64,000 nucleotides of DNA from Stutzerimonas stutzeri KOS6. Lineage in GTDB: Bacteria; Pseudomonadota; Gammaproteobacteria; Pseudomonadales; Pseudomonadaceae. The stretch spans positions 320,152-384,151 of the forward strand of contig NZ_KK020676.1 in NCBI RefSeq assembly GCF_000307775.2, in the 5' to 3' direction. The notes under the pieces are model-generated. The model did no database searches, was not told the DNA's origin, and saw only the letters and a list, made by a program, of their open reading frames with translations. Of this stretch, positions 1 through 64,000 are shown piece by piece. Numbering within the stretch: the first letter of the stretch is position 1; each line of letters begins with the position of its first letter. A program made the position numbers and the translations under genes.

Positions 1-1
1 C

Positions 2-991
2 CTTAAGAATTTTCGTTTGTATGACGACAAAGGTAGAAGATCCGGCTTTGTGAAAACCGACACCGGGTATCAGTTGGTCGGCTTCAAGGATAGAAGAGGT
101 GGAAAGCTAAGCGAGCAGAAAATACAACTAAACGCGAACTCAACAAAGCGAATCTTCGAAGTAATAAAGATCACAGCACCGTTAAGAAAATATCTCAAGG
201 GAATTGGCGACAGCCGATGGAAGGAGTTATTCCTGACCTGCGGGAAGGGTTTCGGTCACCCGCGGAGCGCTGTAATTCCGACTTGGAACAAAGCGCTATT
301 CGATAAACACACACGGATTTTTGAACGACTTGCACAACAATTTTCAAATCATACTTCCTTGAGGGGTACTGAACTAAAAAATTTCTTATCTCGAGTCACC
401 CTTTCTAGTCTTCGAGCCTCATGTGGGGTAGAGGTATATTTAAAAACCCAAAGCGTCGAAGCCATGTCCAAAGCGCTCGGCCACGCAAACCACGACTGCC
501 TGCAACTTTCTCACTACCTGCCCGAGTCAATACTAGCCTTCTTCCAAGCCCGCTGGATAAGAATTTTTCAGCGCGGCTTAATCTGTGACGCGATGAAAGA
601 TAGCAGCTTCCTCATAGAGGCCGCAGACTTCGAGACAATGGAAGAGTTAAATCTATTTCTTAAGAACCATGCACTAAAAGACATCCCTGACCACCTGGTC
701 AACCCGGAGAACACTCAAACAACTGAACCCTATTCAGCGAATCAGTACTCAGAGGTCTACATCTCAGTGGATCCAGGGATAATGACCGCCCTCGTATCAT
801 TAGAGAAAGCAGTGGCTACAGCGGAACGACCCGAAGAAGTGACAGGAGTAGCACGATACTGGGCAGATCTAACGAAGGCCGTTGTTGCCGAGATCAGAAG
901 GGATAATGACGCACTACTGAAAGACCACCTTTATGTCGCCGAGCAGAGGTGTAACCCCCGCAGAATGGAGAAGTTGATATATGAATGTTGA
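2..991 (+). CDS. Tyrosine recombinase, first of three (GinA-like), 5' end outside window
   Basis: The reading frame is open to the left edge, so only the C-terminal part is present, about 329 residues. Tyrosine recombinase features near residues 135-175 of the visible part are SSLRAS (second catalytic Arg), ALGHAN (catalytic His) and LSHYLP (nucleophile Tyr candidate). The usual HxxR is replaced by SxxR. The gene overlaps the next recombinase gene by 11 bp, which points to translational coupling in a three-gene operon. Members of such trios act together in site-specific excision and integration of the island. The family assignment is good; equivalence to GinA is inferred from order and size. 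Confidence 0.65.
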   Translation, partial: LKNFRLYDDKGRRSGFVKTDTGYQLVGFKDRRGGKLSEQKIQLNANSTKRIFEVIKITAPLRKYLKGIGDSRWKELFLTCGKGFGHPRSAVIPTWNKALFDKHTRIFERLAQQFSNHTSLRGTELKNFLSRVTLSSLRASCGVEVYLKTQSVEAMSKALGHANHDCLQLSHYLPESILAFFQARWIRIFQRGLICDAMKDSSFLIEAADFETMEELNLFLKNHALKDIPDHLVNPENTQTTEPYSANQYSEVYISVDPGIMTALVSLEKAVATAERPEEVTGVARYWADLTKAVVAEIRRDNDALLKDHLYVAEQRCNPRRMEKLIYEC

Positions 992-2618
992 ATTACCAGC
1001 AGAGCTAGACTTCCTAAAAGCGTTCTACACCGACCCTAGGACAGAATACAAAAAATCAAGTTGGTTGCTGAGTGATTTCGACTTGCACATATGGAAATAT
1101 GATTTCAATTTTGCGACCCCCAACACGATCAACTGGGACATTACATTAGACGACGAAACTTCTCTGCTTGCCCAAAAAAACAAGCCATTACTAGACGGGC
1201 TAAAGTATTTTTTAACAACATCTACACGTTCTGTTCGAGGATCGGCGATCGAATTAGGTTCACTAGCCGCACAGATGACGATGTTTAACAGGGCCATTCA
1301 CGTTGCCGATTACATTCTTCTGAATGCAAAAGAATATCAGCTATCCAGATTCGGATTGGCTGGAATCAACAGCCATCACATGAAGAGAATGCTAGACGTC
1401 TTCTCAAGCGTCAACGGTTCGGAAGAGTCGGTTTACGAGTGGACCAAGACTATCAGCAAATTTTGTTTAAGCTTAATAAACACTTCCAGTTCTATCGAAC
1501 TCGATAGCATTCTAGATCAATATCCACGAATGCGCATTGTGACTGACGAACAACTAGATGAGCATCACCTGGAAATACCTTTTGATTTAATACCTTATGC
1601 AAGAGCTGCCTTGCATTTGCATGGATATTATAAAAAAAGATCAACTGCTGGAGTCCGCACCCCTAACACCTTGCAGCTAGCGAAATCGCTTTATGCCAAC
1701 ACACTGAAAGGCGGGCATCTAAAACTAAAAACATTAAGCTCATTAGAATTCTATACTGATAATGAGAGAGAAATAATATCGAGAGAGTATCCCGGTTCAT
1801 CGGTCAGGACAGGTGACCATGAAGCAATGACATCCGGTCCATTTCGCGCCTACAGATTTTTAACATACAACCTTGGAATTCTTCATGAAATTGGGCTTCC
1901 AGCTCCCGAAGTATCAGAGCTGAAGCAGATACTTGATTATGAACCATCACTCTCTGAAGCTGCTCGGTTTCGGACGCTGCCGTACCCAATAGTGAGAGAC
2001 GCCTTCAGAAAATCAATCGAGTACCATTTCAAGTATGGAGAACTTCTAATAGAAGGTTTCTGCCGCATGGCAGAGCATTGCAACCTCAATGGAATTGCCC
2101 CTACGCAACTTACCAATGGAGAGTTACAAGACATTATGCCCCCTGAGCTTATCGACATGGGAATTAGGAAGCTTGGGCTTGTATGTCAAACGGTGTCTAT
2201 TAGGCACGGCGCACTGAGAAAGCAGTCAAATTACTTCATAGAACTCAGAAATAATGTGGGACTGATTGAGTGCTTACGCATCTATATTGGATGTGTCCAG
2301 ATGGTAGTTGGAACAATCATGGCTCGCCGAATAGGAGAAATGCTCGATTTGCACTCGACTGACTGCCTAGATAAAAGCGAAAGATGGTTGATCTTCTTAA
2401 ATAGAAAAAGCACATCCAACCTGTTCGGCATAAGACAACGCCAAGCACGCCCAATCGAACCCATTGCCGTAAAAATGATTAAAAACTTAATTTCCATGCA
2501 GCAGAGACTTTTAAAAAGCGGATTCATAACTGAAATGACTAGCCTCTTTGCCCCCCCGGACTCCTCGGAAATGCCGGGCTTAGTCAGCAAACAATGTATG
2601 CCTACAATAGAAACCTAG
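981..2618 (+). CDS. Tyrosine recombinase, second of three (GinB-like), N-terminal frame
   Basis: This 545-residue frame is the N-terminal and central part of a large recombinase. It ends at a TAG, while the conserved C-terminal catalytic segment continues in another frame from 2543 to 3076. It contains a core-like helix region (around residues 430-475, with MARRIGE carrying the first catalytic Arg candidate). A run of seven C at 2551-2557 lies where the two frames overlap; read in the zero frame it ends C CCC CCG, a pattern able to support -1 slippage. So either one base was lost and the gene is dead, or the protein is made by frameshifting. Operon position between the first and third recombinases is conserved in order. 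Confidence 0.6.
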   Translation: MNVELPAELDFLKAFYTDPRTEYKKSSWLLSDFDLHIWKYDFNFATPNTINWDITLDDETSLLAQKNKPLLDGLKYFLTTSTRSVRGSAIELGSLAAQMTMFNRAIHVADYILLNAKEYQLSRFGLAGINSHHMKRMLDVFSSVNGSEESVYEWTKTISKFCLSLINTSSSIELDSILDQYPRMRIVTDEQLDEHHLEIPFDLIPYARAALHLHGYYKKRSTAGVRTPNTLQLAKSLYANTLKGGHLKLKTLSSLEFYTDNEREIISREYPGSSVRTGDHEAMTSGPFRAYRFLTYNLGILHEIGLPAPEVSELKQILDYEPSLSEAARFRTLPYPIVRDAFRKSIEYHFKYGELLIEGFCRMAEHCNLNGIAPTQLTNGELQDIMPPELIDMGIRKLGLVCQTVSIRHGALRKQSNYFIELRNNVGLIECLRIYIGCVQMVVGTIMARRIGEMLDLHSTDCLDKSERWLIFLNRKSTSNLFGIRQRQARPIEPIAVKMIKNLISMQQRLLKSGFITEMTSLFAPPDSSEMPGLVSKQCMPTIET

Positions 2619-3076
2619 ACTTGTTGTGCGATTATTTCGAACTACCACTAAATTCAAAAGGAGAAAGGTACTATATCCGACAACATCAACTTCGACGCTT
2701 TTTCTCCATGGTATTCTTCCACTCGAGCAGTTTTGGAGGACTGGAGACACTGCAGTGGATGCTCGGGCACACCGACATGCAGCATGTTTGGAATTACATT
2801 ACTGAGTCCACTGATGGTGCAGTTTTGCGTAGCGCTAAGGCTCAGTTCATAGCAGAAAGCTTGCATAATGGCGATATCACTGCTTACGAAGATCTAGCCG
2901 AAATACTAAAAATTCGTTACAACACAGATAATTTTGCTCTAGTAGACACTGCTGAACTTGAAGACGCAATCACCGACATGATAAAGACAGGGAAAGTCCA
3001 GATTGAGCCAGAGTTTTTCACAGACGAAACCGGCCAACATATGCGCGTGGTAGTAAAAATTCAGAGCACAGACTAA
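2594..3076 (+). CDS. Tyrosine recombinase, second of three, C-terminal catalytic frame
   Basis: This frame is open from 2543 and carries the end of the second recombinase. HQLRRFF (HxxR), MLGHTD (catalytic His) and WNYITES (nucleophile Tyr) are seen within the first 75 residues. The ATG at 2594 is internal and probably not a true start; no ribosome binding site precedes it. The frame is shifted by -1 relative to the upstream 981-2618 frame. The TAA at 3074-3076 is directly followed by the ATG of the third recombinase, so coupling is kept. It is best read as the 3' half of one gene of roughly 700 codons. Confidence 0.6.
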   Translation: MYAYNRNLDLLCDYFELPLNSKGERYYIRQHQLRRFFSMVFFHSSSFGGLETLQWMLGHTDMQHVWNYITESTDGAVLRSAKAQFIAESLHNGDITAYEDLAEILKIRYNTDNFALVDTAELEDAITDMIKTGKVQIEPEFFTDETGQHMRVVVKIQSTD

Positions 3077-5149
3077 ATGAAAAAAATCTCCGACCTAGAG
3101 CCACATGCTAGCGCCACATTAATAACCAGTGAACTTTTAAAGCTAATCTACCGTAATCCTGACTATTTTTCCAAAAACGAGAACATTCTAAAGGCTCTCA
3201 GAAGCCAAGGAGCGCTAGCCAAGCTCGAATTCAATTTCGAGGACTCAGGGGCTATAAAGTCAAAATCCCCAATGAGCATCAACACTTTAAAATCTCACGC
3301 CAACTTACAGTTCAAGGGAGGATTTAAGGAACTTGATACCCTCCGCCTAGCGGCATTGAGGGCCATTGAGAAGGTCAATGGCAGCAAAGAGGCCACTTCA
3401 ACAAAACGCACTAAGTCCGGACTTTCGCGACTAGTAACTGAACTAGAGGAGAGACTTGATAAGCAGCGCTGCGCCAACATGGTCCTCCTCCAGGGATTAA
3501 GCCTGGCAATTAACGAGTTAAGAAATATACGTAGCAATCTAGATCCCGCTCTACTTGAAAAGCGGGCAAGCGATGCCGTTCAGGCACTTACTGCTCTACT
3601 GAGCCTCCCTCCAGAACAGCCACCCCCCCTCCCCTTCTTCCGGAGACGGGCGAGTTACGCGACTGGAGGAGTATCGCAAGTGACAAACCACCTTCGCCAA
3701 CAACTATTTAAACCACTTAAAGAGCTAACACTCTTTAGCTACCATGCGCATGGAAGTACTATAACAAAAGATGGTTCTGGCCTGCCGTTTTGCTGTTGGC
3801 CTGATGGCACGCCCAATAACGTCGCAAATCTCTACATGCTCGCACTACGTGACCGCCCTGGCCGAGGTGGAAAAGGCCTATCAAGGCACGGCGGTAAAGG
3901 CGGAAGCATTGGGGAGTATGCATCCAAAATAAGCCCACTAGTTCGCTACTGCTTCAGATACCGAACTGACTTTATAGGACTGTCTGACCAACAGTTCTCA
4001 GACTTCATTGACGAATTAAGAAAGGAGCGATCTGTCAACGATCCCACTGTAAATAGGCGCACCGAAACTACACTCCTAGCAATTGGTAGGATCTGTCTAG
4101 ATTTTTTGCAATTCGTAGGACGTCTTTATGGCGACGATGCATTTGTATCAGAGAATGGAACCATCCGCGCCGTAATGAAAACATTTACTATCACAACGCG
4201 CTCAGGAAGAACGATAAAGCGGAGTTATCTGCATCACCACTCTCTTCATGTATCTGGAACGCGCTACCACACGCGCGATCCGATCCCGAGCGAACATATA
4301 AAGCTTTTGCGAGATTCAGCAAACAAAATCCACCCATCGAGACACCTTCAACTTCGACGGAATCTGGTGATTTCCTTGCTTGAGCATACGGGCGCTCGAC
4401 GCAGCGAGATAATTGAAATTACCGTTTCGGACATACGTAATGCCATGAACATGTCGTTCCCATTGCTACGTCTGCGAACCTTGAAACGTGGAACCTATTC
4501 CGAGCGTTTTATCCCGATTTCAAGAGTGGTACTAAGCGAAGCTAAGAAATATATTCAGTTTGCCCGCAGAATATCTCTTCGCAACTTCAAGGACACGGAT
4601 CACGACAGACTCTTTGTTCAAGAAAAGACTGGTAAGCCGCTCGGTGCCTGCAGTATTACGAATGAAATGATTCAACTTAGAAGTCACGCCGGCATCGAAG
4701 AAAAAGTCTGTGCACACATGTTCCGCCATGCTTTCATCACCAATCTTTTCGTACTCCTAATCAAAAGACACAAGTTCAAGCAAAAGGACGACTTCAGAAG
4801 CGCCCTGCTTAATAGCAAAAAGTTTCTTTACGACGTCATGCTGTGGACTGGCCACAAAGATCCCCTCTCGGTAGAACGGTATATTCATCTTGCATTCGCC
4901 AAACTTGATGGATACGAAGACATCGTTTCATCTGCCCATATAATCAGGACTAACCGTATATATGACCAGGCCGAGGAGCTACTTCTGAACGCATTAAAAA
5001 ATGGTATGCCAGTTGACGAGTACGTGCGTGAACTGGAGAAGCTAAAGCAACTTCGGCAAGAAGATCTCAAGAAAGAGACAAAGGAAGAGGAAGAGGAAGA
5101 GAATACGGAGTCAGTCAAAAGCTGGGAGCATTGGCATAACCACCTTTGA
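3077..5149 (+). CDS. Tyrosine recombinase, third of three (GinC-like), complete
   Basis: The 690-residue protein has a complete C-terminal catalytic domain: TGARRSE (first Arg, about residue 438), TLKRG (Lys), AHMFRHAF (HxxR), WTGHKDP (His) and VERYIHL (nucleophile Tyr, about residue 607). The N-terminal half is long and family-specific, and the tail is a charged, Glu/Lys-rich coiled-coil-like segment. The start ATG follows the preceding stop without a gap. As the only member of the trio with the full residue set and no frameshift, it may supply most of the strand-transfer activity. In GInt islands all gin genes are needed for movement; whether this copy still moves anything is unknown given the damaged second gene. 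Confidence 0.75.
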   Translation: MKKISDLEPHASATLITSELLKLIYRNPDYFSKNENILKALRSQGALAKLEFNFEDSGAIKSKSPMSINTLKSHANLQFKGGFKELDTLRLAALRAIEKVNGSKEATSTKRTKSGLSRLVTELEERLDKQRCANMVLLQGLSLAINELRNIRSNLDPALLEKRASDAVQALTALLSLPPEQPPPLPFFRRRASYATGGVSQVTNHLRQQLFKPLKELTLFSYHAHGSTITKDGSGLPFCCWPDGTPNNVANLYMLALRDRPGRGGKGLSRHGGKGGSIGEYASKISPLVRYCFRYRTDFIGLSDQQFSDFIDELRKERSVNDPTVNRRTETTLLAIGRICLDFLQFVGRLYGDDAFVSENGTIRAVMKTFTITTRSGRTIKRSYLHHHSLHVSGTRYHTRDPIPSEHIKLLRDSANKIHPSRHLQLRRNLVISLLEHTGARRSEIIEITVSDIRNAMNMSFPLLRLRTLKRGTYSERFIPISRVVLSEAKKYIQFARRISLRNFKDTDHDRLFVQEKTGKPLGACSITNEMIQLRSHAGIEEKVCAHMFRHAFITNLFVLLIKRHKFKQKDDFRSALLNSKKFLYDVMLWTGHKDPLSVERYIHLAFAKLDGYEDIVSSAHIIRTNRIYDQAEELLLNALKNGMPVDEYVRELEKLKQLRQEDLKKETKEEEEEENTESVKSWEHWHNHL

Positions 5150-5215
5150 ATGTTGCGATACAACTCGCTTCACTGCCGAAGCGTCCATAAAGCGCGTGTC
5201 TAATGACGACGACGT

Positions 5216-5430
5216 TTACCGGTCGTTCACTGGGGCGAAAGAGACAATCCGCTCCTGCCCGTGCAAGGTGGCATCCTGAATGCCCGACTCAATCCGTAGG
5301 GCTCTGTCCGGATAGATGTCCTTGAGGTTCGTCATCACCTGACCCTTGTCAAGGCTGAAGATCACTTGGCCGTTGTGATCAACCAGGAATGCATGGTCGA
5401 TGCCGCCAAAGTCCACGACATCTATGATCC
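5216..5430 (-). pseudogene. Internal scrap of a methyl-accepting chemotaxis protein (dCache domain)
   Basis: On the minus strand, from about 5430 down to a stop at 5216, the translation matches the membrane-distal sensor domain of Pseudomonas chemoreceptors: segments such as DHAFLVDHNGQVIFS and SGIQDATLHG are typical. There is no signal-anchor, HAMP or signalling domain, and a TAG lies in frame just upstream. It is therefore a roughly 70-codon internal fragment, left by an earlier insertion or deletion. The rest of 5150-5655 shows no gene; 5431-5655 has nothing I recognise. Confidence 0.5.
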
Positions 5431-5655
5431 TCCACTAGGGTGTCAAGGGTGAACCGTCGCTTAAGTTCCGGAGCACACATTTACAAAGGGCCGAAATCTG
5501 CAAAAAACGGGCACGTCGACTCTACGAATGGCAATACGGTAAAACTCGCACGGCCCTAGTACGCCGGTTGACTGGCACACTCAACAGAGAGCCAACCTGC
5601 GTTGCTCTCGAGGCAACACTGGGTTCCGGTTCACACGCCCGCATTGAGCAACAGC

Positions 5656-8181
5656 CTACGATTTTCGCGGCTTAGCTCTAGCTGTAGCCTGGGCCACAAG
5701 CGGGTCCTCAGGCCAGTAATGCTTAGGGTACCTACCTCGTAAATCTTTCTTCACTTCCGCGTAGGTATTGCGCCAGAAACTCGCCAGGTCCTGGGTGACC
5801 TGCACCGGGCGCTGGGCCGGGGACAGCAGGTGCAGCTTGACGCCCTGACGGCCACCGGCGATGCGCGGAGTGTCGGCGAGGCCGAACAGCTCTTGGAGGC
5901 GCACCGCGAGAACCGGCATCTCGTCGCTGTAGTCGAGGCGGATGCGCGAGCCGGAGGGCACTTCCAGCGTACGCGGCGCCAGCTCGTCGAGGCGTTGCGG
6001 CAGCGGCCAGGGCAGCAGGCCATGGAGGATGCCGGCGAGGTCGAGGTTGGCGAAATGGCTGAGGCGGCTGACCTTGCCCAGCCAGGGCTGCAGCCACTCC
6101 TCCAGGCTGGCCAGAAGCGCCGCGTCGGAGAGGTCTGGCCATTCGCTGCTGCCCGTGTCGGCCAGGTCCAGTCGGCGCAGCAGCGCCACCCGCGCCTGCC
6201 ACTGGCGCAGCTCCGCACTCCACGGCAGCAGCTCCAGCCCCTTGCGTCGCACCAGACCGAGCAGCGCACGCGAGCGGGCCTCGTCATCCAGTTCGGCAAG
6301 GGCTTCGCGGGCCAGCACCAACTCACCCACTTTCACCTGACGTTCGGCGCGCAGCACACCTTCGCGCTCTTCCCAGTCGAGCAGGTCCTGGCACCTTACC
6401 TGTTCGGCCAGAGGGCCGTCGAACAGTGCGGGATCAAGGTCGGCCGCGAGATAGATGCGCTCTTCACGCTGGCCCTGGCGGCTACCGAGATCGGCGATCA
6501 CCAACCAGGGCTCCTTCATCAGCGCATCCGGCTCGCCAAAGGTGGCTGCACGGCCATTGGCCAGCCGATAATCGGCCCCTCCGGCACGACGTTGCTGGGC
6601 AATGCGGTCCGGGTAGGCGAACGCCAGCAGGCAGCCGAGCCAGCGCGGGTGATCCGGATCGGCCACCGGCTCGCTGGCCGGGCCACGCAGGTAGGAACGG
6701 AACTGCCGCGCCAGCTGGCGAGCACGCTGCACGCCGCCACGAGCGCCACGCGCTGCCTTGTCGTTACCGGCCAGCAAGGCGAGGCGGCTGTGCAGGTCGG
6801 CACCGCCACCACGCAGGATGTCGCGCTCGCCCAGTAGGGCGGCGAGGTCACAGGCCAGGCCGCCGAGTCCCAGGGCGTGGCCACGTAACAGCAGGTGGGC
6901 AATGCGCGGATGGGCGGGCAGTTCGGCCATGGCCTGGCCATGGCGGGTCAAGTTGCCATCGTCGGCCAGTGCGCCGAGGCGTTGCAGCAGGTCACGGCCC
7001 TGGGCGTAGGCAGCCGTGGGCGGCGGATCGAGCCAGGCCAGTTCATTGGGATCACCAATCCCCCAGCGCGCCAGTTGCAACGCCAGTCCGGCAAGGTCGG
7101 CCTGGAGGATTTCCGCGCTCCCGTGGGCGGCCAGTTGCTCATGCTGGGCCTCAGACCAGAGCCGGTAGCAGGCACCCGGCTGCAGACGGCCGGCACGGCC
7201 GGCACGCTGGGTCGCGGAGGAGCGGGAAATACGCTGGGTGTCCAGGCGAGTCATGCCACTGGCCGGGTCGAAGCGCGGTACACGCTCCAGGCCCGCGTCC
7301 ACCACCACGCGCACGCCATCGATGGTCAGGCTGGTCTCGGCGATGTTGGTGGCCAGCACCACCTTGCGCTTGCCCGCCGGTGCCGGCTCGATGGCCGCGC
7401 GCTGGGCAGCGAGGTCCAGTTCACCGTGGAGCGGGCAGAGCAGGATCTCTGACCGGCCAGCGAGGCGCTCGGCCAACTGCTCGGCGACGCGGCGAATCTC
7501 CGCCTGGCCGGGGAGGAACACCAGCAGGCTGCCAGGTTCATCGGCCAGGGCCTGGAGCATGGTCTGTACCACCCGGGGTTCGAGCGCCTCGCCGATCTGA
7601 CTCGGCCGCCCCCAACGCTGCTCCACCGGATACATGCGACCTTCGCTGCGTACCACAGGCGCCTCGTCCAGCAGGCGCGACAGGCGCTCGCCTTCCAGCG
7701 TGGCGGACATCAGCAGCACCTTCAGCGGCGGTTCGTCGCGCAACAACTCACGGCCGTTGAGACACAAGGCCAACGCCAGATCGGCATCGAGACTACGCAG
7801 ATGATACTCATCAAATATGAGCAGCCCAACGCCATCTAGGGCAGGATCGTCTTGAAGCCGACGAGTAAGAATGCCTTCAGTCACTACTTCAATTCGAGTC
7901 TGTGGTCCGACCTTACTCTCCAAGCGAATTCGATAGCCGACTGTTTGCCCAACGCTTTCTCCCAGCTCGCTCGCCAGTCGCTCAGCTGCGGCTCTGGCAG
8001 CTAGTCGACGTGGTTCGAGCATGACAATAGTCTGGTCGGCCAGCCAAGGCTCTTCCAGCAGCGCTATTGGTACTCGCGTTGTTTTGCCTGCCCCCGGCGC
8101 TGCCTCAAGTACAACTTCATTACGTGCAGACAAGGCATCTCTTAAAGCGGGCAAAACAGATTCAATCGGCAACAAACTCAT
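5656..8181 (-). CDS. hrpB: ATP-dependent RNA helicase HrpB, reconstituted hybrid gene
   Basis: HrpB is a DExH-box helicase of about 840 residues; this one has 841. Walker A is APGAGKTT near residues 28-35, the DExH box is DEYH at 124-127, and SATL and the QRAGRAGR motif VI follow, then the HA2-type and HrpB C-terminal domains. The start is the ATG at 8181 with AGGAG five bases upstream; an earlier GTG at 8205 is less likely. Base composition changes sharply twice: codons 1-127 or so and the last 35 or so are A+T-richer than the GC-rich middle. A second, GC-rich copy of codons 1-127 lies 50 kb away at 58632-59012. I infer that both ends were supplied by inserted islands, leaving a functional gene. 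Confidence 0.93.
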   Translation of the reverse strand: MSLLPIESVLPALRDALSARNEVVLEAAPGAGKTTRVPIALLEEPWLADQTIVMLEPRRLAARAAAERLASELGESVGQTVGYRIRLESKVGPQTRIEVVTEGILTRRLQDDPALDGVGLLIFDEYHLRSLDADLALALCLNGRELLRDEPPLKVLLMSATLEGERLSRLLDEAPVVRSEGRMYPVEQRWGRPSQIGEALEPRVVQTMLQALADEPGSLLVFLPGQAEIRRVAEQLAERLAGRSEILLCPLHGELDLAAQRAAIEPAPAGKRKVVLATNIAETSLTIDGVRVVVDAGLERVPRFDPASGMTRLDTQRISRSSATQRAGRAGRLQPGACYRLWSEAQHEQLAAHGSAEILQADLAGLALQLARWGIGDPNELAWLDPPPTAAYAQGRDLLQRLGALADDGNLTRHGQAMAELPAHPRIAHLLLRGHALGLGGLACDLAALLGERDILRGGGADLHSRLALLAGNDKAARGARGGVQRARQLARQFRSYLRGPASEPVADPDHPRWLGCLLAFAYPDRIAQQRRAGGADYRLANGRAATFGEPDALMKEPWLVIADLGSRQGQREERIYLAADLDPALFDGPLAEQVRCQDLLDWEEREGVLRAERQVKVGELVLAREALAELDDEARSRALLGLVRRKGLELLPWSAELRQWQARVALLRRLDLADTGSSEWPDLSDAALLASLEEWLQPWLGKVSRLSHFANLDLAGILHGLLPWPLPQRLDELAPRTLEVPSGSRIRLDYSDEMPVLAVRLQELFGLADTPRIAGGRQGVKLHLLSPAQRPVQVTQDLASFWRNTYAEVKKDLRGRYPKHYWPEDPLVAQATARAKPRKS
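7796..7815. other. Left junction of the metal-resistance island, in the hrpB DExH codons
   Basis: Here GC-rich hrpB sequence gives way to the A+T-richer substitute 5' end. The codons for DEYH (7801-7812) align with those for DEFH at 58632-58643 on the other side of the island. The bases common to both junctions are short (TCATC within the Asp-Glu codons), so the exact crossover cannot be fixed by eye. Confidence 0.6.
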
Positions 8182-8393
8182 GATGGCTCCTAGCTGAGCC
8201 ACCAATTATAGATACGAGGGAAGCTGTTACGGCACGGCGGTATGTCAATCACGCCCAGTGCACGGCTCCCTTCGGGCCGCTCAGAGATAAACGGGGCCTA
8301 TTTAAACGGCATGATGGACATCAAGGCCACAGCCAGCATCTGCCCCTTGAACACCTGACGAGGGGGATCCTCTTGCCAGTGTTGCGCCCCGGC

Positions 8394-8672
8394 TCAGCTG
8401 GCTCCGTGATCCGAAAACATCGGATCATTTAACAGCCAGCTGACTAACACCGGATGTAGAGGTCCATGCTTGTCGGCCAATAGGGAAAGCTCTTGCTTGG
8501 ATCGCTCTTCCACTCGACCAGCCAACCAGACGACTTCTGCTGTCGGGTAATGCCGAAGTAGATTATTTGCTTGGTACCGTACGTTTTCAGGAAGGCTCGT
8601 GTCCCTAGCCAGCTCCTGTAGGAAGTCCCGTGTTTGAACAACGCTACGGGTGCGCTCATGGGCCATCGTCAT
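8394..8672 (-). CDS. BPSL0761-family small protein
   Basis: This 92-residue protein has the pattern ERTRSVVQTRDFLQEL at its start and a NNLLRHYPT segment near residue 50, which I recognise from short uncharacterised proteins named BPSL0761 family, frequent in mobile islands of Pseudomonas and Burkholderia. The start ATG at 8672 has AGGAG seven bases upstream. It lies 190 bp upstream, in minus-strand terms downstream, of the Gabija-like pair and just inside the island border. The function is unknown; no membrane or signal segment is seen. Confidence 0.6.
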   Translation of the reverse strand: MTMAHERTRSVVQTRDFLQELARDTSLPENVRYQANNLLRHYPTAEVVWLAGRVEERSKQELSLLADKHGPLHPVLVSWLLNDPMFSDHGAS

Positions 8673-8745
8673 GGTATTGCTCCTGAAATGTCCGCGGGGA
8701 GAGGCGGCTTCTCGTCACTCAACATGAGTCGTCAGCCTCTCCGCC

Positions 8746-9930
8746 TCACTTTTCGATCACTGCATTGAGCGCGCCAGAGCCATCCCATATGGGGTAAGGG
8801 AGCCCTTTCACCTTCTTATCCTCGACGAGGAAGGCCAGGCTATAGCGCGCGCGGGTAATCGCGACGTATAGCTTGTTTCGCGACTCCTCCGTCTTATCCT
8901 TGTCGAACACTTTGGCATTTCCGCCAATGAACTTCAGATGTTTATCTGACGGGATCACAAGCACTCGATCAAAGCCTAAGCCTTTGCAGGAACCGAACGT
9001 ATAACAGATAAGGTTACCCGGTAGGTATCCAGTGCCGGTGGTGGACGACCAGCGCAGTACTTGAGGCTGAAACGCTGCCAAGTAATCGCTCACCTGAGAT
9101 TGTTTCACTATGAAGGTGCCATGGTGATGCGATATTTCGTCTGGCACTTTCTCGACACCTGTTACCGTCTTGTCATACAGCCCCAGGTGGATCGTGTCGG
9201 AGAGGTCGCAGATTTCTTGTATGCACCTGCGATTCTTCGGCATCGAATGCTTTTCGAACTTCATTTTCCCGACGAAGTAATCGACCTTCTGTTGAGGCGT
9301 CTGCGGAGCCTTATGGCCGAACGTCGTTGTGTAGATTGTCTGTCGAAAGTCGCCCACACAACAGATCGAGTCGACCATGACCTTGTTGAGTGATTTGATC
9401 ACGTCGTAGTCCCAACCGACCAAATCCTGCACTTCATCAAAATAGACCCTTTGATAAATCTCCTTCAACCGCTTGGCAGGGGCATTTTTGGATAGTTTCG
9501 CAATGAGGGTCGCAAGCTTTGCCAAAAACCCGGAGTACGCCTTTGTTTTGCAGGGCGTCAGGTAATGCAGTGGATTGATCGTGCCATCTTCCGATTTTTC
9601 AGCTCTGCCTTCAATGTAGTAGGTTGTACCCGATATTAAGTGAGGGTTGTTCTCAGTGAACGAGATAGTCGTGATCCGATCTGGAAATACCTCGCTCTGA
9701 TAGGGACGCACCATATCTTCCAGGTAAAAAGAGAACAGCCCCTTGACGACGAAGTGCTCACTGCTAGCACCGTACAACTCAACAAAACGAGAGCGCAACT
9801 CTGCCTGATTATTGGTTGTATAGGTGACTACAAGCACACGTCCACCAGCCTTGATGGTCTCAATGGCTTCAGTAATGATCTTGTGCGTTTTCCCTGATCC
9901 GGCGCCTGCGACCCAGAGTTCGTTAGGCAA
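8746..9930 (-). CDS. gajB: Gabija-like GajB, UvrD-type helicase
   Basis: The 394-residue protein begins directly with a Walker A motif, GAGSGKTHK at residues 9-17, followed by UvrD/Rep-type motifs: YTTNNQAELRSRF, a Walker B FDEVQD near residue 168, GDFRQTIY near 195, and the terminal motif YVAITRARYSLAF. GajB proteins sense nucleotide depletion and nucleic acid termini and activate GajA against phage. This one is shorter than the best known GajB of about 490 residues but has motifs at both ends. It overlaps gajA by 8 bp, so the two are co-translated. An unrelated UvrD-like partner of an OLD nuclease is the alternative, but OLD plus UvrD neighbours define Gabija-like systems. Confidence 0.78.
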   Translation of the reverse strand: MPNELWVAGAGSGKTHKIITEAIETIKAGGRVLVVTYTTNNQAELRSRFVELYGASSEHFVVKGLFSFYLEDMVRPYQSEVFPDRITTISFTENNPHLISGTTYYIEGRAEKSEDGTINPLHYLTPCKTKAYSGFLAKLATLIAKLSKNAPAKRLKEIYQRVYFDEVQDLVGWDYDVIKSLNKVMVDSICCVGDFRQTIYTTTFGHKAPQTPQQKVDYFVGKMKFEKHSMPKNRRCIQEICDLSDTIHLGLYDKTVTGVEKVPDEISHHHGTFIVKQSQVSDYLAAFQPQVLRWSSTTGTGYLPGNLICYTFGSCKGLGFDRVLVIPSDKHLKFIGGNAKVFDKDKTEESRNKLYVAITRARYSLAFLVEDKKVKGLPYPIWDGSGALNAVIEK

Positions 9931-11581
9931 AATCGAGCACCTCGTCTAGAAAGGCTGGGTACTTGAAGTCCAGTGCGCCATCGAACAGTTTGACCGCAGA
10001 GTCGACCTTGCGAGCGCCTTTACCGTTGCCCTTTACGCTCTTGAACCAACGGATCAAATTTTCCCTTCGATCCTCCAGAGAGACCTCTGCGTTGTAGATA
10101 TTGAAGGTTTCCGTCGACAAGACTTCCTTTGCGAAAGCGTCAAGGGTTTTAATGTCAACTGCGTTGGCATAAATCATCGCTGGCTCAAGCGAAAATTCGG
10201 CGTCGTTCATCGACGAGTACAGCTTGATGTTAGGAAACGCAGCGTATTCCAGACGTCCTTGTACAACGTTACCGTTATAGTCGCCGTCATTATCCCTGAG
10301 CACATGGATCTTGGTGCCGATCTCTTTACCGACTTCGATGAACGTCTTGAAACCTACACCGCGTACCACGATGATATCTATCCCGTCCTGCTCAGGCAGT
10401 CGGTTGTGTTTTCGTTGGTAGATTTTCTTGAGCACCAGTTCGTCCGACGGCCCCTCGACCAGGATGACCTTGCCCGACAGTGCCACCCGCAAGGTGTCGT
10501 AGCCAGGAAGACGCTTGAGGGTCTTCACCACTTTAGCGTCTAGCGTGTGCAGCCTTTTGTACCCTGACTGCACAAGGCAAATTTTGTCGATACTCAGCTT
10601 GTTCAACACATACGAGCTGTGGGTGGTCAGGAACAGCTGCTTGTCTCCTCGCTGGGTTTCGATGTAGTGCACAAGCTTGTTCAGATTGGTGTGAGATAGA
10701 TGATTTTCGGGCTCTTCCATCATCACCAGATCGATGTCGTGGGATTTGTTCTGAATGGCCAGTTTAATCTGCACATTGCTCTGTTCACCCTTGCCGATGA
10801 GGTGAAAAGGCACATCATCGACCTCAAGCTGTAGGCCGGTCTGGATGGAGCCCGCAGGTAACGTACTTGCTGCAATGGTGAGCTTGCTATCGGTGATAAG
10901 GTGACCCGCATCAAGGCTGGCATTGACCGTCCTGACCTCCCCGGAGTTGTTAAACACCTGCAGGTTTTCACGATAATTGAGGGTCAGCTTGACGAGCTCT
11001 TCCTTCGCCAATGCGGTGTTGAGAATGCTCGAAATGTACTGGTTCTTCCCCATGGTTGGGTGGATACGTGTGGGGTCGATGTACAGCGCCTTAAACTTCT
11101 TAGCGATCGGTTTTATCGGATTCCAACCGAAATCGAGCCATTCCACCTTATAGAATTCGATCGGAATGCTGGTGATGTTCGGCTTGGTCAGCAGGTGGCT
11201 CTCGTATACGGCCTCCAGCGACGGGTCGAAACAGGCTTGTACCAAGACGCCCTGGGCGTCAGCCTTGAGGCTGTTGTTCGAGCCTCGGTACTCAGGCACA
11301 CCGTCAATGTAGGCTTCGATGATAAGGCTGGGCAGGTGCTTGGAGCTCAAGTCAGAGGCGAGAAACCGCGTGACGGCATCCTGATTGAAAAGATCAGGGG
11401 AGAACTCGCCGTTGAAGGGCCGTCCACGATGATTGTAATTGAGCACAATTTCTAACGCTTCCAAGATTGTGCTTTTACCAGCATTGTTGTCGCCGACGAA
11501 AATATTGACGTCGTCGTTGAATTCTAGAAGTTCGTCGCGAAATTTTTTGAAGTTGATCAGCTTGATGGCTTTAACGTGCAC
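9923..11581 (-). CDS. gajA: Gabija-like GajA, OLD-family ATPase-TOPRIM nuclease
   Basis: The 552-residue protein has an ABC/SMC-type ATPase head at the N terminus (Walker A GDNNAGKST near residues 29-37; signature and Walker B region with MMEEPENHLS near 280) and a C-terminal TOPRIM domain (VEGPSDE with the catalytic Glu near 375, then LRDNDGDYN). This is the class 2 OLD architecture. In Gabija it is a sequence-specific DNA-nicking endonuclease held in check by nucleotides. Translation probably starts at a GTG at 11581 preceded by GAGG. It is the first gene of the pair; a gap of several hundred bases and a MITE-like element lie upstream. Confidence 0.8.
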   Translation of the reverse strand: MHVKAIKLINFKKFRDELLEFNDDVNIFVGDNNAGKSTILEALEIVLNYNHRGRPFNGEFSPDLFNQDAVTRFLASDLSSKHLPSLIIEAYIDGVPEYRGSNNSLKADAQGVLVQACFDPSLEAVYESHLLTKPNITSIPIEFYKVEWLDFGWNPIKPIAKKFKALYIDPTRIHPTMGKNQYISSILNTALAKEELVKLTLNYRENLQVFNNSGEVRTVNASLDAGHLITDSKLTIAASTLPAGSIQTGLQLEVDDVPFHLIGKGEQSNVQIKLAIQNKSHDIDLVMMEEPENHLSHTNLNKLVHYIETQRGDKQLFLTTHSSYVLNKLSIDKICLVQSGYKRLHTLDAKVVKTLKRLPGYDTLRVALSGKVILVEGPSDELVLKKIYQRKHNRLPEQDGIDIIVVRGVGFKTFIEVGKEIGTKIHVLRDNDGDYNGNVVQGRLEYAAFPNIKLYSSMNDAEFSLEPAMIYANAVDIKTLDAFAKEVLSTETFNIYNAEVSLEDRRENLIRWFKSVKGNGKGARKVDSAVKLFDGALDFKYPAFLDEVLDFA

Positions 11582-11752
11582 TCTAAATCCCTCTAGGCAT
11601 CGCTTGATAATGGCGTATTACCATGGCAAATGAACCGTACCTTGGGTGGTGTGTGCTGTCCATATGGCTATCAGCTGAAGACGAACGTCTAGAGCAGTTT
11701 TGAATCACCTCGAGTGCCGTGGTCACATCTAATGCCTGCTTTTGGCCCAGAG

Positions 11753-11901
11753 TGTGTAAAAACGCTTCGTCAAAATTGAAGTGCGCGCGTCTACGTGAAA
11801 TCTGAAATTTTTCGGCACCTCAGCAGATGTGGATTTCGCCCAGATGCGCGATTTCCAGTCCGGTTTTGAGTACCTGTCGCGCTCGAAAACGTTTTTACAC
11901 A
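11753..11901. repeat. MITE-like element with 12-bp terminal inverted repeats
   Basis: TGTGTAAAAACG at 11753-11764 is the exact reverse complement of the bases at 11890-11901. The 149-bp unit between them has no credible gene; a short minus-strand frame across it is incidental. The shape fits a non-autonomous miniature transposable element or the leftover ends of an insertion sequence. No clear target duplication could be seen. It lies in the gap upstream of gajA. Confidence 0.5.
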
Positions 11902-12059
11902 GCCTCGGCCGATTGCAGCCGGTGACGACAGGCACCTGTCGGCCAAAAGCTGCCTGTCGTTGAGTGCAATTTTTGACTCATGGCTGCCAGCAACGGCAGC
12001 AGTTAAAATGCTCAGAGACGATCACTCAACGAGCAATAGACCTAGTTTGTTCGACCGAG

Positions 12060-12329
12060 CTAGATTAGTAAAAGCTCTTTCACTTTTTGCTTGATTTCAG
12101 CAGGGCTTTCTTCAAATCCGTATTTACCGGCATTATCTTTAGAAGAGTTATATCCCAAGAAATAACCATTGTATTGAAAGTAGTTAGTGTCAATTTTTCG
12201 CCTGCTTGGCTTGCCTTTTTCCAGCATATCCAGAAGCGTTTTTAAGTGTGAGCGTGTTAGCCAGAATTTTAGAAGTAATCCGCTCCCTAGCACTTCAGTG
12301 CCGATCATTGGAGCTGCTTGAAAGCCCAA
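12060..12329 (-). CDS. Hypothetical protein, A+T-rich, doubtful
   Basis: An 89-residue frame with low GC and a plausible amino-acid mix in its second half (NYFQYNGYFLGYNS) but no family I recognise. No strong ribosome binding site precedes the start. It might be the 3' end of a larger gene broken by neighbouring insertions. Apart from it and the miniature element, 11582-12347 shows no gene. Confidence 0.3.
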   Translation of the reverse strand: MGFQAAPMIGTEVLGSGLLLKFWLTRSHLKTLLDMLEKGKPSRRKIDTNYFQYNGYFLGYNSSKDNAGKYGFEESPAEIKQKVKELLLI

Positions 12330-12347
12330 GGCCTAGCTCAGGGCTAG

Positions 12348-12548
12348 TCGTCTACACCAGTTCCGCTATGTATGCTGAAGGGGGCCCAACCACTCTACCT
12401 GACCAGCAACCTCAAGCGCTTCGGCGAATTCAACCTCAAGCTAAACCGGCCACCGGAGCCCTGGATCAAGGACTCGGTGTTCCAACAAGCTGCCGGCTCG
12501 CTGCGGGTGATCAGACCTAGCCAGCTAGATACCGAGAAAACGCCATGA
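12348..12548 (+). pseudogene. C-terminal remnant of an unknown operon gene
   Basis: A frame open from 12348, containing an ATG at 12372, encodes a well-composed tail (YLTSNLKRFGEFNLKLNR, later GSLRVIRPSQL) and ends in ATGA overlap with the gene at 12545. The coupling and GC-rich codon use show it is genuine coding sequence whose 5' part is lost; the upstream DNA changes to A+T-rich near 12345. I do not recognise the family; a plasmid or conjugative-element gene is a guess. Confidence 0.45.
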
Positions 12549-12907
12549 TCAACATTCCTCCCGCATCCTTCCGCCTTACACCGTACGGCGAAGTGGACGC
12601 CGTGGCGTTGGAAAACCTGCGCGACAGCTTCGACACCTCTCAACTGCTCCGGCTGGTTGATCGCTTGGACGTCTGCTTGGTGGAACTGGGTGGAATCACC
12701 TCCATTCGCGACGAGCTACTGAGATTGCATGCGATGGCTCTGACGATAGTTGAGGGCATCGCTCTTACGGTGCCTGCCGAGAGTGCTTGTATCTGGACAG
12801 AAGCCCAATCTCTACAGATGGATCTTGAGGCACTGGTTTCTTGGGCGCGCTCCGCTCAGCTCATCATTGCGCCGCTGATCAATCTTGCTCCACAGCACGA
12901 GGCATGA
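12545..12907 (+). CDS. Hypothetical protein in a truncated operon
   Basis: The 120-residue, mostly helical acidic protein has no signal peptide or membrane segment and no family I recognise. Its ATG overlaps the stop of the upstream remnant (ATGA), and its own stop overlaps a further ATG (12904) that opens a short frame lost at the arsenic-gene border. So it is the one intact member of a tightly coupled three-gene unit of which both flanks were cut. Codon use is GC-rich like other Pseudomonas mobile-element genes. Confidence 0.55.
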   Translation: MINIPPASFRLTPYGEVDAVALENLRDSFDTSQLLRLVDRLDVCLVELGGITSIRDELLRLHAMALTIVEGIALTVPAESACIWTEAQSLQMDLEALVSWARSAQLIIAPLINLAPQHEA

Positions 12908-12972
12908 GCGCTCTCGCCGATTTCGACGAGGCTCAACTGTTTCTGACCATGGCTGGAATCGCCCGTAAGTAG
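12904..12972 (+). pseudogene. N-terminal scrap of the next operon gene
   Basis: ATG at 12904 overlaps the preceding stop (ATGA), and about 14 codons (MSALADFDEAQLFL) look real before the frame enters the antisense of the arsenic exporter tail and stops. It marks the junction, near 12935-12950, between the old operon and the arsenic block. Confidence 0.35.
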
Positions 12973-13892
12973 ATCAATTCACCAATCAGTTCTACGAGTG
13001 TCTGAGTAATCACAGCCGCCGCGGCCAGCGCGCGAATGGACTCCGGGAGCGCTAGGGCCAGGGGAAGCACTACAAGCGAGTTGCGAGTGCCTGAGCTAAA
13101 GGCCACTGCCCGTGCGGCAGAAGCCTCCAAGCCAAATAGCCGGGAGCTGAGTACGCCGAGGGCCGGAGCGAGTAGTAGAAACGCTCCGTATACCGGAAGC
13201 AACGGCGCCAGGATGTCGAGTTGGTACACGACAGCCGCGATCTGCGAACCCACCACCACGATTAGAACCAGGGCCATTGCAGGCACTGGCAGCCAGGCCC
13301 AACCTGCGCTCCATGCGCGAAGCAGCAGAGATCGGCGTCCGCCAAATTCGGTGAGCACAGCCGCTACCAAGGGTAGGACGATCAGTAACAGGAAGGCTTC
13401 TGCGAAGGGCCACAGCTCGATCACTGTGCCGGCTTCGGGGCCAAGGATTAGCCGCAAGTAGAGGGGCAGCAGCAGAAGCTGGAGCAACAGCAGCAATGGC
13501 GTCGCCGCGAGCACCAGACGAGAGTCCCCTTTGCCCAGGTGGGTGAAGACCACCACGTAATCGATACAAGGCGTCAGCAGGACAAGCAGCGCGCCGACCA
13601 ACAAGGCCTTGTTCGATGAGAGCGGCCACGTCACCAGCCACACCATCAATGGCACCAATAGGAAGTTGGCCAGCAACAAGGCACCGACGAAGCGGCGGTT
13701 GGCAAAAGCTTCTCGCAGCTCCAAAAAAGGAATCTGCAGAAACATGGCATACATCAGCACGGCAATCGCCGGTGTGATGGCCATGGCCGTCAGTCCGGTG
13801 AATTGCGCAGAGCTCAGGCCTGCAATGGCAGCGGCCACCACCGCCGCGAAATAAAATGCTATCTGGTGTTCTTCCAGCCAGTCCCGCGACAT
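12933..13892 (-). CDS. Arsenic resistance exporter, ACR3 / bile acid:sodium symporter family
   Basis: The 319-residue protein has about ten hydrophobic membrane segments with short loops. LLTPCIDYVVVFTHL near residues 100-115 carries the family's conserved Cys in a helix, and FSSGTRNSLVVLPLAL near 265 is the second conserved motif of ACR3-like carriers. It should expel arsenite or a related oxyanion across the inner membrane. The ATG at 13892 is chosen because the upstream extension is composed unlike a protein and a purine-rich stretch precedes this ATG. It is transcribed away from the dsbB-dsbA group. No arsR or arsC is nearby, so the substrate is inferred. Confidence 0.75.
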   Translation of the reverse strand: MSRDWLEEHQIAFYFAAVVAAAIAGLSSAQFTGLTAMAITPAIAVLMYAMFLQIPFLELREAFANRRFVGALLLANFLLVPLMVWLVTWPLSSNKALLVGALLVLLTPCIDYVVVFTHLGKGDSRLVLAATPLLLLLQLLLLPLYLRLILGPEAGTVIELWPFAEAFLLLIVLPLVAAVLTEFGGRRSLLLRAWSAGWAWLPVPAMALVLIVVVGSQIAAVVYQLDILAPLLPVYGAFLLLAPALGVLSSRLFGLEASAARAVAFSSGTRNSLVVLPLALALPESIRALAAAAVITQTLVELIGELIYLRAIPAMVRNS

Positions 13893-14101
13893 CTGATATC
13901 TTCCCTTGTTGCGCAAGGGCGACATTCTCCCACTGGCATCGGATTTAACCCAGCGTTGAGGCTGGTTGCTTTTCGCTTTGCCGTTGGGCGAAGTCCGCAA
14001 CGGTCCTAACAAGTCCTGCCGATAAGAGGATGCATGATGTTTCGAAATAACTGGATGGCGGGTCTGAGGCAAGTGCTCGCCATCGCCAGGAGTTAACCGC
14101 A

Positions 14102-14536
14102 ATGAATCCTCAACCTTCAGGCATGCCCTGGAACCTGCTGCTGCTAACCTGGCTGGTCGCACTGGTATCGACCCTGTCCGCGCTGTTCATTGGTGAGGTG
14201 ATGGGCCAGGCACCCTGCGTGTTGTGCTGGTTCCAGCGTGCCTTCATGTTTCCGCTGGCGGTGATCCTGGCCATCGCCTGCTACCGCTCGGATTTCACCG
14301 TCTGGCACTATGCCCTGCCGCTGACCGCTATCGGTGCGGCACTGGCATTTGTTCACACGCTGCTCTATGCAGGGCTGATTCCACAGCCGATCCAGCCCTG
14401 CACGGCCACTGGTCCATCCTGCTCAGGCGCCGGAATGACCCTCTTCGGCGTGGTGCCCCTGCCGGCACTCGCCTTGTTCGCTTTTATCCTTATCGCCATC
14501 CTGCTCATAATCATCCGTCGGAGAACCACCCCATGA
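14102..14536 (+). CDS. Disulfide bond formation protein, DsbB/BdbC type
   Basis: A 144-residue inner-membrane protein with four hydrophobic helices. The redox pairs are CVLC (residues 40-43), which exchanges electrons with quinone, and a periplasmic loop with CTATGPSC (near 100-107). AGGAG lies nine bases before the ATG. Its stop overlaps the start of the thioredoxin-fold gene (ATGA), so the pair should act together, this protein reoxidising its DsbA-like partner. Confidence 0.85.
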   Translation: MNPQPSGMPWNLLLLTWLVALVSTLSALFIGEVMGQAPCVLCWFQRAFMFPLAVILAIACYRSDFTVWHYALPLTAIGAALAFVHTLLYAGLIPQPIQPCTATGPSCSGAGMTLFGVVPLPALALFAFILIAILLIIIRRRTTP

Positions 14537-15213
14537 ATCGCCGTTCCGTGGTCCTGATCGTCAGTGTCGTGATCCTGGCCGTCTTTGCTGCCGCCGCATT
14601 CTTCTATTCCCCCTCGCAATCGCCTCAACAGGCCCAGGCTCCCGGTTCGACAGCCCAAGAGACCGCGACACAACCCAAACAGAACGGCGGCCAGTTGGTT
14701 CGCTTCCACTCACCAGTGTTCGGCCCGGCGCAAGCGCCAGTGACCATCGTCGAATTCTTTGACCCTTCCTGCGAGGCATGCCGCGCCTTCCACCCCTATG
14801 TGAAGCAGATCCTCGCCGAGAACCCGGAAGACGTGCGTTTGGTGCTGCGCTATGTACTGTTCCATCAAGGCTCCGAAGAGGTGGCGCGAATGCTGGAGGC
14901 GGCGCGTAAGCAAAATCTCCATGAACAAGTGTTGGGGGCTGTGCTGGAAGCCCAACCCGGTTGGCACGACGACCCCAAGGTAACGCAGGCATGGGCTGCT
15001 GCAGAGCGCGTCGGTTTGAACTTGGAACAGGCCCGCCAGGACATGCATACGCCTGGCGTCAACGCCGTGCTGGAAACGGACATGCAGGACGTTAAAGCCG
15101 TTGGGGTTCGTGGCACGCCGACTTTTTTTGTCAATGGTCGTGCGCTCAGCGAGTTTGGCCCGGAGCCGCTGCGCCAGTTGGTGAACAGCGAAGTGGCCAA
15201 GGCACGAGAATGA
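14533..15213 (+). CDS. DsbA-like periplasmic thioredoxin-fold oxidoreductase
   Basis: 226 residues: an N-terminal membrane anchor or signal (VVLIVSVVILAVFAAAAFF), a Gln/Pro/Thr-rich linker, then a thioredoxin-fold domain with active site CEAC near residues 80-83 in FFDPSCEACRAFHPY and the cis-Pro loop GVRGTPTFFVNG near 195. It belongs to the DsbA/BdbD type that receives oxidising power from the preceding DsbB-like protein. The ATG at 14533 is fixed by the 4-bp overlap with dsbB. Confidence 0.85.
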   Translation: MNRRSVVLIVSVVILAVFAAAAFFYSPSQSPQQAQAPGSTAQETATQPKQNGGQLVRFHSPVFGPAQAPVTIVEFFDPSCEACRAFHPYVKQILAENPEDVRLVLRYVLFHQGSEEVARMLEAARKQNLHEQVLGAVLEAQPGWHDDPKVTQAWAAAERVGLNLEQARQDMHTPGVNAVLETDMQDVKAVGVRGTPTFFVNGRALSEFGPEPLRQLVNSEVAKARE

Positions 15214-15217
15214 CACT

Positions 15218-15679
15218 ATGAGCGCGCTGGAAAACCGCGTGCCACCGCTGCTCGTGGCCGGCCTGATCGCTGTGCTGATGGGTTTGTCGGGAACCAAATT
15301 GCCGGGTTTCGAACTGGCATGGACCGCGCGCCTGACCTTCGCTTTGCCAATACTGCTCCTGGGGCTCGGCGTGTGCCTCGCCGGCGTCCTGTCGTTTCGC
15401 CGCGCGCGTACTACGGTTAATCCATTGCAGCCGCAGCAGGCTTCTGCATTAGTGGAGGCTGGCATCTACCGGTACAGCCGCAACCCCATGTACTTAGGCT
15501 TTGCCATTATCCTGGCGGCTTGGGCGCTGGTCTTGGCCTCGCCTCTAACCCTGCTTGGCGTAGTTGCTTTCGTGCTGTACATGAACCGTTTCCAGATCCC
15601 AGCCGAAGAGTGGGCGCTGGAAACATTGTTCGGCGAATCATTTGCCCGCTACCGTGCACGAGTCCGCCGCTGGCTCTGA
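15218..15679 (+). CDS. Isoprenylcysteine carboxyl methyltransferase-family membrane protein
   Basis: 153 residues with four or five hydrophobic helices and the family core GIYRYSRNPMYLG near residues 86-98, followed by EEWALETLFGESFARYRARV, typical of ICMT/PEMT-fold bacterial methyltransferases. The substrate is unknown; such genes are common in metal-resistance islands. It starts 4 bp after the dsbA-like gene and is the last gene of that operon. Confidence 0.78.
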   Translation: MSALENRVPPLLVAGLIAVLMGLSGTKLPGFELAWTARLTFALPILLLGLGVCLAGVLSFRRARTTVNPLQPQQASALVEAGIYRYSRNPMYLGFAIILAAWALVLASPLTLLGVVAFVLYMNRFQIPAEEWALETLFGESFARYRARVRRWL

Positions 15680-15893
15680 GCGTCCGCGGCGGTAGCGACT
15701 GGCGGGGCTTGCTCGTCGCGGCAGCCTGCCGAAGGTGCCACGACCTAGCCTGATCTCCTCGTGACGAGCTGCTTTGGCCACATGCCGCTAGCATGTCTCT
15801 GGTCGAAGACATAGCGCCAACGAGTGATGTCGCAAGTTCACTCCGTTGATATCGAGATAACTGTCTAGCAACAGCGTTGAGCGCAAAGCAGGC

Positions 15894-16814
15894 TTATGCT
15901 TCGCTGCGATGACTGTCGGCCTGCCTGGTGTCGATACAAACACTGCCGTCTAGCTCCATTTCAAGTGTCGAGTGGCTGACTTTGAATTGCTCATGAAGTA
16001 CTCGTTTTAAATCAGTCTTTACTCGTTCAATATCGGGCAGGCTAGCCTTCTTGATGACAACATGTGCTTCCAGTGCGATTGTATGCTCAGCGATTTCCCA
16101 TACGTGTACGTGGTGAACACTCACAACGTCGTTTACATGTTCCATGATATTGATTATGTCGGCGATGGAAACTCCTTCTGGCGCGCCCTCCATCAACAAG
16201 TGAATGGTTTTAGGTAGCATGCTAAAGCCCTGCCATAGCACGTAACCAGCAATCATCAGCGTCAGGACAGTATCTGTCCAATACCAGCCATACAGGAGGA
16301 TCAATGTTCCGGCAATAATAACGCCGACGGAGGCCAACGCATCCGACACGTTGTGCAAGAATGCCGCCTTTATATTCATGCTATTCTTAGACATTGTGTA
16401 GGTGAGCAAGGCCGTAGCGATATCTACAATCAAGGCTATTCCCGCCACCACGACCACTGTCCATCCTTCAATGGGCTGTGGGGAAAAAAACCGACCTATA
16501 GCTTCGTAGATGAGGTAGAGACCAACGATAATCAGCGTGACCAAGTTAATCAAAGCCGCTATGGTTTCACTGCGTCGGTAGCCAAAGGTTTTAAAAGCAT
16601 CTGGCGGTTTGCGGCCGATCTTACGTGCGATGAGCGCAATAACCAGTGATGCAGCATCGCTCAAGTTGTGTAGTGCATCCGCTATGAGCGATAAGCTCCC
16701 AGAAAGTATCCCGCCAACAACTTGTGCCAGAGTTAGTGCAGTATTAACGCCAATAGCTGCGATTAAACGCTTATCACCCATGGCTTCGGTGTTATGGTTA
16801 TGTTCGTGAGCCAT
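15894..16814 (-). CDS. czcD: Cation diffusion facilitator, CzcD/ZitB type
   Basis: 306 residues, six membrane segments and a C-terminal cytoplasmic domain with HVHVWEI, as in zinc/cadmium/cobalt proton antiporters. Metal-site motifs are HNLSD in TM2 and HNVSD in TM5; the start is His-rich (MAHEHNHN). It moves divalent cations from cytoplasm to periplasm, where the CzcCBA pump can take over. AGGAG lies nine bases upstream of the ATG. A dyad of the type found near the other metal genes lies 250 bp upstream. Confidence 0.88.
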   Translation of the reverse strand: MAHEHNHNTEAMGDKRLIAAIGVNTALTLAQVVGGILSGSLSLIADALHNLSDAASLVIALIARKIGRKPPDAFKTFGYRRSETIAALINLVTLIIVGLYLIYEAIGRFFSPQPIEGWTVVVVAGIALIVDIATALLTYTMSKNSMNIKAAFLHNVSDALASVGVIIAGTLILLYGWYWTDTVLTLMIAGYVLWQGFSMLPKTIHLLMEGAPEGVSIADIINIMEHVNDVVSVHHVHVWEIAEHTIALEAHVVIKKASLPDIERVKTDLKRVLHEQFKVSHSTLEMELDGSVCIDTRQADSHRSEA

Positions 16815-17062
16815 ATTTTTACCGCTCCTTAAAAACTAGCGTAAGAAAAATAGGGGAGCCAAACGACCGCCCATAAGAGATAATAAAAATACTAGCGCCT
16901 ATACCATCTGGCCCTCCAAGCCACACTGACAGAAAATGCGACCACCCTCGAGCGAGTTCGTGCGTTATCGTCTTTAACTCGCCGACAACAGGTCGATCTC
17001 TCTCAAACGATAAACGACGTTGCTCGCTAATGATATGGATTATGCGGTGCCATGATCTGAAG

Positions 17063-17078
17063 ATGACAAAAATGTAAT
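17063..17078. promoter_or_regulatory. CzcR/CopR-type box (ATGACA-N4-TGTAAT)
   Basis: One-base variant of the dyad ATTACA-N4-TGTAAT seen elsewhere in the island; it lies between the CDF exporter gene and the small exported protein gene at 17309. Apart from this and the next dyad, 16815-17308 shows no gene. Confidence 0.45.
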
Positions 17079-17175
17079 CTTCCAATCAATTTTGTCGTAG
17101 GCTCAAGCCCCTTGCAGATTGGTGCGCCTTGTTGCTGCAATGACGAAGCAAGGCGCTCATGTCACTCCACAATGG

Positions 17176-17204
17176 AAGCATTACATTTCAATAATGTAAT
17201 GCTT
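17176..17204. promoter_or_regulatory. Perfect 12-bp inverted repeat upstream of a small exported protein gene
   Basis: AAGCATTACATT and its exact complement AATGTAATGCTT are separated by five bases. The half sites contain the ATTACA word of the metal boxes but with a longer spacer. It sits 105 bp before the start of the 54-residue gene and is probably an operator; no T-run follows it, so a terminator is unlikely. Confidence 0.5.
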
Positions 17205-17308
17205 GGCTCATGCTGCTGTTAGCTTCAGTCAGGCAAAATTCATTCGAACCTGTAGAGCTCACCGAGAAAGCTCAGCAAGCCACCTTTGAATTTAGCGAGG
17301 ACTGCCCT

Positions 17309-17473
17309 ATGAATCTGTTGAAAGCTATTGTTGTTGGTTTGGTAATTTTCGGCTCCGCATCGTCTTATGCAGGAGATGGATACGACCGTTCAATGAAATT
17401 TAATGAAAAATTCCGAGCAGATCAAAAGCGAATTCACGGAACCGAATCCGCCGAAAAAAAACAAACGAGTTGA
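17309..17473 (+). CDS. Small exported protein, PtrA-N-like
   Basis: 54 residues: a signal peptide (LLKAIVVGLVIFGSASSYA) and a short charged mature part beginning GDGYDRSMKFNEKF. The post-cleavage word resembles the (E)GGxDR-F/L-R-M/L start of small periplasmic proteins with a PtrA N-terminal domain, of which two more occur here (43684 and 54950). Those are typically metal-induced. The ATG at 17309 is chosen because the signal peptide starts there. The gene ends before a strong terminator at 17606. Confidence 0.55.
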   Translation: MNLLKAIVVGLVIFGSASSYAGDGYDRSMKFNEKFRADQKRIHGTESAEKKQTS

Positions 17474-17605
17474 AGGTTAATGATATTCGCCAAGATCAGA
17501 ACAACACGGAAATTAAGAAAGAAACCAAAGCTGACTAACCGCTTAATATCTGAACGATATCCGCCGCCGGCAGCTTCCAAGCACCGTTGGAAGCAGTTGT
17601 ACTCT

Positions 17606-17629
17606 AAGCGCCCTTCGGGGCGCTTTTTT
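17606..17629 (+). terminator. Rho-independent terminator
   Basis: Stem AAGCGCCC/GGGCGCTT with TTCG loop, followed by six T. It ends the transcript of the small exported protein gene. Confidence 0.8.
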
Positions 17630-17689
17630 GTGTCCATCACTTGCCCGCAACATCGCTACCAGCGAATCGCCCCGGCCTTTATAGGCCGT

Positions 17690-17920
17690 TTCGTTAAGTC
17701 AGGCCGCTATCGCCTGATCTGTCTGTTATTAGCGTTCGCAAGAGCATATCCGATTGAGCTGAACAGACGCTGGTGGCGTACAACGCATCCACGTCAGGGT
17801 CGCCATCTCAACGGCCTCGCGGTTCGTCCATGATTGAAGGTGTCAGCTCGGCCTTGTAAAGCCCGCTGATCGTTCCAGCCAGGGCGTTTTCGTAGCTATC
17901 GCCCGTGCTGCCGCCCGGGG
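17690..17920 (-). pseudogene. Degenerate IS3-family transposase OrfB remnant
   Basis: On the minus strand, GDSYENALAGTISGLYKAEL near 17915-17840 matches the catalytic-domain segment around the third acidic residue of IS3/IS407-type OrfB (normally DNALAETINGLYK). Further on, a frame-shifted RLFSSIGYA segment resembles the RRLxxxIG end motif. The fragment has shifts and substitutions and no ends are recognisable, so it is an old remnant. The rest of 17474-18177 holds two terminators and no gene. Confidence 0.5.
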
Positions 17921-18121
17921 CAGGTCAGCCGCTGCTTGCATAATCTTTCGTCAGCTCACCGTGGGTGAAAGCCATCAGCCGAGGAGGCGTATGTAGCGCG
18001 GAGTCATACGCACTAAGCGCTGAGCACCCTTTCTATTCACCGTTTAGATGCATTAGACCTACGCTATAAAGGCTTTGCTGCCCGCTGCGCCGCCGCTGAA
18101 TCTTAGCACTCCGAAACCAAC

Positions 18122-18157
18122 ACGCCCCGTTCTCGCGAGCTAGCAAGAACGGGGCGT
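18122..18157 (-). terminator. Terminator hairpin at the end of czcA
   Basis: ACGCCCCGTTCT at 18122-18133 pairs perfectly with AGAACGGGGCGT at 18146-18157. It lies 20 bases beyond the czcA stop and probably ends the czcICBA transcript. Confidence 0.65.
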
Positions 18158-18177
18158 TGTGTGCCGCCATCCAATCT

Positions 18178-21100
18178 CTAGCTTGTTCTGTCAGCGGCCA
18201 ACGCGATTTCTTGCTCCTCCAATTCGTCTTCGCGCCGATGAGCCAGCTGGTAGAGCAACGGCAGTACCAATAGCGTTAGCACCGTTGAGGAGAGAATCCC
18301 CCCGATCACCACCGTCGCAAGGGGGCGCTGTACCTCTGCACCGGTACCCACATTCAAGGCCATCGGAACGAACCCGAGTGAAGCCACCAAGGCTGTCATC
18401 AATACCGGCCGTAGCCGGGTCAGAGCGCCCTCGCGGATCGCGGTGCCCAGAGGTAAACCTTGCTCCCGTAGGCTACGGATGAAGGAGATCATTACCAGGC
18501 CATTTAGAACGGCGACGCCCGACAGAGCAATAAAGCCAACTCCTGCTGAAATGGACAATGGGATATCTCTCAGCCACAGCGCAACAATGCCTCCGGTGAG
18601 CGCAAATGGAATCCCTGTAAACACCAACAAGCCGTCTTTGACATTGTTGAACATCATGAAAAGCAGAATGAACACCAGGAGCAGCGCCACAGGGACGACA
18701 ATCTGCAGCCGCTTCGTTGCAGATTCAAGCTGCTCAAAGGTACCGCCCCAGTCGATCCAATAACCTGACGGGATATCTACCTGGGCCTGGATTTTCTGTT
18801 CTGCCTCAGATACGAATGATCCAATGTCCCGACCACGGACGTTTGCACTAACGACAATTCGCCGTTTCCCTTCCTCTCTACTGATCTGATTCGGACCGGG
18901 GGCCAAATCCAGAGTGGCCACCTCGCCGAGGGGGATATAACTTATGGCGCTGTTTAATTCCCTTGGAAGGGCAATTGGGAGCCTCTCAATTGCGGCGAGA
19001 TCGCTTCGTATCTCGTCCGGTAAACGAACTACGATATCGAAACGCCGGTCTCCTTGAAACAAGGTGCCTACCTCTCGGCCCCCGATGGCTACTGCAACCG
19101 CTTGCTGTACAGTATCTAAACTCAGGCCGTATCGTGCGATTTGATCGCGATCGATATCAATCGTGAGCATAGGAAGGCCAGTCGTTTGCTCGACCGTAAC
19201 CTCGGAGGCGCCTGGTACTTGTCCTAGCACCTCGGACACTTCCGCCGCCGTGCTGTTAAGAACCTCCATGTCATCACCATAGATTTTCACGGCTACAGCG
19301 GCACGAACACCGGAAATCAACTCGTTGAAACGCAGCTGAATAGGCTGGGAAAACTCGTAGTTATTGCCCGGTAACTCAGCGGCGGATGCTTGGACCTCGC
19401 TTAAGAGTTCGTCGCGCGACTTGCCTGGATCCGGCCACTGCTCTTGTGGCTTCAGCATGACGTACCCGTCAGAGATGTTTGGAGGCATGGCATCGGATGC
19501 CACCTCCGCAGTGCCTGTGCGCGCAAAAATCCGCTCGATCTCCGGAAACTCATCCATGAGCTTTCGCTCCAGCTGCTGCTGCATCTCGACAGACTGACTA
19601 AGGCTGGTAGCCGGTACACGAAGGGCTTGGATAGCGAAGTCCCCCTCGTTGAGGCTAGGCACGAATTCACTGCCCATACGTGCCCCTACGAGGCCGGAAA
19701 GTACAACTGCAACAACGGCAAAGGTGAGCACTACTGGCTTGTTGGACATCACCGCATCGAATGCAGGTGCGTAGGCCCGTTTAGCATTGCGGATTAGAAA
19801 GTTTTCCTTCTCTGTAACACGCTTGCCGATAAAGAGCGCAACGGCTGCCGGGACGAACGTCACCGAGAGAATCATCGCCCCGAATAGCGCTGTCACTACG
19901 GTAAACGCCATGGGCGTGAACATCTTACCTTCTACCCCTGTAAGGGCGAATATCGGCAGATATACGATCATAATGATCAGCTGCCCATAGAGTAGAGGCC
20001 GACGCACTTCCTTTGCCGCAGCGAACACTTCATGAAGCCGTTCGGACAGCGTTAATGCCCGCCCGTGATGGGACTGAGCGTGAGCAAGTCGACGCACGCA
20101 GTTCTCAACAATCACCACGGCACCATCGATAATGATGCCGAAATCCAATGCGCCTAAGCTCATCAGGTTGGCGCTGACCTCGTTGGCTACCATGCCGGTG
20201 AACGTAAAGAGCATCGCCAGCGGTATAACAAGTGCGGTTAGGATCGCCGCACGGATATTGCCCAAGAAGAGAAAAAGTATAACCACAACAAGAATGGCAC
20301 CCTCAGTGAGGTTCTTCTTAACGGTGGATATAGCTTTGTCTACGAGTACAGTTCGATCGTAGACAGTAATCGCCTTTACGCCCTCTGGAAGCGAAAGGTT
20401 TATCTCTTTCATCTTGTCATCGACAGCCCTAGAAACTACCCGGCTATTTTCACCGATAAGCATGAAAGCCGTACCTAGAACCACTTCGCGGCCATTCTCG
20501 GTGGCTGCGCCAGTACGGAGCTCCTTTCCAACCTCTACCGTCGCAACGTCGCGGATACGTACTGGGGTACCGTCAACGTTGCTAATAAGGGTATTGCGGA
20601 TGTCCTCTACTGATTGCATTTGTCCTGGAGCACGAACAAGATACTGCTCGCCGCGTTTTTCAATATATCCGGCACCTAGATTGTTATTGTTTTGCTCAAC
20701 CGCCTCGATCAAATCTTGTAGTGTTAGTCCAAACGACCGCAAAGTGTCTGGGTTGGGGGCGATCTGATATTCCTTTGCATATCCTCCGATCGTATTGATC
20801 TCAGTTACGCCTGGTACATTGCGGACTTGCGGTTTGATGATCCAATCTTGAATCTCACGCAAGTCAGCAGAGGTATAAGGCGTACCGTCCGATTTGGTGG
20901 CACCGTCCTCAGCTTCAACCGTCCAAAAATAGATTTCGCCAAGCCCAGTGGAAATAGGGCCAAGTGTTGGAGTGACGCCTTCCGGAAGCTGATCTTTGGC
21001 CCCTCCCAAGCGCTCATTCACAAGTTGGCGGGCAAAATAGATGTCAGTGCCTTCCTCAAAAATAACTGTGATCTGAGAAAGTCCATATCGAGACAAGGAA

Positions 21101-21348
21101 CGGGTCTGCTCGAGCTTGGGCAACCCGGCCATTACCGTCTCGAGCGGGTAGGTAATGCGCTGCTCCACTTCCAGCGGGGAATAACCTGGGGCCGCAGTGT
21201 TGATTTGCACCTGTACGTTGGTGATATCAGGGACAGCATCGATAGGCAGCTTTTGGTAGCTGTAAGCTCCTAACGCTGCCATGCCAAGCACGGCTAGCAA
21301 AACCAGCCAGCGATGCTCTATAGAAAAGCGAATGATACGTTCGAACAC
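18178..21348 (-). CDS. czcA: CzcA, heavy-metal RND efflux transporter
   Basis: 1056 residues with the RND layout: TM1 at the start, two large periplasmic loops, and TM2-6 and TM8-12 bundles. The TM4 motif DFGIIIDGAVVIVE, near residues 405-418, is that of HME1 pumps for cobalt, zinc and cadmium and carries the Asp/Asp/Glu proton-relay residues. GSEFVPSLNEGDFAIQ is the usual HME motif. It forms a trimer with CzcB and CzcC that expels divalent metals from periplasm or cytoplasm to outside. The start is a GTG at 21348 with GGAG nine bases upstream, 16 bp after the czcB stop. It is the last gene of czcICBA. Confidence 0.95.
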   Translation of the reverse strand: MFERIIRFSIEHRWLVLLAVLGMAALGAYSYQKLPIDAVPDITNVQVQINTAAPGYSPLEVEQRITYPLETVMAGLPKLEQTRSLSRYGLSQITVIFEEGTDIYFARQLVNERLGGAKDQLPEGVTPTLGPISTGLGEIYFWTVEAEDGATKSDGTPYTSADLREIQDWIIKPQVRNVPGVTEINTIGGYAKEYQIAPNPDTLRSFGLTLQDLIEAVEQNNNNLGAGYIEKRGEQYLVRAPGQMQSVEDIRNTLISNVDGTPVRIRDVATVEVGKELRTGAATENGREVVLGTAFMLIGENSRVVSRAVDDKMKEINLSLPEGVKAITVYDRTVLVDKAISTVKKNLTEGAILVVVILFLFLGNIRAAILTALVIPLAMLFTFTGMVANEVSANLMSLGALDFGIIIDGAVVIVENCVRRLAHAQSHHGRALTLSERLHEVFAAAKEVRRPLLYGQLIIMIVYLPIFALTGVEGKMFTPMAFTVVTALFGAMILSVTFVPAAVALFIGKRVTEKENFLIRNAKRAYAPAFDAVMSNKPVVLTFAVVAVVLSGLVGARMGSEFVPSLNEGDFAIQALRVPATSLSQSVEMQQQLERKLMDEFPEIERIFARTGTAEVASDAMPPNISDGYVMLKPQEQWPDPGKSRDELLSEVQASAAELPGNNYEFSQPIQLRFNELISGVRAAVAVKIYGDDMEVLNSTAAEVSEVLGQVPGASEVTVEQTTGLPMLTIDIDRDQIARYGLSLDTVQQAVAVAIGGREVGTLFQGDRRFDIVVRLPDEIRSDLAAIERLPIALPRELNSAISYIPLGEVATLDLAPGPNQISREEGKRRIVVSANVRGRDIGSFVSEAEQKIQAQVDIPSGYWIDWGGTFEQLESATKRLQIVVPVALLLVFILLFMMFNNVKDGLLVFTGIPFALTGGIVALWLRDIPLSISAGVGFIALSGVAVLNGLVMISFIRSLREQGLPLGTAIREGALTRLRPVLMTALVASLGFVPMALNVGTGAEVQRPLATVVIGGILSSTVLTLLVLPLLYQLAHRREDELEEQEIALAADRTS

Positions 21349-21364
21349 AGTCTATAACTCCGTA

Positions 21365-22711
21365 TCAGTGAGCATGCGAGGCGCTGGCTTTGCCAAGCTC
21401 GGACTTAATGATGAAACTGTTGGCCAAGGCATAGCGCACTCCGGCCTGAAGACCTTCCTTGATTTCAACCGCTTCACTATCGCCGCGACCAGTCACGATT
21501 GGCTGAGCAGCAAAGCCATGGTCGGTCCGTACAAACACCACCGGATTATCTTCCAACGTGTGGATCGCATCGGGCTTGACTGCAACCGGCACGGACACTC
21601 CGCCAGAGCCTACCCGCACTTTGACGAACAGGCCGGGACGCCAAACACCTTCCGGGTTCGGAAGCGTGACCCGGGCGGTAGCGGCGCGGCTTTGCTGACC
21701 AACAAGTGAGCCGACATAAGAAACGGTGCCATTGGCACTGGACTCGAATGCTGTGGCTTCGATAACCGCGTTGCTGCCGACTCGTACCGCGCTGAGTGCA
21801 TTGGCAGGAACGCTGATATCTGCCCAAACGGTAGAGAGATCGGAAATGATGAATATCTGGTCGTCGGTATTGACTGACTCACCGAGCGTGATGTCCTTCT
21901 CAACGATCATCCCATCGAACGGCGCCCTGAGTTCGTAGCGGCTCAATGCGTCTGGCTTGCCAGCATCACTACCAAGCGCTTGTAGCTGTGCTTTTGCATT
22001 CGCAACCGTCAGCTCTGCTTCCCGTAGAGCCTGTTGTGCCTGTAAATAATCCTGTTCTGCAGAAATACGCTCTTCCCACAGCTCCTTTTCGCGTCGATAG
22101 GTTTTCTGAGCCAATGCAAGACGTTTTTGTGCCGCGTAGAACTCGCTTCTACGTTCCGACAGGTCGGTACTCGCGATCACAGCAAGCACTTGCCCCTGTT
22201 TCACCTGTTCGCCCAAATCGACTTTGACCGCTTCAACGACACCTGAGAGACGAGGCACAACTTGCGCTGTACGATCCTGGTTAAACGTAATTTCACCTGG
22301 CAGCTCGATTGCGCTTTGTATCTTTGCGGGCTCAGCAGTTGCCAGTGAAATGCCGGCGGCTAGGATTTGTGTCTCTGAGAGTTCTACCTCTGCTGTTTCA
22401 GTGTGCTCCGCTCCCTCGGGCTCATCTTCATGCTCATCTTTCTCTGCCGCACCGACCTCGTGATCGCTATCGGCGCCTCCTTCATCATGTCCATGATCTC
22501 CTTCGGCTTCAGCATCCTCATCCGAATGCCCTTCATCCTCCTGCTCCGATGCGTCACCATGCTCGCTATGTGCGTCGCCCGCTTCGGGCACAGCTGGACT
22601 ACTGCGAAGAAGCAATCCGCCAAGCACAAGTGCCACGCTTAATATGACGACGATCCAAAAAATCTGCTTCTTGTGACCAGCCAAGGAAGATGTATTCGAT
22701 TTACTTTTCAT
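21365..22711 (-). CDS. czcB: CzcB, periplasmic adaptor of the CzcCBA pump
   Basis: 448 residues: a membrane anchor near residues 15-36, then a long His/Asp/Glu-rich stretch (about 45-105, e.g. EGDHGHDEGGADSDHE) likely to bind zinc, then barrel, lipoyl (VVEAVKVDLGEQVKQGQVLAVI) and helical-hairpin domains of the membrane fusion family. It links CzcA to CzcC. It follows czcC by 9 bp and precedes czcA by 16 bp. Confidence 0.93.
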   Translation of the reverse strand: MKSKSNTSSLAGHKKQIFWIVVILSVALVLGGLLLRSSPAVPEAGDAHSEHGDASEQEDEGHSDEDAEAEGDHGHDEGGADSDHEVGAAEKDEHEDEPEGAEHTETAEVELSETQILAAGISLATAEPAKIQSAIELPGEITFNQDRTAQVVPRLSGVVEAVKVDLGEQVKQGQVLAVIASTDLSERRSEFYAAQKRLALAQKTYRREKELWEERISAEQDYLQAQQALREAELTVANAKAQLQALGSDAGKPDALSRYELRAPFDGMIVEKDITLGESVNTDDQIFIISDLSTVWADISVPANALSAVRVGSNAVIEATAFESSANGTVSYVGSLVGQQSRAATARVTLPNPEGVWRPGLFVKVRVGSGGVSVPVAVKPDAIHTLEDNPVVFVRTDHGFAAQPIVTGRGDSEAVEIKEGLQAGVRYALANSFIIKSELGKASASHAH

Positions 22712-22720
22712 ATGGATTCC

Positions 22721-24028
22721 TTATGGCTGAGTGGCCGAGGTGATAACGGCCGACCCATCGCCGACGATTCGGGCGATTTCCGCCGCCGCCTGGTTAGCTT
22801 GCGAGAGCGCAGACAGATACTGAGAGCGGGCTTGGAAAAGCGTGCGTTGAGCATCCAGTACGTCAAGGAAGGTGAACTTTCCTAGTTCGAACCCCTTGCT
22901 GGCAGCTTCATAAGCGCTTTGGGCACTGGGGAGCATGTCGTTGCGCAACAGTTCGAACTGCTGGCGAGCAGTGCGCAGCCGCATGTGCGCTTGGGAAAGT
23001 TCGCTTTTCAGGCGTATATGGACGGCGTTAAGCTCGTCCTGCGCCTGGTAGGCCCGTTCCTGTGCTGCTCCGATGTTGCCTTGGTTTCGATCAAACAACG
23101 GCAGGGGCATCGAGATACTCACCAGTCCCAGCGTGCCGTTATATTCATCTGAGCGTTGGGCACCTACGCTAACCGTCACGTTAGAAAAGCGATTCGTCCT
23201 TTCCAGCTCCAACGCAGCCCGACGTCTTTCAGCCTCCCGACGCGCGCGGGTTAGTTGGGCGGAATCGTTCAAACGGCTATAAAGCTCAGCTAGCTCGGGA
23301 AGAGGAGGCACTGCCTCTACCGGCTCTTTTACTCGCTCAAAGCGTGGCTGTGGATTTCCCCAGTTGGCCGCCAGCCGAGTGCGCGCAGCTTCGAGTTCAG
23401 CTGTGGCCTGGGCAAGCTCTACTTGCACTCCAGTAGCCGCAACCCGCGCCCGGGTTTCCTCTACGGGAGAGACCATGCCGGCCCTCACACGTCGATTGGC
23501 AACGTTCACAGCTTGCTTCGCAAGCTTTGAAGCAGCCTGAGCGAGGTCCAGCCGTTCTTGAGCAGTAAGCACATCGTAGTATGCACCCATCACTGCCCCC
23601 CTCAGTCGAGCTTGGGCGTCCTGTAGGTCGGCGGCCGCTACGTCCATGGCGCGTTGCGCTGCCTCAATACGAGCCGAACGTTTACCACCCAGCTCTATTT
23701 CTTGGCTCAGTTCAAGCGTGGTCTCCGGGGCATCGCCCCGGATTCCCTCCTGGCTAGCGGACAATATTGGATTCGGACGTGCTCCTGCTTGGCTAATCAA
23801 TGCGCGAGAAGCAGCCAGCTCACGTCTTGCAGCAGCCAGTTCAGGGCTTGCAGAGCTAGCGAGTTCCAAGGCGCGTACAAAGCTTATGGAGTCGACAGAC
23901 TCAACGGGGAAGGTATTTGACACACTGACAGGTAAGGTCTGTGTGAAGGTCGGCAACTCTAAGGGTTGCGCAAAGGCGAGATTGCACGACAACGTCGTCA
24001 ACCCCAGCGAGAAAAGAGCTTTTCGCAC
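22721..24028 (-). CDS. czcC: CzcC, outer-membrane channel of the CzcCBA pump
   Basis: 435 residues with a signal peptide (LGLTTLSCNLAFA) and two repeated outer-membrane efflux domains of the TolC family, rich in Ala/Gln/Arg coiled-coil segments; GGKRSARIEAAQ near residue 115 is typical of CzcC. It provides the exit duct. Translation starts at a GTG with AGGAG upstream. It is the second gene of the czcICBA operon, 58 bp after czcI. Confidence 0.93.
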   Translation of the reverse strand: MRKALFSLGLTTLSCNLAFAQPLELPTFTQTLPVSVSNTFPVESVDSISFVRALELASSASPELAAARRELAASRALISQAGARPNPILSASQEGIRGDAPETTLELSQEIELGGKRSARIEAAQRAMDVAAADLQDAQARLRGAVMGAYYDVLTAQERLDLAQAASKLAKQAVNVANRRVRAGMVSPVEETRARVAATGVQVELAQATAELEAARTRLAANWGNPQPRFERVKEPVEAVPPLPELAELYSRLNDSAQLTRARREAERRRAALELERTNRFSNVTVSVGAQRSDEYNGTLGLVSISMPLPLFDRNQGNIGAAQERAYQAQDELNAVHIRLKSELSQAHMRLRTARQQFELLRNDMLPSAQSAYEAASKGFELGKFTFLDVLDAQRTLFQARSQYLSALSQANQAAAEIARIVGDGSAVITSATQP

Positions 24029-24086
24029 CGAAATCTCCTAAAAAAAGGGAAGGTTCGGTGAGACGTCAGATACAGATAAATGGCGC

Positions 24087-24467
24087 TTACTGGTTACTTT
24101 GGCGTCCCACCGGTTTTGCACCGATGCGCCAATTAGGTTTCTCAGGACGCCCCGCTTCAGCCGATGCGTAGCTAGCAGAAGGAAACGGTTTCAAGCTCAT
24201 TGATAATACCGAACCAGGACAGATCCCTTTCGTTATAAGCGGCTTGATATGGTCGCCATGAAAGACACAGTCTCCATCCAGACTGATTTTTTTTGCGGCT
24301 TTTGACGATCCTTCCTCGTCAGTACCCAGAGACTCGTGCGGATGTTCGTGATGTCCAAGATGATTTGCTGCCGAACCATCCTCATGACTGCAGCTCGTGC
24401 TAACAACTGCCCATGATGATTGCAATGGGAACAAGGCTAGCAACATCAGCAAAACTATTTTTCTCAT
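24087..24467 (-). CDS. czcI: CzcI-like small periplasmic protein
   Basis: 126 residues with a signal peptide (KIVLLMLLALFPLQSSWA), a His-rich stretch (HLGHHEHPHES) and paired Cys (CSHEDG, GDCVFHGDH). Position as the first gene before czcCBA and this make-up fit the CzcI family, thought to modulate Czc induction. The ATG at 24467 is used because the signal peptide begins there; the longer upstream frame has no protein-like character. Confidence 0.75.
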   Translation of the reverse strand: MRKIVLLMLLALFPLQSSWAVVSTSCSHEDGSAANHLGHHEHPHESLGTDEEGSSKAAKKISLDGDCVFHGDHIKPLITKGICPGSVLSMSLKPFPSASYASAEAGRPEKPNWRIGAKPVGRQSNQ

Positions 24468-24694
24468 CCAAGGCAAAACGATGACTTCCTGGTTTAGATG
24501 TCGAATCCAATCATAAGAACTACCCCCGCCAAGACGCGAAACACATGCGCCTCTACTGCGATAGTGATTCGCCCTGAATTTAGTAGACAAATACACGAAA
24601 GCGTTTTTATCAGCCTTGCCAAGCCGGCGAGATAGCTGATGGCTATGGGGTGGTGACTTTAAATAAGTGTGGATAACGACCTGGTGACCGCAAC

Positions 24695-24710
24695 ATTACA
24701 AATCTGTAAT
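24695..24710. promoter_or_regulatory. CzcR/CopR-type box, perfect dyad ATTACA-N4-TGTAAT
   Basis: Perfect copy of the dyad, between the divergent czcI and oprD genes, so it may control both. The gap 24468-24867 holds this box and a second, weaker one and no gene. Confidence 0.65.
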
Positions 24711-24739
24711 CGAAGGAGTGCGCGATTGGGCTTCCTCAG

Positions 24740-24755
24740 ATTACAAAATAGTCAT
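24740..24755. promoter_or_regulatory. Second, imperfect box (ATTACA-N4-AGTCAT)
   Basis: The left half matches the dyad ATTACA exactly and the right half is degenerate. It lies 30 bp from the perfect box in the czcI-oprD gap, which would allow paired binding. Confidence 0.4.
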
Positions 24756-24867
24756 TTGCCGCTAATCCTGCCGTCATCTCTAGGGGAAGAACATGGCCAA
24801 GCGCTAAAAACAAAAAGGCGAAAGGCGTCATTCGAGCACTGACCTGCCGTACATAAGGAGCATCATC

Positions 24868-26187
24868 ATGAGCAAAAAGGCCGTTTTTTCGCTGACAGCC
24901 CTTTCACTGGCATTGGGCAGCGCCCCGGTCTTTGCCCAATCGGAAACAGCCGAGGGCTTCATCGAAGGCAGCACGCTATCGCTGATAAATCGCAACTTCT
25001 ATTTCAATCGGGATTTTCGCGACGGTGAGAGTGCCGCCGGCAATGGCTACTCCGAGGAATGGGCCCACGGATTGATGGCCTTCTTCGAGTCCGGATATAC
25101 CCAAGGCTCGGTAGAGATTGGCTTCGACGCTTTCGCCATGCTCGGCCTCAAGCTCGACTCCGGTTCGGGGCGCTCCGGTGTGGGCGGCAGCATCGACCTG
25201 CTTCCCCACGACAGCGCTGGCGATCCTGAGGATGACTTCACACGGGTGGGGGGCGCGGTGAAAGCACGCTTGCTGGACACCGAGATCAAGGCCGGCGATG
25301 TATTTCCCACTACACCTGTCGTGCACTTCGGCGACTCTCGGCTGCTGCCGGAGTCTTTCAAGGGTGTCACCGTTGTGAACAACTCGCTGGACGACCTCAC
25401 CCTTCAGGGAGGCCGCTTGCACGCGATGAGCCAGCCCAACACCAGTAACATGAACGAAGACTTCGTCACCTTCTACGGCGGGGGCGTAGACGCGCCTTGG
25501 CTCGGCTACGCAGGCGGTGACTACAGCGTGAATGAAAATATCAGTCTTAGCCTGTACACCAGCCGCCTCAAAGATGCCTGGAACCAGCATTACTTCGGTG
25601 CGTCGGCCACCTATCCGCTCTCCGATATCGTCGCGCTGCTGGCCAGCTTCAACTATTACAAGGCAACCGACGAAGGCCGTGAGTTGCTGGGCGAGTTCAA
25701 CAACAACATCTGGAGCTCCAGCCTGGGTGTCGCCTTCGGCGCGCACACCGTCACGGCGTCGTATCAGCGAAACAACGGTAACAACGACTTTGACTACTTG
25801 CGCCAGGCGGACTCGATCTACCTGAACAACTCCATTCAGTACAGTGATTTCAACTCACCTAAAGAGCAGTCCTGGATGCTGCGCTACGACCTGAACATGG
25901 CGGAGTACGGCATACCCGGGCTTACTTTCATGACCCGCTACGCCCGCGGTTGGGGCGCCGATTACAGCAACGCGAACGAGGTGTACATGCGCCAAGACGA
26001 TAACGGTGCGCCGCTGACGGGACAGAACCGCTGGGAACGCGACGTCGAAGCCCGCTACGTTGTACAGACTGGCTCTCTCAAGGATTTGTCTCTGCGGGTG
26101 CGCCAGGCTACCACGCGGGCGACTGCTTTCGAGTCCGACCTCGATGAGGTCCGATTCATCGCCGAGTACCCTCTCTCGATCTTGTGA
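24868..26187 (+). CDS. OprD-family outer-membrane porin
   Basis: 439 residues with a signal peptide (ALSLALGSAPVFA) and the OprD features EGFIEGSTLSLINRNFYFNRDFR after cleavage (quoted in part: GSTLSLINRNFYFNRD), beta-barrel repeats, and DLSLRVRQATTRA near the end. OprD porins take up basic amino acids, peptides or aromatic acids. In P. aeruginosa CzcR represses oprD, so an oprD paralogue directly before czcRS and divergent from czcICBA is notable. The start has AAGGAG upstream, and a terminator follows at 26249. Confidence 0.88.
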   Translation: MSKKAVFSLTALSLALGSAPVFAQSETAEGFIEGSTLSLINRNFYFNRDFRDGESAAGNGYSEEWAHGLMAFFESGYTQGSVEIGFDAFAMLGLKLDSGSGRSGVGGSIDLLPHDSAGDPEDDFTRVGGAVKARLLDTEIKAGDVFPTTPVVHFGDSRLLPESFKGVTVVNNSLDDLTLQGGRLHAMSQPNTSNMNEDFVTFYGGGVDAPWLGYAGGDYSVNENISLSLYTSRLKDAWNQHYFGASATYPLSDIVALLASFNYYKATDEGRELLGEFNNNIWSSSLGVAFGAHTVTASYQRNNGNNDFDYLRQADSIYLNNSIQYSDFNSPKEQSWMLRYDLNMAEYGIPGLTFMTRYARGWGADYSNANEVYMRQDDNGAPLTGQNRWERDVEARYVVQTGSLKDLSLRVRQATTRATAFESDLDEVRFIAEYPLSIL

Positions 26188-26248
26188 AACACCATGAGCA
26201 ACACCACATCTTCTTTAGTTTTGCTCCCTTGGTTTGAAGATGTGTTTC

Positions 26249-26273
26249 AGGCGCCCATCAGGGCGCCTTTTTT
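26249..26273 (+). terminator. Rho-independent terminator after oprD
   Basis: Stem GGCGCCC/GGGCGCC with ATCA loop and a run of six T. Confidence 0.85.
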
Positions 26274-26330
26274 CGTTTGGTGCACCCGCTCGCGCTGCGG
26301 GTCAACCAAATGACCGGTAGATTACAAATT

Positions 26331-26346
26331 CGCAAGATAGCCCTCA
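26331..26346. promoter_or_regulatory. Half-conserved metal box upstream of czcR (ATTACA-N4-CGCAAG)
   Basis: The left half is the ATTACA word; the right half is degenerate. It is 160 bp before the czcR start and could mediate autoregulation. The rest of 26188-26507 holds only the oprD terminator. Confidence 0.35.
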
Positions 26347-26507
26347 CAGGGCTTTTACCGCGTTAAAGTGCTTCCCGCTTCCCTGGGCAGATCTTTTCGC
26401 CTCTGCCTTTCACGCTAGAGCCAAGCCGCTTTCGTCTTGACCTAGTTACTACATGGATTTTTTTGGTTCCGCTTACCGCGCACCTCCTTGCCGAGTTACC
26501 TCAAAAC

Positions 26508-27182
26508 ATGCGCATCCTGGTTGTCGAAGACGAGATCAACGCTGCGGAATACTTGCAGCAGGGTCTTATCGAATGTGGTTACTTGGTCGATTGCGTAAGT
26601 GATGGCCTCGATGGGTTTCACCTGGCACTGCAGAACGACTATGACATCGTGCTGCTAGATGTGAATCTGCCAACCATGGATGGGTGGGAGGTTCTCGAAC
26701 TCATCAGGCGGCGTAAGCAGACACGCGTCATCATGCTGACTGCCAATGGCCGCTTAGAGCAAAAAGTCCGCGGCTTGGAATCGGGCGCCGACGACTATCT
26801 GGTCAAGCCGTTCCAGTTCCCCGAGCTGCTTGCCCGTATCCGGACACTGTTGCGGCGAGGCGAGGCAGTCACACTTCCGAGCAACCTGCGTGTAGCCGAC
26901 CTCGAACTGGACCCGGCCCGGCATAGGGCTTACCGGAGCGGTCAGCGTATCGACCTCACCAGCAAAGAATTTGCGTTATTGCATCTGCTCATGCGCCGGA
27001 CTGGCGAAGTCCTCACGCGTACGGAAATAACTGCCATGGTGTGGGACATCAATTTCGACTGCGATACCAATGTGGTGGATGTTGCGATTCGTCGCCTGCG
27101 GATGAAAGTGGACGAACCCTTCGGCGATCGCCTGATACACACCATCCGGGGTGTGGGCTACGTGCTGGAGGCGCGGCCTTGA
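26508..27182 (+). CDS. czcR: CzcR, OmpR-family response regulator
   Basis: 224 residues. Receiver domain with acidic pocket EDE near residues 7-9, phospho-acceptor Asp in VLLDVNLP near residue 51 and Lys in YLVKPF near 101; C-terminal winged helix with RLRMKVDEPFGDRLIHTIRGVGY. The ATG at 26508 gives the canonical MRILVVEDE start. It is coupled to czcS. It is expected to activate czcICBA in response to zinc, cadmium or cobalt and, by analogy, to affect oprD. Confidence 0.88.
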   Translation: MRILVVEDEINAAEYLQQGLIECGYLVDCVSDGLDGFHLALQNDYDIVLLDVNLPTMDGWEVLELIRRRKQTRVIMLTANGRLEQKVRGLESGADDYLVKPFQFPELLARIRTLLRRGEAVTLPSNLRVADLELDPARHRAYRSGQRIDLTSKEFALLHLLMRRTGEVLTRTEITAMVWDINFDCDTNVVDVAIRRLRMKVDEPFGDRLIHTIRGVGYVLEARP

Positions 27183-28552
27183 AGCCACTCAGCCTCGCAT
27201 CGCGTCTCGCGCTTCAAATCACACTGACCGGCGCCGCTTTGGTCGCGCTGCTGATTGCACTGAGCTACTGGGTACTGGTGCGCCAACTGGAACTGCGCGC
27301 CCAGGAGGAAGTGACGGCCAAGCTCTCTCAGATCGATCATGGACTCCTCGAAGACACCAAAGCCCGTATGGGCCGCTCCTGGCAACACGCATTGAGCGAT
27401 ACCGTACTCGGCCATGACAACCTTTCGATTACGGTCATCGGCGATACAGCGAAATCACCCATTTTCAGTATCGGCCGATTCGCCAATGCGCCGCAGCAGC
27501 TGGATCTCGTGAGCAGGGACGGCGACTATCTTGGCTGGACAACGAAAGATGGCGTGCAGATGCTAACCGGGCGCAAGCAAATCCAAGTCCCGGGACTGGC
27601 TCCAATGACGCTTTTACTTTCGCAAGATCGCAGTGCCGATCAACGGCTGGTGGCTGCATTCCTGCGCTCGGCCTTAGTGACCGTGCCGATGCTACTGATA
27701 TTGATCGGATTGGCTGGATGGCTAATCGCCCAAAATGGCTTGCGGCCGCTTCGCAAGTTCCGGGCCTTGGCGACTAAGGTATCTACACAGGATCTATCAC
27801 CTCGAATCCGCACCGATCGGCTTCCGCAAGAGCTCCAGGCATTGGCGCACAGCCTCAACGTAATGCTTCATCGACTCGATGACGGCGTTCAGCAACTGTC
27901 ACAATTCTCGGACGATGTGGCTCATGAGTTAAAAACTCCGCTGAACAACCTGATAGGCAAGGCGCAGGTGACTTTGGTGCGTGAGCGAAGCAAGGAGCAT
28001 TATCGGGAGGTGATCGAGTCGTCGGTTGAAGAACTCGAACGCATGGATCGAATCGTGTCAGACATGCTGTTTCTCGCCCAGGCCAGCCACGCCAGCCCAG
28101 CACTGAAGCTCGAACAATTATCTTTAGGAAGCGAGGCGAGGCGCGTATGTGAATACTTCGAAGTCCTTGCCGAAGAAGCGGGAGTCGCTACGACAGTAAC
28201 GGGCGATGCCATGATTTTGGGAAATCGACTTATGGTCCAGCGGGCCATTTCCAACCTGCTATCCAACGCGCTGCGGCATTCAAATACTGGCAGTACGGTC
28301 GAACTTAAGATCCTTGAGGAGGACGTAGACATCGTCTCGCTGGCTGTCACCAATCATGGCGCGACTATCGAATCGGATCATCTCCCACATCTGTTCGACC
28401 GCTTTTACCGCGTTAACGGCATACAACCTCGCGGGGCAGGATTGGGGCTAGCGATTGTCCGCTCAGTGATGAACCTCCACAAAGGCCACGTGGCCGTCGC
28501 CAGCAAAGACGGTCGGACCACGTTTGAACTCACGTTTCCTCGGCAGGCCTGA
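27179..28552 (+). CDS. czcS: CzcS, metal-responsive sensor histidine kinase
   Basis: 457 residues: two membrane helices flank a periplasmic sensor of about 130 residues, then HAMP, the dimerisation box DDVAHELKTPLNNL with the phosphorylated His near residue 249, and an ATPase domain (ISNLLSNALRHS; GAGLGLAIV). Translation starts at a TTG overlapping the czcR stop (TTGA), with GGAGG about eight bases upstream. It phosphorylates CzcR. It is one of two metal-type kinases in the island. Confidence 0.87.
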   Translation: MKPLSLASRLALQITLTGAALVALLIALSYWVLVRQLELRAQEEVTAKLSQIDHGLLEDTKARMGRSWQHALSDTVLGHDNLSITVIGDTAKSPIFSIGRFANAPQQLDLVSRDGDYLGWTTKDGVQMLTGRKQIQVPGLAPMTLLLSQDRSADQRLVAAFLRSALVTVPMLLILIGLAGWLIAQNGLRPLRKFRALATKVSTQDLSPRIRTDRLPQELQALAHSLNVMLHRLDDGVQQLSQFSDDVAHELKTPLNNLIGKAQVTLVRERSKEHYREVIESSVEELERMDRIVSDMLFLAQASHASPALKLEQLSLGSEARRVCEYFEVLAEEAGVATTVTGDAMILGNRLMVQRAISNLLSNALRHSNTGSTVELKILEEDVDIVSLAVTNHGATIESDHLPHLFDRFYRVNGIQPRGAGLGLAIVRSVMNLHKGHVAVASKDGRTTFELTFPRQA

Positions 28553-28674
28553 CTCAAAGTGATACCGCACGGAGACAGCCATCACTACGAAGGGGCAAAA
28601 ACCACAGGGACAAACAACCATTTCGAGGGCATGCGCGTTGGCCGGGTAACCAGGCCCGCAAGCCCCAACGCCGT

Positions 28675-29079
28675 TCATTTAATGCATGCGTCCTCGCTAA
28701 TTCCGGCGAGAATGCCGCAAGCCTCAACTTCCCGCCCATCGTTGCAATTAGCCCGCAGTGAAACGAGTTGTCGTTCGAGTGATTGCAGAGCGGTTATCTG
28801 GGATCTGACTTGAGAAATGTGATCATCGAGTAAGGCATTGACGGCCGTACAAGGCTGGCGAGGGTCATCCTGGTAGCTTTGGAGTGCGTGAATCTCTGGA
28901 AGTGACAGATTCAAGATTCGGCAGCGCCGGATGAAAGCTAGCCGCTCGCCATGCTTCTCGGTGTAGACACGATAGCCGTTCGCCTGGCGATCAGGCGGTG
29001 GCAACAAGCCCTGCTGCTCATAGAAGCGGATCGTCTGTGTATCAATCCCTATTAGCCTTGCTAACTGACCAATGCGCAT
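28675..29079 (-). CDS. cadR: CadR-like MerR-family regulator
   Basis: 134 residues: MerR winged helix at the start (MRIGQLARLIGIDTQTIRFY), a dimerisation helix, and Cys residues at PCTAVN (about 79), NCNDG and EACGI near 112-121, the pattern of cadmium/lead/zinc sensors. It is divergent from the transporter at 29172 and should bind the dyad at 29112-29130 between them. The ATG at 29079 gives the canonical MerR start. Confidence 0.85.
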   Translation of the reverse strand: MRIGQLARLIGIDTQTIRFYEQQGLLPPPDRQANGYRVYTEKHGERLAFIRRCRILNLSLPEIHALQSYQDDPRQPCTAVNALLDDHISQVRSQITALQSLERQLVSLRANCNDGREVEACGILAGISEDACIK

Positions 29080-29107
29080 CGTGTGAATCCTCATCGGCTC
29101 TGCGTTA

Positions 29108-29138
29108 TTGACCTTATAGTAGCTATAAGGCTTTTAAT
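29108..29138 (+). promoter_or_regulatory. MerR-type promoter with CadR operator
   Basis: TTGACC (-35, 29108-29113) and TTTAAT (-10, 29133-29138) are 19 bp apart, the over-long spacing of MerR-regulated promoters. The spacer contains the perfect dyad CCTTATAG-TAG-CTATAAGG at 29112-29130. It drives the transporter gene at 29172. Confidence 0.82.
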
Positions 29139-29171
29139 GATCCCATCTTCGATTTCAAGTGGAGCCGTATC

Positions 29172-30062
29172 ATGAGCAAGTCCGATGGTCCCTGCGGCTG
29201 CGATGCGACACCAGCCGCTGATGCCGATATGCAAAACCCTTCCGATACGACGGGGCAATGGGTCAGTGTTTACGCCGTGCCCAAGATGGATTGTCCATCA
29301 GAAGAGCGAATGATCCGCTTGGCGCTGAATGGTTTGGACGGAGTTCGGAAGCTGACTTTTGATCTGTCGGACCGTCGGTTAGATGTCATGCATGACAGTG
29401 CCGTTGAGCCCATAACCAAAAAGCTGGCGACGTTAGGGCTAGGCGCCACTCTTCAGAAAACTGTCGCGGCAGACCCTGAGATGATCAAAGCCGCCGAGAA
29501 TCCGGCGAACTCTACACAGGAATCCCGCTCCCTACGTTTACTGTTAGGCATCAACGCCTTCATGTTCGTGGTAGAGATGACTGCTGGCCTGATTGCCAGG
29601 TCCGCGGGTCTGATTGCCGATTCGCTCGACATGTTCGCTGACGCGGCAGTGTACGGCCTGGCCCTTTATGCGGTTGGGCGCAGCGTCAATCTGCAGGTGC
29701 GTGCTGCACACCTTGCTGGTGTGCTCCAGCTGATTTTGGCCCTCGGCGTGCTCGTAGAGGTGATCAGACGCTTTATATTCGGCAGCGAGCCCGAGTCGCT
29801 GATAATGATGGCCGTCGCGTTCCTGGCATTGCTCGCCAACACGGGTTGTTTGCTGCTGATTTCCAAACACCGGGAAGGTGGTGCTCACATGAAAGCGAGC
29901 TGGATATTCTCCGCCAATGATGTGGTCATCAACATGGGCGTCATAGTCGCCGGAGCGCTCGTCGCTTGGACTGGGTCCAACTACCCAGACCTGATTATCG
30001 GTACCGTCGTGGGATTCATCGTTCTCAACGGCGCTCGGCGTATTCTGGCGCTCAAGGGTTGA
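29172..30062 (+). CDS. Cation transporter with N-terminal Cys metal-binding domain
   Basis: 296 residues in two parts: residues 1-100 begin with a Cys-rich tip (GPCGCDATP) and a ferredoxin-like, HMA-type domain with PKMDCPSEE and a betaalpha pattern; residues 115-296 are a cation-efflux membrane domain with about six helices and DSLDMFADA as a metal-site motif. The protein ends right after the last helix, so the usual CDF C-terminal dimer domain is missing and the N-terminal domain may replace it. It is controlled by CadR, hence probably for cadmium, zinc or lead. It is not the same type as the CDF gene at 15894. Confidence 0.8.
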   Translation: MSKSDGPCGCDATPAADADMQNPSDTTGQWVSVYAVPKMDCPSEERMIRLALNGLDGVRKLTFDLSDRRLDVMHDSAVEPITKKLATLGLGATLQKTVAADPEMIKAAENPANSTQESRSLRLLLGINAFMFVVEMTAGLIARSAGLIADSLDMFADAAVYGLALYAVGRSVNLQVRAAHLAGVLQLILALGVLVEVIRRFIFGSEPESLIMMAVAFLALLANTGCLLLISKHREGGAHMKASWIFSANDVVINMGVIVAGALVAWTGSNYPDLIIGTVVGFIVLNGARRILALKG

Positions 30063-30117
30063 AGGAGCTCCCGTTACAGAAAAAGGGTGTCTTCATGCCT
30101 GTAAGCCATCCGGGTCT

Positions 30118-30151
30118 AGCGGCGTCAGCTAAAACTGGCGACGCCGCTTTA
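30118..30151. terminator. Hairpin between convergent transporter and HAD genes
   Basis: AGCGGCGTC and GACGCCGCT form a 9-bp stem with a short loop, followed on the plus strand by TTTAG. It lies between the converging ends of the two genes and overlaps the HAD stop. Confidence 0.55.
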
Positions 30152-30781
30152 GCCGTTGGCGGATGGTGGGTATTGCAGAACGTGGGCTGCAAAGTCCATC
30201 AGCGAGACGAAGCCGCACTGATCGGCTTTTCCTTCACGCTGTAGGTGGTAGCCCCGCATGCCTTGCCCAATTGGACCAAGCATATCGGCTTGCAACGTGT
30301 CACCGATCATTGCGATAGCGGAGGCCTCGCAGCCAAGCTGTTCGATCATCTGACGATAGATTGCGGGCTCAGGCTTTATTGTCCCAACCTCAAAGCTCCA
30401 TCCGTAAACATCGAACGACGGCAGTAACAGTTTGGCCGGAATCGCATATGGGGCTGCGAGATTGGAGCACAACGCGAGATTCAGGCCGGCGTCCTTTAGC
30501 TGATTTAGCGACTCCAACGCATCATCGAAAAGGCGAACGCTGGCCAGCTCGGTGAAAAGGTCGCTTTCAAGGCTAGCTAACTCAGAGTTGCTCAACTGCG
30601 CACCGAAATAATCGGCAGCTCCAGCCAAGCCCAGATTTCGAGTCATCAGAGTCCGTGCGTCATCCGGCCTTGGTGTTTTGCCCTGAAGCCGCAGGTTCTG
30701 CATCAGTTGGCGGAAAGGATGGCGGCGCTCACCTATCTGGAGAAGCGTGCCAAACACATCGAAAACTACTGCTTGTATCAT
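30149..30781 (-). CDS. HAD-family hydrolase
   Basis: 210 residues with the four HAD motifs: nucleophile FDVFGTLL near residues 8-15, CSN near 105, KPEPAIY with the motif III Lys near 136, and IGDTLQADMLG near 158. The cap suggests a small-molecule phosphatase or dehalogenase-like member; the substrate is unknown. It sits between the cadmium gene pair and the tcmP remnant and has no obvious metal role. Confidence 0.75.
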   Translation of the reverse strand: MIQAVVFDVFGTLLQIGERRHPFRQLMQNLRLQGKTPRPDDARTLMTRNLGLAGAADYFGAQLSNSELASLESDLFTELASVRLFDDALESLNQLKDAGLNLALCSNLAAPYAIPAKLLLPSFDVYGWSFEVGTIKPEPAIYRQMIEQLGCEASAIAMIGDTLQADMLGPIGQGMRGYHLQREGKADQCGFVSLMDFAAHVLQYPPSANG

Positions 30782-30837
30782 GCCGGTACCTCTACCGTTG
30801 GAGGCGAACCGCCCACCCGAAGAGCGATGCCGCCCCT

Positions 30838-31180
30838 CTCAGTTTTCTGAACTGGATTTCTTCAGAGGTGGCACGAAGAAGATGGGTCTTTGCGGGGGCG
30901 CTATCAGGATATCTGTCGACTTGATGCTTGTGCCTTTTCGACGCCTTGTTTTGCCGTTCTTGTCGACCGCCAGCAGATCACCGGTCGCGACAGCAATGTC
31001 GAGTGCCTGCTTTACGCGAAGCTCGTCAGCCATGGTGTAGTTGGTCAATCCGCTCATCAGGCCCAAAAAAGGTTGCCGTTCTACCTCGTAGACCTGTTTG
31101 GGCAAGAGCTCCGAAAGTTCTCCTCGGATGCGGTCATTGGTAGCATCGTCGAAATAATGCTCATCCAACAGCAAATCGTG
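30838..31180. repeat. Direct repeat, left copy (tcmP 3' end)
   Basis: This 343-bp segment aligns without gaps to 56354-56696, same orientation, with scattered mismatches. Both copies encode the C-terminal part of a three-Cys-motif partner protein. The copies flank the whole copper block, 25.5 kb apart. Confidence 0.75.
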
Positions 31181-31645
31181 CTGACCTGTCACGGCGATAT
31201 CCCGATTGGCGTCGTAGCTGAAAAAGCTGGAAGGCGACAGCATATGGGAAAAGTTGTTGCGGTATTTCCAGTGGATCTTCTTCATCACATCGTTAGCGCG
31301 GTAGTTGTTCGCCAGATGGATAAACCAATAGGCCATCGGGTTGCTGCCGGCCGGACGAATGAAGAAGACGGTCATGTACTGGGCACCGCTTTCCTGCTTG
31401 ATCCCCTCGGACAGATAGCGCTGGATCAGGTATTGCCAGCTCCGTGGCTGATGCGCCTTCAGCTGTTTAAGCATGTCCCATGGCACATGCTGATCCAAGC
31501 CGATATTTGCAATGGCTTTCCGGTTCGCTTGGCGGTCGGCTAGATACGTAACCAAAAAATCGACATTGAAGGTCAGCAGGACCTCGGCTTTGTTGAGATT
31601 CTGGAAAATCCATTTGATCTTAGGGAACGGCACATCGCCATACAT
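30839..31645 (-). pseudogene. tcmP: Truncated three-Cys-motif partner protein gene
   Basis: The frame encodes the C-terminal two thirds of a TcmP protein; YGDVPFPKIKWIFQNLNKAE marks where homology begins. The N-terminal part is gone: the codons between 31646 and 31693 are antisense to an integrase fragment, so the apparent start there is spurious. TcmP proteins are uncharacterised partners of a three-Cys-motif radical or phage-defence-type protein. A shorter second fragment lies at 56355. Confidence 0.6.
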
Positions 31646-31651
31646 CATGCC

Positions 31652-31945
31652 CAGCCCCGCAGCGAGGATTGCCTTTTTCCGAGCCGGCTGCATATCTCAG
31701 ACCATCTATCCACTCGTCAATACGCTCGTATCGTCAAAGGTTGGGTGAAAGCCATTGGCCCTGATCCAGCCCTGTATGGCATTCACACAATAAGACGTAC
31801 GAAGGCATCGCTGATCTATCGCAGGACGAAGAACCTGCGGGCAGTTCAACTGTTGCTCGGCCATACGAAGCTGGAGAGCACCGTTCGATATCTGGGGATT
31901 GAGGTCGATGATGCCCTAGAGATGGCGGAACAGACCGAGGTTTGA
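31652..31945 (+). pseudogene. C-terminal fragment of a tyrosine integrase
   Basis: The frame reads RSEDCLFPSRL near 31655-31690, then LSTRQYARIVKGW, HTIRRTKASLIYRR (HxxR), LLGHTKLESTVRYLG (catalytic His and nucleophile Tyr). This is the C-terminal catalytic half of the short integrase often found in Pseudomonas islands. The first Arg and the N-terminal half are missing here; the N-terminal start of the same kind of protein occurs downstream at 33804 in the same orientation. Confidence 0.7.
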
Positions 31946-31998
31946 CCATGCATAGCGACGGTCGAAGCCAGGCCGTCGCTAACCGGCCAATAGCCGCC

Positions 31999-32442
31999 CT
32001 AGTCTGCCCACCAGTTCGGTATGACAGATGCTAGGCCGGTCAGGGCGCCGACTACCCCAATCATGATGCTACTCCAGAAGGTTACCGGCTCGCGGCGCTG
32101 CCTACGCTCCTCGCGGATGTCTGCCCTGACAATGCGAATGCCAGCATCTGTGAGATACCTGGGCTCCCGCGGGTCGCTATCAAATTCGACTCGCCCCCAG
32201 AAAGTCCTGTCATCGCGATCAGGCAGTGGGACACCGAGGCGGTCTGCCTCTATCATCCAGTACTCGGTCAAGATCAGCAGCCGCCATTCGTACAGACTGT
32301 CCGACTTCTGAATATAGTCCTGAAGCTGTCCATCCTGTTCCGGTTGGACGGTGTGGGGCGGGTGCATCTTCTCCAGTTCGGACCTGGCTTTTTCGCACTT
32401 GGCCAACTCAGATCGCATCACTCGGTAATGCTTTGTCCACAT
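31999..32442 (-). CDS. Hypothetical protein with C-terminal membrane segment
   Basis: 147 residues: a charged, helical N-terminal part (ELAKCEKARSELEKM), an acidic middle and one hydrophobic segment at the end (SSIMIGVVGALTGLASVIP). GGAGG-rich sequence precedes the ATG. The layout fits a tail-anchored cytoplasmic protein. No family recognised. It lies between the two integrase fragments with the gene at 32559. Confidence 0.55.
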   Translation of the reverse strand: MWTKHYRVMRSELAKCEKARSELEKMHPPHTVQPEQDGQLQDYIQKSDSLYEWRLLILTEYWMIEADRLGVPLPDRDDRTFWGRVEFDSDPREPRYLTDAGIRIVRADIREERRQRREPVTFWSSIMIGVVGALTGLASVIPNWWAD

Positions 32443-32558
32443 CGCTCGCCCCTCCCTTGGAAGAGCGCGACGCTACCTGACTGCAAATCTGAATACCACC
32501 TTGCCCGGCCGAATCCTTGCCCGATGCGCGGCCGGCGGGCGTGCCGTGGAGTATAGGG

Positions 32559-33605
32559 CTAGCCCAAAATAATAGGGGATGGAAGAATCGATTGAGCATT
32601 CGGCTGAACGTATCGTCGGGATAATAGGCATTTAGTAAAATTCAATGCCAATGCTTCGGAATCAGTGGTAACTCCCGGCTGTAACATGCTACCGCGCCCT
32701 TCGACAAGAATGGCTGCAAACGACAATAAGCTAATTAAATTAAAAAGCCGCAAGAAATTACTCGGTGTTGCGTAGCCTTTAAAGAATCCATGCGCAATCC
32801 CATGCCGATTTAAAACAAAGTGCGATGGTAACGACTCTGTATGACCGTAAAAACACCCACGGAAGTACATTTCCATGCTCTCCAGCATCTGCACTCGCTC
32901 ATGATATCGACTTAAATAGTTTATCGTTAATTCCTTGTCTGGATACCAATCATAACCTGCGACCAGTCGTTTCAACTCACCTTGCTTTATTCGATGAAAA
33001 ACCTTTAGAAGCGTCTCTATATTCACGGCATCCTTAACTGGAAGAGAGACGTGCTTTCCAAGCTCTCTTAGGAACCCTTCTATGCAAGGCAGAATTCCAA
33101 CAATTGCCACGCCGTACAGACCCAGACAGTATGCCTTTACAGCCTCAATCAGCTGTTCTTGATACTGAGCAAAAGTGATGCGCTGAGACCATGCCCCACA
33201 AATCAGGTCGGCCATTCGTGGGGGCGTGTACATTTCCAACAGCATATTATTCGCGTGAGCGTACCTTTCCTCTTCACTGTTGCTTTTCGAGATTTTTCCG
33301 CCGTATTCAGATAGAAATCCAAAGCTATGATATGGGGGGAGTACTATCTCAGTAGTCGCAAACGTATCTCTGTACCAAGCTAGCCCAGAGCCCACTTTGA
33401 TTTCCGAAAGATCTCTTGGAAAAAATGCACACTCACCAGATGAAACAATTTTATATCCGCGAATATCCCGAAAACAGCTCAGCTTCGCTTCCTGCAAACT
33501 ATCAAACTCATGCTTCCCTCGATGTAAGCAAGCTTCTACTGCTTTTATTCCTCGCCCCAGCGCCATCGATTTTCTGCACTGCTTGTAAGCCTTAGCGAAG
33601 TCCAT
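32559..33605 (-). CDS. Hypothetical protein with a HEPN-like RHGIAH motif
   Basis: 348 residues, A+T-rich compared with neighbours. The C-terminal third has LNRHGIAHGFF near residue 290, which fits the Rx4H motif of HEPN-fold RNases and of related defence proteins; the preceding part is helical (AIVGILPCIEGFLRELGK). The ATG at 33605 with AAGG six bases upstream is preferred over the longer frame from 33707. No toxin or antitoxin partner is adjacent. A role in phage defence is only a guess from the motif and the setting. Confidence 0.5.
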   Translation of the reverse strand: MDFAKAYKQCRKSMALGRGIKAVEACLHRGKHEFDSLQEAKLSCFRDIRGYKIVSSGECAFFPRDLSEIKVGSGLAWYRDTFATTEIVLPPYHSFGFLSEYGGKISKSNSEEERYAHANNMLLEMYTPPRMADLICGAWSQRITFAQYQEQLIEAVKAYCLGLYGVAIVGILPCIEGFLRELGKHVSLPVKDAVNIETLLKVFHRIKQGELKRLVAGYDWYPDKELTINYLSRYHERVQMLESMEMYFRGCFYGHTESLPSHFVLNRHGIAHGFFKGYATPSNFLRLFNLISLLSFAAILVEGRGSMLQPGVTTDSEALALNFTKCLLSRRYVQPNAQSILPSPIILG

Positions 33606-33803
33606 AGCTGCCCTTGTTATTCGACCCACTGATTCGATCGAACCTACCTGACAACACCTAGCCACGCAAACCATCTGCCGGCGCAGCCCGGCGGTAATGA
33701 CTGACACGCAATTATTAGACGAATTTGAACGTCAGCTTCTGGCCGGTTAGCGACCATTGCTCTGGCTAGCCATCCTTGTCCTCCCACACGTGGAGGACTT
33801 GCC

Positions 33804-33926
33804 ATGAACATCATCGCTACCTGGAGCCGTCAGCCCTGGAACAAAGGGAAATTGGTCGGGCAGAAAATCCCGCTCCGACTGAGAGATATCTGGGCGATCC
33901 GAGTAAGGGGTCATGCCGAGATATAA
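33804..33926 (+). pseudogene. N-terminal fragment of a tyrosine integrase
   Basis: Forty codons from an ATG preceded by GGAGG: TWSRQPWNKGKLVGQK and DIWAIRVR match the start of the short Pseudomonas-island integrase whose C-terminal half lies upstream at 31652. Homology ends near 33905 and the frame stops at 33924. The order C-terminus then N-terminus on one strand cannot come from a simple insertion into one gene. The stretch 33606-34402 otherwise holds only the next remnant and a metal box. Confidence 0.6.
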
Positions 33927-34040
33927 GTAAAATTCACTCACTTCGCACGTAACGTGTTGATGCCAAGAGAATTTACCAAATCGACCGCACAGCCTCTGAT
34001 CGTGGACTATCTTTTCTGACTCCTCAGAAAAGGAGTTCCT

Positions 34041-34145
34041 ATGGCTTCATTAGAGCGTACGGCGTATCCCACTCTGCCAAAGGCGTATTCAAAAGCAGAG
34101 TACCTGCGCTTAGGCTTTTGCACGGTTCGGTATTCATCAAAATGA
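34041..34145 (+). pseudogene. Possible N-terminal scrap of a Tn3-family transposase
   Basis: An ATG with AGGAG upstream opens a 34-codon frame beginning MASLERTAYP, which resembles the start of Tn3-family TnpA proteins. The match is lost after about 20 codons. Weak evidence, but together with the adjoining integrase piece it suggests stacked insertion scars. Confidence 0.3.
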
Positions 34146-34260
34146 AGCGGCCGAGCATCGAACAATGGAGGCATAGGCTAGGCCAGCAGGCGGTATCTGC
34201 GCGAGCTACTTTTCCAGCAGCTCGCTTCAACATACATACGACCTGACATACCAGAGAACC

Positions 34261-34275
34261 TGACAGAAATGTAAT
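34261..34275. promoter_or_regulatory. Metal box upstream of copA (TGACA-N4-TGTAAT)
   Basis: The right half is perfect and the left half differs by one base from TTACA. It lies 128 bp before the copper ATPase start and probably binds the copper response regulator. Confidence 0.5.
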
Positions 34276-34402
34276 GGTTACTTCAGCCTTTGGTCAGGAC
34301 GCTTTGCATATATTGGCTGTCAGACGCTGCAAGCATTGAAAAACCGCAAATGTCCCTGCAATAGGCCAAGTTCGTCGCTAACCAATCCATAAGGTGCCCC
34401 GT

Positions 34403-36766
34403 ATGTCCTCTCAGCAGTGCCATCACCAGCCCGACCAAACGAAAGGTACTGCAGCACTCACAGACCCCGTCTGCGGGATGAAGGTGGAAGAGGATAGCGA
34501 GCATCAAGAGCATTATCAGGGAAGCACTTACCGCTTCTGCAGCCAGGGTTGCCAGACCAAGTTTCGTTCCGACCCTGCTCGATATCTCGCTGCACCGCAG
34601 GCTCATGGAACCTCCTCTCGGGCATCTACCCCACCCGCACAGAAACCACCCGCCGGTGATGCAACGACAGAGTACACCTGCCCGATGCACCCTGAGATCC
34701 GCCAAATGGGTCCAGGTGATTGCCCTATCTGTGGGATGTCATTGGAACCTCTGATCCCTGAACTCGACGAGGAGGAGAATCCCGAACTCAAGGACTTCTC
34801 GAAGCGATTCTGGTGGTCTCTGCCCCTGACCGTAGCAGTAACCCTGTTGGCAATGGCGGGACATGCGATACCGCTGTTTCACGGGGCTAGCCAGAACTGG
34901 GTTGAACTGGCCCTCACGACCCCGGTTGTCTTGTGGGCAGGCTGGCCATTTTTCGCGCGCGGTCTCGCCTCGGTCAAACATCGCAGCCCAAACATGTGGA
35001 CCTTGATCGGGCTTGGCACGGGGGCTGCCTATATTTACAGCGTCGTAGCAACCCTCTTACCGAGCATGTTTCCAGAGTCATTCACAGTAGGCGGCCGGAT
35101 AGGCGTTTATTACGAAGCCGCCGCGGTGATCATTTCATTGACTCTGCTGGGCCAGTTGCTGGAATTGAAGGCCCGCTCGCAGACGTCCTCGGCAATTAAG
35201 TCCCTGCTTGGCTTATCACCTAAAACCGCTCGCCGTATCGCCAAAGATGGTTCAGAGGAGGACATCCCGCTCACACATGTTCATGAGGGCGACCATCTGC
35301 GCGTTCGTCCTGGTGAAAAGGTACCCGTTGATGGAGAGGTATTGGAGGGCGAGAGCGCCGTCGATGAATCCATGCTAACGGGCGAGCCGGTTCCGGTGAC
35401 GAAGCGGACAGGCGATTCGCTTATCGGCGCGACGATGAACACGAGCGGCTCGCTTGTCATGCGAGCCACCAGGGTTGGCTCCGGGACTATGCTTTCACAA
35501 ATCGTCCAGATGGTTGCGAATGCACAACGCTCCAAAGCACCCATGCAGCGAATGGCAGACACGGTTGCAGGTTATTTCGTGCTGACGGTCATCGGTATCG
35601 CCTTGCTGACATTCTTTGCATGGGGCCTGTTCGGGCCTGACCAGGGCTGGGTATTCGGCCTGATCAATGCAGTTGCGGTTTTGATCATTGCTTGCCCTTG
35701 CGCACTTGGCCTGGCAACGCCTATGTCGATCATGGTTGCCACAGGCAAAGCGGCTGGAAGTGGAGTGCTTTTCAGAGACGCAGGCGCCATCGAAAATGTC
35801 CGTAAGGTAGACACGCTGATTGTCGATAAAACAGGAACCTTGACCGAGGGCCGACCTGTCTTCGATCGGGCCATAGGCGTCACGCCGTTTGACTCGCAGG
35901 AAGTCATCCGTTTGTCTGCCAGCTTGGATCAAGGTAGTGAGCATCCCCTAGCCCACGCGATCGTAGACCATGCCAGAAGCGAAGGTCTCCAGCTGGCGAA
36001 GCCAGAGACCTTCGAGTCAGGGTCAGGGATCGGAGTCCGTGGTCTGGTGGAAGGCAAGCAGCTACAGCTAGGCAACACCGCGCTTATGGAAGATGCGGGT
36101 GTGAGCGTCGAGCCGTTGAAATATCAGGCAGAAAAAATGCGCGAGAGCGGTACCAGCATTGTGTACCTGGCTGTTGATGGGGCACTTGCCGGCTTGCTGG
36201 CCGTATCGGACCCAATCAAACCGACTTCCAAGGAAGCTGTAGCGCGGCTCCAAGCGGAGGGCGTGCAAGTCATCATGGCCACCGGCGACGGGCTTACCAC
36301 TGCCCGCGCGGTGGCTCGTGAGCTATCGCTCGATGAGGTGCATGGCGAAGTGAAGCCGCAGGACAAGGAGGCGCTGGTGGTTAAGCTACAAGCCCTAGGT
36401 AAAGTAGTCGCCATGGCAGGCGACGGAATAAATGATGCGCCGGCGCTCGCCAGGGCTGATGTCGGCATAGCGATGGGCACGGGCACTGACGTCGCCATGA
36501 ACAGCGCCCAAGTTACGCTCGTTAAAGGTGACCTGATGGGGATACTGCGCGCGCGCACGCTTTCGGTGGCGACGGTTCGCAATATGCGTCAGAACCTTCT
36601 GTTTGCCTTTATGTACAACGGGTTGAGCATCCCGATTGCCGCAGGTCTGCTCTATCCGTTCTTCGGACTGTTGCTGTCTCCGATGATTGCTGCCCTGGCC
36701 ATGAGCCTCAGCTCAGCATCGGTTGTGTTCAACGCACTCCGGCTCCGTCAAACGCGTGTAGTTTGA
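34403..36766 (+). CDS. copA: Copper/silver-exporting P1B-type ATPase
   Basis: 787 residues. In order: YHS domain ([11 protein letters not shown], residues about 20-60), heavy-metal-binding domain ([11 protein letters not shown] then [10 protein letters not shown], near 95-120), eight membrane helices with the Cu site [13 protein letters not shown] near 430, TGEP actuator loop, DKTGTLTEG phosphorylation site, SEHPLA, and [16 protein letters not shown]. There is no N-terminal GMTCxxC domain. It pumps Cu(I)/Ag(I) to the periplasm for CusCBA to remove. The ATG at 34403 with AAGG upstream is preferred over a GTG nine bases earlier. It is the first gene of the copper block. Confidence 0.92.
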
Positions 36767-36852
36767 AGCCTGTCGGCTTAGGCTTAGGCTTCGGTTGCGA
36801 AGCGACCGATTGCCTCATTGATTGCTCATGAATTGCCCCGTAAGCTGGAAAT

Positions 36853-37233
36853 ATGACGTCCTACATGCGCTCCTTCCTTATCCTGCTGCTAGTGCTTGCG
36901 CTTCAGATCAATGGGATAGCGGAAATGCTCATGACGGTTGGATCGTCCGGGCATCACATGATGTCCGATATGGAAGGTGTGGGCGCCATGACGACCGACC
37001 ACGCTTCGATGGTTGGCGCCGATGACGGTGCTGAACACGAGTGCTGTGAAGCGAATGAGCATGGAACGGCGACCGTCTGCAAGACGGGCCAAGAATGCAA
37101 AACTGCAAGTATCCTTCAGCTTGTCTCAATAAAAGCCCAGCTGATGCCTGCTGCTAAACCCGTGACCACTCCCTATAACGGCCTGATCCCCTCTAGCCTT
37201 TTAGACGCCGTCTGGCGTCCACCCCGCGTCTAA
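36853..37233 (+). CDS. Exported Met/His/Cys-containing small protein, CopL-like
   Basis: 126 residues: a signal-like hydrophobic start (FLILLLVLALQINGIA), then a metal-ligand-rich stretch (HHMMSDMEG, HECCEANEHG, CKTGQECK). Size, ligand make-up and position between the copper ATPase and cusC suggest a periplasmic copper-binding protein similar to CopL-type proteins. No enzymatic motif is seen. It is probably co-transcribed with copA and cusCBAF, since no terminator is seen between them. Confidence 0.6.
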   Translation: MTSYMRSFLILLLVLALQINGIAEMLMTVGSSGHHMMSDMEGVGAMTTDHASMVGADDGAEHECCEANEHGTATVCKTGQECKTASILQLVSIKAQLMPAAKPVTTPYNGLIPSSLLDAVWRPPRV

Positions 37234-37325
37234 TTCCGATCAAATTATAGGAACCGCCCGAGTGAGCATTCGGGCCGGCTACTGCGCGCCTTTGGCTCGC
37301 ATGAAAGATCAGGAATCCTTCGCAA

Positions 37326-38579
37326 ATGAAACCCCGTATTTATTGGGCGCCGCCGTACGTGGCCGCCTTGATCATGGGCGCGCTCTCGTTTCCAGGGTTA
37401 GCGTCCGCTTTGACCTTAGAACAAGCTCTGAGCGTGGCCGAGCAAGACGCGCCTTCGCTGCATGCGCAAGCCGCCAACCTGGTGGCCGCACGCAGCGCTG
37501 CAATCCCTGCCGGCGAGCTTCCTGACCCTAAACTTAAGCTTGGACTGCAAAGCGTGCCCATCGAAGGTGACGCTCGCTGGCAGTTGGAGCAAGAGGCCAT
37601 GACCATGCAAATGGTTGGGGTCATGCAAGATGTGCCAAACCGAGCGAAAAGGCGCGCTCGTGTCGAGGCCGCGCAGGCTAGTGTTGCGCTCGCAAACGCC
37701 CAGCAAACGGTTGAACGTCTCGGTGTGCGCCAAGCAACCGCCGAGGCATGGATCGCTAGCTTCGCGGTCGAGCAGAAGCTAAGCCTTTTCAAGCAGCTTT
37801 ACAGCGAGAATCAGCTCCTTTCGCGGGCTGTTCAGGCCCGCATTGCTGGCGGCAGCGGACAAACCGCAGACAGCGTACTTCCGAGGCAAGAGGCAGCATT
37901 GCTGGCTGAACAAGAGGATGAGCTGCTGCGTAACCAGGCTGTTGCGCGGGCCGGCCTCCGGCGCTGGATAGGCGAGCTAGCAGGCCAGCCGCTTACAGGT
38001 GACTGGCCGCAATGGCTTGCCGCCGTTGATAACTATCAGCACAACCTGAACCGGCACCCGGCGTTACTCGCCTTCGACCCGATGACTCGTGAAGCGGAGG
38101 CAAAGGTTCACCAGGCCATCGCAGAGAAAACACCGGATTGGAGTTGGGGGATCGACTACCTGCGACGTGGCCGTGAGTACGGCGACATGGTGAACCTCAG
38201 CGTCAGCTTCGACCTGCCGCTGTTTACCAGCTCTCGGCAGGATCCGAAGATCGCGGCCGAACGAGCTCGCCTTGCCCAGATCGAGGCTCAGCGCCAAGCG
38301 ACCTTGCGCCTGTACAACCAAGAGCTGAGTACTGACCTCGCTGAGTATCAGCGTCTGGACCGCGCACTCATCCGCCTCGACAAAACCTTACTACCCCTCG
38401 CTGAAGAGAAGGTCCGCCTTGCCATGGCCGATTACCGCTCCGGAAGCGGTGAGCTGACCGCTGTGATCGAAGCGCGACGACAGCTTGTGGAGACCCGGCT
38501 ACGGCGTATTGACGTCGCCCGCGATCGATCGTTGAGCAATGCCCGCCTGCATTTCGCCTTTGGAGATACCCGACCATGA
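37326..38579 (+). CDS. cusC: CusC-like outer-membrane efflux channel
   Basis: 417 residues with a signal peptide (ALIMGALSFPGLASA) and a TolC-family outer-membrane efflux domain; LPDPKLKLGLQSVP near residue 70 and YRSGSGELTAVIEARRQL near 360 are typical of the copper/silver channel subgroup. It forms the outer-membrane duct of CusCBA. The stop overlaps the cusB start (ATGA). Confidence 0.88.
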   Translation: MKPRIYWAPPYVAALIMGALSFPGLASALTLEQALSVAEQDAPSLHAQAANLVAARSAAIPAGELPDPKLKLGLQSVPIEGDARWQLEQEAMTMQMVGVMQDVPNRAKRRARVEAAQASVALANAQQTVERLGVRQATAEAWIASFAVEQKLSLFKQLYSENQLLSRAVQARIAGGSGQTADSVLPRQEAALLAEQEDELLRNQAVARAGLRRWIGELAGQPLTGDWPQWLAAVDNYQHNLNRHPALLAFDPMTREAEAKVHQAIAEKTPDWSWGIDYLRRGREYGDMVNLSVSFDLPLFTSSRQDPKIAAERARLAQIEAQRQATLRLYNQELSTDLAEYQRLDRALIRLDKTLLPLAEEKVRLAMADYRSGSGELTAVIEARRQLVETRLRRIDVARDRSLSNARLHFAFGDTRP

Positions 38580-40027
38580 CATTCCAACACAAGCGGCTGG
38601 TACTCGCCTTCAGTCTGCCTCTGATGATTAGCGCTGCAGCGCTAATCGGTCTGCCTACCGCAGCCTTCGGACAATCGCCTGCAGAAGAAGACAAGGAAGT
38701 GCTCTATTGGTATGACCCTATGGTCCCCCAGCAAAAGTTCGATAAGCCGGGCAAGTCGCCATTCATGGATATGGAATTGATTCCACGCTATGCAGATGAG
38801 GGAAGCGACGGGGCATCGATCAGTATCGACCCGAGCGTGACGCAGAATCTCGGCGTGCGCTTTGCAACCGTAACGCGTGAATCGATCAGCCAGTCGCTCG
38901 AAGCGACAGGCGCATTGATGTTCGACGAGCGAGACGTGGCGGTTGTGCAGGCGCGTGCCGGTGGCTTTGTCGAGCGCGTTTACGACCGAGCACCGGAGGA
39001 TGTCATCGAAAAAGGCGCGCCGTTAGCCGATCTGCTGGTTCCCGAATGGGTTGCCGCACAGGAAGAGTACCTGGCGCTCAAAGGGATTGGCGAACCCCAG
39101 CTGCTCGCAGCGGCTCGCCAGCGGTTGCGCCTTGCTGGCATGCCGCCAGAAGTCATAGTGCAGCTAGAACGAACTGGTAAAGCGCGCCCTGTTTGGACAG
39201 TGAGGAGTCCAATAGGCGGCGTGCTGAACAGCCTCGACGTTCGCGAGGGCATGACCGTATCCACTGGTGCGTCTCTGGCACGTGTTAATGGGCTGGAAAA
39301 GGTATGGTTAGAGGTTGCGGTGCCTGAGGCGCAGGTTGCAAATGTGGCGCCTGGGCAGCTGGTCAACGCGCGCCTCCCGACCTTTGCAGGTGAAGTTCTG
39401 GAAGGGACGATCCAGGCCGTACTACCACAAGCCAACTTGGATAGCCGTACTGTGCGCGTCCGGGTTGAACTGCCTAATCCGCAACAACGGCTTCGTCCCG
39501 GCATGACGGCCGAGGTGACGTTGAGTCGCAACGTCGAAGATGTCTTGGTCATCCCGTCCGAGGCGGTCATTCGCACCGGTCGGCGCGCATTGGTGATGCT
39601 GGCCGAGGATCAAGGCCGTTACCGCCCGATTGAGGTTCGCACAGGCCGGGAATTCGATGACCAGACAGAGGTGCTTGAAGGGCTGGAAGCCGGTCAGAAG
39701 GTCGTGGCGTCCGGTCAGTTTCTCCTGGATTCAGAGGCGAGCCTACGCGGGCTGACCGCTCAGGGTTTGGAGGAGCCTGCAACTTCTACAGAACCTGCGC
39801 TGCACGAGGCTGAAGGTACGATCGTCAGCCTGGAAGATGGCATGGTTGGCCTGTCGCATGGGCCGTTCAAGACGCTGAACATGCCTGGGATGACAATGTC
39901 CTTTCCGGTTGCAGATCAATCGCTCCTAACAAAGTTGCAGACCGGCGATCACGTCCGTGTCGGCGCGCGTGAAAGCGAAGAGGGCCTGGTCATTGAGCAC
40001 ATCGAGAAGCTGGGGGGCCAGCGATGA
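38576..40027 (+). CDS. cusB: CusB, periplasmic adaptor with fused CusF-like domain
   Basis: 483 residues. After a signal segment comes the metal-binding repeat [20 protein letters not shown] near 43-62, as in silver/copper adaptors, then barrel-sandwich ([20 protein letters not shown]) and membrane-proximal domains. The last 75 residues are a CusF-like barrel with [15 protein letters not shown] holding the Met/Trp-type Cu(I) ligands, so a chaperone is fused to the adaptor. It passes Cu(I)/Ag(I) to CusA. It overlaps both neighbours by 4 bp. Confidence 0.92.
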
Positions 40028-43000
40028 TCGCAGCCATAATTCGCTGGTCAGTGGCCAACCGCTTTCTGATCCTGCTGGCTACTGTGTTCGCGGTGGCTTG
40101 GGGTGTCTGGTCGGTCAAAAACACCGCTGTTGATGCATTGCCAGACCTTTCCGACGTTCAGGTCATCATCCGCACGCCATACCCCGGGCAGGCGCCCCGG
40201 ATCGTTGAGAATCAGGTCACCTACCCACTGACGACGACCATGCTGTCTGTCCCCGGCGCAAAGACGGTCCGCGGCTACTCCTTCTTCGGGGATAGCTACG
40301 TGTACGTCCTGTTTGAGGACGGCACCGACCTCTATTGGGCCCGTTCTCGGGTGCTGGAGTACCTGAGTCAGGTGCAGAGTCGGCTTCCCGCCGCCGCCAA
40401 ACCCGCTTTGGGCCCTGACGCCACAGGTGTCGGCTGGATCTACCAATATGCTTTGGTAGACCGAACGGGCAAACATGACCTCTCGCAGCTGCGCTCTTTG
40501 CAAGATTGGTTCCTGCGCTATGAGCTCAAGACACTGCCCAACGTGGCGGAAGTCGCGCCCATAGGCGGGATGGTCAAGCAGTATCAGGTCGTACTGGATC
40601 CCGTGCGCATGGCAAGCAGGGGCGTGACGCAGCAGCAGATTGCAAAGGCGATCGATGAAGCCAACCGTGAAACCGGCGGGAGTGTTCTGGAACTCGCAGA
40701 AACCGAGTTCATGGTCCGTGCGACCGGGTATCTCAAGACACTCAAAGACTTTCGAGCCATTCCTTTGCGTCTCGACGGCGGCGTGCCTGTGACGCTAGGG
40801 GACGTTGCGCATATCCAGCTCGGCCCGGAAATGCGCCGGGGCATCAGCGAGCTTGACGGTGAAGGTGAGGTAGTCGGCGGCGTGGTGATCCTGCGGAGCG
40901 GCAAGAACGCTCGGGAAACCATCGCTGCCGTTCAGACCAAACTGGATGAGCTGAAAGCGAGCCTGCCCCAAGGCGTCGAAATCGTCACGACGTACGACCG
41001 TAGCAAGCTGATCGACAGTGCCGTTGAAAACCTCACGCACAAGCTCATCGAGGAGTTCATTGTCGTTGCGTTGGTTTGCGCGATTTTTCTGTGGCATCTG
41101 CGCTCGTCGTTGGTCGCCATCGTGTCGTTGCCGATCGGCATCCTGATTGCTTTTGTGATCATGCAGCGGCAAGGCATCAACGCCAACATCATGTCGTTGG
41201 GTGGCATCGCGATCGCCATCGGAGCGATGGTCGATGCAGCAATCGTCATGATCGAAAACGCCCACAAGCACATTGAGGCCTGGCACAAGCGGCATCCTGA
41301 CTCCACCTTGAAGGGCCAGGAGCACTGGAAGGTCATTACTGACGCGGCTGTTGAAGTGGGGCCGGCACTGTTCTTCAGCCTGCTGATCATCACGCTGTCG
41401 TTCATACCAGTGTTCACCCTGGAGGCGCAGGAAGGCCGGCTGTTCGGTCCACTGGCGTTCACCAAAACCTATGCAATGGCAGCCGCCGCGGGCCTGTCTG
41501 TCACGCTGGTTCCGGTGCTCATGGGGTATTGGATCAGGGGCAAAATCCCTGACGAACACCGTAATCCACTCAACCGTGGCCTCATCTGGATCTACAAGCC
41601 GGCCCTGGACGCGGTACTGCGCTGGCCCAAGATGACTCTGCTGGTGGCTGTTCTGGTCTTCCTGACAGGCTTGTGGCCGGCCTCTCGCCTTGGTGGGGAG
41701 TTCTTGCCCCCGCTGGATGAAGGTGACCTCCTTTATATGCCCACTGCGCTTCCAGGCCTCTCCGCTCAGAAGGCTTCTGAGCTACTGCAGCAGACGGACC
41801 GGCTCATAAAAACGGTTCCAGAAGTTGCACACGTGTTCGGTAAGGCTGGTCGAGCCGACACCGCTACAGATCCCGCCCCGCTGGAAATGTTCGAGACGAC
41901 CATTCAGTTCAAGCCGAAGGATCAATGGCGCCCTGGGATGACGCCTGACAAGCTGGTTGAGGAGTTGGATCGCACCGTACAGGTACCTGGATTAGCCAAT
42001 CTGTGGATCCCGCCGATTCGAAACCGTATCGATATGCTGGCGACGGGTATCAAGAGCCCGATCGGGGTGAAAGTGTATGGCACTGACTTGGCACAGATCG
42101 ACAAAGCCACCCAGGCAGTGGAAAAAATCGCCAAAACGGTGCCTGGGGTCAGTTCGGCACTTGCTGAGAGACTGACCGGCGGCAGGTATATCGATGTGGA
42201 TATCGATCGTGTCGCCGCCGCACGCTACGGCCTGAATATCGCGGACGTGCAATCGATCGTGGCCGGTGCCATCGGTGGTCAAACCATTGGTGAAACCGTG
42301 GAAGGGCTCGCCAGGTATCCGATCAACCTCCGCTATGGCCGCGAGTGGCGCGACTCGATATCCGATCTGCGCAACCTACCGATCTACACGCCGCAAGGCA
42401 GCCAGATCACGTTGGGGACCGTGGCCAAAGTACAGGTGACAGACGGACCGCCCATGCTTAAAAGCGAAAACGCAAGGCTGTCGGGCTGGGTTTACGTCGA
42501 TGTTCGTGGCCGCGACATGGCGGCTGTGGTGGGCGATCTGAGGGAAAAGATCAGCAAAGGGGTCCAGCTCGAATCCGGCATGAGCATCAGCTATTCCGGC
42601 CAATTCGAATTCATGGAGCGAGCTAACGCGAAGCTGAAGCTCGTCGTGCCGGCTACCTTGCTCATCATTTTTGTCTTGCTCTACCTCACGTTTGGGCGCT
42701 TTGGGGAGGCGTTGCTGATCATGGCCACGCTGCCATTCGCCCTAACCGGTGGCGTCTGGTTCCTCTATTTGCTCGGGTACAACCTATCCGTAGCGACAGG
42801 AATCGGTTTCATCGCACTGGCAGGCGTTTCTGCTGAGTTCGGCGTCATTATGCTGCTGTATTTGAAGAACGCATGGACAGATCGGGTTAACGCTGGAGCC
42901 CATGGCGAAGGCGTACTGCTCGACGCAATCCGCGAAGGCGCTGTGCAGCGGGTGCGCCCCAAGGCCATGACCGTAGCAGTGATTATCGCCGGTCTGCTGC

Positions 43001-43188
43001 CCATCCTCTGGGGTAGCGGAACCGGCAGCGAAATCATGAGCCGCATCGCCGCGCCCATGGTGGGCGGGATGATCACCGCCCCTTTGCTCTCCCTGTTCGT
43101 TCTGCCGGCAGCTTACCTGCTGATGCGCCGCCGGCAATTGCGAGTTACCACCCAGCAAGCAACCAACCCCACTGGAGAACATCCATGA
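40024..43188 (+). CDS. cusA: CusA, copper/silver RND efflux transporter
   Basis: 1054 residues in the RND fold. The TM4 motif [17 protein letters not shown], near residues 395-411, is that of HME4 pumps for monovalent copper and silver and clearly differs from the HME1 motif of CzcA at 18178. [17 protein letters not shown] and methionine-rich steps are as in CusA. It is the inner-membrane engine of CusCBA. Coupled by 4-bp overlaps to cusB and cusF. Confidence 0.95.
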
Positions 43189-43541
43189 ACATTAAGCACA
43201 TCACCCTTGCCTCATTCTTCCTGGTGCCAGTCGCCTATGCCGCCGACAAGGAGCCAATGGACGGCATGCCGATGGATCACAAAGGCATGAACATGCCAAT
43301 GGACCAGAAGTCGGCGGGACAGACCGCTACAGCCACAGGTACGGTCAAGAAAGTAAACACCGAGAGCGGAACCGTCACCATTGCCCACGGCCCGGTCGAA
43401 GCGTTGGGCTGGCCGTCGATGACGATGGGCTTCAAAGCAAAGCCTGATCAGCTCCAAACGCTGAAAGAAGGGGACCAGGTCGAATTCGAGTTCTCCTCGA
43501 AAGGTATGGATTCCACCATTACGCGCATCGAAAAGCAGTAA
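43185..43541 (+). CDS. cusF: CusF-like periplasmic copper chaperone
   Basis: 118 residues: signal peptide, a Met/His-rich linker ([18 protein letters not shown]), then a small barrel with [17 protein letters not shown] containing the Trp and two Met of the Cu(I)/Ag(I) site. It hands metal to the CusB adaptor. It is a second CusF-type domain in the same operon, after the one fused to CusB. Its ATG overlaps the cusA stop; a GC-rich hairpin without a T-run follows near 43554-43575. Confidence 0.9.
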
Positions 43542-43597
43542 AGAGCAGAAAGCGACCGCCGCAGGCGCGGCGGTCGTACCAACACGAGAATGAAGCG

Positions 43598-43613
43598 ATT
43601 ACCGCTTTGTAAC
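43598..43613. promoter_or_regulatory. Metal box (ATTACC-N4-TGTAAC)
   Basis: Two-mismatch version of the island dyad, 71 bp before the small periplasmic protein gene at 43684, suggesting a separate copper-inducible transcript after cusF. Confidence 0.5.
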
Positions 43614-43683
43614 CTTGGCAACAGCTTCTTGTAAGTAGCAAGCCTTTAATCTACAGGCATCAACTAACCAAGAGGTGCAAACC

Positions 43684-44001
43684 ATGAACCGCATAACCAA
43701 AGTAATCGTTCCTTTTATTCTGACCGTTGCTTCCTCGCTTGCAATGGCCGAAGGCGGAAGCGAACGTACGCTGAATCGCTTAAATGACTCGGCAGGAGCA
43801 AAGCCCACCCTTAAGGAGCTTGTCAAAGAGGGTCAAGTGCTGAGCATCGCACCTGCAGGGGCGACCGGCACGACTCGAATGATTCAAAACTATAGAACTA
43901 GTGCCCAAGTCCAGACGTATGAGATGAAGGTCAAGACCCCCGACGGGAAGATCCATACGGTAGAGTTCCTGAGCACCCCAGTTGGCGTGAACAATGGCTA
44001 A
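43684..44001 (+). CDS. Small periplasmic protein with PtrA-N-like start
   Basis: 105 residues: signal peptide ending ASSLAMA, then EGGSERTLNRLND, which matches the conserved start of PtrA N-terminal-domain proteins, followed by an extended beta-rich part (TYEMKVKTPDGKIHTVEFL). PtrA of P. aeruginosa is copper-inducible. GAGGTG precedes the ATG at 43684. It is first in a three-gene run of tiny genes that ends at a terminator. Confidence 0.6.
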   Translation: MNRITKVIVPFILTVASSLAMAEGGSERTLNRLNDSAGAKPTLKELVKEGQVLSIAPAGATGTTRMIQNYRTSAQVQTYEMKVKTPDGKIHTVEFLSTPVGVNNG

Positions 44002-44033
44002 TCTGCCAAGCTTAATATCCGAGGGATAGTTAG

Positions 44034-44291
44034 ATGAGCAGCATAATATCCAAGATTAAAAGCGTACTGCAGCGCAATCCGGTCGTAACGGGGTTAACCG
44101 CAGCTGTGGTTGGCTACATGCTACTGAACCAAAGCACTGCGGCGTTGGCAACAACGCTGCCAAGCCTGCTCTTTCTCTTGCCCTGCTTGTTGATGATGGT
44201 CGTATGCATGAAGCATATGTCTAGCGGTAAGTGCGACAAGCCCAAGGAGCCCAACGTTGGCGAAAACACCTTGTTAAGCAAAAGCGAATAA
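44034..44291 (+). CDS. Small membrane protein with Cys/His/Met-rich tail
   Basis: 85 residues: two hydrophobic segments (VVTGLTAAVVGYMLL; LPSLLFLLPCLLMMVVCMKH) and a polar tail with SSGKCDKPKEP. The second helix ends in Cys and Met residues that could bind copper, reminiscent of DUF2933-like proteins found in copper clusters, but the match is not certain. GAGGG precedes the ATG. Part of the 43684-44545 unit. Confidence 0.55.
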   Translation: MSSIISKIKSVLQRNPVVTGLTAAVVGYMLLNQSTAALATTLPSLLFLLPCLLMMVVCMKHMSSGKCDKPKEPNVGENTLLSKSE

Positions 44292-44314
44292 CCCACTGAA
44301 CTTAGAGATTTAAC

Positions 44315-44545
44315 ATGCGAAAGGCCATCACCGTTACAGCAATCGCAATCACCTTGGCGAGCGGACTGAGTTTCGCAGCGGCAGATAAAGCGGACCAAAG
44401 CCATTCAGAAACCGGCATGATGAGCGGCGACAAGCATATGGAAATGATGGGTGACATGCGTGGAATGATGAAAGAGTGTCGTGAGATGATGGGGGCCGCC
44501 AAAGCCGACCACTCGCAAAATGGCGAAAATCCAGACGCAGCATAG
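44315..44545 (+). CDS. Small exported Met/His-rich protein
   Basis: 76 residues: a signal peptide (VTAIAITLASGLSFAAA), then a mature part rich in Met, His, Asp and Glu (HSETGMMSGDKHMEMMGDMR) with one Cys. The make-up is that of a periplasmic copper sponge. It is the last of three small genes and is followed 30 bp later by a strong terminator. Confidence 0.6.
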   Translation: MRKAITVTAIAITLASGLSFAAADKADQSHSETGMMSGDKHMEMMGDMRGMMKECREMMGAAKADHSQNGENPDAA

Positions 44546-44573
44546 GATATGAGGGTGTGAGTAACAATGATCG

Positions 44574-44606
44574 AAGCAGGTGGGGGGTGCCCCACCTGCT
44601 TTTTTG
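44574..44606 (+). terminator. Strong Rho-independent terminator
   Basis: A perfect 12-bp stem, AAGCAGGTGGGG/CCCCACCTGCTT, with a four-base loop and a T-run. It separates the small periplasmic genes from copS and shows that the longer frame reaching upstream of 44636 is not the real kinase start. Confidence 0.85.
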
Positions 44607-44635
44607 TGCTTGATGGCCTAACCAGGACCGTACTG

Positions 44636-46009
44636 ATGGGAAAAGTGTCACTGACGAGCAGAATGGCGATAGCTTTCATGCTCGTGGTTACGGTTGTGCT
44701 GCTGGCGGCCGCAATCAGCTTTAATTATTTTTGTCAGCTCCATTTCGAACGCAAAGATGCACAAGTGCTTAATGAAAAGGCCGCTGCAGTAGAGCGTACG
44801 CTACTCAACAGCTCAGCATTCGGGCCTGAGACCGCTTCAAGGATCGATGCCGTTATTGAGCACTCCTTTGGCTTCGCGACTGCGGTTGTAGTAGACGGTA
44901 AGACGGTTTACTCCCATCACAATCTGTCTGAGAGCTTGCTACCTCTTGTCACAGACATCCAAGAGGAACGCTGGACGGTAAGTTTCGGTGGCCACCAGTA
45001 CAGCGGAATTACCAGAAAAGTAAATCGGTGGGTAGAAGGGCAGGACACTGTTATCTATTTGGCTTTGGATGTAACGCACCGAATCCACTTCTTCGATATG
45101 ATTCAGCAGTGGTTTGCTTATACGCTTGTCGTTAGTGCACTTCTGAGTGGCGCGTTAGGTGTTGTTCTGATCAGGAAAGGCTTAAAACCAATAGACGAAC
45201 TGTCCAAGACTTCTTCTACAGTAACCGCCCACTGCTTAGATACCAGAATTCCAACCGAGTCGGTGCCAGGCGAGCTGCATGAACTCGTAGACAACTTCAA
45301 CGAAATGCTTTCGCGCTTGGACGACTCTTTTCTCAGATTGTCAGGTTTCTCAGCGGATATCGCGCATGAGCTAAGAACGCCGCTGAACAGCATGCTTACC
45401 CAAATGGAGGTCGCGCTCTTGCGCGACCGCGAGAATACCGACTACAAAGACATTTTGTATTCCGCCCTCGAAGAACTTAGGCGCATGTCAAAGATGGTCG
45501 ATGACATGCTATTCCTCGCCAAGGCGGACAACGGGAAGATTACGCCCAATGCCGAAGATGCCAGCATGGCTGAGATTACCGCGAGCGTTATCGAATATTA
45601 CGAGCTTGCAGCCGAGGACAAAAAGGTAGAAATCGCGCTTTCAGGCGATGGATCGGTACATGGCGATAAATCGATGCTGAGACGGGCCGTCTCAAACATA
45701 GTCTCTAACGCAGTTCGATATGCAGAGGAAGGCAGCACCATCAGCGTTGAAATAAGCGAGAGCGGTGGCTCGGTTTGCACAGCCATATCCAACCGAGGCA
45801 CAACGATTCCAGCCGAGCTTCAGGCCCGAGTGTTTGATCGATTCTATAGGGTCGACACCGCAAGGCGCGAAGGAACCACCATGAATGCGGGCCTCGGCAT
45901 GGCTATCACTCGTTCGATAGTCGAAGCGCACAAAGGGCGCATCGCTTGCGAATCAGCTGAGGGGCATACGACTTTCACAATGACGCTTCCAAAGCTTATG
46001 TCTAGTTAA
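44636..46009 (+). CDS. copS: CopS/CusS-like sensor histidine kinase without adjacent regulator
   Basis: 457 residues: two membrane helices flank a periplasmic sensor (about 38-165), then HAMP, H-box SADIAHELRTPLNSM near residue 255, and the ATPase domain (VSNIVSNAVRYA; NAGLGMAIT). It belongs to the heavy-metal sensor kinase family. The ATG at 44636, with AGGA eight bases upstream, follows the terminator directly. No response regulator is adjacent; the only unpaired one is copR at 55584, about 10 kb away on the same strand. Pairing of the two is inferred. Confidence 0.85.
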   Translation: MGKVSLTSRMAIAFMLVVTVVLLAAAISFNYFCQLHFERKDAQVLNEKAAAVERTLLNSSAFGPETASRIDAVIEHSFGFATAVVVDGKTVYSHHNLSESLLPLVTDIQEERWTVSFGGHQYSGITRKVNRWVEGQDTVIYLALDVTHRIHFFDMIQQWFAYTLVVSALLSGALGVVLIRKGLKPIDELSKTSSTVTAHCLDTRIPTESVPGELHELVDNFNEMLSRLDDSFLRLSGFSADIAHELRTPLNSMLTQMEVALLRDRENTDYKDILYSALEELRRMSKMVDDMLFLAKADNGKITPNAEDASMAEITASVIEYYELAAEDKKVEIALSGDGSVHGDKSMLRRAVSNIVSNAVRYAEEGSTISVEISESGGSVCTAISNRGTTIPAELQARVFDRFYRVDTARREGTTMNAGLGMAITRSIVEAHKGRIACESAEGHTTFTMTLPKLMSS

Positions 46010-46114
46010 TGGCAGAGTGCCAGCAACGACCCTGACCTACGCTCATAGAAACGCCAGGCTGAACCGAAAGAGGCCGAGACTTTCGAAGCTGTATGTTTGG
46101 TTCTGGAGGTTCCC

Positions 46115-47782
46115 GTGCAAGCGTCCTCATCGAGAAAATGCGGTACGACAGCCGCAGCGCTCAACGAAGCGTGCTTCTGCGTAAGCCTAGATCAAGCTGC
46201 GCTCGTAAACTCATTGACCGAACAGCTTGGGAATTCAGAGCTGTCGGAGCTATTGAAGTCACGTTGCCCTCATGTGTTTGCAGCACGACCGGTCTTTGTT
46301 TCATCCTTGCGGCTGCGCCAGGTTAATGAGGTTATTCAGGCCATCGAGCAGACCGTGAGCTCGCCCGGTTGGCGTGAGCATGCTCTGGATTCTGCACCTC
46401 CTATTGCCCGACACGATCCTCGGGGCGCGCGCGGCGTCTTCTTTGGCTACGACTTCCATCTGGATGATGACAAGCTTGGGCTCATCGAAATAAACACAAA
46501 TGCGGGCGGAGCGATGCTAAACGTATTGCTCGCCCGCGCGCAGCGTAGTTGTTGCAGCGGCGTAGTCGGGCTTTCGCCAGGTCAGGAAGGACCCGGCGGC
46601 TTCGAGCGTTCGATTCTGGATATGTTCGCCCAGGAATGGTCTACGAGCGGCGAGCCACGTCCGCTCACGCGCGTGGTGATCTTGGATGAAAGCCCACAAG
46701 CCCAATACCTGTATCCGGAGTTCCTTCTTTTTCAGCGGTTATTCGAGTCAGCAGGAATCGACTGCCTAATCGCAGACCCAGCCGATCTGGCCTTTCACAA
46801 CGAGTCCCTCTTGGTCGACGGAAAGCCTGTGGATCTCGTCTACAACCGACTCACCGATTTCTATCTGGAAGGCGACAATTGCAGCGCGCTGCGCAGCGCT
46901 TATTTGGCTGATGTCGTGACGGTAACGCCACACCCTCAGGCCTATGCCCTTTACGCCGACAAACGTAGGTTGGTTGACCTAACCAACGCACGTTTTTTGG
47001 AAGAGATTGGCGTTGATCAGCAAATCCGAACCGTATTGGCCCAATACGTCCCGCTTACCGTTCCTGTCGGGCATGGTAATGCAGAGCACCTGTGGCAAAA
47101 CCGCCGTAGCCTCTTTTTCAAGCCTGTCAGCGGGTATGGTAGTCGCGGTGCATACCGAGGAGACAAGCTCACCAAGCGCGTTTGGGAAGAAATCGTTGGC
47201 GGAAACTACGTGGCCCAGTCCCTTGTAGCTCCTGGCGAGCGTAGAATCGTCGCCGACCCTCAGGTACGATCGATGAAGTTTGATCTGCGCGCTTACGCTT
47301 ATGCTGGCGAGGTGCAGTGGAACGCTGCCAGGGTCTACCAAGGCCAGACGACCAACTTCAGAACAGAGGGGGGCGGTTTTGCTCCCGTTTTTACCTTAGG
47401 CGAGGAAGAGGAGCGAGCCGGTTCTACAGAGCAACGGTCGCACGCCTCGTTCATGTTCTTGCTCGACGAAACCGGCGCCGTAGAGGAACTGCCGCACCCG
47501 CTATATCTGGCGCTGGTTCGAGCCGAAATGGCTACTTCTAAGCTTGCCGGTAAGCGTTTCCGATTGGCGGACTGGTATGTGGCAATGGAAGATGGCCATC
47601 CTTCCGAAGTCATCCGAGAATTGTACGGCTGGGTTGCTTTCGACGCAGATGGCGCCTACCACCCTGAAGTTGGCCCACCAGAAAATGGTCAGCCAAATAG
47701 TATTGGCAATGTTGACTCATCTGCCCTGCCAACACCGGAAGAACATGATCGAATCGAAGGTCTGTTGTTTCAAAGTGAGTGA
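46115..47782 (+). CDS. ATP-grasp-like protein of unknown function in the copper block
   Basis: 555 residues, no signal peptide. The motifs suggest an ATP-grasp ligase fold: GLIEINTNAGGAMLN near residue 115, FFKPVSGYGSRGAYRG near 332 (a Lys and Gly-rich ATP loop), and KFDLRAYAYAGEVQWNAARVY near 385, but order and spacing do not match a family I can name. A Cys cluster stands at the start (KCGT, EACFCVS). GTG at 46115 has GGAGG five bases upstream. It follows copS by about 100 bp with no terminator. It might make a peptide or metal-binding ligand; this is speculation. Confidence 0.6.
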   Translation: MQASSSRKCGTTAAALNEACFCVSLDQAALVNSLTEQLGNSELSELLKSRCPHVFAARPVFVSSLRLRQVNEVIQAIEQTVSSPGWREHALDSAPPIARHDPRGARGVFFGYDFHLDDDKLGLIEINTNAGGAMLNVLLARAQRSCCSGVVGLSPGQEGPGGFERSILDMFAQEWSTSGEPRPLTRVVILDESPQAQYLYPEFLLFQRLFESAGIDCLIADPADLAFHNESLLVDGKPVDLVYNRLTDFYLEGDNCSALRSAYLADVVTVTPHPQAYALYADKRRLVDLTNARFLEEIGVDQQIRTVLAQYVPLTVPVGHGNAEHLWQNRRSLFFKPVSGYGSRGAYRGDKLTKRVWEEIVGGNYVAQSLVAPGERRIVADPQVRSMKFDLRAYAYAGEVQWNAARVYQGQTTNFRTEGGGFAPVFTLGEEEERAGSTEQRSHASFMFLLDETGAVEELPHPLYLALVRAEMATSKLAGKRFRLADWYVAMEDGHPSEVIRELYGWVAFDADGAYHPEVGPPENGQPNSIGNVDSSALPTPEEHDRIEGLLFQSE

Positions 47783-48326
47783 GGTCCCGCGCGCCACGAA
47801 AGGCGCGGCTTGGGACAGAATAACCTCGCCGCTCAGTTTTGGAGCCAGCTACACCCAGCCGTCTTAGCCGCCACACATCTAATGTGCGAATACTAACCCT
47901 GCGGTCACACTCGACAAGAACGTGGCATATGCTGGGTGCTGAATTGTTCTCTCCGAGTGTTCTATTGCTCACGATAACTCTTTGGGCTTGCTAAGCCGAG
48001 TAGTCGGGTCTCAAGGCTTGAAGGCCATCTTAGTGGGCCCGCTCTTTCGCGCAGTGGTCCATAGCGCGACGTTGGTATTGTCTGCTTATAAGCTATTAGC
48101 GATTGATTAGTTCAGGGGAACATTACGCGTAGTACAGCGCTGGCAGCGCTTTAAGCCGGTCTTAAAGCGGTCGATGATTACATTTTTGTAAGCTTCTCAA
48201 AAAATCGAAACCTCATCATCTTCGGCTTGTCCGTTTTTAGGAGAGCATTCGAAAGCCACTTCTAAGCAGGGCTGCGCGAACACGTTGAGTCGCCGATCCA
48301 GCAGCAATCATTAAAGAGGTCTAACT
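47783..48326. other. Intergenic stretch with a metal box only
   Basis: 544 bp between the ATP-grasp-like gene and the DUF305 gene. No convincing gene is seen; it contains an imperfect GC-rich hairpin just after 47783 and the metal box at 48177. Confidence 0.5.
48177..48192. promoter_or_regulatory. Metal box upstream of the DUF305 gene (ATTACA-N4-TGTAAG)
   Basis: A one-mismatch copy of the dyad, with TTTT as spacer, identical to the box before the copA oxidase operon at 54786. It lies 135 bp before the DUF305 gene. Confidence 0.6.
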
Positions 48327-48782
48327 ATGCAAATGTCTTACTGGCGCTTTGCAGCGATGGTAGCCACGTCTACGATCATTATGTATGGCGTGATGTACTT
48401 AAATACTTACTCGTTCGAGCATGTTTTTTGGAGCGAGACTCGCGCTTGGATGGCATTAGTGATGGGCGCGGTAATGGCAGTAGTCATGCTCGCATTCATG
48501 CTCAACATGTATAAGCGTAAGTCAGTAAACCTAGCGATATTGGCAGGAAGTGCAGTAGCTTTTACCATTGCACTATGGCTTGTACGTGGGCAAGCGACGG
48601 TAGACGACACGGACTACATGAAGGCCATGATCCCCCACCATTCCATAGCAATCCTAACAAGTGAACGAGCTCAGATTTCAGATCCTCGCGTCCGCAAGTT
48701 AGCTGACGAAATCATCGACGCTCAGCGCCGAGAAATCGCAGAAATGAAGTCCCTGATCAATGAACTAGAAAGGGCAAATTGA
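48327..48782 (+). CDS. Membrane protein with DUF305-like C-terminal domain
   Basis: 151 residues: three hydrophobic helices (about residues 8-25, 38-60, 70-87) and a C-terminal helical part with YMKAMIPHHSIAILTSERA, the Met/His core of DUF305 (ferritin-like fold), then ADEIIDAQRREIAEM. Such proteins are common in copper clusters and may bind metal at the periplasmic face. AGAGG precedes the ATG. Its 3' end overlaps the converging SDR remnant by 26 bp. Confidence 0.78.
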   Translation: MQMSYWRFAAMVATSTIIMYGVMYLNTYSFEHVFWSETRAWMALVMGAVMAVVMLAFMLNMYKRKSVNLAILAGSAVAFTIALWLVRGQATVDDTDYMKAMIPHHSIAILTSERAQISDPRVRKLADEIIDAQRREIAEMKSLINELERAN

Positions 48783-49482
48783 TTCCCAGAAACGGTGTGT
48801 CCACAGCCCAGGGCATGACGGTGGCGACATTGATGGTCTCGCTACCGCTCAGGCGAATCTCCTCAGCGATTGCCGCGCCGAGATTTATGACGCCACCTTT
48901 GGTCGCTGCGGAGGAGGCATGATAAGCCAGCGGTATCTCGCTCTCGACTGAGCCCACGTTGACAAGCGTGCCGAAGCCTTGAGCTCTGAACTGGCGCATG
49001 GCTGCGTGGCTGCCATAGATCATGCCCTTAAGATTGACATCCACGATCCGCGCATGGTCCTCGACGGGAACGTCCTCGAAACGACCCAGCGCTCCGACCG
49101 CAGCGTTGTTAATCCAAACGTCGATCCTGCCGAAACGCTCGATGGCGGCTCGTGCCAAGTCCTGCATCTCGTTCGGGTTGCTCACGTCGGTGGTCACCAC
49201 CAGTGCCGATCCTCCAGCCATGCGTATCTGCGCGGCCAGTTCTTCGAGCACGTCGGTCCGGCGGGCCGCTAGCACCACGTCGCCTTGCAGAGCGGCAAGC
49301 TTGAGCGCCACGCCGCGGCCGAAGCCACTGGAGGCACCAGTGATGACAAAGGTTTTGCGAGCAACGCTTGGCTGGTCGCTTGGTTTCAGGCGCGGGGAAA
49401 CGGCGCAGCCACTGAGTTGCAGAACGGCGAGCAGTACTAGCAGCAAAGCCAATCGCTGCGATGGGAATATTCGCAAAACCAT
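48757..49482 (-). pseudogene. Truncated short-chain dehydrogenase with altered active site
   Basis: 241 residues: a lipoprotein signal (LLAVLQLSGC), the NAD(P) loop TGASSGFGRG near residues 50-59, NNAAVG near 126, then SVESEIPLAYHASSAATKGG. The classical YxxxK becomes SAATK, so the catalytic Tyr is Ser (TAC to TCC is one change). Homology stops after VDTPF near 48790 and the last ten codons are antisense of the DUF305 gene; full members run on for about 80 residues. It is therefore probably inactive, cut by the junction of the copper segment. Confidence 0.6.
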
Positions 49483-49860
49483 TTTCGTTTTCTCCCAGCA
49501 AAATAAGGTCGCATGGCCCGCTTGGTTGTTGTTGGACCGCCTTTTTGCCAGGAGCTTTCATGCTAATTCACTCAATTAGTTTTCAGCGCTCAATCGGGAG
49601 ACAGTGGCAAGAGAATAGACCGTTACGGTGGCGATCATCGGTGGCTAAGTAAGAGTTGCTAGCGCGTAACTATCGTATTTCGCTTTGGAATGAAATGCTG
49701 CTGGACAGGGATTGATTCGCTCTTGGCAGTTGCGGGTATCGTACGCACTTTTTCGATATGTCATGGAGGCGCGAACATTAAGCGCACCATGGCTTTTCTT
49801 ATTCTTCGAGGGGCTCTGACACTCCCAATTTAGTAGTGCCAGAGCAGTGAGTTACGGATG
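49483..49860. other. Intergenic stretch, nothing recognised
   Basis: 378 bp between the SDR remnant and the Cys-rich copper protein gene. No gene, metal box or clear terminator was seen. Confidence 0.5.
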
Positions 49861-50190
49861 TTATCCTGCCATACGCTCACATTCCTCAGCGCAGTTCATG
49901 CACGCCTTCGCACACTCTTGGCAATGATCCATTTCATGCTTCGCGCATTCCTCTCCGCATGCACGGCAGATCTTGGCGCAAAGGGCGCAGAACTTCTTAG
50001 CATATTCACTTTCGCGGCTCATCAGTGTGGCAGCCAACCTGCAAATGTCCGCGCAGTCGCGGTCAAGCTCGATGCAGCGAGCCATCATTTTTACATCATC
50101 CTCGCGTAGGCAAGCAGAGGCGCACATTTCGCACACTAGGGCACAGTTCGAACAAGCTTGGATACAGGATGCGAACATTGAGTTTGTCAT
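49861..50190 (-). CDS. Four-helix-bundle copper storage protein (Csp-like)
   Basis: 109 residues containing 19 Cys, spaced three, four or seven apart along predicted helices (e.g. CSNCALVCEMCASAC, CALCAKICRACGEEC). This is the pattern of Csp copper-storage proteins, whose bundles line their core with thiolates and hold many Cu(I) ions. No signal peptide is seen, which suggests the cytosolic Csp3-like class. GGAG lies seven bases before the ATG. A metal box stands 124 bp upstream. Confidence 0.88.
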   Translation of the reverse strand: MTNSMFASCIQACSNCALVCEMCASACLREDDVKMMARCIELDRDCADICRLAATLMSRESEYAKKFCALCAKICRACGEECAKHEMDHCQECAKACMNCAEECERMAG

Positions 50191-50313
50191 TTACGTTCTC
50201 CAGGGTTCGATAGTTGTATTTCGTCGTTTGGTTACTGGCCGATATGGCTCATCAGCCTGTTAGCAGACACTGAATTACGACACGCTCCTACCGAGCCCGT
50301 TTCGAAAAACCTC

Positions 50314-50329
50314 ATTACAATGTTGTAAG
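50314..50329. promoter_or_regulatory. Metal box upstream of the copper storage gene (ATTACA-N4-TGTAAG)
   Basis: A one-mismatch copy of the dyad. The gap 50191-50668 holds this box and no gene. Confidence 0.6.
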
Positions 50330-50668
50330 GTAAGTCCAACCGCACCGGGGATCTGCGGGCGCAGTTGGTGGCGATGTGGCCGTCAGATTGCCTGTACGGC
50401 TTCGCTAGTCTGTTCGAGATGATTGAGTTGAAAATGAGGGAGCTCCCTGTCGCCACGACTGGAAGCATTCGTTGGGGAACGGCCGGAGCGCAAGCCGCTT
50501 AACTAGGTAAGTTACTGGCCTTGCGGCCTAACTTTTAGGAAGGAAGCAATTGCAAAGCCCTCCGGTACCGTTGCGTCGACTAGGATGGCCTAGGGCCGAT
50601 CCTCTGCTTGCTGAACCGCCTTTCTTAGAGCCTCGATCAGAACCGCATAGGCACACATATACCGGATG

Positions 50669-51478
50669 TTAGTGCTCGTGTTGCTTCCCGTCTGCGTGCA
50701 CATGGTTTTTTGAAGGGGATTTGCCTTCCGCATCGGCACTGTCACTGCCATTGCTGTGCTCAACCGCCTGGGGCTCCTCGGACGCATGATGGTCATCGCT
50801 TTCGTTATTACCATGATGACCGGAGCCTGATTGGCCGGATGCTCCACCTGTGCTGCTGGAGCCATGGTGATCCGAGCCGCCACTGTCGCCCTGATGGTGG
50901 TCGCCCGAGGCCATCTCGCCGTGTTGCTCACTATGCCCAGCTGGGGTCTCCCCACCACCATGCTGGTGACCACCGCTAGACGCAACGAGTGCTCGATACG
51001 CTCCTTCATCTAACTCAGGAAGCTTCTGCAGAAAAGCCACCATTCCCCAGATGTACGGGTCAGCCATGCTTTTACCCCACGCGGGCATCCCAGTGGCCTT
51101 AATGCCATGCTTGATGACCCAAAATGTTTTTGCTGGGTCATCGTATGGCCCCGCTTCAGCCAGGCTGGGTGGAGCGGGATAAAGGCCATTGCTTAGCTCG
51201 GTCTCAGCCATGCCTGGCGCCAAATGACAACCCACACACATCGAGTCGTAGTTCCCCGCCCCGGCGCGGATTTGGTCTTCATCGTCGAGAGATGGCACGA
51301 CTATGTCTTCGGAGCGAACCTCAATCGAGCGATTGCGAGCAGTTTCCAGGAATGCGTGCACGACTCCCGTATGAGGATCATCCGCGGCAACGTTTATTAG
51401 TCCCGAGAAAACAACACCGGCCACCACCAACAGGCCTAGTGCGCAGAAGGCAGCGAAGCTAATAATTATTCTTTTCAT
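50669..51478 (-). CDS. c-type cytochrome with His/Asp/Gly-rich tail
   Basis: 269 residues: a signal anchor (IIISFAAFCALGLLVVAGVVF), a cytochrome c domain with haem site CVGCH near residues 81-85 and axial Met in KATGMPAWG near 130, and then about 100 residues of low-complexity His/Ser/Gly/Asp sequence (GEMASGDHHQGDSGGSDHHG) likely to bind metal. It is the last gene of the copA-copB unit, 9 bp after copB. It may take electrons from the copper oxidase CopA or from Cu(I); this is inferred from the operon. Confidence 0.82.
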   Translation of the reverse strand: MKRIIISFAAFCALGLLVVAGVVFSGLINVAADDPHTGVVHAFLETARNRSIEVRSEDIVVPSLDDEDQIRAGAGNYDSMCVGCHLAPGMAETELSNGLYPAPPSLAEAGPYDDPAKTFWVIKHGIKATGMPAWGKSMADPYIWGMVAFLQKLPELDEGAYRALVASSGGHQHGGGETPAGHSEQHGEMASGDHHQGDSGGSDHHGSSSTGGASGQSGSGHHGNNESDDHHASEEPQAVEHSNGSDSADAEGKSPSKNHVHADGKQHEH

Positions 51479-51487
51479 CTAGGGTCC

Positions 51488-52486
51488 TTAAAACCAAAGC
51501 CTGATGCCAGCAACGAACCGCGCCTCATCTACGTCTTCGCCTTCATCTCTCGCCATATCGGCGGTATTACCGTATGCCCGGCTCCACGTGACGCCGATGT
51601 ACGGTGCGAACTCACGAACGATTTCGTATCGGAGGCGGAGCCCCACCTCTGTGTTTGCGAGACCAGCGCCTACTCCGCGCGCAGGATCGTCCTTGCCATA
51701 GAAATTGAGCTCGGCAGTCGGTTGGAGGATCAGCCGGTTAGTGAGGAGAATGTCGTACTCGCCTTCAAAACGTGCTGCTGTCTGCCCACCTTCACCGACG
51801 AAGGCGGTGGCTTCCGCCTCAAAGTTATACAGAGCCATCCCCTGGACGCCTAAAGCCGCCCACGTCTGCGGCGACTCGGGCTTAAAGTCCTGGCGAACAC
51901 CTGCTACCACATCCCACCAGGGGCTGATGGCACGCCCGTAGAGCGCCTGAATTTCCGCATCTTCAGTAACGCCATTCGTTCGCTCACCTTCCGAGCGAAA
52001 CCAGAACCGATTGATATCGCCACCAACCCAGGCAGTAGCTTCCCAACTGAGGGTGCTACCTTCATTTGCGTTCTGGTACTCAAGTTGATCTAGCAGAAGG
52101 AACCAGGCCAGATACTTGTCATGGACTGTATGACCTTGAAGACCAGGGAAAGCCGCTTCTCTATCCGCATCGGTCAATACTGGAATGAACGAGGGATGAA
52201 CCATGCCGGGCATTTCGAGCGTATCGTCATGCTTCATTTGGCCATGGTTCATCGTGCTATGGTCCATCGCACCATGACCCATCGCAGAATGGTCCGTTTG
52301 CCCACCGGAGCCATGATTCTTAGCTGCGGGCTTCGCTGAAGATGCAGGGGCTTGAGCTGCCTCAGCAGGAGGGGTTTGATGCATCGAATGATCCATCATC
52401 TCGGCAGCGTTGGCTGTCCCTCCAGCCGCTGCGCTCAACGAAACTCCGAGCGCAATCAGAGCAAAGCGAGAAGGTCTAGTGGTCAT
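51488..52486 (-). CDS. copB: CopB, outer-membrane copper resistance protein
   Basis: 332 residues: a signal peptide ([20 protein letters not shown]), a Met/His-rich segment ([20 protein letters not shown]) near residues 65-90, and a C-terminal beta-barrel of about 210 residues starting at [15 protein letters not shown] and ending in [10 protein letters not shown]. CopB binds copper at the outer membrane and works with CopA. The ATG at 52486 is chosen because the signal peptide starts there. It overlaps the preceding small gene by 11 bp. Confidence 0.9.
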
Positions 52487-52778
52487 GGTGCGAATCCACC
52501 TCAGTATCAGTGGCCTTGGGGTCATGATCCATCTTGCCGTGCTCCATTTCTCCATGGTCCATCGAGCCATGATCCATGTCGTCGTGGTTCATTTTTGAGT
52601 TAGAGGTGCCTTGTGTCTGAGATGCCGGCTTGTTGCCTGGATTCTGCGATGAAGCCGATGATTGCTTGTGCTGATCATGCTTTTGCTCTGCAAACGCAGC
52701 TGACATATTCATTACGCCCAGCAGACTGAACATTAACGCGCTGCCGATAAGAGTTTTACGCTTCGTAAAATTTCCCAT
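52476..52778 (-). CDS. Small exported Met/His/Asp-rich protein
   Basis: 100 residues: a signal peptide ([21 protein letters not shown]), a Gln/Ser-rich linker and repeated MDHG-type words ([20 protein letters not shown]). It is presumably a periplasmic copper-binding protein that serves CopA and CopB. It lies 12 bp after copA and overlaps copB, so it belongs to the same operon. Confidence 0.7.
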
Positions 52779-52790
52779 ATAAAGTTCCTC

Positions 52791-54632
52791 TTACTCGTCC
52801 ACTCGGACTTCACGAAACATGCCCATTTCCATGTGAAGCAGTAGGTGACAGTGATAAGCCCAACGCCCGAGCGCATCGGCTGTCACGCGGTAGCTGCGCT
52901 TCGAACCTGGAGGCATGTCGATCGTGTGCTTGCGAACCATGAACTTTCCATTCTCATCTTCAAGATCGCTCCACATACCATGCAGATGAATCGGATGGGT
53001 CATCATGGTGTCGTTGACCAAAGTGATGCGTACCCGCTCGCCATATTTGAGCCGCAGGGGCTCCGAATCAGAGAACTCTATACCGTCAAATGACCAGGAG
53101 AACTTCTCCATGTGGCCGGTGAGATGGAGTTCGATCGTCCGACTGGGCTCACGGCCGTCCGGATCGGGGAAAGTGCTTCTCAAGTCGCTATAGGTCAGGA
53201 CTCGGCGGCCGTTGTCTCGTAAGCCAATACCGGGATCGTTCAGCCTATGAGTTGGGCTCATGGTCTGCATGTCCACCAGTGGGTTATTGGACTCTGAGGG
53301 CGGGTGCGATTGCATACCTGCGCTCATCCCAGCCATTCCAGAGTGGTCCATCCCGGACATCCCACCCATTTTGCTGTGATCCATGCCGGCCATTGCGCCC
53401 ATGTCGCCCATCCCTTGCATGTCACCGTGGTTCATGCCGGACATGTTGCTATGGTCCATCGCGCCCATGTCGCCGCCATGGTCCATGCCCGCCATACCGC
53501 CCATGCTGCCGTGATCCATCCCCATGTCGTCCATGGTGATTAGTGGTCGAGGATCGGTTTCTGGAACAGGAGCGCTCAGCCCTTCGGCAACCGCTAGCGT
53601 GCCACGGGCGTATCCTGTGCGATCCATCGATTGGGCGAAGATCGTGTAAGCCTCCTCGGTCGCAGGCTCGACAATCACATCGTAGGTTTCTGCCACGGCA
53701 ATGCGGAATTCGTCGACGCTAACTGGGTTGACGTATTGGCCATCGGCTGCGACTACAGTCATCTTCAGCCCTGGAATGCGGACATCGAAATAGCTCATGG
53801 CCGAGCCGTTGATGAACCGCAGACGAAGCTTCTCGCCGGGCTTAAAGATGCCGGTCCAGTTCCCGTCGGGTGCTTGGCCGTTCATTAGATAGGTATAGGT
53901 GTAGCCGCTTACGTCGGCGAGGTCGGTGGGACTCATTTTCATCTGAGCCCACATTTTCCGATTCGCAATCGTAGCGGCCCAGCCGTCTTCGCTCACATCG
54001 TTAATGAAGTCTCCGACAGTGCGCTTGTGGAAGTTGTAATAATCGGACTGCTTCTTGAGCTTAGAAAGGATTCGAGCGGGATCCTCATCGGACCAATCAG
54101 TCAACATCACCACATAGTCGCGGTCATAGCTGAACGGTTCGGGATCCTTCGCATCGATGACCAAGGGACCATAGACACCAAGCTGCTCTTGTAGGCCTGA
54201 ATGACTGTGGTACCAATAGGTACCGTTCTGTTTAACCTGAAACTTGTAGACATACATGCCATCGGGAGCGATGCCGTGGAAGCTCAATCCAGGCACGCCA
54301 TCCATGTTGGCCGGCAGGATCATGCCGTGCCAGTGAATCGATGTATCTTCGCTCAACTTATTTCTGACTCGCAGCGTGACGGTATCCCCTTCACGCCAAC
54401 GTAGAAGCGGCCCTGGGATGGTCCCATTGATAGTCATCGCTGTCCGGGCCGCGCCGGTGATATTGACCGGCGTCTCCCCAATCAGCAGATCGAACTCCGT
54501 GCCACTTAGTACGCTGGGCTGGCCTGGGCTAGTCACTGCCCAGACCGGAGCTCGCCACAAGCCAAGACCGCCAAGGATGCCTGCGGCAGTCAAGCCTTTA
54601 ACAAAGGTTCGCCTAGAGGTTTTACGTTGCAT
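52791..54632 (-). CDS. copA: CopA, periplasmic multicopper oxidase
   Basis: 613 residues with a Tat signal (SRRTFVKG) and three cupredoxin domains. Copper ligands are in HWHGMILPA near residue 100, WYHSHSG near 140, HPIHLHG near 550 and AYHCHLLLHMEMGM near 595, giving the type 1 and trinuclear sites. Between domains 2 and 3, about residues 360-430, are many Met/His words (MDHSNMSGMNHGDM) as in Pseudomonas CopA. It oxidises and sequesters Cu(I) in the periplasm. It is the first gene of the copA - small protein - copB - cytochrome operon, with a metal box 154 bp upstream. It shares its gene name but not its function with the ATPase at 34403. Confidence 0.93.
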   Translation of the reverse strand: MQRKTSRRTFVKGLTAAGILGGLGLWRAPVWAVTSPGQPSVLSGTEFDLLIGETPVNITGAARTAMTINGTIPGPLLRWREGDTVTLRVRNKLSEDTSIHWHGMILPANMDGVPGLSFHGIAPDGMYVYKFQVKQNGTYWYHSHSGLQEQLGVYGPLVIDAKDPEPFSYDRDYVVMLTDWSDEDPARILSKLKKQSDYYNFHKRTVGDFINDVSEDGWAATIANRKMWAQMKMSPTDLADVSGYTYTYLMNGQAPDGNWTGIFKPGEKLRLRFINGSAMSYFDVRIPGLKMTVVAADGQYVNPVSVDEFRIAVAETYDVIVEPATEEAYTIFAQSMDRTGYARGTLAVAEGLSAPVPETDPRPLITMDDMGMDHGSMGGMAGMDHGGDMGAMDHSNMSGMNHGDMQGMGDMGAMAGMDHSKMGGMSGMDHSGMAGMSAGMQSHPPSESNNPLVDMQTMSPTHRLNDPGIGLRDNGRRVLTYSDLRSTFPDPDGREPSRTIELHLTGHMEKFSWSFDGIEFSDSEPLRLKYGERVRITLVNDTMMTHPIHLHGMWSDLEDENGKFMVRKHTIDMPPGSKRSYRVTADALGRWAYHCHLLLHMEMGMFREVRVDE

Positions 54633-54785
54633 GTGTAGGTTCCAATCAAACTAAGGAGCCAAGCCGAAACCAGCCGTAAGGTTGGTGTTGCCAGCGTTAA
54701 TTGATCTTAGAAACTCGCGCACGGTCTGTCTTATCAAGCGACTCGCCTTTAATCGTAAATATGGCATGCCTAAGAAAGACGCGGG

Positions 54786-54801
54786 ATTACATTTTTGTAA
54801 G
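54786..54801. promoter_or_regulatory. Metal box upstream of the copA oxidase operon (ATTACA-N4-TGTAAG)
   Basis: A one-mismatch copy of the dyad with TTTT spacer, the same 16 bases as the box at 48177. It stands 154 bp before the copA start; 54633-54949 holds no gene. Confidence 0.65.
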
Positions 54802-54949
54802 CTTAAAGCGCTTCAGAAATCGCCCAAAAAATCGCCTGTGAGCATGTCAATCTCCAGGTGGAAGCTGCGCAATGGCTTTTGATTTCCGTGCAAGGATCCG
54901 GTTGCAACGATACTCAAGGTGCATGGTCACAGTTGCGTAAGGTTTCGCT

Positions 54950-55159
54950 TCAGCAATTAGCGTGGGCGTGCTTCGCTGAAGTTGCTTTTGAGGCTACCTC
55001 CTGGGCTTGGTCCTTCTGGTCAGCCTGATAACTAGCGATCGCTATTTGGCGAGCCTGCTCCATACGAGCAAAGGTACGATCACCACCACCTTCTGCCATT
55101 GCATAGGAAGAGCTTGCTGCGATGGCGAGCAGTACAGAAACGGATCTGAAGAATTTCAT
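54950..55159 (-). CDS. Small periplasmic protein, PtrA N-terminal-domain type
   Basis: 69 residues: a signal peptide (SVSVLLAIAASSSYAMA) followed by EGGGDRTFARMEQAR, the hallmark of PtrA N-terminal-domain proteins, and a charged tail ending KHAHANC with possible metal ligands. P. aeruginosa PtrA is copper-induced and was described as binding the type III regulator ExsA; the role of short periplasmic homologues is unclear. GAGG precedes the ATG. It lies between copA and copR. Confidence 0.72.
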   Translation of the reverse strand: MKFFRSVSVLLAIAASSSYAMAEGGGDRTFARMEQARQIAIASYQADQKDQAQEVASKATSAKHAHANC

Positions 55160-55382
55160 TACTTGTTACCTCGTTCGAAGACATGGGAGACCCAGCGCAG
55201 CTCCATAAATAGGGGCTTTGGCTTGGTCCTGTGTCTAAGCTAACCGAGCGTTCCTGTCAGAAGCCTGATTTAGACATTACGGTTTCGTCAGTAATGCATA
55301 AAAGCAGTGAGCCCAAGCGAAAGCGCAGGTAGCGTGCATGGTGCCTTTTCGTTCAGGCAAATAGGTCTTGTTTCCAGCGGGC

Positions 55383-55407
55383 AAAAAAAGGGCGCCATCT
55401 AGGCGCC
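55383..55407 (-). terminator. Minus-strand terminator-like hairpin
   Basis: GGCGCC-ATCTA-GGCGCC is preceded by seven A on the plus strand, i.e. followed by seven T on the minus strand. No minus-strand gene ends here today, so it may be a relic or act on antisense transcripts from copR. The stretch 55160-55583 otherwise holds only a metal box. Confidence 0.5.
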
Positions 55408-55507
55408 GATAGGCCAAAGGAGCATGGAAAAGGCCAAAAAGCAGAGTGTGGGAGCAACTGCTGATGTAGACGTTAACGCTACAAGCTGTCAGACAGATGA
55501 TGCGAGC

Positions 55508-55523
55508 ATTACGTTTCTGTAAG
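55508..55523. promoter_or_regulatory. Metal box upstream of copR (ATTACG-N4-TGTAAG)
   Basis: A two-mismatch copy of the dyad 60 bp before copR, suited to autoregulation. Confidence 0.55.
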
Positions 55524-55583
55524 GTACTGGCTGCACGCCCTGACAATCGGCACACTGCTCCAAATGCCGGAGGGAATACTTTC

Positions 55584-56264
55584 ATGAAGCTTCTTGTTGC
55601 TGAAGACGAGCCGAAAACAGGCACCTACCTACAGCAGGGGCTTTCAGAGGCAGGCTTCACAGTCGATAGAGTTGAAAACGGGACCGATGCTGCTCAGCAC
55701 GCGCTTCATACCACATACGACTTGCTCATCTTAGACGTGATGATGCCTGGCCTGGATGGGTGGCAGGTTTTACAGAAAGTCCGCGCTGCTGGTAATGAGG
55801 TTCCCGTGCTCTTTCTCACCGCCCGAGACGGGGTTCAGGATCGAGTAAAGGGATTGGAGTTGGGCGCTGATGATTATCTCATCAAGCCGTTCGCCTTCTC
55901 CGAATTGCTAGCCAGGATCCGTACGTTGCTTCGCCGCGGCAATAATGTCCCCAACCAAACAATACTCAAACTCCTCGACCTTGAGGTCGATCTGCTCAGG
56001 CGTCGAGTTACGCGATCGGGGAAACGAATAGACCTAACTGCAAAGGAATTCGCACTTCTTGAGCTATTACTTCGGCGTCGCGGGGAAGTGCTCTCAAAGT
56101 CCCTTATCGCCTCCCAAGTATGGGACATGAATTTCGACAGCGATACCAATGTGATTGAGGTGGCGGTACGACGGCTGAGAGCAAAAATCGATGATGAGTT
56201 CGAACCTAAGCTCATACAAACCGCGCGTGGGATGGGCTATTTGATCGACGCGCCAGACCCCTAG
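55584..56264 (+). CDS. copR: CopR/CusR-like response regulator without adjacent kinase
   Basis: 226 residues: receiver with EDE near residues 7-9, phospho-acceptor Asp in LILDVMMPG near 51 and Lys in YLIKPFAF near 101; OmpR winged helix with [23 protein letters not shown]. The ATG at 55584 has GGAGG ten bases upstream and gives the standard start. In most Pseudomonas copR and copS are adjacent; here a tcmP fragment follows instead, and a matching kinase lies at 44636. It is expected to activate the copper genes through the boxes listed. Confidence 0.87.
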
Positions 56265-56353
56265 AGCGAAATGCTCGGCATTTCACGCGATGGGCCAAGC
56301 TACCGGTACCGATGCGGTTAAGGCGAGCCACCGAGCAAGGAGCGGTGCCGAAC

Positions 56354-56696
56354 CTCAGTTCTCCGAGCTGGATTTCTTCAGCTGTGGCACGAAGAAGATG
56401 GGTCTCTGCGGGGGAGCTATCAGAATATCACTGGATTTGATGCTAGTGCCCTTGCGACGCCTGGTCTTGCCATCCTTACCGACCGCCAGCAAATCACCGG
56501 TCGCAACAGCGATATCGAGCGCCTGCTTTACGCGAAACTCGTCAGCCATGGTGTAGTTGGTCAATCCGCTCATCAGGCCCAAAAAAGGTTGCCGTTCTAC
56601 CTCGTAGACCTGGTTGGGCAAGAGCTCTGAAAGTTCTCCTCGGACGCGGTCATCGGTGGCATCGTCGAAGTGATGCTCATCCAACAGCAAATCGTG
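56354..56696 (-). pseudogene. Second tcmP fragment / direct repeat, right copy
   Basis: This 343-bp copy aligns without gaps to 30838-31180 and encodes the last 110 or so residues of the same three-Cys-motif partner protein (LLPNQVYEVERQPFLGLM). It breaks off at 56696 in favour of an unrelated gene fragment. Same orientation as the left copy, so the two could recombine and lose the copper block. Confidence 0.65.
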
Positions 56697-56868
56697 TTTG
56701 CATGATGGCGAGCGTTATGAGGTGCATCTCTGTGAGGCCTGCTTTTTCCGAGCGCTGAGTGGTCTCCGCCGCGAGCGTATGGTCAACACCATGTTCGACG
56801 AGAATCCCGATAGGACTGGCGATGAGTTCGGCCTTGTGCAGCGGAGCGAATTCTGGAAAGACAACTGA
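56695..56868 (+). pseudogene. C-terminal remnant of a zinc-ribbon-like gene
   Basis: A frame running into TGA at 56866-56868 reads CLHDGERYEVHLCEACFFRA then LRRERMVNTMFDE, with paired Cys and His as in a small zinc ribbon, and has GC-rich coding character. There is no start; the upstream part is replaced by the tcmP repeat. The family is not known to me. Confidence 0.4.
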
Positions 56869-56912
56869 GCTCGGTTCAGATGGGACTATGGATACGGGTA
56901 GGAAGTGGGGCG

Positions 56913-57359
56913 TTAGCCTCGCAGATGTAATGCAGCAGAGAAGATCACGTGTTTACTAATTCGACTGCCGAGAGACTGACACGCTGAGGTTGAGTACGTG
57001 CGATCTCCCTCCACTCGGTACTGGTGCCCAAGCTCGCTACCTTGTGCATCACGAATTGAAAGGATCTCCAGTAACGGCTCCATCAACCAGCGACCCACCT
57101 CGTTCATATGCCCGGGACTCACAAGATACGCCTGCTCCAGCCAGGCGTGCTCGGTCTGCGCAGCTATGACCTGTTCCAGCAATGGAACCGACGGAACCAT
57201 TAGCATGCTTCGAAAGGCCGCGTTTCCATCGTCCTCAACGATCTGCAGGTAGAACCAGGGCCAGGTCATCTCTAGCTCGACATATGACCAGAACTGCACG
57301 CCATCTGGCGCTGTTGAGAGCCCAGGAAGCAGTTCCGCATTCCGACTGGTTTTGAACAC
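56913..57359 (-). CDS. Hypothetical protein divergent from an XRE regulator
   Basis: 148 residues from a GTG at 57359 that has AGGAG eight bases upstream; a longer frame to 57401 lacks such a site. The protein is rich in Trp and Glu (VELEMTWPWFYLQIVEDD; AQTEHAWLEQAYLV), with no signal or membrane helix and no family I recognise. It is divergent from the XRE gene across an operator-like inverted repeat, so the two are probably co-regulated. Confidence 0.5.
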   Translation of the reverse strand: MFKTSRNAELLPGLSTAPDGVQFWSYVELEMTWPWFYLQIVEDDGNAAFRSMLMVPSVPLLEQVIAAQTEHAWLEQAYLVSPGHMNEVGRWLMEPLLEILSIRDAQGSELGHQYRVEGDRTYSTSACQSLGSRISKHVIFSAALHLRG

Positions 57360-57394
57360 GCGCCAATCTCCTAATGATAATTGTACTTGATTGA

Positions 57395-57427
57395 TGAACA
57401 ATATATTTTGTAGTCATATATTGTTCA
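57395..57427. promoter_or_regulatory. Operator-like inverted repeat between divergent genes
   Basis: TGAACAATATAT and ATATATTGTTCA are perfect complements separated by nine bases, centred between the XRE gene and its divergent neighbour. Probable binding site of the XRE regulator. Confidence 0.65.
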
Positions 57428-57463
57428 ATCGCGCTTCATCGTTCCATTTTGCGGAGCAGCAAA

Positions 57464-57754
57464 ATGGAAGTCCGGGATTCGTTCGGGAAAGCGTTGAGGC
57501 TCGTGCGGCAGCGTAGGGGGCTGGCACAGGAAGATTTCTCGCTCGTTAGCAGTCGTACCTTCGTCAGCATGCTGGAGCGCGGGGCAACGAGCCCGACTCT
57601 CGAAAAGCTCGATAGCCTCTGCACGGTGCTCGACACTCACCCTGTCACCCTCTTGGCCCTGACCTACTTGCTTGGATCCGAAGCTCCTGAAAGTTTTGAG
57701 CAGCTCCTGGAGAAGGTTGGTGAGGAGTTGAGAGCTCTAGTCGAACCTGACTGA
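57464..57754 (+). CDS. XRE-family helix-turn-helix regulator
   Basis: 96 residues with a Cro/CI-type helix-turn-helix (residues 6-60: FGKALRLVRQRRGLAQEDF, then SRTFVSMLERGATSPTLEKL) and a short helical tail. The ATG at 57464 is preferred over a TTG 15 bases earlier. It probably represses its own and the divergent promoter through the inverted repeat at 57395-57427. Confidence 0.75.
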   Translation: MEVRDSFGKALRLVRQRRGLAQEDFSLVSSRTFVSMLERGATSPTLEKLDSLCTVLDTHPVTLLALTYLLGSEAPESFEQLLEKVGEELRALVEPD

Positions 57755-57882
57755 TTACTCAGCGAGGCTGTGTGAGGGGCCGGTTCCGTGGCCGCACAGT
57801 GAGTGTTGATCTTGCTGTCCCTCTGTCCCCAGTGGCTGGCCTGGAGGTCCTGTTTTTGGCAGGGCTTATAGTTTTTGTGGGC

Positions 57883-57906
57883 GTCAGAAAATATGTGGAT
57901 TCTGAC
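57883..57906. promoter_or_regulatory. Inverted repeat before the DUF6088 gene
   Basis: GTCAGAA and TTCTGAC are separated by ten bases and lie 15 bp upstream of the start codon, a position suited to an autorepression operator. Confidence 0.4.
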
Positions 57907-57920
57907 TTTTTGGGGCTCAT

Positions 57921-58520
57921 ATGTCCGTCGCGCAAGCTATTTTAAATCGAGTCAAGCACATGCCAAAGGGGAGGCCATTTGCCGGCGCGGTGTTCGCGCA
58001 GGTCGGTTCCCGTGCGTCGATTAATAAAGCGCTTTCTAGGCTGGTGCAATCAGGCACGCTGGAGCGAGTCGCTCGCGGTGTCTACATGCGCCCCAAAATG
58101 AGCAAGTACACCGGCAGGGTGGTGCGCCCGAGTCCGCTGGCTGTCGTGGAGGTCATCACGAAGGCGAACGGCGAGACGATCCAGATACACGGCGCGGAGG
58201 CTGTTCGGAGGTTGGGCCTCAGCACACAGATGCAGGTGTTGCCGACCTTTTACACCAGCGGATCTACTCGCGAGATCAAGGTTGGCAATGCGGTGGTTCG
58301 CCTCCGCCACGTATCCAAGGACCGCTTGCAGCACGCCGGCACGACGGTAGGTGTGGCGCTTACTGCTCTCTACTACATCGGGAAAGAAGGGCTGTCCGCT
58401 AATGTGGTTTCCAAGATTGTTAGTGCGCTGAGCGGCGAAGAGCTGATGAAGCTCCGGGCCTGCAAGATGCCGGAGTGGATGCGGTCGGCATTGCGCTTTG
58501 CTGCCAAGGAGATTGAGTAG
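57921..58520 (+). CDS. DUF6088 / AbiEi-like antitoxin-type protein
   Basis: 199 residues with an N-terminal winged helix (FAQVGSRASINKALSRLVQSG, quoted in part: RASINKALSRLVQSG) and a central domain with GVYMRPK near residue 53 and HGAEAVRRLGLSTQ near 93, as in AbiEi-like antitoxins annotated DUF6088. Such genes usually precede a nucleotidyltransferase toxin of the AbiEii type. None follows; the island ends 110 bp downstream, so the toxin gene was lost or never present. An autorepressor site may be the inverted repeat just upstream. Confidence 0.7.
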   Translation: MSVAQAILNRVKHMPKGRPFAGAVFAQVGSRASINKALSRLVQSGTLERVARGVYMRPKMSKYTGRVVRPSPLAVVEVITKANGETIQIHGAEAVRRLGLSTQMQVLPTFYTSGSTREIKVGNAVVRLRHVSKDRLQHAGTTVGVALTALYYIGKEGLSANVVSKIVSALSGEELMKLRACKMPEWMRSALRFAAKEIE

Positions 58521-58547
58521 TGCGCAATAGCACCTACCCGACTCCAC

Positions 58548-59012
58548 CTACTGGCAGCTACCAAAGCCTGAGGCGAGACGTGGCTGGCTTTTCTGACAAG
58601 ACAATGCGACTTCCTGCGCATTTAGCAAAACGTGGAATTCATCGAAGATCACCAGGCCGACGCCTTCCAGCGCCGGATCGTCCTGCAGGCGCCGCGCAAG
58701 AATGCCTTCGGTGACCACTTCGATGCGCGTATTCGGCCCGACCTTGCTGTCCAGGCGGATGCGGTAGCCGACGGTCTCGCCGACCCGCTCGCCCAGTTCG
58801 CTGGCCAGCCGCTCGGCGGCAGCCCGGGCCGCCAGCCGCCGCGGTTCGAGCATGATGATGCCCTGCCCCGCCAGCCAGGCTTCGCCGAGCAACGCCAGCG
58901 GAACGCGGGTGGTCTTGCCGGCGCCGGGCGGCGCCTCGAGCACGGCTTCGTCGCGCTGTTGCAGGGCCTGGCGCAGCGCTGGCAGGGCTTCATCGATCGG
59001 TAGGGAATTCAT
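58548..59012 (-). pseudogene. hrpB: Displaced original 5' end of hrpB
   Basis: From the ATG at 59012 the first 127 codons match the start of HrpB ([11 protein letters not shown] near residue 28, [21 protein letters not shown] at 122-127) and align without gaps to the intact gene, with about 25 differences by eye. Codon use is GC-rich like the hrpB body at 5.8-7.8 kb. After His127 at 58632 the frame enters island sequence and stops at 58548. It keeps Walker A and DExH but lacks all later motifs, so it cannot be a helicase. It is the part that was cut off when the island inserted. Confidence 0.88.
58625..58643. other. Right junction of the island in the hrpB DExH codons
   Basis: Homology to hrpB ends at 58632, between the codon for His of DEFH and island sequence. 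It is the counterpart of the junction near 7801. Confidence 0.6.
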
Positions 59013-59071
59013 GGACACTCGCTTCGGGCAGACAACTCGGCAACTGCTGCGTCCACCCGAAGCCGGACGCA

Positions 59072-59572
59072 TCAGTTGACGCTGTAGCCTCGTCCGGTCA
59101 GGCAGGCACCAAGGGCGCGCTTGTAGGTGTCGGCGCTCGCCGCAGCGGGCGCCGACTGGGCGCTGGCCGGATCGAAGCCGCTCTGGCTGACCGCCCAGCT
59201 ATGACACTCATAGCGGTCGCGGCTCTGCAGCTCGGCACTCTGGCCCTTGGCCGGATAGGCGATGACATCATATCGCGTGGCCTCGCCGGCCGGCAGCGGC
59301 GGCTGGCTGACGGGTTCGTAGACGTTGCGCTCGGCATTCCACAGGTAATAGGTTCCGGCGGCGATGAAATAGAGCATGCTGCCGACCCAGATTTCCCGCG
59401 CACCGACCGGCAGACCATGGCCGCGCCGAGGGCCCGGCGCATGGTAGTGCACTGGCTTGCCCGGCGCCCGGTGCCCGGCAGGCCCCGGCCCGGGCGCTGC
59501 GGCAAACGTCGTCGAAGTGATGCAGAGGGAAAGCAGCGCGCCGAAACCGGCACGCGGTAATGACCGGGACAT
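59072..59572 (-). CDS. Exported hypothetical protein, DUF6515-like
   Basis: 166 residues: a signal peptide ([15 protein letters not shown]), a Pro/Gly/His-rich segment ([14 protein letters not shown]), then a compact domain with [20 protein letters not shown] and [17 protein letters not shown], as in DUF6515 proteins of Pseudomonas. The start at 59572 is chosen for the signal peptide. It is backbone DNA next to the 5' end of hrpB; function unknown. Confidence 0.65.
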
Positions 59573-59771
59573 GACTGAGCTCCGAATGGGGGGAAATCGC
59601 AACGCGATTATCCGCACACCTGGCGCACTGCTTGGTCAGGGCTTGGTAAGTCCTGGGTAAAGCTCATCGCGCGTCGTGCATCGCCGAACAGCCGGGCGGC
59701 AAGCGTGGTCTGATATCGAGAAAACATCATCCAGCCCTTGTATAGTTGCGCCAATTTCCCTGGAGGTCCTT

Positions 59772-60188
59772 ATGCGTACCCGTAACCGAATCATCGGCGG
59801 CGTGCTGGCCGCTTCCCTGTTCACCCAGCTTACCGCCTGCGGCACGCTGTTCTACCCGGATCGCCGCGGGCAGATCGACGGCCGAATCGACCCGGCCATC
59901 GCCGTGCTCAATGCGGTCGGCCTGCTGTTCTATGTCATCCCCGGGCTGATTGCCTTCGGCATCGACTTCGCCACCGGCGCGATCTACCTGCCTGAAGGCC
60001 AATACTCCATGGCACCGGAAAAACTGCAGGACGCCATCGGCGCCGACGGCCAGATCGACCAGGCCCGCCTGAAAGCCATCGTCGAGCAGGAAATCGGCCG
60101 CAGCCTGCCGCTGGACGATCCGCGCCTGATCCAGCACAACGGCAGCATCGAGCAACTGGCCGCCTTCGGCCTGCGTCCCGCGGCCTGA
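59772..60188 (+). CDS. Putative lipoprotein
   Basis: 138 residues with a lipoprotein signal (AASLFTQLTAC) and a conserved start of the mature protein, GTLFYPDRRGQIDGRIDP, a hydrophobic segment (VLNAVGLLFYVIPGLIAFGI) and a charged tail. GGAGG precedes the ATG at 59772. Widely present in Pseudomonas as an uncharacterised small lipoprotein. It overlaps fieF by one base. Confidence 0.7.
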   Translation: MRTRNRIIGGVLAASLFTQLTACGTLFYPDRRGQIDGRIDPAIAVLNAVGLLFYVIPGLIAFGIDFATGAIYLPEGQYSMAPEKLQDAIGADGQIDQARLKAIVEQEIGRSLPLDDPRLIQHNGSIEQLAAFGLRPAA

Positions 60189-61108
60189 TGCAACACACAC
60201 GCGAGCGCAAAGGCGTCAGCGCCGAACACGCAAGGCTGATGCGCCGCGCCACGCGACTGGCGTTGGCGGTGGCGCTGACGCTGGCCGCCAGCAAGGCGCT
60301 GGCCTGGTGGCTGAGCGGCTCGGTGAGCCTGCTGGCAGGCCTCACCGACTCGCTGCTCGACGGCGCCGCCTCGCTGCTCAACCTGCTGGCCGTGCACTAC
60401 TCGCTGCGCCCTGCGGACGACGACCATCGCTACGGCCACGGCAAAGCAGAAGCCCTGGCCGGACTTGGCCAGGGCGCTTTTATCTCGGTCAGTGCAATCC
60501 TCGTCTGCGTGCAAGGCGTCGACCGCATGCTGCACCCCGAGCCACTGGGCGCACCGGCACTGGGCATCGCGGTGATGCTGCTGTCGCTGGCGCTGACCGT
60601 GGCGCTATTGATGTACCAGCGCCATGTGGTGCGTGAAACCGGCTCCACGGCGATCCGCGCCGACTCCCTGCACTACCGTTCGGATTTATTGCTCAATGCC
60701 AGCATCCTCGTCGCGCTGGTGCTGGCCGGCTATGGCTGGGAGCGCCTGGACGCGGTCTTCGGCATCGCCATTGCCGTCTACATTTTCTGGAGTGCGCTGA
60801 GCATCGTCCGCGAGGCCGGCTCGGTGCTGATGGATACCGAGCTTCCTCCGGAGGTCAGCGAGGACATGCACCAACTGGCCTGCGCGGTGCCCGGTGTGGT
60901 CGGTTGCCATGACCTGCGCACGCGCGTCTCCGGGACCCGCTGGTTCGTGCAGTTGCATCTGGAGCTGCCGGGCCAGCTGCCGTTGATCGAGGCGCATACC
61001 TTGTGCGATCTGGCCGAGGCGGCGATTCATGCCAAGTACCCGCGAGCCGAGGTGCTGGTACATGCCGATCCGCTGGAAGTGGTCGGGCCGAAGGGTGACG
61101 CGGGGTAA
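60188..61108 (+). CDS. fieF: FieF-like cation diffusion facilitator
   Basis: 306 residues, six membrane helices and a cytoplasmic C-terminal domain. The metal-site motifs are DSLLD in TM2 and HYRSD in TM5, the Asp-rich pattern of FieF/YiiP iron and zinc exporters and different from the His-based CDF at 15894. RYGHGKAEALAGLGQG is the conserved loop. It removes Fe(II)/Zn(II) from the cytoplasm. It belongs to the backbone and is coupled to the upstream lipoprotein gene. Confidence 0.9.
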   Translation: MQHTRERKGVSAEHARLMRRATRLALAVALTLAASKALAWWLSGSVSLLAGLTDSLLDGAASLLNLLAVHYSLRPADDDHRYGHGKAEALAGLGQGAFISVSAILVCVQGVDRMLHPEPLGAPALGIAVMLLSLALTVALLMYQRHVVRETGSTAIRADSLHYRSDLLLNASILVALVLAGYGWERLDAVFGIAIAVYIFWSALSIVREAGSVLMDTELPPEVSEDMHQLACAVPGVVGCHDLRTRVSGTRWFVQLHLELPGQLPLIEAHTLCDLAEAAIHAKYPRAEVLVHADPLEVVGPKGDAG

Positions 61109-61203
61109 GCGCGGCAATCGGTATCGCCTCAGCGCGTAGGATGGGCACGACGCCGTAAATCGATATCGATGTTTACGTCAGCCCGCAAACAAAACTCCAA
61201 AAC

Positions 61204-61233
61204 GAAAAAGACCACGCCTGGGCGTGGTCTCTT
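61204..61233. terminator. Hairpin terminator
   Basis: GACCACGCC/GGCGTGGTC stem with a two-base loop; the T-run is on the minus strand, but it may also end the fieF transcript. The gap 61109-61498 has no other feature I can support. Confidence 0.55.
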
Positions 61234-61498
61234 CGATTCGTCGGGCCGAGGGTAACGGCTTCTTCGCGCGGCGCCTCGTGAGCACCGGGGCCCGGACCGT
61301 CGGTCTCGGTAAGACCTTCGCTGGTCACGGCGGGGATCGCCTGTCGTGTCCATTTCTGCCGGGGGCTGAAGTTGAGATAAAGCTTACGCCTCGAAACCCG
61401 GCACAGGATTGCTAAGGTTGCGCACTAACACGCCACTTGCGCAATGAATTCCTATCGATCAATCATCTAGCGCAATCAGAAACCAAAGAAGCCCTGCC

Positions 61499-61978
61499 AT
61501 GAGCAAACTCGACCGATACGACCTGCGCATCCTCGCCGAACTGCAGCACGACGCCCGCATCTCCAACCAGGATCTGGCCGAACGCATCGGCCTGTCGCCT
61601 TCGCCCTGTTCACGAAGGGTCAAGCAGCTCGAAGACGACGGCTATATCGCCCGCCAGGTCGCCCTGCTCGATCGCAAGAAACTCGGCCTGACCCTGACCG
61701 CCTACGTGCTGATCGGCATGGACCGGCATACGCCGGAACGCTTCGAGCATTTCGAGGGGGTGATCGGCAAATGTCCGCAGGTGCTCGAATGCAGCCTGGT
61801 AACCGGCATGGATGCCGACTACCAGCTCAAGGTCGTGGTGCCCGATATGGAGCATTACCAGCAGTTCCTGCTCGGCACCCTGACCCGCATCGAAGGCGTC
61901 TCCAGCGTACGCTCCAGCTTCGTATTGCGGCAGGTGTCGTCGAGCACCGAGCTGCCGCTGGAACATTTGCGCAGCTGA
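61499..61978 (+). CDS. Lrp/AsnC-family transcriptional regulator
   Basis: 159 residues: helix-turn-helix at residues 5-50 (LDRYDLRILAELQHDARISN, then LSPSPCSRRVKQLE) and a RAM effector domain with VTGMDADYQLKVVVPD near 100. The family responds to amino acids and often controls an adjacent gene; no obvious target is next to it. Backbone gene with GC-rich codon use. Confidence 0.87.
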   Translation: MSKLDRYDLRILAELQHDARISNQDLAERIGLSPSPCSRRVKQLEDDGYIARQVALLDRKKLGLTLTAYVLIGMDRHTPERFEHFEGVIGKCPQVLECSLVTGMDADYQLKVVVPDMEHYQQFLLGTLTRIEGVSSVRSSFVLRQVSSSTELPLEHLRS

Positions 61979-62150
61979 GACCCATTGACGCGCCCGGCAT
62001 CATCGATGGAGGACTTGGCGTATACTCGCCGCCGCCTTGCTATGCCCCCGCGCGCCACATTCGAACAAGCGCCTTGCTCGCTAATAACCGGTCCGCCCGC
62101 TGTCATAGCTGTTGTCGTCTGTATCCAGACTTAGCCAAGCGGAGAAATCG

Positions 62151-62369
62151 ATGGAGCCGGAAGTTTTCGAAAAGTGGATGATGATCGTCCTGGTCGGCGG
62201 GTTGATGACCTTCATGGCGTTCATCATCTGGGACTTGGCCAAGAAATCGAAGGCCGGCCGGCTCGGCACCGCCATTCTCTTCCTGGGCCTGGGCCTGTGC
62301 CTGTTCGCGTTTCTCGCCAAACCGATCATCGGCTACATCATCGAAGTGACCCAGGGCATTCCGCACTGA
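62151..62369 (+). CDS. DUF2788 small membrane protein
   Basis: 72 residues with two hydrophobic helices (MIVLVGGLMTFMAFIIWDLA; TAILFLGLGLCLFAFL) joined by a basic loop KKSKAGRLG. This matches DUF2788 proteins, conserved and uncharacterised in Pseudomonas. The ATG at 62151 follows GGAGAAA at short distance and starts the conserved part. Confidence 0.75.
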   Translation: MEPEVFEKWMMIVLVGGLMTFMAFIIWDLAKKSKAGRLGTAILFLGLGLCLFAFLAKPIIGYIIEVTQGIPH

Positions 62370-62390
62370 GGCGTCATCGGGGCGGCGGTT

Positions 62391-63743
62391 CTACACGCCG
62401 TCTCTCGGCAACACGATGCGCAACATGCTCGGTTGTCCAGCGACGAACCCTATCCGCCCGCCCGCGTTCTCGACGATCCGTCGGACAATAGCCAGGCCCA
62501 GCCCGGTTCCCTCGCTGCCCTGCCGCCCCTTACGAAAGCGTTGAAACATCGCCTCTTGTTCATCCGGAGGCACACCACAGCCCTGATCGACGACGTCCAG
62601 GTTAACCTCCGCTCCCTCCGCGCATAGCGTCACCCACACCTCGCCGGCCCCGTGTACCAATGCGTTTTCCAGCAGATTGCTCAATGCCTCTCGCAACTGG
62701 TCGGCGTTGCCGCGGCATTCCAAGCCATCGGTAATGTCGACTTCGATCAGGCGGCCCTGTGCTTCGAACAGTGGCAGCAGGGCCGCCGAGCATTCACGCA
62801 CTACACGCGAGATATTTGCCCGCTGTGCCGGGCCGCTGCGGCACTCCACGGCGGCGCCATCCTGACGCGCGAGCTCCAGCAATTGCGCTACCAGCCTGCG
62901 CATCTGACGCATTTCCATGCCCAGCGCTGGCCAATCAGGCTCGCCACTCTGACGCGCATCCTGAAGGCGCAGATCAAGTACCGTCAGGGGAGTACGCAAT
63001 TCGTGAGCAGCATCAGCGACGAAACGTCGCTCGGAAGCATAGGCCGACGCAAGCCGGTCCAGCGCGTTATTGGCCGCTTCGGCCAGCGGATGGATTTCCT
63101 GGGGCAAGTCGTCCAGTGCAATGCGCCGCTGTGGCTCGTTCGGACCAATCTCACGCGCAAGCACAGCGGCGCGGCGCACCGGACGCAGCGTCCAGTTGAG
63201 CAACAGGAGGATCAGCGCTACCGACACCAGCCCCAGCGGCAGCATGATCACCGTGCTCTGACGCAGCCGATCCTGTAACAGATCGTCGATCATTCCGCGC
63301 TCGGCTGCGTCATTGCGCGAAACCATCAAAATCGCGCCGTCTTCCAGACGCACCGGGACGTTGACCACGGCCCCACCGTAAGGGCTCCAGCGCCACCAGC
63401 CCGACTCACGCTCCAACAGAGCGGTGCGCAACCGCCGTGGCCGTTCCATATTTTCTGAAAACCACAACAGTTGCCCTTCAGCGGAATACAGCGTGTAGCC
63501 CAGCTCAGCGCCGCCATAGCTTCGCGGCAACGCGCTCAGGTCGCCATCGCTGCGCATCCCCTCACTGACAGCGCGAGCCTGGATTGACAGCACCGCACGG
63601 CGAAGTTCATCGCGAGTGCCGTACAGGTGCACGGCAACGTTTCCGAAGCCCAGCACGAACACCACCAACAAGGCGATCAGTACCCGCCGATGCAGGCTGC
63701 GCCGCTTCGGCATCGTCAGGTTCGTGTCAGGTATTAATGACAT
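62391..63743 (-). CDS. Sensor histidine kinase, no regulator beside it
   Basis: About 450 residues: membrane helices near residues 20-40 and 163-185 flanking a periplasmic domain, a HAMP-like linker, H-box VADAAHELRTPLTVL near 245, ATPase motifs LSNLLENALVHG, DQGCGVP and GTGLGLAIV. It is of the QseC/PmrB-like class. The start is uncertain: ATG 63743, GTG 63749 or ATG 63713, none with a good ribosome site. The gene is divergent from a TonB receptor gene and no response regulator is present within the window. Transcription probably shares a control region with the receptor. Confidence 0.82.
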   Translation of the reverse strand: MSLIPDTNLTMPKRRSLHRRVLIALLVVFVLGFGNVAVHLYGTRDELRRAVLSIQARAVSEGMRSDGDLSALPRSYGGAELGYTLYSAEGQLLWFSENMERPRRLRTALLERESGWWRWSPYGGAVVNVPVRLEDGAILMVSRNDAAERGMIDDLLQDRLRQSTVIMLPLGLVSVALILLLLNWTLRPVRRAAVLAREIGPNEPQRRIALDDLPQEIHPLAEAANNALDRLASAYASERRFVADAAHELRTPLTVLDLRLQDARQSGEPDWPALGMEMRQMRRLVAQLLELARQDGAAVECRSGPAQRANISRVVRECSAALLPLFEAQGRLIEVDITDGLECRGNADQLREALSNLLENALVHGAGEVWVTLCAEGAEVNLDVVDQGCGVPPDEQEAMFQRFRKGRQGSEGTGLGLAIVRRIVENAGGRIGFVAGQPSMLRIVLPRDGV

Positions 63744-63807
63744 AGTCACACGGGGTAATGAGATTTATTAACGTTTGAGATTTATTCACAGGGGAGATTG
63801 TTTTTCC

Positions 63808-64000
63808 ATGTCTGCATTGCGTATGCGCCGTCACCAGTTATTTCAGACCACACTTGCCATGGCCATCGCCGGGGCCGTGGCGCCGTATGTGGCAGCTGAT
63901 AATTCCAAGGCAGTGGGTCTTGACGACATCGTCGTCACCGCCGCCGGCTACGAACAGCAGTTGATCGACGCGCCAGCTTCGATCACGGTCATCAGCAAGG
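63808..64000 (+). CDS. TonB-dependent receptor, N-terminal part
   Basis: Sixty-four codons up to the window edge: a signal peptide (FQTTLAMAIAGAVAPYVAA) and the beginning of the plug domain with a TonB box-like LDDIVVTAAGYEQQ and IDAPASITVISK. This is the start of an outer-membrane siderophore or metal-chelate receptor. GGGGAG lies about nine bases before the ATG. It is divergent from the sensor kinase. Confidence 0.85.
   Translation, partial: MSALRMRRHQLFQTTLAMAIAGAVAPYVAADNSKAVGLDDIVVTAAGYEQQLIDAPASITVISK

Follow-up and report, generated by a model that had tools for sequence, protein, structure and literature searches.

The gene that follows the copper sensor kinase gene copS in Stutzerimonas stutzeri KOS6 encodes a predicted circularly permuted ATP-grasp enzyme with putative ligase activity (here called the ligase), an assignment supported by a structural model, and its relatives recur beside copper, arsenic and mercury resistance genes. 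Its modeled fold, its conserved ATP/Mg residues, the conservation of its cysteines and its operon contexts are observations. A possible reading, which we put forward tentatively and which could well prove wrong, is that the enzyme works as an ATP-dependent amide (C-N) ligase and that conjugating a host thiol or peptide is its contribution to resistance against the soft metals copper, arsenic and mercury. All coordinates refer to the 64-kb stretch of DNA that was analyzed, termed the window (Table 1).

Table 1. Location in the window of the ligase gene, its parts and neighboring features
Feature	Coordinates	Strand	Basis or remark
CusA/CzcA-type RND pump	40024..43188	+	TIGR00914, 1382.8 bits, above cut-off
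TTACAnnnnTGTAA box, one mismatch	43599..43612	+	Upstream of PtrA-like gene starting the group before copS
Terminator-like hairpin	44573..44602	+	Between DUF2933-type gene and copS; 9 such sites in scan, 5.2 expected
copS-type heavy-metal sensor kinase	44642..46009	+	Directly upstream of ligase gene; TIGR01386 (cztS/silS/copS), 424.1 bits, cut-off 292.55
Ligase gene	46115..47782	+	Open frame, GTG start; dN/dS 0.10-0.21 in five comparisons
Predicted catalytic core, residues 1-428, circularly permuted ATP-grasp ligase	46115..47398	+	Model; fold matches over residues 16-429; weak Gss profile alignment
CxC (C20, C22)	46172..46180	+	Main-clade conservation
EINTNAGG (E125-G132)	46487..46510	+	E125 and N127 align with GspS E330 and N332
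CC pair (C146, C147)	46550..46555	+	Main-clade conservation
ATP loop FFKPVSGYGSRGAYRGDK (residues 334-351)	47114..47167	+	K336 aligns with KP of GspS loop
C-terminal extension, residues 429-555	47399..47779	+	Mostly absent from plasmid relatives; separate gene in two genomes
Exact TTACAnnnnTGTAA box	48178..48191	+	Before DUF305/CopM-like gene (48327-48782), downstream of ligase gene
CopA multicopper oxidase	52791..54632	-	TIGR01480, 995.6 bits, above cut-off

The ligase gene and its copper cluster

The open-frame reading gives 555 codons, and thus 555 amino acids, from the GTG at 46115 to the stop ending at 47782, with GGAGG placed 6 to 10 bases 5' of the GTG and an in-frame TTG at 46097 as a possible alternative start. 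Copies with 72 to 100% identity are found in 29 of the 56 Stutzerimonas genomes (own genome counted), and matches in 56 of 298 genomes of the family Pseudomonadaceae, two of which hold short stretches only. Whole-gene dN/dS against five diverged copies is 0.10 to 0.21, two further pairs being saturated, and because of these values and the copies across genus and family we regard the gene as more than a chance frame. In one genome, an additional copy is split into three pieces (G050:C1:710927-712589). A long "fusion" frame containing the ligase in another genome (G096) was rejected as an overlong GC-rich frame, in which the homologous part starts at about residue 654.

The preliminary description, made from the letters and open reading frames of the window, placed a 555-residue protein directly after copS, and we observe the same: copS ends at 46009 and the ligase gene starts 105 bp beyond. 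Because the gap is 105 bp, copS and the ligase gene are probably co-transcribed; the scan found neither a promoter-like site nor a plus-strand terminator-like site between them. Besides the pump and the oxidase listed in Table 1, the cluster encodes a P-type ATPase that passes the copper-translocating NCBIfam model TIGR01511, CusF-like and CopM-like proteins with NCBIfam matches below the cut-offs, and a four-helix protein with no NCBIfam match at the limit used.

Exact TTACAnnnnTGTAA palindromes occur four times in the window (24696, 48178, 50315 and 54787) against 0.02 expected, three of them preceding copper genes, and nine sites are found against 0.59 expected when one mismatch is allowed; this box may be a CopR site. 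The nearest box 5' of the ligase gene is that at 43599, and the hairpin at 44573-44602 separates it from copS. The "copper regulon" proposed in the preliminary description has support from the cluster context only: boxes precede neighboring genes, but the window has none directly before copS or the ligase gene.

A metal region of about 50 kb lies between two hrpB-like pieces (names assigned by eye), a helicase gene at 5656-8205 and an N-terminal fragment at 58548-59072. These two are on the same strand and 72% identical over 311 bp, an arrangement that would fit the insertion of an island at hrpB. A row of four ORFs near the hrpB gene (2-5149), some with tyrosine-recombinase-like motifs recognized by eye, may represent the mobility genes of this island.

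A predicted circularly permuted ATP-grasp fold

The ligase was modeled with AlphaFold2 from a 13-row alignment. The best model has a mean pLDDT of 73.7 and a pTM of 0.70, with most of the core at pLDDT 80 to 95, dips to 52 to 70 and poor ends, and three of the five models reach a mean pLDDT of only 45 to 49. In VIA-align, where rows differing by less than 1 in Z count as tied, the best model matches YjfC (7uk6) with a Z of 28.2 (rmsd 3.4, 351 aligned), YgiC with 27.9, glutathionylspermidine synthetase (GspS, or Gss) with 27.0 (range 25.6 to 27.0), plant and human glutathione synthetase with 26.9 and 25.8, homoglutathione synthetase with 26.6, trypanothione synthetase with 25.0 and Cp1B with 24.2. 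Alignments to these permuted folds begin at residues 7 to 16 and finish at 428 to 430; nonpermuted ATP-grasps have Z scores of at most 9.4 (e.g., LysX, 9.4) and align only from residue 155 to 186 onward. The match over the whole core, together with the position of EINTNAGG N-terminal to the ATP loop, therefore indicates a circular permutation. The ATP-grasp fold suspected from the sequence is thus borne out by a model of middling confidence and very strong fold matches, and structure prediction with fold search, the check proposed for it, refines the type to the circularly permuted group of glutathione synthetase, GspS, YgiC and Cp1B.

Sequence-level matches are fainter. Pfam PF14403 (CP_ATPgrasp_2) gives a weak, partial match below the family cut-off (20.3 bits against 32; residues 214-403, E 2.9e-4) and matches just 5 of 13 ligase-family members at E<=0.1, NCBIfam models give no match to the ligase, and PDB sequence searches with it returned nothing useful. 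Profile alignment with Escherichia coli Gss gives a weak match (probability 50%; E 1.6e-4, one comparison; two of the five Gss rows are short wrong frames), in which D113 lies opposite Gss D318, E125 opposite E330, N127 opposite N332 and K336 at the KP of the loop. In Gss, E330 and N332 bind Mg. Gss R316, the active-site Arg, falls on Gly111, so that the ligase has glycine where Gss has this arginine.

The known enzymes of this fold each differ from the ligase. E. coli YjfC and YgiC share the permuted fold over the whole core (residues 16-429, Z of about 28) but only 8 to 10% identity, and the metal-operon setting and conserved cysteines are features of the ligase. E. coli Gss resembles it in fold (Z 25.6 to 27.0), in motif order and in the aligned E-x-N and KP motifs, whereas the ligase lacks the amidase domain and the KOS6 genome has no match at E<=10 to PF03738 (glutathionylspermidine synthetase). 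The eukaryotic glutathione and homoglutathione synthetases align over 356 to 385 residues in most rows (Z 22.6 to 26.9) but are 10 to 14% identical, and the ligase gene is a bacterial accessory whose host also encodes a GshB. That separate GshB, above cut-off elsewhere in the genome, led us to reject the ligase as the host glutathione synthetase. The top Foldseek match is Cp1B (9cjn, E 2.9e-15, 18% identity), a fungal amide ligase of E-64 synthesis. Cp1B belongs to a fungal natural-product pathway, with no metal link there in the available portion of the source (PMC12568646).

Conserved residues and the polyamine ligase alternative

Both motifs named in the preliminary description, EINTNAGG (residues 125-132) and a Lys/Gly-rich ATP loop (residues 334-351), are present. 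Across 68 ligase-family proteins, D113, E125, N127, K283, K336, K388, D390, R392 and R406 are at least 95% conserved, as is Gly111; among these, D113, E125 and N127 are the putative Mg ligands and K283 and K336 the putative ATP lysines. The N-terminal Cys cluster noted at the outset consists of real and conserved cysteines but is not one cluster, being made up of a CxC (C20, C22) and a separate CC pair (C146, C147). Among 49 main-clade proteins, C20 is present in 48, C22 in 47, and C146 and C147 in 46 each, with all four together in 45 (the exceptions are L062, L149, L168 and L169); in the sister groups these positions are gapped, in all 12 proteins of one and in 5 to 6 of the 7 of the other. 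This conservation, read from the alignment, supports an importance of CxC and CC irrespective of any role.

These cysteines also bear on a first alternative, that the ligase is a YgiC/YjfC-like peptide- or amino-acid-polyamine ligase whose product guards against general metal-linked stress without binding metal. YgiC and YjfC are reportedly peptide-spermidine ligases (Pederick 2023). They are the closest folds by Z, and they are called peptidylpolyamine synthetases in the portion of PMC12568646 available to us. On the other side, Z differences below 1 are ties, the fold is common to enzymes with other substrates, and four cysteines limited to the metal-linked clade are left unexplained, and we consider this alternative rather unlikely.

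Distribution, plasmid relatives and the C-terminal extension

Beyond the family, searches of the class (369 genomes) and the phylum (398 genomes) gave matches, some of them fragmentary, in 16 and 129 genomes, respectively. In a quick tree of 88 proteins, 69 form a main clade (SH-aLRT 100), and two sister groups of shorter proteins stand outside it. The metal-context labels cluster on this tree, with 12 changes for copper against 22.9 when shuffled and 7 for arsenic against 11.5, on a tree in which two identical proteins (L163 and L228) are labeled differently and three rows are long-branched. A viral origin of the ligase was rejected: the BFVD search for viral relatives gave nothing at E<=0.001, and just 1 of 12 candidate IMG/VR stretches carries a ligase relative.

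Relatives also occur in 32 plasmid records, where the features under the match are annotated as hypothetical or conserved hypothetical proteins, one record having no feature. Query coverage is below 80% in 28 of these records, and most of these matches end near residue 428; the extension (residues 429-555) is retained in plasmid records of Pseudomonas luteola, Stutzerimonas, Acidovorax and Polaromonas. Modeled alone, it reaches a pLDDT of 67.6 with a best fold match at E 0.054, and its fold search gave nothing at E<=0.001. In two genomes, it is a stand-alone gene of 141 to 156 codons (L068:8430-8855 and L069:8046-8516) with no Pfam family above cut-off, and in L068 this gene adjoins a PII-like gene and a cation-efflux gene (both by eye). 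On the Sulfuricella plasmid pSCD (L060), the ligase gene is followed directly by a run of F0F1 ATP synthase genes.

Association with copper, arsenic and mercury resistance

We observe an association with copper genes elsewhere, as the preliminary description anticipated for a neighborhood survey, with a copper-protein panel scoring at 7 of 20 ligase loci but at none of 40 control stretches taken from those 20 contigs (Fisher P = 0.0002); it is not exclusive, since arsenic and mercury genes are found as well. Across 69 main-clade loci, the copper, arsenic and mercury panels gave 26 Cu, 12 As, 1 Hg, 1 Cu plus Hg and 29 none within 9 kb, in a set that is not random: it includes 8 of the 32 plasmids, chosen by us, 20 loci from two families picked after an arsenic or copper context was noticed there, several short contigs, and the closely related window, L058 and L052. 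Metal genes thus lie near 40 of 69 loci compared to 0 of 40 controls at the same thresholds, counts in which Cd/Zn pumps may be among the P-type ATPase matches at 35% identity and the arsenic label of L076 hangs on an ArsC match 5.8 kb off. At looser thresholds, two of the 40 controls score (ArsC-like, 38%, in L181; MerR-like, 34%, in L200). The 20 loci from the class and phylum searches (L150 to L169) divide into 6 Cu, 3 As and 11 none.

In the arsenic contexts, three loci (L155, L217 and L224) share a same-strand arsR-ligase-arsC-acr3 arrangement with about 5 to 60 bp between genes, L216 has arsR-ligase-acr3 with no ArsC match, L225 has ligase-arsC, and L150 and L219 combine ligase, arsC and acr3 with an ArsP-like permease close by; in L083, the ligase and acr3 frames share 4 bases. 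NCBIfam cut-offs are passed by ArsR, ArsC (174.7 bits against 174.3) and ACR3 of L155, ArsR of L217, ArsC of L150, and ACR3 of L224, L150 and L083, and the permease name at L072 is a guess because it falls below all cut-offs. Ligase matches, two of them short, were found in 14 of the 20 genomes from the L155 family. PstS-like phosphate-binding genes, recognized by eye, lie near the ligase-bearing ars operons of L155, L216, L224 and L225. With respect to mercury, the ligase gene of pMR68 (Pseudomonas sp. K-62) is within the mer region, and that of an Acidovorax plasmid is at most 9 kb from mer genes. A copper-only enzyme is ruled out by these relatives in arsenic operons and mercury loci.

The sister clade and arsenosugar genes

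By our own count, family f207, whose genomes are small, contributes 65 of the 129 matching phylum genomes, a tally that covers matching genomes. We examined 12 sister-clade loci (L130 to L141), 11 from f207 and one from f227, and in 9 of them the shorter homologue is followed by two overlapping or adjoining genes. At three loci tested, these two genes pass TIGR04283 and TIGR04282, the arsenosugar biosynthesis glycosyltransferases, where the "arsenosugar" label is NCBI naming. TIGR04167, the ArsS model, scores above cut-off in all 17 f207 genomes tested, in 3 of 5 others and in 1 of 14 controls; in G671, G699 and G754, the TIGR04167 gene is on the ligase contig but far away. ArsS is a radical SAM enzyme in arsenosugar synthesis, according to the accessible part of PMC12159101. 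No mention of the ligase family was found in the open literature on arsenosugar genes that was searched.

The position of the sister clade beside glycosyltransferases could hint at sugar-linked substrates. A second alternative builds on this: the ligase would attach a metabolite to a compound that contains a metal(loid) or is linked to a sugar, for example an organoarsenical or a glycosyl carrier, and the copper clade would have been redeployed later. The glycosyltransferase pair at 9 of 12 sister loci, the distribution of TIGR04167 in f207 relative to controls and the presence of the main clade in arsenic operons all agree with it. Nonetheless, TIGR04167 is not over cut-off in the KOS6 genome or in G720, tblastn with both glycosyltransferases found no match in the main-clade loci searched, the glycosyltransferase names depend on NCBI naming, and copper and mercury loci need no organoarsenical. 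We regard this alternative as improbable.

A possible role in thiol conjugation

For the amide ligase reading, the reaction, the substrates, the product and the role of the cysteines are what we infer from fold and context. The main clade would be a mobile accessory of resistance to thiol-loving metals. In the proposed mechanism, the ligase would act on a host thiol or small peptide, either glutathione or one of its precursors, by phosphorylating its carboxylate and joining the activated carboxylate to an amine, such as a polyamine or an amino acid; the resulting conjugate would bind Cu(I), As(III) or Hg(II), or aid export. The CxC and CC cysteines may bind metal, coupling ligase activity to metal load.

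Copper, arsenic and mercury share an affinity for thiols, and members of this fold group couple thiol peptides to glycine. Couplings of thiol peptides to beta-alanine or polyamines by members of the group are described in the available text of PMC12568646. The shared affinity of the metals and the chemistry of the fold relatives together suggest amide conjugation of a host thiol or peptide. As the ligase travels with copper, arsenic and mercury genes, and as three ars operons have only a regulator, a reductase and a pump alongside it, its substrates are probably host metabolites; the 5- to 60-bp gaps in these operons, with no partner enzyme between, likewise make host substrates likely. The thiol or peptide chelator suggested in the preliminary description would be a fitting product for a ligase found with three thiol-loving metals. 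The weak GspS alignment, Gly111 at the place of R316, the three models of low pLDDT, the 29 of 69 loci (11 of 20 from the class and phylum searches) with no panel metal gene, the two controls that score at looser thresholds, the lack of a PF03738 match in the genome and the sister clade beside glycosyltransferases count against the amide ligase reading. A wider picture would have the resistance enzyme move among copper, arsenic and mercury operons, produce a low-molecular-weight thiol or metal(loid) conjugate of an undescribed kind, be metal-gated via CxC/CC and have an older sister in arsenosugar-type metabolism; as a whole, it is doubtful.

Other ATP-grasps modify proteins or peptides, and protein modification was already named in the preliminary description. 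In a third alternative, the ligase would act in this way, by tagging or on a graspetide-like precursor. Graspetides exemplify ATP-grasp peptide modification in the part of PMC8939145 available. The gaps of 5 to 60 bp in the three ars operons leave no room for a precursor gene, and we judge this alternative quite improbable for the ligase. Least probable of all is a metal-binding or sensing pseudoenzyme, which would suit the conserved cysteines and the replacement of GspS R316 by Gly in the weak alignment but is opposed by Mg and ATP residues conserved to at least 95% in 68 proteins.

Implications for soft-metal resistance

No paper tying such an ATP-grasp to copper or arsenic resistance was found in the open literature searched, including the available portions of PMC10092412 and PMC7826186. 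The former lists a Nitratiruptor "ATP-grasp domain-containing protein" among genes differentially transcribed under Cd and Cu (PMC10092412, available portion). Few bacterial gene clusters are as well studied as the operons for copper, arsenic and mercury resistance. The conserved ligase inside them has no NCBIfam model and falls below the Pfam cut-off. If the amide ligase reading is true, a biosynthetic step of soft-metal detoxification would have been overlooked in chromosomal and plasmid-borne islands, raising the question of a dedicated bacterial metal-binding conjugate beyond glutathione.
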